From a virus: a stretch of DNA of 20,456 nucleotides. Location: positions 1 to 20,456 of the IMG/VR virus record IMGVR_UViG_3300008108_000523. The stretch is one strand, 5' to 3'. The position numbers were made by a program, and so were the translations under genes. Below the pieces are notes generated by a model, which was not told the origin of the DNA, ran no database searches, and saw nothing but the letters and a program-made list of their open reading frames with translations. Below, in pieces: positions 1 through 20,456 of the stretch; the first letter of the stretch is position 1; every line of letters starts with the position of its first letter.

Positions 1-72
1 AAAAATGCATCTGGTGAGAAAGCTAAAATGTATCACTGGTGCGCTAATATGAAATCTGGACGTAATAAATAA
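1..72 (+). CDS. 3' end of an unidentified protein (partial)
   Basis: Frame 1 is open from the window edge and ends in TAA at 70-72, giving 23 residues that finish ...HWCANMKSGRNK. The next gene starts 6 bases later on the same strand, so this looks like the tail of an upstream gene in the same late cluster. The fragment is too short to name. The stop codon lies inside an AATAAATA string (64-71) that weakly resembles a T4 late-promoter box for the next gene. Confidence 0.55.
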   Translation, partial: KNASGEKAKMYHWCANMKSGRNK

Positions 73-78
73 TAGATT

Positions 79-336
79 ATGAAATTAAAAGAAATATTAG
101 AATCTGCTACTGTAGGAGCCACAAACGCCGGAAATGTAGGCACTGTGATTAACCCGCATATTAGCCCCGGAAAAGCCAGAGGTAAGAAAAGCTACACAGG
201 TAGTCCAGGGAAAAGCGGAACTAAAGCTCCGCCGCAACCTAAGGTTTCTCAACCAAAAAACAAAGACGGCACAGCTAAAAACGCCTTAGATACACCAACT
301 AGCTTGTTCGGTGAAGGTAATTTCATACAGAGATAA
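79..336 (+). CDS. small basic Gly/Lys/Pro-rich protein of unknown function
   Basis: This 85-residue protein has a short N-terminal helix-like segment (MKLKEILESA), then a low-complexity region rich in Gly, Lys, Ser and Pro (about residues 28-65) that is probably disordered. I recall similar proteins in marine T4-like phages, but no assigned role. It sits just before two other likely late genes, so a virion or prohead role is possible from context only. There is no clear Shine-Dalgarno site before the ATG. An AATAAATA string ends 7 bases upstream of the start and might act as a weak late promoter. Confidence 0.6.
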   Translation: MKLKEILESATVGATNAGNVGTVINPHISPGKARGKKSYTGSPGKSGTKAPPQPKVSQPKNKDGTAKNALDTPTSLFGEGNFIQR

Positions 337-339
337 ATA
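332..339 (+). promoter_or_regulatory. possible T4-type late promoter box (GATAAATA)
   Basis: GATAAATA matches the T4 late consensus TATAAATA at seven of eight positions. It lies across the stop codon of the preceding gene and ends 4 bases before the ATG at 344. If transcription started the usual six or so bases downstream, the transcript would begin at or inside that ATG. The box therefore either makes a leaderless mRNA, serves the gene at 654, or is chance in AT-rich DNA. Confidence 0.3.
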
Positions 340-343
340 TAAT

Positions 344-652
344 ATGGACCTCGAAAAACCAAGACCAGACGATCACGAAGCAAAAATGGCAAGAGCCGAT
401 TGCTATAAATTGGCAGAATATTCTGCCAAATTATTTCAAATGATCAAAGAGGGTGAAGAATTAGACGGCTGGGTACAGGCTAAAATTACCAAAGCTGCTG
501 ATTATATTTCTAGCGTATATCATTACTTAGAGTATGAAAAAATGTCTAGAGAATCGATTAATTTAGGCCCTAGAGAATTCGAAGAAGCTGTTCAGGCTAA
601 AGTAAAAGATAGCCTTGCAGAACAATGGTTAAACAAAAAACAAGGAAACTGA
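344..652 (+). CDS. conserved T4-like phage protein of unknown function
   Basis: This 102-residue acidic/helical protein begins MDLEKPRPDDHEAKMARADC. A longer version from a GTG at 311 is possible, but it would overlap the upstream gene by 26 bases. The ATG at 344 leaves a 7-base gap, and its N-terminus matches the pattern I recall for relatives in marine T4-like phages. The middle (about 30-75) looks like amphipathic helices (KLFQMIKEGEELDGWVQAKI). It ends 1 base before the next gene. Its place between late-type genes suggests a structural or assembly role, but no domain is recognisable. Confidence 0.7.
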   Translation: MDLEKPRPDDHEAKMARADCYKLAEYSAKLFQMIKEGEELDGWVQAKITKAADYISSVYHYLEYEKMSRESINLGPREFEEAVQAKVKDSLAEQWLNKKQGN

Positions 653-653
653 A

Positions 654-1724
654 ATGGATTTCAAATCACTTATTTCTAAAATCAGCTCATTAGACACACC
701 AATTGAGTCAAAACCTGCTGCAGAGGCACAGGAAGTTCTAAGATTAGACGAAGACACAGAATTTAGAGTTCTGGCTGGTCTTACTCCTCTTACTGAATCT
801 TTGATTGCTGAAAAGAAATTAACTAAAGCAGAAAAAGATAAAAAAGAAGAAGTAGTAAAGTCTATGAAAAAAGACAAAGACGGATTTGAAAAGAGATACG
901 GTAAGCGAGGCGAAGAAGTTATGCATGCCACAGCTACTAAGGTCGCTAAGAAAAAAGAAGAATCTGTTGAAGGCGACGACGAAGCATTAAACGAATACCA
1001 ATCTAAAGATGGTAAGTATGTTCACAAAGGCAAATACGGTTCAGATTACGACGGTAGCGATCATCAAGACGAACCTAAGAAAAAAGAAAAATCCGGTATG
1101 ACTGGTGCTGAAAGACGCGAACAAAAATCTAAAGATAAAGAACAAGACAAAGCTTCTAAAGATTATGAAAAGAAACATGGTAAAGGTTCAGTGACTCGTC
1201 ATAAGATGGAAGGCGCTGAGTTAGACAAAGAAAATTTCCAAAAGAAATTTGATTCTATGGTAGAAGCTAAGAAAGAAAAAATGGCTAAGAAAGATAAGAA
1301 GATGGACGAAGGGTCGAAACCTGATTTCTTAGATCTTGACAAAGACGGCAACAAGAAAGAGCCAATGAAAAAAGCTGCTGCCGACAAAGGCGGAGATAAA
1401 AAAGACAGTGGTAAGAAAGGTATGAGTGCTGCACAGGCCAAGTACTTTGGAAAGAAAAACGAATCTGTCTCAACTTCAAAGAAAGTTGTTGCCGAATCCG
1501 TTGAAGCATCGTCAAACTTTAGAGAACTAATGAAACTTGTTATCGAAAGCGGCGGTCAGCAAGCTATCGATCCGTTAGACAAGGCATTGTTTGATTGGGC
1601 TACTAGAGTAGCACAGAGAAAGTTTACAGAATCAACTAAAGCAGAAGTTTATGCTGGCCTAGTATACGAAAGAATGGGTGGCCGTTTTGAAATGTACGAT
1701 GTGTTAAGCGAAGAACAAAAATAA
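654..1724 (+). CDS. Lys-rich, probably head-associated protein with EF-hand-like loop
   Basis: This is a 356-residue protein. Residues about 1-50 look folded (MDFKSLISKISSLDTP, RVLAGLTPLTESL). Residues about 55-285 are a highly charged, Lys/Glu/Asp-rich, low-complexity region with repeated KK and KDK patterns. The last 70 residues, from NFRELMKLVIESGG, look folded and hydrophobic again. Within the charged part, DLDKDGNKKEP (about residues 227-237) has the DxDxDG start of an EF-hand calcium loop. A folded-charged-folded layout is reminiscent of scaffold or internal head proteins; that role is inferred. An AAGGA site precedes the ATG. It is the last gene before a strong terminator. Confidence 0.75.
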   Translation: MDFKSLISKISSLDTPIESKPAAEAQEVLRLDEDTEFRVLAGLTPLTESLIAEKKLTKAEKDKKEEVVKSMKKDKDGFEKRYGKRGEEVMHATATKVAKKKEESVEGDDEALNEYQSKDGKYVHKGKYGSDYDGSDHQDEPKKKEKSGMTGAERREQKSKDKEQDKASKDYEKKHGKGSVTRHKMEGAELDKENFQKKFDSMVEAKKEKMAKKDKKMDEGSKPDFLDLDKDGNKKEPMKKAAADKGGDKKDSGKKGMSAAQAKYFGKKNESVSTSKKVVAESVEASSNFRELMKLVIESGGQQAIDPLDKALFDWATRVAQRKFTESTKAEVYAGLVYERMGGRFEMYDVLSEEQK

Positions 1725-1739
1725 ATTTAAGTTGGAAAT

Positions 1740-1772
1740 AAAAAGCCAGTCCTAGGTTGACTGGCTTTTTTT
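1740..1772 (+). terminator. intrinsic (rho-independent) terminator
   Basis: A perfect 8-bp stem AGCCAGTC (1744-1751) / GACTGGCT (1759-1766) encloses the 7-base loop CTAGGTT. It is followed by a run of T and preceded by matching A residues, so the stem can extend to about 12 bp. It begins 15 bases after the stop of the Lys-rich protein gene and separates the late cluster from the replication block. Confidence 0.92.
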
Positions 1773-1785
1773 ATGACTATATAAT
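1757..1785 (+). promoter_or_regulatory. sigma70-type promoter overlapping the terminator
   Basis: TTGACT (1757-1762) and TATAAT (1780-1785) are separated by exactly 17 bases, giving five of six and six of six matches to the bacterial sigma70 consensus. The -35 box uses the end of the loop and the right arm of the terminator hairpin. The expected start near 1792 would give a leader of about 16 bases carrying AAGGAG (1794-1799) ahead of the ATG at 1808. This fits an early or host-polymerase promoter for the replication block. Confidence 0.7.
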
Positions 1786-1807
1786 TGTCTTATAAGGAGA
1801 ATAGTAT

Positions 1808-2074
1808 ATGGCAAAAATGTATGGTCCTGAAGAACGAGCTAAACTAGAACGTCTCATCAATGAAGGTTCAAATGTTCTACGAGAAGTAGAGGATCTTCAA
1901 GAGGGTCTTAAAGAAACAGTTAAAGCAGTAGCTGAAGAACTACAAGTAAAACCCAGTATTATCAATAAGGCAATTAAGATTGCACACAAAGATAATTGGA
2001 AATCTCATGAAGAAGAATGGGATGAAATTGAAATGATCTTAGGTGTTACTAAACATTTGCCCGAGAAGGATTAA
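1808..2074 (+). CDS. dsbA: DsbA-like double-stranded DNA-binding protein (late transcription)
   Basis: This 88-residue protein is almost the same length as T4 DsbA, a small dsDNA-binding protein that acts at late promoters. The C-terminal half, from EELQVKPSIINKAIKIAHKD through the EEEWDEIE stretch, fits the pattern I recall from T4 DsbA (ExLxV...N......HKDN....EEE..E). The N-terminal half looks like a helix or coiled coil (residues 10-45). AAGGAG lies 8 bases before the ATG, below a sigma70-type promoter. The gene is followed without spacing by a membrane-protein gene and then the polymerase. The identification rests on pattern, length and context; another small helical DNA-binding protein cannot be excluded. 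Confidence 0.65.
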   Translation: MAKMYGPEERAKLERLINEGSNVLREVEDLQEGLKETVKAVAEELQVKPSIINKAIKIAHKDNWKSHEEEWDEIEMILGVTKHLPEKD

Positions 2075-2281
2075 ATGATTAATGAATTATTTAGACCTAC
2101 ACTAGAATGGATAAGAGATGATTGGCGTAGTCACCCGTTCCGTTTTATGGTGGAGATTGTCGCATGGGCTATATCGATTGGATGTAGCATCACTATGGCG
2201 CTCACTGTCCCCAATCCACCTTTACTTATTTTGTACCCTATTTGGAGTTTGGCATGTTGGCTAACTACCTGTTATTGGTAA
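2075..2281 (+). CDS. small membrane protein, probably truncated by a frame change
   Basis: These 68 residues start directly after the preceding stop codon. Residues about 1-22 are polar and tryptophan-rich (LEWIRDDWRSHPFRF). They are followed by one or two hydrophobic segments (about 24-45 and 48-60, with VPNPPLLILYPIW), so an inner-membrane location is likely. The last 11 or so residues (SLACWLTTCYW) look unnatural. A different frame from 2248 onwards encodes FGMLANYLLLVTID and ends at 2316, which looks like the true hydrophobic C-terminus. The gene as written therefore seems to have lost a small segment near 2243-2250. I recall related phage proteins of about 90 residues with no assigned function. 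Confidence 0.6.
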   Translation: MINELFRPTLEWIRDDWRSHPFRFMVEIVAWAISIGCSITMALTVPNPPLLILYPIWSLACWLTTCYW

Positions 2282-2316
2282 CCATAGATACCGTCGGATT
2301 AATCCGTATGTTATAA
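2248..2316 (+). pseudogene. out-of-frame C-terminal remnant of the small membrane protein
   Basis: In the frame starting at 2248 the DNA reads FGMLANYLLLVTID, then TVGLIRML and TAA at 2314-2316. This is a plausible final membrane helix for the gene that starts at 2075, but it is in another frame, and the stretch expected between YPIW and FGML is missing. An ATG at 2254 exists without a ribosome site. It is best read as the displaced end of the upstream gene, either by a real deletion or by a sequence/assembly error. Confidence 0.5.
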
Positions 2317-2319
2317 ATA
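2312..2319 (+). promoter_or_regulatory. T4-type late promoter box upstream of gene 43
   Basis: TATAAATA is a perfect match to the T4 late promoter box. It overlaps the stop codon (2314-2316) of the displaced membrane-protein tail and lies 78 bases before the polymerase start, leaving room for a leader that contains the hairpin at 2368-2385. No good -35 box is seen 16-18 bases upstream, as expected for a sigma-gp55 type promoter. Late expression of a polymerase gene is unusual, so this could also be chance. Confidence 0.4.
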
Positions 2320-2367
2320 AATCTGTAAAAGATGGTAGGCGTGGCCATAAACCGCACATTTGGTATT

Positions 2368-2385
2368 TGCGAGCCCTAAGTCGCA
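2368..2385 (+). promoter_or_regulatory. leader hairpin just upstream of gene 43 (possible translational operator)
   Basis: TGCGA (2368-2372) and TCGCA (2381-2385) form a perfect 5-bp stem around the 8-base loop GCCCTAAG. The GGAG ribosome site (2389-2392) and the TTG start (2398) follow at once. In T4 and RB69, gp43 represses its own translation by binding a hairpin with a 5-bp stem and 8-base loop next to its ribosome site. The geometry here is the same, although the loop differs from T4's AAUAACUC. The regulatory role is inferred. Confidence 0.45.
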
Positions 2386-2397
2386 TATGGAGAAAAA

Positions 2398-3465
2398 TTG
2401 AGTTACGTTGACGCATTCTATGATCGCAACGACGATATTATTCGTATCGTCGAACGAGACAGCAAAGGTAATAGGCATTATAAAGACTATCCTGCCAAAC
2501 ACCTTTTTTATTACAAAGATTCCAAAGGCAAGTTTACTTCTATACACGGAGATCCGTTGAATCGAGTTTCCTGTAAGAATATAAAAGAACTACGGAAAGA
2601 ACTTGCAATCCATTCAAATAAAAAACTATACGAAAGTGATATTAATCCAATCTATCGCTGCCTAGAAGATAACTATCTCAATGCGGATGCACCTAAGCTA
2701 AATGTAGCCTGGTTCGATATTGAGGTGGACTTTGATCCAGAACGTGGCTACGCATCACCGGAAGATGCATTTATGCCTATCACTGCTATCGCTGTTCACT
2801 TACAATGGATGGACACTATGGTTTGTTTGGCAATTCCGCCAAAAACTATTTCAATGGCAGAGGCAAAACGTCAAGTTGAAGAATTTCCTAACACTATGCT
2901 GTTTGATAACGAAGCAGATATGTTAGACACATTCTTAGATCTAATTGAAGATGCAGATGTATTGTCGGGATGGAACAGCGAAGGTTTTGATATTCCTTAT
3001 ACTGTCAATAGAGTAACAAAAGTTTTAAGCAAAGAAGATACTCGTAGATTTTGTCTATGGAATCAGTTCCCAAAAAAGAGAGAATATGAAAAGTACGGAA
3101 AGGCTGCTGTTACTTATGACCTTGTTGGTCGTGTTCATCTAGACAGTCTCGAGTTGTACCGCAAATACACCTATGAAGAACGCCATACATACAGACTCGA
3201 TGCCATCGGAGAAATGGAGATAGGCGAGAACAAGACTGTCTATGAAGGTACATTGGATCAACTTTATAACAATGACTTTAAAAAGTTTATCGAATATAAC
3301 AGACAAGACTGTGCATTGCTAGATAAACTTGATAAGAAGTTAAAGTTTATGGATCTTGCTAATACACTGGCACACGAATGTACAGTATTATTACAGACTA
3401 CTATGGGTGCGGTCGCATATGGGGCCGGAAACTATCGTAGGTCAACTACGTGCAGATGGAACTAA
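2398..3465 (+). CDS. 43: DNA polymerase gp43, N-terminal part (3'-5' exonuclease domain), frame-disrupted
   Basis: This is the N-terminal and proofreading part of a family B, T4-type replicative DNA polymerase. It starts at a TTG with GGAG five bases upstream. Exo I is seen as FDIE (D107, E109), Exo II around GWNSEGFDIPY (191-201) and Exo III as YNRQD (300-304). The genuine sequence runs to about A340 (TTMGAVA). The last 15 residues (YGAGNYRRSTTCRWN) are out of frame and are not polymerase sequence. The C-terminal half continues in another frame from 3419. Between the halves the expected region with motif A (DxxSLYPS), which carries a catalytic aspartate, is absent. This could be a real deletion, a sequence collapse, or a split polymerase missing one piece. 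Family identification is secure; functionality is doubtful. Confidence 0.92.
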   Translation: MSYVDAFYDRNDDIIRIVERDSKGNRHYKDYPAKHLFYYKDSKGKFTSIHGDPLNRVSCKNIKELRKELAIHSNKKLYESDINPIYRCLEDNYLNADAPKLNVAWFDIEVDFDPERGYASPEDAFMPITAIAVHLQWMDTMVCLAIPPKTISMAEAKRQVEEFPNTMLFDNEADMLDTFLDLIEDADVLSGWNSEGFDIPYTVNRVTKVLSKEDTRRFCLWNQFPKKREYEKYGKAAVTYDLVGRVHLDSLELYRKYTYEERHTYRLDAIGEMEIGENKTVYEGTLDQLYNNDFKKFIEYNRQDCALLDKLDKKLKFMDLANTLAHECTVLLQTTMGAVAYGAGNYRRSTTCRWN

Positions 3466-4876
3466 GGCATATATCGAAGCAGAAATGGCTAAAGGAAAAT
3501 CATTTGCATCGGCATGGGAAGGCGTATTCGGATCACTAGAATATACCGCAGTAATGAATCGTGAGGTAGGAAGAGAAATAACTATCGACTGGGAAGACGG
3601 AGAAAATGATACTCTAAGTGCTGCTCAGATCTACGATTTGATATTTGAAAGCAATCAGCCTTGGATACTGTCAGCAAATGGAACTATCTTCACCTACGAA
3701 AAAGAAGGTATTATTCCTGGTTTGCTCAAGCGTTGGTACGCTGAACGTAAAGAGATGCAGGCTAAACTTAAAGAATGTATTGCCGCAGGAAACAAAATTG
3801 AAGAAGAATACTGGGACAAACGACAGTTAGTTAAGAAAATTAACTTGAACAGCCTGTATGGTGCTATTCTCAACCCGGGCTGTAGGTTCTTTGATAATAG
3901 AATCGGTCAATCCACAACTCTTACTGGTAGAGCCATTGCTAAACATATGGCATCAAAAGTTAACGAAATTATCACTGGTGAATATGATCACGTTGGAAAA
4001 TCTATCATATACGGTGACACAGACTCTTGTTACTTCTCAGCGTATGCTACGTTGAAGAAGGATATTGAGAAGAATACGATTCCTTGGTCTAAGGAATCTG
4101 TTGTTGAACTTTATGATACTATAGGAGAAACTGTTAATGGAACATTCGTTAGATTCATGCAAGACGCCTTCCACGTCCCAAAATCTCGAGGAGAGGTCAT
4201 TAAAGCAGGTCGCGAGATTGTTGCTTCCAAAGGACTATTCATTACAAAGAAACGATACGCAGTACTTTACTACGACAAAGAAGGAAAACGGACAGATGTT
4301 GAAGGCAAACCAGGGAAGATCAAAGCTATGGGGCTCGATCTCAAACGTTCAGATACCCCGGTTGTTATCCAAGAATTCTTAAGTAATGTTCTAGAAAGAG
4401 TCCTTACAGGACAAAGTAAAGAAGAAGTACTAGGATACATTACTGATTTTCGTACAGAATTTAAAACACGCCCTGGTTGGGAGAAAGGATCACCTAAACG
4501 TGCAAACAACATTACAGAATACGCCAGTAAAGAGAAGAAGGCTGGCAAGGCTAATATGCCTGGTCATGTTAGAGCAAGCCTTAATTGGAATACGCTCAAA
4601 AGAATGATGGATGACAAATATAGTATGCATATCACTGACGGTGCTAAGGTTATCGTCTGCAAAATTAAAGATAATCCAATGGCTTATACATCGGTAGCTT
4701 ACCCTGTAGATGAATTAAGACTTCCACAATGGTTCAAAGATCTGCCATTTGACGATGCCGAGATGGAAAATACAGTTATCGACGAAAAGTTAGAAAATCT
4801 TATTGGTGTTTTGGAATGGGACATCAGTTCAACAAGGTCGGATAACACATTCAGCAAATTGTTTGATTTTGAGTGA
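3419..4876 (+). CDS. 43: DNA polymerase gp43, C-terminal part (palm/fingers/thumb), frame-disrupted
   Basis: This is the polymerase half of the T4-type enzyme. The first meaningful residues are MGPETIVGQ, which in family members directly follow motif A. Motif B is seen as KKINLNSLYGA (within 3833-3865). Motif C, with the catalytic aspartates, is IYGDTDSCYF at about 4006-4035 and is not interrupted by an intein. The thumb-like C-terminal region ends at ...NTFSKLFDFE. From 3419 this gives 485 residues. The frame is open upstream to 3356, but that stretch overlaps the exonuclease part and is not polymerase-like. I chose 3419 because homology begins there; no ribosome site supports it as an independent start. 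It probably belongs to one gene with the preceding part. Confidence 0.88.
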   Translation: MGPETIVGQLRADGTKAYIEAEMAKGKSFASAWEGVFGSLEYTAVMNREVGREITIDWEDGENDTLSAAQIYDLIFESNQPWILSANGTIFTYEKEGIIPGLLKRWYAERKEMQAKLKECIAAGNKIEEEYWDKRQLVKKINLNSLYGAILNPGCRFFDNRIGQSTTLTGRAIAKHMASKVNEIITGEYDHVGKSIIYGDTDSCYFSAYATLKKDIEKNTIPWSKESVVELYDTIGETVNGTFVRFMQDAFHVPKSRGEVIKAGREIVASKGLFITKKRYAVLYYDKEGKRTDVEGKPGKIKAMGLDLKRSDTPVVIQEFLSNVLERVLTGQSKEEVLGYITDFRTEFKTRPGWEKGSPKRANNITEYASKEKKAGKANMPGHVRASLNWNTLKRMMDDKYSMHITDGAKVIVCKIKDNPMAYTSVAYPVDELRLPQWFKDLPFDDAEMENTVIDEKLENLIGVLEWDISSTRSDNTFSKLFDFE

Positions 4877-4884
4877 TTTCTAGG

Positions 4885-4913
4885 TTGATTTTCATTCAAG
4901 ATCTAAATATAAT
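4885..4913 (+). promoter_or_regulatory. sigma70-type promoter for the clamp gene, with late-like box
   Basis: TTGATT (4885-4890) and TATAAT (4908-4913) are spaced by exactly 17 bases, with a perfect -10 box. The predicted start near 4920 leaves a short leader with AGGAG (4924-4928) ahead of the ATG at 4937. A TCTAAATA string (4902-4909) overlaps the -10 box and matches the T4 late box at seven of eight positions, so the site might work both early and late. Confidence 0.55.
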
Positions 4914-4936
4914 CTTAATATAAAGGAGAATTCTCA

Positions 4937-5674
4937 ATGAAAGATATTTTACAAGACATTGTGTCGCACACACAAAACCTAGGCTTCTTAACAACAGTTA
5001 AAGTCACAGGCACAGAAGATAAAACGCAGGTATTTTCTATGGCTGACGACCGCTCAGTGATCATGGAAGGAGAAACTGCTAATCCATATCCAGATATGTT
5101 AGGCACATTCGGTATGCCTCAGCTTAACAAACTCAAGTATCTGTTAGACGGTGCTGAGTATAAAGAAGATTCTAAAATTAATGTAACGTTTGCAGAACGT
5201 AACGGTGAAACTATTCCTGTTGGTATCCACTTTGAAAACAAAGATGGCGACTTCAAGAATGACTATCGTTTTATGAATCAGGAAATCATCAACGAAAAGA
5301 TGAAGACTGTTAAGTTCCGCGGTGTTAAGTGGGATGTAGAAATTGAACCTAGCGTGGCTGCGGTACAACGTTTTAACTTCCAAGCAGGTGCTAACAATGA
5401 GCATCCAACTTTCTTAGCAAAGACAGACGGCGGTAACCTGAAGTTTATCTTCGGTGATGCATCAACACACGGCGGTGAGTTTGTGTTTGCACAGAACGTA
5501 GCAGGTAAGTTAGATCGTGGTTGGACATGGCCAGTGTTACCTGTGTTAAGCATCTTAAAAATTGCAGACGTTAATAACACTAAAATGGCTTTGAGCAATG
5601 AAGGTGCTATTCAGATCACTCTCGATAGCGGACTTGCTACTTACAAATACATTATCCCTGCACAGGCAGCTTAA
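4937..5674 (+). CDS. 45: sliding clamp, DNA polymerase processivity factor gp45
   Basis: This 245-residue protein is close to the T4 gp45 length (228). gp45 forms a trimeric ring that tethers the polymerase to DNA and, when loaded, also activates late transcription. The sequence shows the alternating short strands typical of clamps, with FGMPQLNKLKYLLDGAEY (about 56-73) at the place of T4's DVAIYDLNGFLGILSL. The C-terminal domain, from EPSVAAVQRFNFQAG, ends in strand-rich sequence (GLATYKYIIPAQAA). It lies directly after the polymerase, with its own promoter and a strong AGGAG site. Its stop overlaps the next ATG by one base (TAATG). No clamp-loader genes (44/62) are in the window. Similarity is at pattern level. 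Confidence 0.72.
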   Translation: MKDILQDIVSHTQNLGFLTTVKVTGTEDKTQVFSMADDRSVIMEGETANPYPDMLGTFGMPQLNKLKYLLDGAEYKEDSKINVTFAERNGETIPVGIHFENKDGDFKNDYRFMNQEIINEKMKTVKFRGVKWDVEIEPSVAAVQRFNFQAGANNEHPTFLAKTDGGNLKFIFGDASTHGGEFVFAQNVAGKLDRGWTWPVLPVLSILKIADVNNTKMALSNEGAIQITLDSGLATYKYIIPAQAA

Positions 5675-6045
5675 TGATTAATTCTTTTACACAAGCATCT
5701 AAGTATATCACTGCATACATGGGATCTAACAACGATCCCTATTTCAGTATGTCGGCGCCAAGTGCTGGTATGTTGAGATTTAATGGCGACACAAGGAATA
5801 TGGAAGTGTATGACGGCAGTAGTTGGAGACCAATGACGGGAACTTCGGCTAGTGTAAGTATGAATCCAGATGCAGAGAAAGCCATAGAATGGGCGTTGAA
5901 AAGAATTGAACAAGAGAAACAATGGTACGAGCTCGCATCAAACAACGAAGCAGTTCGTATTGCATTAGACCAATTAGAACAGGCAAAAACAAAATTAGAA
6001 CTTACAGCAATTTTAGCGAGAGATTATGAACAAACAACCAGTTGA
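5674..6045 (+). CDS. unknown protein with a fibre-like 'RFNGDTRNMEVYDGSSW' segment
   Basis: This 123-residue protein has two parts. Residues about 25-50 carry AGMLRFNGDTRNMEVYDGSS, a pattern common in phage tail-fibre and other virion proteins (G-x-LRFN....xEVYDG..W). Residues about 65-120 are helical and charged (AIEWALKRIEQEKQWYELA, EAVRIALDQLEQAKTKLELT), probably a coiled coil. It overlaps the clamp stop by one base and the next gene by 20 bases, so it is translationally coupled within the replication cluster. Its location next to the clamp does not match a fibre role. I recall relatives in marine T4-like phages, all unassigned. Confidence 0.65.
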   Translation: MINSFTQASKYITAYMGSNNDPYFSMSAPSAGMLRFNGDTRNMEVYDGSSWRPMTGTSASVSMNPDAEKAIEWALKRIEQEKQWYELASNNEAVRIALDQLEQAKTKLELTAILARDYEQTTS

Positions 6046-7582
6046 CTTAACACCATTACAAAAGGACTACGCAGTTTATCTTCCTGCGATCAGTTCTTTC
6101 TATAGTACCTATGTAGACAAACAACGAAAAGAAGAATTTATACCTAATGATCGAATTCCCAAAGGATTCGACCGTGGTATCGAAGGTATGAACTTTCTTA
6201 ATCCAGAACAAGGATATTTTTATTATAAAAATGCTTTGTATTCAGCAGGTCATGCACAATTAGATATCGAAAAGAGTCTTGATCAAGAACTAATGATACA
6301 GGCTAGAGATCGTTCTAAAACAATGATCTTAGGAGATTCTGGTGGATACCAGATTGGTAAGGGTGTTATTAAATTCGACTGGCAAGACTTCGAAGGCCCT
6401 GCTGCTAACAAAGTCCGTGAAAAAATCTTAACTTGGTTAGATGTTACTGCAGACTGGTCTATGATGCTAGACGTGCCTACCTGGGCCTGTGATAAAAATC
6501 ATACTGAAAAAACAGGTTTAAAAACCTTTGATGATTGTCTTGAGAAGACACAATTCAATAACAAATACTTTATTGAAAATAGAGTTGGTTCTGCTAATGG
6601 TGGTACTAAATTTTTAAATGTTTTACAGGGTTCTAATTGGGAAACTGCAGAAGCTTGGTATCAAGGTGTTAAAGAATTCAGCGACAAAGCAGTATGGGGT
6701 GACAAAGCCGCTGAAGGATGGGCTATGGGTGGTGCCAATATGTGCAAAATGCCAGTAACCTTAAAGCGTCTTATCACTATGAAGTTCGATGGTATGCTAG
6801 AAGGTAAAGATTGGATGCACTTCTTAGGTACTGCACAATTAGACTGGAGTTGTTACTTAACGTCTATTCAGAGACAAATTAGGAAACATATCAATGAAAA
6901 CTTCACTATCTCCTTTGACTGTGCATCACCGTTCATCGCAACAGCTCACGGATTGGTATACACTAACGCCCAACATACCCCTAAACGCTGGAGTGTTATC
7001 ATGGATAAAGCCCCGGATAATAAGAGTCTTTCCGGACGGCACGATATACCTTTTCCTTTCGAGTCCGAAGTTGGTCGCAGACTTACGATCGCTGATATCT
7101 GCCACTATGCACCAGGAATGTTAAACAAGATCGGTAAAGAAGGTAAAACTTCTTGGGATTCATTTGCCTATGCATTGATGATGAGTCATAATGTGTATTG
7201 TCATATTGTTGCGGTACAACGTGCAAATCACTTAATGGATATCGAGCTAAAAAATAAACCTAGAATGCCGTGGAGAACATATCGTGCTAAAGTCAAAGAC
7301 AATGACTACAGCGACGAAATCAGTGATTGGGTTCCTAGAAACATTCTTTACTTTGACAGCTTTGTAGAAGAATTGTTTGCCTGTAAAGATAAAACCGCAG
7401 CATTCGAAATGATCGAAACTGCTACTACACTAGGATTCTTAAACGGAGTGGAAGGTGCTAGACTGCGCGGAGGTGTTAAGAGTACATTTAATCAACACTT
7501 CTACGAAGAAGGTGAAGAAGAAAAATCTGCTTACGCAGATGAGAGAGAAGACGAAGAACTTGACAAATTGAAAGTGGAATAA
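6026..7582 (+). CDS. dpdA: DpdA-like TGT-fold 7-deazaguanine DNA transglycosylase
   Basis: This 518-residue protein has the motifs of the tRNA-guanine transglycosylase superfamily in order: GDSGGYQ (103-109, base pocket), MMLDVPT (146-152), NVLQGSNW (198-205), GWAMGGAN (231-238), HFLGTAQ (265-271) and the nucleophile region SFDCASP (296-302, D298). TGT enzymes swap guanine for a 7-deazaguanine base; phage DpdA proteins do this in DNA and protect it from restriction. The zinc-site cysteines found near the end of bacterial TGT are not seen, and the C-terminus is acidic. FolE, QueE and a QueD-like protein are encoded in the same window, which supports a DNA rather than a tRNA role. It overlaps the previous gene by 20 bases and is followed directly by an HNH protein gene. 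An archaeosine-type or tRNA-directed enzyme is a less likely alternative. Confidence 0.82.
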   Translation: MNKQPVDLTPLQKDYAVYLPAISSFYSTYVDKQRKEEFIPNDRIPKGFDRGIEGMNFLNPEQGYFYYKNALYSAGHAQLDIEKSLDQELMIQARDRSKTMILGDSGGYQIGKGVIKFDWQDFEGPAANKVREKILTWLDVTADWSMMLDVPTWACDKNHTEKTGLKTFDDCLEKTQFNNKYFIENRVGSANGGTKFLNVLQGSNWETAEAWYQGVKEFSDKAVWGDKAAEGWAMGGANMCKMPVTLKRLITMKFDGMLEGKDWMHFLGTAQLDWSCYLTSIQRQIRKHINENFTISFDCASPFIATAHGLVYTNAQHTPKRWSVIMDKAPDNKSLSGRHDIPFPFESEVGRRLTIADICHYAPGMLNKIGKEGKTSWDSFAYALMMSHNVYCHIVAVQRANHLMDIELKNKPRMPWRTYRAKVKDNDYSDEISDWVPRNILYFDSFVEELFACKDKTAAFEMIETATTLGFLNGVEGARLRGGVKSTFNQHFYEEGEEEKSAYADEREDEELDKLKVE

Positions 7583-7993
7583 ATGCGATCACAATCAACA
7601 GCTAAAATTCATGCTCCTAAATGTGCGTTACCAAATTGTTGTAATCAAGTAGGATACCATCGACGAAGTAATAAATTAGATGGTAGTCCTGTTTGGAAAT
7701 GGAAGACATTTTGCGAACCCCATAGAACTGCACTACGTTTCGAAGTTGACGAATGGATGCGATCTGTTGGTTGTGAAAATAAACACGGCTACCTAGGATG
7801 GTTCTGTAAAGACCCTCACACAGAAAGTTTAACTATTGACCATCACGACGGAGATAAGTTAAATTCTTCTAAAGAAAATCTAAAAATTTTATGTGCTAAT
7901 TGTCATAACAAGAAAACTAAAATTTTTGGAGATCACAAAAAAAGGTATTCGTATACCAATCCAATGTTTAATAATTTTTTCGAGGAGGTATGA
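7583..7993 (+). CDS. HNH endonuclease-like protein
   Basis: This 136-residue protein starts immediately after the DpdA stop. The C-terminal half carries an HNH signature: LTIDHHDGD (83-91, with D86-H87-H88), then ENLKILCANCHNKKT (98-112) with CxxCH. The N-terminal part adds more possible zinc ligands (C14, C19, C20, C44, H47). Such proteins cleave or nick DNA. In T4-like phages they may be free-standing homing endonucleases or DNA-metabolism nucleases. Placement right behind DpdA could mean homing into this locus or a nuclease that tells modified from unmodified DNA; both are guesses. The sequence looks intact. Confidence 0.8.
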   Translation: MRSQSTAKIHAPKCALPNCCNQVGYHRRSNKLDGSPVWKWKTFCEPHRTALRFEVDEWMRSVGCENKHGYLGWFCKDPHTESLTIDHHDGDKLNSSKENLKILCANCHNKKTKIFGDHKKRYSYTNPMFNNFFEEV

Positions 7994-7994
7994 T

Positions 7995-8204
7995 ATGTAT
8001 GAAAGTCGTATAAAAATGCTTACCGAAAGCCATCGTTTATTGGATAATCAAATATCCGAAATAGAGAAAAATGGCAATTTTGATAATCAAAAATTGTCTG
8101 AATTGAAGAAACAGAAGTTGCTTTTTAAAGACGAAATTGCTAGACTTACTAAATTGCAATGGGAACAGGATCACGAAACTGTTGACTACGATGACGAAAG
8201 ATAA
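7995..8204 (+). CDS. small coiled-coil protein, YdcH/DUF465-like
   Basis: I chose the ATG at 7995 because a very strong GAGGAGG site (7982-7988) lies just upstream, overlapping the end of the HNH gene. The 69-residue product is nearly all helix: MYESRIKMLTESHRLLDNQI, then a KLSELKKQKLLFKDEIARL stretch. This resembles the YdcH/DUF465 pattern of two helices joined by a short turn, and ends in an acidic tail (DYDDER). The function of that family is unknown. It overlaps the next gene by 14 bases. Confidence 0.72.
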   Translation: MYESRIKMLTESHRLLDNQISEIEKNGNFDNQKLSELKKQKLLFKDEIARLTKLQWEQDHETVDYDDER

Positions 8205-8418
8205 AAAACATAAACCCAGTCAATTTTCTCTTAACAGGGGACAGATTGAAAAACTTGCTAAAATGGCTGCTCACTTCAAAGAAGTTGAGTGGTTTACTTT
8301 AGAAGAAAGTAACAGCAGCGGAATTGGTCCTGCCGTTGTTGTCAAGTTTAACCTATTCAACGATAGCGATAAGGACATCGATACTACCGTTGATATCACT
8401 GATGTAAGCACTTGGTAA
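8191..8418 (+). CDS. small conserved phage protein of unknown function
   Basis: The ATG at 8191 is preferred over an upstream TTG at 8137, because residues coded before 8191 would be out-of-frame copy of the preceding gene and look unnatural. The 75-residue product has a Lys-rich start (MTKDKKHKPSQFSLNRGQIE) and a strand-rich end with VVVKFNLFNDSDKD and DTTVDITDV. No domain is recognised. There is no obvious ribosome site; it overlaps the previous gene by 14 bases and its stop by 1 base with the next start, so coupled translation is likely. Confidence 0.6.
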   Translation: MTKDKKHKPSQFSLNRGQIEKLAKMAAHFKEVEWFTLEESNSSGIGPAVVVKFNLFNDSDKDIDTTVDITDVSTW

Positions 8419-8951
8419 TGAAAAGAAATTATGAATCTGGTGTTAAAGAGGATATTATATTCTTTGTTGGCACTGAAATTGAAAGAACTCCTGCCTTTGG
8501 AATGAAAACTTTGTTTGTTGTAGGTGTTCACGATCCGTATATTATTATGGAACTGGCTCGAAATAACAAATGTCAGCATATCTATTTCGGCGCTAATCAA
8601 AGTTTTAAAACTCAAGGTGTCAATGATTCCGAAACTTGGCGACCTTGGGAAGATATGATCTATGTCTGCCTAGATGCCGAAGATGGGTTTTGGTGTACCC
8701 TAGATTTTGATGTCAGCGAAACGGAAGGATTACTAGAGAGCGGTCTTACCGAAAAGCGTAGATTTATTCCGCAAATTAGTGTAAAATTACCTTATATTAA
8801 TCAACTAGGCTATAACGCTACACTAAAGATCGACGATAAAGATTTTTCAGCAACCAATCCTGGGGTATGGTGCCATAACCTACAGGACCTTCTGGGAAGA
8901 GATCGCTTCACAGACTGGGACCAATATGGCAAGGATGAGATACTTAAATGA
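8418..8951 (+). CDS. conserved T4-like phage protein of unknown function
   Basis: The ATG at 8418 overlaps the TAA of the previous gene by one base (TAATG). The product has 177 residues and looks like a globular alpha/beta protein: a DIIFFVGTEIERTPAFG stretch near the start, TLFVVGVHDP (about 32-41) and HIYFGANQSF (about 54-63). I recall this pattern from marine T4-like phages, always unannotated. No catalytic motif can be pointed out, although two conserved-looking Trp/Cys-containing stretches (EDGFWCTLDFD; NPGVWCHNLQDLL) stand out. It ends in an ATGA overlap with the next gene. Confidence 0.7.
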   Translation: MKRNYESGVKEDIIFFVGTEIERTPAFGMKTLFVVGVHDPYIIMELARNNKCQHIYFGANQSFKTQGVNDSETWRPWEDMIYVCLDAEDGFWCTLDFDVSETEGLLESGLTEKRRFIPQISVKLPYINQLGYNATLKIDDKDFSATNPGVWCHNLQDLLGRDRFTDWDQYGKDEILK

Positions 8952-9292
8952 GTGGTTATGGACAGGCAATCGCTACTATTGGCTCAGCAAATAAACAGCG
9001 AAGAATAAGAAAGGCAAAGAAAGTGAAGCTAACACTGAAACAACGTATTCGCAATTGGATAAACAGCGATGATTATGAAGAAGACTCTCTACAGGTCGTA
9101 GAGGCAGACAGACTTTCTAGTGACGGTATGCGTCTACAGATCTATAGAGCCAGCGGTGGCTATGTTGTAGAAACTCGTAGTTACGATAGTCACAAAGATC
9201 GCAATCTTAATAGTATGCACGTTATCACTGAAGATCAAGATCTCGGCAAAGCATTAGGCCAAATCGTCATGATGGAGGCATTGAAGAGATGA
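8948..9292 (+). CDS. conserved phage protein of unknown function
   Basis: These 114 residues are coupled on both sides by ATGA overlaps. Residues about 16-40 are strongly basic (KQRRIRKAKKVKLTLKQRIR), which may bind nucleic acid. The second half has strand-like sequence (MRLQIYRASGGYVVETRSYD) and ends with a helix (DLGKALGQIVMMEALKR). I recall relatives in marine T4-like phages without a function. It is the direct upstream partner of the QueD-like gene. Confidence 0.65.
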   Translation: MSGYGQAIATIGSANKQRRIRKAKKVKLTLKQRIRNWINSDDYEEDSLQVVEADRLSSDGMRLQIYRASGGYVVETRSYDSHKDRNLNSMHVITEDQDLGKALGQIVMMEALKR

Positions 9293-9684
9293 TTATCAAG
9301 CAAGACATTCGACCTAACAAAATGATTTGGGTTACCTTTCGCAAAGAAGGTATTCACAAATATCCCGCAGCCGCAACTGATCCAAACTTAGCAACAGGAG
9401 ATGAATATGATGTTTCGTTTTTGGCTAATCCCCATCGCCATATTTTTCATTTTAGGGTTTATCTTAGTGTCACCCACAATGACAGAGATGTGGAATTTAT
9501 ACAATTCAAGCGATGGCTCGAAAAACTGTATTCTAGCAACGAAGGTGTATTGTCGCTAGACTATAAGAGTTGTGAGATGATGAGCGATGACTTATATGCT
9601 CAGATTCATGCAAAGTATCCAGACCGTGAGGTTTGGATTGAGGTCTCCGAAGACGGAGAAAATGGTTCATTTATCAAGTACTAA
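9289..9684 (+). CDS. divergent QueD/PTPS-like T-fold protein
   Basis: QueD (6-carboxytetrahydropterin synthase) makes the second intermediate of the 7-deazaguanine pathway from the FolE product. In this 131-residue protein, a manual comparison with E. coli QueD puts GIHKYPAA (H23) at the place of AAHRLPHV and PHRHIFHFRV (H49, H51) at LHGHSFMVRL, so all three zinc histidines are present. RDVEFIQFKRWLEKLY (66-81) matches the helix after WIIDF, and VWIEVSEDGENG (115-126) matches the strand with the pterin-anchoring glutamate. The catalytic cysteine that should precede the HxH pair is absent, as is the LDH motif. It may therefore be an altered enzyme or a T-fold binder. FolE, QueE and DpdA nearby support a pathway role. 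The match is by eye only. Confidence 0.55.
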   Translation: MIIKQDIRPNKMIWVTFRKEGIHKYPAAATDPNLATGDEYDVSFLANPHRHIFHFRVYLSVTHNDRDVEFIQFKRWLEKLYSSNEGVLSLDYKSCEMMSDDLYAQIHAKYPDREVWIEVSEDGENGSFIKY

Positions 9685-9704
9685 ACTAAAAGGAAGAAGC
9701 TAAA

Positions 9705-9977
9705 ATGGCTCGTAACTACAAGGACTATTCTTATTTCACTAACCGTCCTGATGTCGTTAAAGTGTGGGAGGATCTTGAAGCCTACCACGACTATTGCAGA
9801 TTTGAACTCTGCGATTTTAATCCTGCAGATCTTTATCGCAAAGATTCTGCAAACTATCAGGCTTACTTAAATAGTAGGCGTCCACGCAGACCATATCAAG
9901 GCAATAAGCCTCGCTGGGACAACAACGGAGATCGCGGACAAAACCGCAGACCATATGGCCAGAATTTTTCTCGTTGA
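9705..9977 (+). CDS. small protein with Arg-rich tail, unknown function
   Basis: This 90-residue protein has AGGAAG 8 bases before the ATG. Residues 1-50 are aromatic and acidic (DYSYFTNRPDVVKVWEDLEA, then YHDYCRFELCDFNP). The last 37 residues, from about SRRPRRPYQGN, are rich in Arg, Asn, Gly and Pro (RWDNNGDRGQNRRPYGQNF), resembling disordered RNA/DNA-binding tails. I recall homologues in cyanophages with no known role. It overlaps the glycosyltransferase gene by 23 bases, so the two are probably made together. Confidence 0.68.
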   Translation: MARNYKDYSYFTNRPDVVKVWEDLEAYHDYCRFELCDFNPADLYRKDSANYQAYLNSRRPRRPYQGNKPRWDNNGDRGQNRRPYGQNFSR

Positions 9978-11055
9978 TCTAGAAGCAGTAGAAACACGAT
10001 ACACAGGCGAGTGGAAAACCCACTTGCCTGCGTTACTACGAAAGAGAGGACACGATGTTCAAATTATTGCTGGCCCTACGGATATTCCTAGTGCCACTAC
10101 TCCTGGCGCCTTTCTTAATTTTGGCGGCACTAATATCTATAAGTCTAGCCAAGTTGAACAGATGGGCCGTTTATTTTGTAACGGAGCCGTTCATGCCGGC
10201 GATCACTTTATTTTTACTGATGCTTGGCACCCGGGTATCATAAATCTAAAGTATATGAGTGAACTGTTACAGATTCCTGTAACCATTCATGCACTATGGC
10301 ATGCCGGCAGCTATGATCCTCAAGACTTTTTAGGTAGACTTATCGGGAACAAGCCTTGGGTAAGAAATGCTGAAAAGAGTTTCTTTCACGCTATTGACCA
10401 TAATTATTTTGCCACAGACTTTCACATTGAGATGTTTATGCGTAATCTTCTTAATGACGAAATGTTTGAAAATCCTTGGATTGAAGAACAGATACAAGAA
10501 GCTCTTAGAGGGGAATATTCTGGTATAATAAGATCAGGCTGGCCAATGGAGTATATGCAAGACACTCTATTAATGTACAAAAATATGCCTAAGCGTGATC
10601 TCATATTGTTTCCGCATCGAATGGCTCCGGAAAAACAACTGCCTATTTTTGAAGATCTGCGTCAACAACTTCCTCAATATGATTTTAAGGTGTGTCAAGA
10701 GTATCCGCTATCGAAAAACGAATATCATAATTTACTAGGCGAGGCTAAGTTAGTGTTTAGTGCTAACTTACAAGAAACACTAGGTATCAGTTGGTATGAA
10801 GGTGCATTAGTAGATGCTATTCCTATGGTTCCGGATCGTTTGAGCTACAGTGAAATGGCGTTAGATGATTTCAAATATCCTAGCGAATGGACGGAATCAT
10901 TTGAATCTTATAAAACAAATAGACACTACATTGTGGCGCAGATTATTGAGTACATGGAAAATTACAGACAGTTTTTACCTAGCCTAAATAAACAAGCAGA
11001 TGCGTTAACACAAAACTTCTTTAGTTGTAATAAACTGCTAGAGATGTTAAAATAA
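9955..11055 (+). CDS. GT-B glycosyltransferase (group 1/GT4-like)
   Basis: This 366-residue protein starts with a Rossmann-type strand (MARIFLVDLEA) and has the C-terminal donor-binding features of GT-B enzymes: a strand then PHRMAPEKQLPIFEDL (220-235, the usual G/HR..PEK element), LSKNEYHNLL (252-261) and QETLGISWYEG (273-283, the E-x7-E-like motif), followed by PMVPDRLSYSEM. Such enzymes move a sugar from a nucleotide donor. Targets in phages include modified DNA bases, as with T4 glucosyltransferases, and proteins or host polysaccharide. Its place between the QueD-like and FolE genes makes a DNA-base target worth considering, but nothing in the sequence proves it. Confidence 0.82.
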   Translation: MARIFLVDLEAVETRYTGEWKTHLPALLRKRGHDVQIIAGPTDIPSATTPGAFLNFGGTNIYKSSQVEQMGRLFCNGAVHAGDHFIFTDAWHPGIINLKYMSELLQIPVTIHALWHAGSYDPQDFLGRLIGNKPWVRNAEKSFFHAIDHNYFATDFHIEMFMRNLLNDEMFENPWIEEQIQEALRGEYSGIIRSGWPMEYMQDTLLMYKNMPKRDLILFPHRMAPEKQLPIFEDLRQQLPQYDFKVCQEYPLSKNEYHNLLGEAKLVFSANLQETLGISWYEGALVDAIPMVPDRLSYSEMALDDFKYPSEWTESFESYKTNRHYIVAQIIEYMENYRQFLPSLNKQADALTQNFFSCNKLLEMLK

Positions 11056-11090
11056 AATGTCATCCACGACTATAACTCGGAGAATTATAA

Positions 11091-11927
11091 TTGACAAACA
11101 AATTTAAACCAGATCCTGTATTAAATGAAAATATAAACACAGAATTCGTAAAAGACGAATTTAAAGATCAGTATGTTCCACTTCCCCAAAAAGTTTATGT
11201 TAAAGCTGGGGAAATGATGAGTGACAAGGGCTACGAAGAAGCATATCTTGGCGATCATCTTCGCTTTAAAATGAAACGTGAAGGTAAACGTTTTTGGGCA
11301 GGCGATAACATCAGCGACTTCTTACACGAAGGCGATAAAGAGAAACTTATTGACGAAGCCGCAGAAGCATTTGAAACAGTTCTAGATAGATTGCTTATTG
11401 ATCGAGAAACTGATCCTAACAGCAAAGGTACAGCAAGACGTCTTGCTAAAATGTACTTTAATGAAATAATGGCAGGAAGATATGAACCAGCACCAGACGC
11501 TACAGCGTTTCCAAATGATACAGAGGACCGTTACGAAGGTATGTTGGTTGTCCGTAGCGAGCTACGCAGTATGTGTAGTCATCATCACCAGCCCGTTAGT
11601 GGCGTGGCATATATCGGCATCATTGCCGCAGAAAAACTCATCGGCCTTTCTAAATACACTCGTATCGCACAGTGGTGTGCCCGGCGCGGCACGCTTCAAG
11701 AAGAGTTGGCGAACGACATTGCCCGAGAAATCATGCGAGCTACAGGTGCCAAGGATGTAGGTGTTTATATTCAAGCAGTACACGGATGCTGCGAGAATCG
11801 CGGTATTATGGCACATTCAAGTTTAACACAGACTACTGTGCTAAAAGGTGCTTTCAAAGATGACCAAAGTACAAAGAAGGAATTCTTTGATAATATCAAA
11901 TTACAACAAGACTTTGCCCCTAGATAA
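11091..11927 (+). CDS. folE: GTP cyclohydrolase I (FolE)
   Basis: FolE converts GTP to dihydroneopterin triphosphate, the first step of both folate and 7-deazaguanine synthesis. This 278-residue protein has the family core from about residue 85: SMCSHHHQPVSG (160-171; C162 and H165 match the zinc ligands), IGLSKYTRIAQWCARRGTLQ (184-203) and AVHGCCENRG (229-238; C233 is the third ligand). The first 80 residues go beyond the usual short N-terminus and look specific to phage. The start is a TTG with GGAG 8 bases upstream; the next ATG, at residue 42, would still keep the core. It is followed 8 bases later by a tiny Cys-rich gene. With QueE and DpdA in the window, deazaguanine synthesis is its likely use. 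Confidence 0.93.
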   Translation: MTNKFKPDPVLNENINTEFVKDEFKDQYVPLPQKVYVKAGEMMSDKGYEEAYLGDHLRFKMKREGKRFWAGDNISDFLHEGDKEKLIDEAAEAFETVLDRLLIDRETDPNSKGTARRLAKMYFNEIMAGRYEPAPDATAFPNDTEDRYEGMLVVRSELRSMCSHHHQPVSGVAYIGIIAAEKLIGLSKYTRIAQWCARRGTLQEELANDIAREIMRATGAKDVGVYIQAVHGCCENRGIMAHSSLTQTTVLKGAFKDDQSTKKEFFDNIKLQQDFAPR

Positions 11928-11935
11928 GGAAAATT

Positions 11936-12100
11936 ATGAATCAACAAACTGAACTAAAAAAAGGAACCTGTGGCTGTGGTCGTAGTCCTACAGGAGATTG
12001 TATCGGATGGCACAGTCTGTCAGAAGATATGTATCAACATCAAAAAAGACTCTGGCTAGAAGAACAGTTTCGTAAAGATCAAGAAGCAGAACAAAAATAA
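11936..12100 (+). CDS. 54-residue CDGSH-like Cys/His protein
   Basis: This short gene follows FolE by 8 bases, with AAGGAAA close to its ATG. It encodes KKGTCGCGRSPTGDCIGWH near the start (residues 8-26) and then a charged helix (about 30-53). The spacing C-x-C-x2-S-x4-C-x3-H closely resembles the CDGSH iron-sulfur motif (C-x-C-x2-S/T-x3-P-x-C-D-G-S/A/T-H), with one residue less and CIGWH in place of CDGSH. It could hold a 2Fe-2S cluster or a zinc ion. I recall similar tiny proteins in cyanophages without a function. QueE, the Fe-S enzyme of the pathway, is encoded 3 kb downstream. Confidence 0.72.
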   Translation: MNQQTELKKGTCGCGRSPTGDCIGWHSLSEDMYQHQKRLWLEEQFRKDQEAEQK

Positions 12101-12109
12101 AAGACTATA

Positions 12110-12331
12110 ATGAATAGTGCAGAATTAGCCAGTTCTTTTATACAAAGAGTTAGAAATCTTAAAACTTTTCAAGTTCAGAGATCTCTTGACGACCCTTTAT
12201 CTTTCACTAGGGGGCCTGTTCCTTTTGACATAAAAGCCAATCAAGAATATGCTTGGTTCTCTGTATTAGCAGTAAGTCAACAGGAAGCAGAAGAAATGGT
12301 AGATCGCTGGTTAGAAGGCACACATGATTAA
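12110..12331 (+). CDS. small conserved phage protein of unknown function
   Basis: A 73-residue protein with a helical start (NSAELASSFIQRVRNLKTF), a middle FDIKANQEYAWFSVLAVS stretch and a final helix (QQEAEEMVDRWLEG). No domain is recognised. It has no clear ribosome site and overlaps the DNA glycosylase gene by 8 bases, suggesting coupled translation with it. I recall similar small proteins in marine T4-like phages. Confidence 0.65.
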   Translation: MNSAELASSFIQRVRNLKTFQVQRSLDDPLSFTRGPVPFDIKANQEYAWFSVLAVSQQEAEEMVDRWLEGTHD

Positions 12332-12761
12332 ACCGTTATTAGATGAATTAATGGTACAACAACAGTTACCTTCTAACGATCGAACTGTTCGTGCTTGGCA
12401 GCATATGGTCGCTGTCATTATGCTAAATCAAACTGGAAGAAAGGCAGTGAAGTATGTACTGCCTATATTTCTCAATCGTTGGCCCACTCCTAATAAATTT
12501 TTGTTCTCTACTATCGACGAGGTCAAGGAAGTAATTTGGCCGTTAGGTATGTACAATGTACGTTTTCAAAGACTTAAAAGAATGACTGCTGATTTCTTGC
12601 TTTGGGATGGAAATGATGCTAAACTGTTGTATGGTATCGGCAAATACGGAAGCGATAGCTACGAAATCTTTTTTAAACAAAATTATTCTGTGCAACCTAC
12701 AGACAAAGAACTAAAAAGATATCTCGAAGAGGAAATTTTTAATGTTGTTGAAGCTACTTGA
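12324..12761 (+). CDS. MBD4-like DNA glycosylase (HhH-GPD)
   Basis: This 145-residue protein matches the catalytic domain of MBD4, a helix-hairpin-helix glycosylase that removes T or U from G mismatches. MLNQTGRKAVKYVLPIFL (33-50) corresponds to the FLNRTSGKMAIPVLWKFL-type segment, EVIWPLGMYNVRFQRLKRM (69-87) to the LLKPLGLYDLRAKTI-type segment, and LYGIGKYGSDSYEIFF (102-117) to the hairpin plus the catalytic aspartate (D111). There is no methyl-CpG-binding domain and no Fe-S cysteines, as in MBD4. In a phage with a dCMP deaminase it could repair deaminated bases, or it could act on modified bases; the substrate is not shown. It overlaps both neighbours. Confidence 0.8.
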   Translation: MIKPLLDELMVQQQLPSNDRTVRAWQHMVAVIMLNQTGRKAVKYVLPIFLNRWPTPNKFLFSTIDEVKEVIWPLGMYNVRFQRLKRMTADFLLWDGNDAKLLYGIGKYGSDSYEIFFKQNYSVQPTDKELKRYLEEEIFNVVEAT

Positions 12762-13218
12762 ACGATTAGGTCGTAAGCGTATTATTTTTGATCGCGTACA
12801 CAATGAACCGTATCTCGAACGGTATTATCTCTTTTTAAAAGAGCGTAACCGTTTTCCATTTAATGTATTTTTACACAAGTTCTTAAAAGGAGATCCGGAT
12901 GACGTTCACGATCATCCTTGGCCCTATGCTACATTGATTTTGAAAGGTGGTTATTATGAATGGGTTCCGCAGTTTGACGAACAGGGCAATAAATCTTGTG
13001 AAATACGTAAATGGAGAGGACCCGGCCATTTTCGTATATGTAGCCCTAACTCTTATCATCGTATTGAGCTTAAGCCTGGCGTAACAGCGTGGACGTTGTT
13101 TATGCCCGGTCCTCACAAACGTGATTGGGGATTCTTAGTTAATAACAAATGGATTCAACACGAACAATATTTAAAGGAAAGATATGAACAAGCTCATATT
13201 TCAACAACAAGAACTTAA
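12742..13218 (+). CDS. cupin-fold protein
   Basis: This 158-residue protein is preceded by AGAGG 9 bases before the ATG. The cupin signature is clear: HDHPWPYATLILKGGYYEW (56-74), with H56 and H58 as metal ligands followed by the LxGxY-type turn, and later PNSYHRIEL (102-110), with H106 as a further ligand. The end (WTLFMPGPHKRDWGF) also fits a beta-barrel. Cupins include dioxygenases, isomerases and sugar epimerases, so the reaction cannot be assigned. It overlaps the glycosylase gene by 20 bases and the phosphoribosyltransferase gene by 35 bases, placing it within one coupled unit. Confidence 0.78.
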   Translation: MLLKLLERLGRKRIIFDRVHNEPYLERYYLFLKERNRFPFNVFLHKFLKGDPDDVHDHPWPYATLILKGGYYEWVPQFDEQGNKSCEIRKWRGPGHFRICSPNSYHRIELKPGVTAWTLFMPGPHKRDWGFLVNNKWIQHEQYLKERYEQAHISTTRT

Positions 13219-13771
13219 CGGTCTTGTTAGCAAGATATGTAGAGATATTGTGATCAGCAGCTGGCGTCCTGATTACATTGTAGGATTAACAAGAGGTGGG
13301 CTGATTCCTGCTGTAATGATCAGTCATTATCTCAATGTTCCGATGTATGCCCTAGGAGTAAGCCTACGAGACGGTCAGGGCGGAGAAAGTAATTTATGGA
13401 TGGCCGAAGATGCTTTAGGTTATCCTAAAAAAGAAATATTCGTAAACGACGAAAACGATATAGGGGCTGTATTAGATGCAGCTGGTTCACTTTTAGAACA
13501 AGGTGAAAACTTTAAGAATATTCTTATTGTCGACGACATCAACGACACCGGTGCTACTTTTAATTGGATAATTAATGATTGGCCGAGTGGCTGTTTGCCT
13601 AACGATCCTGACTGGGAACACGTTTGGAACAATAATGTAAAATTTGCAGTATTAGTTGATAATCTAGCTAGTAAGTGCGAAGTTAAAATGGATTTTGTTG
13701 GAAAAGAAATCAACAAAGCAGAAAACGATGTTTGGGTTGATTTCCCTTGGGAAGATTGGTGGGCAAAATGA
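13184..13771 (+). CDS. phosphoribosyltransferase (PRTase family)
   Basis: This 195-residue protein carries the PRPP-binding motif ILIVDDINDTGATF (113-126), the hallmark of type I phosphoribosyltransferases, and the earlier YIVGLTRGGLIPAVM segment (31-45), which forms the PPi loop. Such enzymes join a base to PRPP; the closest style is purine (xanthine/guanine) salvage. The Trp-rich end (WVDFPWEDWWAK) is unusual. AAAGGAAAG precedes the ATG. In this setting it might salvage purines or charge a deazapurine base, but that is inference. Its stop overlaps the HIT gene start (ATGA). Confidence 0.83.
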   Translation: MNKLIFQQQELNGLVSKICRDIVISSWRPDYIVGLTRGGLIPAVMISHYLNVPMYALGVSLRDGQGGESNLWMAEDALGYPKKEIFVNDENDIGAVLDAAGSLLEQGENFKNILIVDDINDTGATFNWIINDWPSGCLPNDPDWEHVWNNNVKFAVLVDNLASKCEVKMDFVGKEINKAENDVWVDFPWEDWWAK

Positions 13772-14157
13772 ATGAAAAAATAATGAATGATCAAGCTGAG
13801 TCTATAGAGGATAGTCAAGCACCTTGGGATAATCTTGTAGACGAGGACTATCACGTAAAAGTATTTGCAGACAAATATCCGGTTACAGAAGGGCATCTGT
13901 TATTTGTACCTAAATATAACACAGTATCTGTACTAATGGATGCATTTGAAGATGCTGTGCGTGACGGTATACGTATGGTTGAAGAAGGACAGTGTGACGG
14001 TTTTAACATCGGTTTTAATTACGGAAAGTCAGCAGGACAAACCGTAGGTTGGCCCCACGTACATCTCATTCCGAGACGTAGTGGTGATATGGAAGACCCT
14101 ACTGGAGGCGTGAGACACGTCATACCAGAACGGGGCAATTATAGGAAATGGAAATGA
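13768..14157 (+). CDS. HIT-family hydrolase-like protein
   Basis: The ATG at 13768 overlaps the PRTase stop by ATGA and gives 129 residues; an in-frame start at 13747 would lie inside the PRTase gene. HIT features are visible: KYPVTEGHLLFVPK (36-49), FNIGFNYGKSAGQTV (79-93) and GWPHVHLIPRR (94-104). HIT enzymes hydrolyse nucleotide phosphoramidates and dinucleoside polyphosphates, using the central His of HxHxH. Here the first His is Trp (W95), but H97 (nucleophile position) and H99 are kept. Pairing with a PRTase and nucleotide enzymes suggests a nucleotide clean-up role. It ends in another ATGA overlap. Confidence 0.78.
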   Translation: MNEKIMNDQAESIEDSQAPWDNLVDEDYHVKVFADKYPVTEGHLLFVPKYNTVSVLMDAFEDAVRDGIRMVEEGQCDGFNIGFNYGKSAGQTVGWPHVHLIPRRSGDMEDPTGGVRHVIPERGNYRKWK

Positions 14158-14357
14158 GAAAAGAAATTCTTGATGCGCTAAGAGCGCATTTTTCAGCACA
14201 CGTTTTAAAACATAAAATGAATGTAGATATTATGTTAGGTAACCCTATGGCCATTCACGATCATACTGATTTAATGAGTGCTATTGAAAAAGAAATGGCT
14301 ATCATTGCCGAATATATGGATAAACTTGAAGTGTTGGATAAACATTTCAATATCTGA
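14154..14357 (+). CDS. small helical phage protein of unknown function
   Basis: I prefer the ATG at 14154 over the one at 14148: it makes the usual ATGA overlap with the HIT stop and puts AGGA (14143-14146) 7 bases upstream. The 67-residue product is mostly helical (MRKEILDALRAHFSAHVLKH; EKEMAIIAEYMDKLEVLDKH) and could form a coiled coil. It contains five histidines. I recall conserved relatives in marine T4-like phages. No function is known. Confidence 0.65.
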   Translation: MRKEILDALRAHFSAHVLKHKMNVDIMLGNPMAIHDHTDLMSAIEKEMAIIAEYMDKLEVLDKHFNI

Positions 14358-14375
14358 TTCTTTGAAAAACGCTCA

Positions 14376-14597
14376 ATGAGAAAGTACATCATTGGTTTTA
14401 TAGTGGCTAGTGTATTATGGGTGATTCTTCTCTCCAATGTAGAAATACCAGAATATAAGATATATGATTGTGGTATGGCAGAATGGCATCCAGATATCCC
14501 ACCTAGGGTAAAAGAAGAATGTAGAAATCGAAGAAAAAATGAAACAGAAACTGAAAAGCGCCTTTATGAGAACGGCAGAAATCTTCTCAGCACTTAG
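14376..14597 (+). CDS. small membrane-anchored or secreted protein
   Basis: This 73-residue protein begins with MRKYIIGFIVASVLWVILLS, a basic start followed by a hydrophobic stretch (residues 4-20) that is a signal peptide or membrane anchor. The rest (IPEYKIYDCGMAEWHPDIPP, then RVKEECRNR) is polar with two cysteines (32 and 49) and would lie in the periplasm. The coding region overlaps the dCMP deaminase gene by 59 bases, which is long for this window, but both N-termini look natural. The function is unknown. A link to the phage's own envelope interactions is possible. Confidence 0.6.
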   Translation: MRKYIIGFIVASVLWVILLSNVEIPEYKIYDCGMAEWHPDIPPRVKEECRNRRKNETETEKRLYENGRNLLST

Positions 14598-15057
14598 TCA
14601 TGCTCGTCGCTTACACGTTGGTGCTATTGTAGTCAAGGATGATAGAATTATCTCTATCGGCTACAACGGTATGCCGGCTGGTTGGGATAACAACTGCGAA
14701 GACAAAGTATATGATTCCGGCGCAGGTGGCTGGGTAAGTCCAGAAGAGTTTGAAGCTATGTATCCGTATACTGAATGGAACGAGGATGCGGAAGAAGAAT
14801 ACAGATATGGCTTAAAAACAAAATCAGAAGTACTACACGCAGAGTCAAACGCTATCGCAAAATTAGCTCGCAGTAACGAATCAGGACTTAACGCAGATTT
14901 ATTTGTTACACATAGTCCGTGTTTAGATTGTGCTAAATTGATATATCAATCCGGTATTAAAAATGTATATTTTAAAGAAAATTACAGAGACGATACTGGA
15001 ATAAATTTTTTAACCAAATCAGGAGTTAACGTTGAAAAGTTGGACATTGACAGTTGA
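14539..15057 (+). CDS. deoxycytidylate (dCMP) deaminase
   Basis: dCMP deaminase turns dCMP into dUMP to feed dTMP synthesis. The 172-residue sequence has the full deaminase signature: VLHAESNAIAKLA (98-110; H100 zinc ligand and E102 catalytic) and SPCLDCAKLI (126-135; C128 and C131 ligands). The start MKQKLKSAFMRTAEIFSALS and the LHVGAIVVKDDRIISIGYNG stretch are typical of phage dCMP deaminases such as T4 cd. A 30-residue insertion around 55-92 separates the N-terminal strands from HAE. It overlaps the small membrane-protein gene by 59 bases and the next small gene by 26 bases. Confidence 0.9.
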   Translation: MKQKLKSAFMRTAEIFSALSHARRLHVGAIVVKDDRIISIGYNGMPAGWDNNCEDKVYDSGAGGWVSPEEFEAMYPYTEWNEDAEEEYRYGLKTKSEVLHAESNAIAKLARSNESGLNADLFVTHSPCLDCAKLIYQSGIKNVYFKENYRDDTGINFLTKSGVNVEKLDIDS

Positions 15058-15196
15058 AGAAGATCCCGAAACCGGAGATAGTATTTTAACATTTCCTCCC
15101 GACCTGTTAAAAGAAGCAGATTGGAAAGAAGGTGATACTCTAGAATGGCTCGATCTAGGTGATGGCTCTTGGCAACTACGAAAAAAGAGTGTATAA
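15032..15196 (+). CDS. 54-residue AbrB/MazE-like protein, TTG start
   Basis: This small gene has AGGAG (15021-15025) 6 bases before a TTG start and fills the gap between the deaminase and QueE. It encodes KSWTLTVEEDPETGDSILTF, then PPDLLKEADWKEGDTLEWLD and a final SWQLRKKSV. The order of a strand, P-x-x-LL, a W-K-x-GD-x-L turn and a final strand matches the swapped-hairpin AbrB/SpoVT/MazE fold, which binds DNA. I recall near-identical small proteins in cyanophages. It could be a regulator; no toxin partner is beside it. The good ribosome site and the frame-long sense sequence make it a convincing gene despite the TTG. Confidence 0.75.
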   Translation: MKSWTLTVEEDPETGDSILTFPPDLLKEADWKEGDTLEWLDLGDGSWQLRKKSV

Positions 15197-15197
15197 T
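15169..15197 (+). promoter_or_regulatory. possible sigma70-type promoter before queE
   Basis: TTGGCA (15169-15174) and TATAAT (15192-15197) lie 17 bases apart: five of six and six of six consensus matches. They sit in the last codons of the AbrB-like gene. The expected start (about 15204) falls at the QueE ATG (15203), so a transcript would be leaderless or would use a slightly shifted start. The match is good, but the lack of leader lowers confidence. Confidence 0.38.
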
Positions 15198-15202
15198 AAA
15201 AT

Positions 15203-16054
15203 ATGGAAAAAATTAAATTAGCAGAGCTGTTTTACAGCATACAGGGAGAAGGACGTTTTATGGGCGTTCCTTCAGTGTTTATGAGAACATTTGGTTGCAA
15301 TTTTAAGTGTGCCGGGTTTGGCATGCCTAAAGGAGAATCAACTACTGAAGTTGATCCTATTGCTAACAATGTACATCTGTATAAAACTTATGAAGAGTTA
15401 CCTCTAGTATCAACAGGCTGTGATAGCTATGCTTCGTGGCATCCAGCTTTTAAACATCTGAGTCCTTTTTATAGCCCGGACGAGATCGCAGAAAACATAA
15501 TGAAGATTCTACCATACGGTAAATGGGAAGATGAACATTTAGTTATTACTGGAGGGGAGCCTTTGTTAAAATGGCAAAATATCTATCCGGAACTTTTAAA
15601 TCATCCTAAGATGGAAGGTTTAAAAGAAATTACTTTTGAAACTAATGGTACTCAAAATCTTACACCCGAATTTAAAAAATATCTATTAGATTGGGGTATT
15701 GAAAAAAGAGGTTACACTAGATTAACGTTTTCTGTTAGTGCGAAATTAAGTTGCAGCGGCGAAGAAAGATCTGTAGCTATTCGACCTGATGTTGTATGCG
15801 AATATCAAGAAGTAGGCTACGCCTATCTAAAATTTGTAGTAGCCACAGAAGACGACGCCGAAGAAGCCTTAGAAACTGTAGACATTTATCGTGCAGAAGG
15901 CTTTACTGGTCCTGTATATTTGATGCCAGTGGGTGGAGTAGAAAGTGTTTATACATTAAATAATCGCCGTGTAGCGGAACTGGCAATGAAAAATGGTCTA
16001 CGCTATTCAGATCGCTTGCAGGTGCCTTTGTTTAAAAATGAGTGGGGAACTTAA
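15203..16054 (+). CDS. queE: 7-carboxy-7-deazaguanine synthase (QueE), radical SAM, with insertion in the cluster loop
   Basis: QueE converts carboxytetrahydropterin to 7-carboxy-7-deazaguanine. The 283-residue sequence begins LAELFYSIQGEGRFMGVPSV (6-25), the QueE hallmark, then RTFGCNFKC (28-36). In ordinary QueE the next residues are xxCD(S/T), completing the CxxxCxxC iron-sulfur motif. Here position 39 is Phe, and the third cysteine is found at C73 in TGCDSYASW, which matches the bacterial CDSxxxW pattern. A block of 34 residues thus sits inside the cluster loop. The SAM motif ITGGEPLL follows at about 116-123. The protein is longer than typical QueE (about 220-245). Synteny with FolE, the QueD-like protein and DpdA supports the role. 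Confidence 0.87.
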   Translation: MEKIKLAELFYSIQGEGRFMGVPSVFMRTFGCNFKCAGFGMPKGESTTEVDPIANNVHLYKTYEELPLVSTGCDSYASWHPAFKHLSPFYSPDEIAENIMKILPYGKWEDEHLVITGGEPLLKWQNIYPELLNHPKMEGLKEITFETNGTQNLTPEFKKYLLDWGIEKRGYTRLTFSVSAKLSCSGEERSVAIRPDVVCEYQEVGYAYLKFVVATEDDAEEALETVDIYRAEGFTGPVYLMPVGGVESVYTLNNRRVAELAMKNGLRYSDRLQVPLFKNEWGT

Positions 16055-16491
16055 TGAAACTGATCAAAAAACTATTAGGTATTGATAAGATCCAAGAGAG
16101 TTTAGTGCAGGCACAAAAAGCTCTAGAAGAAGCAGAAATTAGAAAACAACAAGCAGAAGAATCTGCCAAACTTGCTCAAGAACAAGAAGAGTTAGCCAAA
16201 TTATCGCCAAAAGATCGTGCTACTCGAAAGAAAGAACCTTGGGTCGGAGTCATTAATACTCACGTAAACAAAGATAACATTCGTAACGGTTTTTTTGAGC
16301 TTGACTGGAATGAGTTCTTTGTGCTACAATTAAAGCAAGACGGTTATGGTGCAGACGGTGACAAGGACGAGGAAATTGTCGATCGTTGGTTCCGTGAACT
16401 TTGCGCCAACGTAGTTGTCGATGGTGATTTTGGTGGCCCTGTTAATACAGGTGTTATAGACATACAATCAGTAAAGAAGAAAAATCAATGA
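16054..16491 (+). CDS. conserved T4-like phage protein with coiled-coil start
   Basis: The ATG at 16054 overlaps the QueE stop by one base; an in-frame GTG at 16042 is less likely. The 145-residue product starts MKLIKKLLGIDKIQESLVQA and continues as a Glu/Gln/Lys/Ala-rich coiled coil (about 10-55). It then has a compact domain with PWVGVINTHVNKDNIRNGFF and LDWNEFFVLQL (about 68-100). I recall this second part as conserved among marine T4-like phages, without an assigned function. It overlaps RNase H by an ATGA. Confidence 0.7.
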   Translation: MKLIKKLLGIDKIQESLVQAQKALEEAEIRKQQAEESAKLAQEQEELAKLSPKDRATRKKEPWVGVINTHVNKDNIRNGFFELDWNEFFVLQLKQDGYGADGDKDEEIVDRWFRELCANVVVDGDFGGPVNTGVIDIQSVKKKNQ

Positions 16492-17498
16492 CCTATATTT
16501 TAGTTGATACAGCAAATACATTTTTTCGTGCTCGCCACGTAATCAACGGCGATGCTGATATCAAGTTAGGTATGGCTTTTCATATTACCTTAAATTCAAT
16601 ACGAAAAGCGTGGCAACAGTTTAACGGAAGTCATGTTATCTTCTGTTTAGAAGGCAGATCGTGGCGCAAAGATTATTATGCTCCCTATAAGCGTAATCGT
16701 GCAGATGCTCGTGCTGCTCATAACGAAAGAGAACAAGAAGAAGAACGTGTATTTTGGGAAGCATTTGATACATTTAAAGAATTTGTAACAGAAAAGACCA
16801 ACTGTACAGTTCTACAAAATTCTCAGCTAGAAGCGGACGATCTAATCGCAGGTTGGATACAGAGCCATCCGAATGATAACCATGTGATCATCAGTACTGA
16901 CACAGACTTCGTACAACTGATCGCCTCCAATGTTAAACAGTATAACGGAGTAATGGAACACGTTATCACACACGAAGGAATCTTTGATGACAAAGGCAAG
17001 CCCGTCATTGACAAGAAAACTAAAGAAGCGAAAGCCGCTCCAAATCCAGAATGGCTACTCTTTGAAAAATGTATGCGTGGTGATACCAGTGATAATGTCT
17101 TCTCGGCATATCCAGGTGTGCGTACTAAAGGCACAAGCAAAAAAGTGGGTCTTACTGAAGCGTTCGAGGATCGTGGCACCAAAGGATATGCGTGGAATAA
17201 TCTCATGCTACAGAGATGGACCGATCACGAAGGTAAAGAACATCGAGTCTTAGAAGATTATGAACGCAATCGCAGGTTGATCGATCTTAGCTATCAACCC
17301 GATGACATTAAAGAAATTATTGCAACCACGATTGCAGAAGCTACTAATTCCAATAAAAATATTAACCAGGTTGGTGTGAAGTTAATGAAATTTTGCGGTC
17401 TCTATGACCTTAAGAAAATTTCTGAACAGGCACAAAGTTATGCGGAGCCATTAAATGCTAGATACAATATTAAAGAAGATCACAGCTTGTCCGTTTGA
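16488..17498 (+). CDS. rnh: RNase H / 5'-3' exonuclease (FEN family, T4 Rnh-like)
   Basis: T4 RNase H removes RNA primers and flaps from lagging strands. This 336-residue protein shows the FEN metal-binding acids in order: ILVDTAN (4-10, D7), LEADDLIAGW (114-123), ISTDTDFVQLI (135-145, D138 and D140) and CMRGDTSDNVFSAYPGVRTKG (D199, D202), followed by the DNA-binding helix-turn region. The basic segment SWRKDYYAPYKRNR (58-71) fits the arch that contacts the 5' flap. The length is near T4 Rnh (305). It overlaps the previous gene by ATGA. With gp43 and gp45 in the window it belongs to the replisome set. Confidence 0.9.
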   Translation: MTYILVDTANTFFRARHVINGDADIKLGMAFHITLNSIRKAWQQFNGSHVIFCLEGRSWRKDYYAPYKRNRADARAAHNEREQEEERVFWEAFDTFKEFVTEKTNCTVLQNSQLEADDLIAGWIQSHPNDNHVIISTDTDFVQLIASNVKQYNGVMEHVITHEGIFDDKGKPVIDKKTKEAKAAPNPEWLLFEKCMRGDTSDNVFSAYPGVRTKGTSKKVGLTEAFEDRGTKGYAWNNLMLQRWTDHEGKEHRVLEDYERNRRLIDLSYQPDDIKEIIATTIAEATNSNKNINQVGVKLMKFCGLYDLKKISEQAQSYAEPLNARYNIKEDHSLSV

Positions 17499-17541
17499 TT
17501 TGAGTTGTGAATCTCGAACAGACACTTGTTGGGAGGAACCA

Positions 17542-18018
17542 ATGACAGACTTACACGCAAAGCCAATTATCGATAATAAGTTTTGGATAATAGAAAAAGA
17601 TGGAGAAAAAGTTGCCACTTTGAGAAAAGATGAAGATAACAGATTTGTTATGAGTAATCAATTAGGTATTAAAATTTACGATAATAAAAAAAGTTTAACT
17701 GATCAATTTGGTAAAGATTTTTTTGTTGCTAAAATTGTTCAAGAATCTCGATGCGCTCAGCCTAACGAAATTCATGGTTATAGCTGTAGCACTACACCCC
17801 ACAATGCTATGTTTGATATAAAAAGAAAACTTCCTTTGTTTACAAAAAGTGAAGATTCAAAAAGTTTATACTGTGCCGGTTACTATGTTATTCGATTCGA
17901 CAAGGGATGGGTAAAAAGTTTTTGTCCTAAATTAATCACTCTTCAAAGATACGAATACCAAGGACCTTTTAAAACAGAAATTGAAATGAAACAGGTATTA
18001 TCAAATGTCTCTAAATAA
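17542..18018 (+). CDS. conserved T4-like phage protein of unknown function
   Basis: The ATG at 17542 is chosen because GGAGG lies just upstream (about 17531-17535). An earlier in-frame ATG at 17455 would overlap RNase H and add a Cys-rich, unlikely leader. The 158-residue product starts MTDLHAKPIIDNKFWIIEKD and has strand-rich sequence. It contains LYCAGYYVIRFDKGWVKSFC near 111-130 and ends in a helix (EIEMKQVLSNVSK). I recall close relatives in cyanophages. No motif gives a function. It overlaps the next gene by 14 bases. Confidence 0.75.
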   Translation: MTDLHAKPIIDNKFWIIEKDGEKVATLRKDEDNRFVMSNQLGIKIYDNKKSLTDQFGKDFFVAKIVQESRCAQPNEIHGYSCSTTPHNAMFDIKRKLPLFTKSEDSKSLYCAGYYVIRFDKGWVKSFCPKLITLQRYEYQGPFKTEIEMKQVLSNVSK

Positions 18019-18253
18019 TATTCCAGCCAATTTAGCGTCTGTTGAAAAATTACTACAACGGGTAAATTCAGCAGAAAAGTCTAATCAAAAAGAAATTAGA
18101 ATAACCATACAAGAAGCTAGAGAATTAACTAACGAACTTGCACTAATAACAGCTAAATTGGGTAAAACTATTCAAGAAATACATCAAATTTTGTCTGAAG
18201 TACGCGAATCTACTACTAAGATAGACGTAAAATTTGACGGCGGGTCTTTCTAA
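18005..18253 (+). CDS. small coiled-coil phage protein
   Basis: This 82-residue protein consists mainly of long helices (SVEKLLQRVNSAEKSNQKEI; ARELTNELALITAKLGKTIQ; EIHQILSEVRES) and ends in a short strand (KIDVKFDGGSF). It looks like a coiled-coil oligomer. I recall conserved relatives in marine T4-like phages, unassigned. It overlaps the previous gene by 14 bases and ends just before a promoter-like region. Confidence 0.7.
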   Translation: MSLNNIPANLASVEKLLQRVNSAEKSNQKEIRITIQEARELTNELALITAKLGKTIQEIHQILSEVRESTTKIDVKFDGGSF

Positions 18254-18265
18254 AAGATATAAATA
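18234..18265 (+). promoter_or_regulatory. perfect late box (TATAAATA) with a -35-like element
   Basis: TATAAATA (18258-18265) is a perfect T4 late box. It also reads as a -10 element TATAAA, with TTGACG (18234-18239) 18 bases upstream. Initiation near 18270 would serve the gene at 18301. The intergenic region is 47 bases, one of the longer gaps in this part of the window, which supports a real promoter. Confidence 0.5.
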
Positions 18266-18295
18266 TATACGTGCTTAATTATTAGGACACGTATA
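18266..18295 (+). repeat. 8-bp inverted repeat in the leader of the gene at 18301
   Basis: TATACGTG (18266-18273) and CACGTATA (18288-18295) are perfect reverse complements around a 14-base AT-rich spacer. The repeat covers the predicted transcription start and ends 5 bases before the ATG at 18301; no Shine-Dalgarno site is seen between them. It may be a protein-binding palindrome. As an RNA hairpin it would need a start upstream of 18266. Confidence 0.6.
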
Positions 18296-18300
18296 GAAAA

Positions 18301-18585
18301 ATGAGTAGACCAAAACCTCGAGTAATACTCGAGTATGCAAACAAAGAAAATTTTAAGGTAGAACAAATTCTAGATAGTGAAGCTATCTGGGCGGTATTCT
18401 ACAAAGGCAAACCTTTTAATCTGAAAAGTGGCAGTCTCGTTTCTAGTTATCCTGGACCGAAGTATAAAAAGGTAAGTTTTTCAAATCCCGGTCATGCATA
18501 CAATTTAGCAAAGAAGTTGAATAGAATTTTTAAAACCGCAGACTTTTCAGTTTATAAACTTACCGACGGCGAAGAACTGAAATAA
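18301..18585 (+). CDS. conserved small T4-like phage protein of unknown function
   Basis: A 94-residue basic protein: MSRPKPRVILEYANKENFKV, then AIWAVFYKGKPFNL (29-42), SYPGPKYKKVSFSNPGHAYN (49-68) and a helix LAKKLNRIF. The compact alpha/beta look and the many lysines suggest a small folded protein, perhaps nucleic-acid binding. I recall strongly conserved relatives in marine T4-like phages with no function. It has its own upstream promoter-like site and inverted repeat. Confidence 0.72.
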   Translation: MSRPKPRVILEYANKENFKVEQILDSEAIWAVFYKGKPFNLKSGSLVSSYPGPKYKKVSFSNPGHAYNLAKKLNRIFKTADFSVYKLTDGEELK

Positions 18586-18586
18586 T

Positions 18587-18988
18587 ATGGATCGAAAGGA
18601 TACCTATACACAGGTATTTTTAAAAGCAGGCGGTGAATCATACGACGATTCGACCGTAAAAAAATTTAGATCGATATGGTGGCAGAACAATCGAGAAAAG
18701 AACAGCGGCGGATTAAGAATCACAGAAAACTGTATCGATTTTATAGAAAATCAAGCTAAAATAAAAACCTACAAAATCGACTTTCCTAAAGATTTAATCA
18801 TAGGACCCCAAGTCCTAATTTGGTTAGATCAATTTATAGAATCTCCTTTTTATTTAGAAAAAAAATTTATCAAAGTTCTAACAGAAAAAGCAGCATTTGA
18901 ACTATACCTGTTTTCAGGCGATGTTAAAAAGATGGGCAGTTCAAAAGCTCTTGCCAAACGATTCAACCAAGAATTAACTCCACAATAA
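18587..18988 (+). CDS. conserved T4-like phage protein of unknown function
   Basis: This 133-residue protein starts one base after the previous stop. It shows KKFRSIWWQNNREKNSGGLR (25-44), TYKIDFPKDLIIGPQVLIWL (60-79) and a final part ELYLFSGDVKKMGSSKALAK. Length and pattern match proteins I recall as near-universal in marine T4-like phages, but I cannot name one. The mix of basic and aromatic residues would suit nucleic-acid contact; that is a guess. Confidence 0.72.
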   Translation: MDRKDTYTQVFLKAGGESYDDSTVKKFRSIWWQNNREKNSGGLRITENCIDFIENQAKIKTYKIDFPKDLIIGPQVLIWLDQFIESPFYLEKKFIKVLTEKAAFELYLFSGDVKKMGSSKALAKRFNQELTPQ

Positions 18989-18996
18989 TTAGATAT

Positions 18997-19004
18997 TATA
19001 AATA
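18997..19004 (+). promoter_or_regulatory. perfect T4-type late promoter box
   Basis: TATAAATA lies in a 23-base gap and ends 7 bases before the ATG at 19012. With the usual late start about six bases after the box, the transcript would begin near 19010 and carry only two bases before the ATG, so it would be leaderless or nearly so. A weak -35-like TTAACT (18974-18979) is also present 17 bases upstream. Confidence 0.45.
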
Positions 19005-19011
19005 TTTCACG

Positions 19012-19287
19012 ATGTTAGATCTAAACCCATTAGACGTTTTGAATCAAAGATTTTTAAAATTTATCCCTCCTCATTTTGCTAAAATGAGATTATCCAAAAT
19101 TGATTTTCAAATCAACGAAATCAAAGATTGGATAGATGTAAAATGTAAGAATCGATATTCAATTTCAAAATTACCACAGATTGACGAAAATGGTAAGTTG
19201 AATATAAGTGTGTTTGTTGGGTTCGAAGATCACAAAGAATTAACATTTTTTATGCTCGGATGCCCATTTATAAGGAGAAACCAATGA
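19012..19287 (+). CDS. small conserved phage protein of unknown function
   Basis: A 91-residue protein: MLDLNPLDVLNQRFLKFIPP, HFAKMRLSKIDFQINEIKDW (21-40), then a strand-rich end with NISVFVGFEDHKELTFFMLG and a basic tail CPFIRRNQ. I recall similar proteins in cyanophages. No motif is recognised. There is no Shine-Dalgarno site before the ATG, in keeping with the very close late-promoter box. Its stop overlaps the next start (ATGA). Confidence 0.68.
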   Translation: MLDLNPLDVLNQRFLKFIPPHFAKMRLSKIDFQINEIKDWIDVKCKNRYSISKLPQIDENGKLNISVFVGFEDHKELTFFMLGCPFIRRNQ

Positions 19288-19508
19288 CCGAAGAAATTAA
19301 AGAACAACAACCGGCCCCTGAAACTGCACAGCAGCAGGCTAACGGACAGCAGGTTACAGATCTAAATCTAAATGATCTTGCTGCTTTGAAAAGTATTATC
19401 GACGTTGCTTCATCGAGAGGTGCCTTTAAGGCAGCTGAGATGGAACCGGTTGGTAAAATCTATAACAAACTATCAACATTTTTAGATTCAGTTACTAAAA
19501 AGGATTAA
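19284..19508 (+). CDS. small Gln-rich phage protein of unknown function
   Basis: The ATG at 19284 has AGGAG about 8 bases upstream; an earlier in-frame ATG at 19260 lies further inside the previous gene and lacks one. The 74-residue product has a Gln/Glu/Pro-rich, probably flexible start (EEIKEQQPAPETAQQQANGQ) and a helical end (LAALKSIIDVASSRGAFKAA; then PVGKIYNKLSTFLDSV). I recall a similar flexible-plus-helical layout in small cyanophage proteins. No function is known. Confidence 0.7.
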   Translation: MTEEIKEQQPAPETAQQQANGQQVTDLNLNDLAALKSIIDVASSRGAFKAAEMEPVGKIYNKLSTFLDSVTKKD

Positions 19509-19510
19509 AA

Positions 19511-20149
19511 ATGAAAACCACAAAACACGTTGGTAAAATTAAAAACACAGGCAATAAATGCCTAGTTGTTTTTAGAACATTACCCGGAGAATCAAATATG
19601 GCATTGGTAGTAGAAACAGCTACGCTGCCAGATTCTTATCATAATGCACTTATTGATTTAGTCGATGGTGATCAATCTCAAGATGCATTTGAATTCGGAG
19701 AAATGTTATTTGTCAGACCGTTTCCGGACGGACGTCCTATGTTACGAGGATTGCAAGCTGATGGACGTCTTAAAAAGGTTGCAACGGATAACGTTGTTAT
19801 GACACCCACGCCAAACAGCGAGATCAGTTTAGCTCAACTAAATGTACTAATATCTGAACAGAAAAATTGCACTATAGACGAGCTTTGCACATTTGTTAAA
19901 GGTGGTCCAAATGACCCAGGATTGGTTGATTCTAGAAAAATCAATAAAGAAACTCCGGTCAAGGAAACTACTCAAAAAGCTCAAGCAGCTGACAATCAAG
20001 TTTTAACAGATGCTGATATTGCTAGATCCTATCGTAGTCAAGCCGATGCTATGTATAAAGAGGCAGCTCGTCTTAGGAAACAGGCAGACGAATTAGATCC
20101 GCCTAAAAAGAAAACAACTAAGACTGTAGATGCCGAAGAGACTGTTTAA
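19511..20149 (+). CDS. conserved T4-like phage protein with flexible C-terminus
   Basis: This 212-residue protein has AAGGA just before the ATG. Residues 1-125 look folded: MKTTKHVGKIKNTGNKCLVV, FRTLPGESNMALVVETATLP, then FGEMLFVRPFPDGRPMLRGL (62-81). The rest is charged and repetitive, with a coiled coil (SYRSQADAMYKEAARLRKQA) and a Lys/Thr-rich tail. I recall the folded part as widely conserved in marine T4-like phages; its function is unknown. It overlaps the last gene by 20 bases. Confidence 0.75.
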   Translation: MKTTKHVGKIKNTGNKCLVVFRTLPGESNMALVVETATLPDSYHNALIDLVDGDQSQDAFEFGEMLFVRPFPDGRPMLRGLQADGRLKKVATDNVVMTPTPNSEISLAQLNVLISEQKNCTIDELCTFVKGGPNDPGLVDSRKINKETPVKETTQKAQAADNQVLTDADIARSYRSQADAMYKEAARLRKQADELDPPKKKTTKTVDAEETV

Positions 20150-20435
20150 ACCACCTAGTCATCTTGTAAAAGAATGGCCAGAGGTATTCGAAGATTTATA
20201 TATGAATACGATGCCTGTGGCCTATCTTGAAGTCATAAGATTAGAATTCAAGAACGGAAGAATCTGGGAAATCGATATTAAAGAGCAGTTGTCTGAATCG
20301 CATAGTCAATTGGTCGCAGATAAACTAGTAGATACCTTTCAAGAATATCAAGAAGAAATTTCTAAAATTGATTTTAAAATCGATGTTGAAAAACTGAAAA
20401 AAGATGTTGAAAAAGAAACTAAGAAATTTTTCTAG
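20130..20435 (+). CDS. conserved T4-like phage protein of unknown function
   Basis: A 101-residue protein starting MPKRLFKPPSHLVKEWPEVF, followed by NTMPVAYLEVIRLEFKNGRI and WEIDIKEQL, then a charged helical end (SKIDFKIDVEKLKKDVEKET). I recall this N-terminal pattern in many marine T4-like phages, with no role assigned. It is not the translational repressor RegA, whose motifs are absent. It overlaps the upstream gene by 20 bases; no terminator is visible in the 21 bases left in the window. Confidence 0.72.
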   Translation: MPKRLFKPPSHLVKEWPEVFEDLYMNTMPVAYLEVIRLEFKNGRIWEIDIKEQLSESHSQLVADKLVDTFQEYQEEISKIDFKIDVEKLKKDVEKETKKFF

Positions 20436-20456
20436 TATTACCGTAGTGAATAACTT

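Follow-up and report, generated by a model that had tools for sequence, protein, structure and literature searches.

The motif A segment missing from a T4-type DNA polymerase gene in a freshwater phage record is probably an assembly or consensus artefact

Split gp43 DNA polymerases exist among the T4-like phages of Aeromonas. In phage 25, proteins 43A and 43B purify together and are active as a polymerase, the coding sequence in these phages is divided by an insertion, and T4-like replication genes are known to be entered by homing endonuclease genes (PMC2988022). The DNA analyzed here, hereafter the window, is a freshwater phage fragment of 20,456 bases that makes up the whole of IMG/VR record IMGVR_UViG_3300008108_000523. 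As in the Aeromonas phages, its polymerase coding sequence lies in two pieces; unlike in those phages, coding sequence is missing. The window shares with T4-like gp43-type family B polymerases the domain order, the exonuclease domain, and motifs B and C, but its copy is frame-broken and lacks 64 residues, motif A among them. The features needed for the argument are as follows.

2075 to 2281, plus strand: gene for a small hydrophobic protein, cut to 68 aa by a 46-base loss (95 aa in L083, a locus of the nearest relative)
2246/2247, plus strand: second junction, at which 46 bases are absent by alignment with 7 of 7 near-identical contigs; microhomology, 0
2247 to 3416, plus strand: block of 1,170 bases between the two junctions, gap-free against relatives (mismatches: L083, 2; L286, 1)
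2398 to 3417, plus strand: N-terminal part of a T4-type family B DNA polymerase (exonuclease domain and start of the palm), with a TTG start; DNA_pol_B_exo1, phrog_262
3416/3417, plus strand: junction at which 191 bases with palm motif A are absent by alignment with 7 of 7 near-identical contigs; microhomology, 0
3419 to 4876, plus strand: C-terminal portion of this polymerase (remainder of the palm, motifs B and C, and what follows), in a different frame; DNA_pol_B, phrog_262

Translation from the TTG at 2398 gives polymerase as far as TTMGAVA, with the last in-gene codon at 3415 to 3417, and then an out-of-frame tail that runs to a stop codon at 3463 to 3465. MGPETIVGQ begins in another frame, at ATG 3419, and this frame closes with a stop at 4874 to 4876 (open reading frame [ORF] 3356 to 4876). 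An earlier note on this DNA had described just this arrangement, genuine polymerase from 2398 followed by nonsense and then by GPETIVGQ in another frame, and translation confirms its coordinates. Profile searches show that this is one polymerase present as two pieces: of the 856 positions of phrog_262, the N part of the window covers 6 to 353 and the C part covers 417 to 852, while the intact relative L083, which has a single frame of 889 aa with no change at the site corresponding to 3416/3417, matches 6 to 852 in one uninterrupted stretch. The exonuclease domain is recognized by Pfam (DNA_pol_B_exo1 on 2398 to 3462; E, 6.9e-20), and DNA_pol_B matches the C part (E, 1.8e-24), with the best stretch starting at profile position 113, compared to position 13 in L083. 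ORF 3356 to 4876 retains KINLNSLYGA and YGDTDS, aligned to the RB69 gp43 structure 1clq via an intact relative, which we take to be polymerase motifs B and C.

Compared with four near-identical contigs (L083 to L086), exactly 191 bases are missing between 3416 and 3417, and the flanks match on both sides. Counting the codons that it splits at either end, this makes 64 residues absent between TTMGAVA and MGPET, close to the 60 or so codons that had been estimated for the region 3400 to 3440. The lost residues include SLDINSLYPSAIR, the palm motif A segment. L083 aligns with RB69 gp43 (1clq) over residues 22 to 835 (E, 1.2e-60), and the motif aspartate falls at chain position 411, counted by eye on the printed alignment; we take this residue to be the catalytic aspartate of motif A. 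From the chemistry of family B polymerases, an enzyme that lacks it should not polymerize. The pattern D..[SA].YP is absent from all six frames of the window, and the DNA pattern for motif A has no match elsewhere in it. A tblastn search of the window with the missing 64 residues gave only chance-level matches (best E, 1.1; control L083, 8.7e-43), in agreement with the claim that motif A is found nowhere else in the window. The earlier note had also proposed an alignment with gp43 enzymes as a check; alignment with intact relatives shows that the residues are missing from the window as recorded.

Motif A is in frame in all 99 distinct sequences obtained from 155 loci, which were fetched via the N or the C part separately. 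In a wider set that includes loci from pattern scans, and from which 67 duplicates and 2 short sequences were dropped, motif A remains in frame in 214 of 216 distinct sequences. The left end of the window continues as in intact genes in at least 120 matches in viral_contigs, but these pattern-scan loci were picked for an intact left end and are no independent evidence on intactness. Only the window and L268 depart from this. The latter carries an apparent insertion right after TTMGAVAV that we take for a chance hit of the pattern: tblastn finds no polymerase in L268 at an E value of 1e-5, and Rfam finds three tRNAs only.

These comparisons bear on two further readings. An N part (2398 to 3465) and a C part (from ATG 3419) could be made apart and then assemble, like 43A and 43B; the C frame is indeed opened by an ATG, and the phage 25 enzyme is a precedent. 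A split enzyme, however, demands every residue across its two pieces, and here 64, with motif A, are absent from the window. The half-gene families phrog_2062 (N-half) and phrog_1918 (C-half) match residues 11 to 534 and 517 to 887 of the intact enzyme, so these families meet downstream of motif A, at about 517 to 534; moreover, none of the 99 distinct relatives shows a break before motif A. We give a split enzyme hardly any credence. The other reading, that an intron, intein, or other mobile element interrupts the gene at the junction, draws on the entry of homing endonuclease genes into T4-like replication genes (PMC2988022). It is contradicted by the alignments, in which bases are lost and none are added, and by the same 99 relatives, in which motif A follows in frame. 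Rfam reports no family at the gathering score in the window, and a mobile element appears every bit as improbable.

Seven near-identical IMG/VR contigs were aligned with the window, and in 7 of 7 all 191 bases are present between the blocks that match; the 46 bases upstream are likewise present in all seven; the contigs come from seven differently numbered metagenomes. In exact-pattern scans of viral_contigs, a left marker hit six contigs and a right marker hit seven, with six common to both; in these six the markers are separated by 815 bases, which is 191 more than the 624 in the window. In the seventh contig, 3300032050_008598, the left marker differs by one base, and alignment shows the same 191 bases. 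(The 191-base alignment for contig 3300044701_003572 was made via L086, and the 46-base site of 3300032050_008598 was read via L083.) That seventh contig, IMGVR_UViG_3300032050_008598 (L083/L158/L277), is the nearest relative found: it is 99.8 to 99.9% identical to the window and gap-free over three blocks, and it has both the 191 and the 46 bases that the window lacks. Coverage is by L083 for 1 to 8873 and by L158 for 2170 to 20456. Blocks 1 to 2246, 2247 to 3416, and 3417 to 20456 show 2, 2, and 16 mismatches, respectively, and no indels, counts that omit two mismatches and a one-base gap attributable to alignment slack at the junction. Other relatives do carry indels relative to the window, e.g., one 6-base gap in L286.

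The 46-base loss at 2246/2247 is absent from the earlier note. The conserved 95-aa small protein was matched in 179 loci including the window, with 108 distinct aligned sequences, and only in the window is it in two pieces. Best matches were partial in 10 loci: the window, seven loci in which the match starts right at the locus boundary (L056, L116, L128, and L158 to L161), and two distant relatives (L164 and L186). Both losses are clean, and neither is a multiple of three.

We consider the missing 191 bases to be an assembly or consensus artefact, with a probability of about 0.87, because all seven siblings are intact and another clean loss is present a short way upstream. The underlying gene is then likely an ordinary single-chain T4-type (gp43-like) DNA polymerase in a faulty record, and the natural phage would carry an intact enzyme like the 889-residue one of L083. 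In the account that we favor, three correctly assembled pieces (1 to 2246, 2247 to 3416, and 3417 to 20456) would have been abutted end to end, and the 46 and 191 bases between them dropped on joining; the 1,170-base block would be a separately assembled piece, and the losses would have arisen during assembly, scaffolding, or gap handling rather than in the phage. What suggests three pieces is that two clean losses, neither of triplet length, lie 1,170 bases from each other, that the sequence has no other indel relative to its nearest relative, and that the siblings found are intact. We saw neither join in another record: a degenerate pattern of the 3416/3417 junction and the exact 2246/2247 junction each gave 0 matches in viral_contigs, although this search may omit close neighbors of the window, and an independent record with the same junction could be among them.

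The fault may lie in scaffolding, dropped gap characters, or strain mixture. Against such a fault, assemblers that use k-mer graphs normally do not join pieces that have no k-mer in common. To invoke gap characters that were dropped is a guess: Ns are absent from both joins, and none of 280 loci contains two or more Ns in a row, an observation that is compatible with this cause but no proof of it. As for strain mixture, the 191-base polymerase segment differs at 3 positions between L083 and L084 and at 6 between L083 and either L085 or L086, and the 46-base segment shows no difference among L083 to L086; the data therefore hint at most, and at one site, that variation between strains caused the break. 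The mismatches of the 1,170-base block (1 to L286, 2 to L083, and 5 to L282) are too few to tell whether it originated in another strain.

The main competitor of an artefact is that some phages in the sample truly lost the 191 and 46 bases and encode a polymerase without motif A, either dead on their own or copied only alongside a coinfecting intact phage. The recorded sequence itself shows the loss, the lack of any further indel against the nearest relative means that the remainder does not look decayed, and helper phages can carry defective genomes. Against this stand the seven intact near-identical contigs, the lack of a match to either junction in viral_contigs (where very near records may be left out), and the need for two independent gene-breaking losses within 1.2 kb. 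Each of eight longer relatives (34 to 163 kb, all incomplete records) has one family B polymerase locus, and no backup second family B polymerase was seen in these eight incomplete records. A broken gene would thus leave no obvious replacement, and losing this polymerase is probably lethal.

Natural indels among the relatives offer a further comparison. We surveyed 690 ordered pairs with at least a 93% match over 1 kb and recorded 35 events in 9 groups. Besides the two in the window there were four further indel events, with exact junction matches of 8, 2, 1, and 0 bases; the event with 0 has a 7-of-8 near-repeat at its ends, read by eye. The zero microhomology at both window junctions fits an artefact but discriminates little, since random breakpoints would give it at two sites with an estimated frequency of about 0.3. 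The effect on reading frames, read in L005/L084 and L063/L133, appears to be the better contrast; the other two events are those of L029/L030 and L068. A 15-base loss in L005/L084 falls within the small-protein gene and stays in frame, and a 355-base loss in L063/L133 takes out one whole gene and leaves its neighbors open; both of these sizeable indels spare reading frames, unlike the two losses in the window. The 355-base loss (L063, about 4083, versus L126, 5913 to 6268) removes a small gene between a clamp-like gene and the gene for a 518-aa protein, and it looks like a natural gene loss. No other contig in the survey had two such joins, so the survey does not show them to be a general fault of the collection.

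Taken together, we regard a true deletion variant as unlikely. A more specific version, a genuine minority genome that has lost motif A, has a broken small membrane-like protein, and is copied only beside intact siblings, seems less likely still. The earlier note had left the choice open between a real deletion, with a defective genome or a rescued or split enzyme, and an assembly or consensus error. The missing stretch stands; error is favored by the seven intact contigs, the unmatched junction, and the second loss; and a rescued or split enzyme is not supported, since the missing segment does not occur elsewhere in the window.

The rest of the window holds several recognizable genes. The gene directly after the polymerase (4937 to 5674) matches phrog_12062, of unknown function (E, 2.3e-35), and its place suggests a putative sliding clamp. 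For the 518-aa protein (6026 to 7582), searches of Pfam, PHROGs, and PADLOC gave no match at an E value of 0.001; judged by eye, it may be a transglycosylase-like DpdA that goes with the folE/queE genes. An HNH endonuclease gene follows at 7583 to 7993 (Pfam E, 1.2e-4), possibly encoding a homing endonuclease. The window also encodes GTP cyclohydrolase I (11091 to 11927; Pfam E, 5.4e-40) and a QueE-like radical SAM protein (15203 to 16054; phrog_2076; E, 8.7e-52), which are part of a 7-deazaguanine pathway, perhaps with a role in modified phage DNA.

The case carries a caution: when an essential gene in a metagenome contig shows a clean loss that breaks its frame, near-identical contigs should be compared before the loss is given a biological meaning. 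If the deletion were true after all, the window would represent a T4-like phage genome that depends in nature on a helper.
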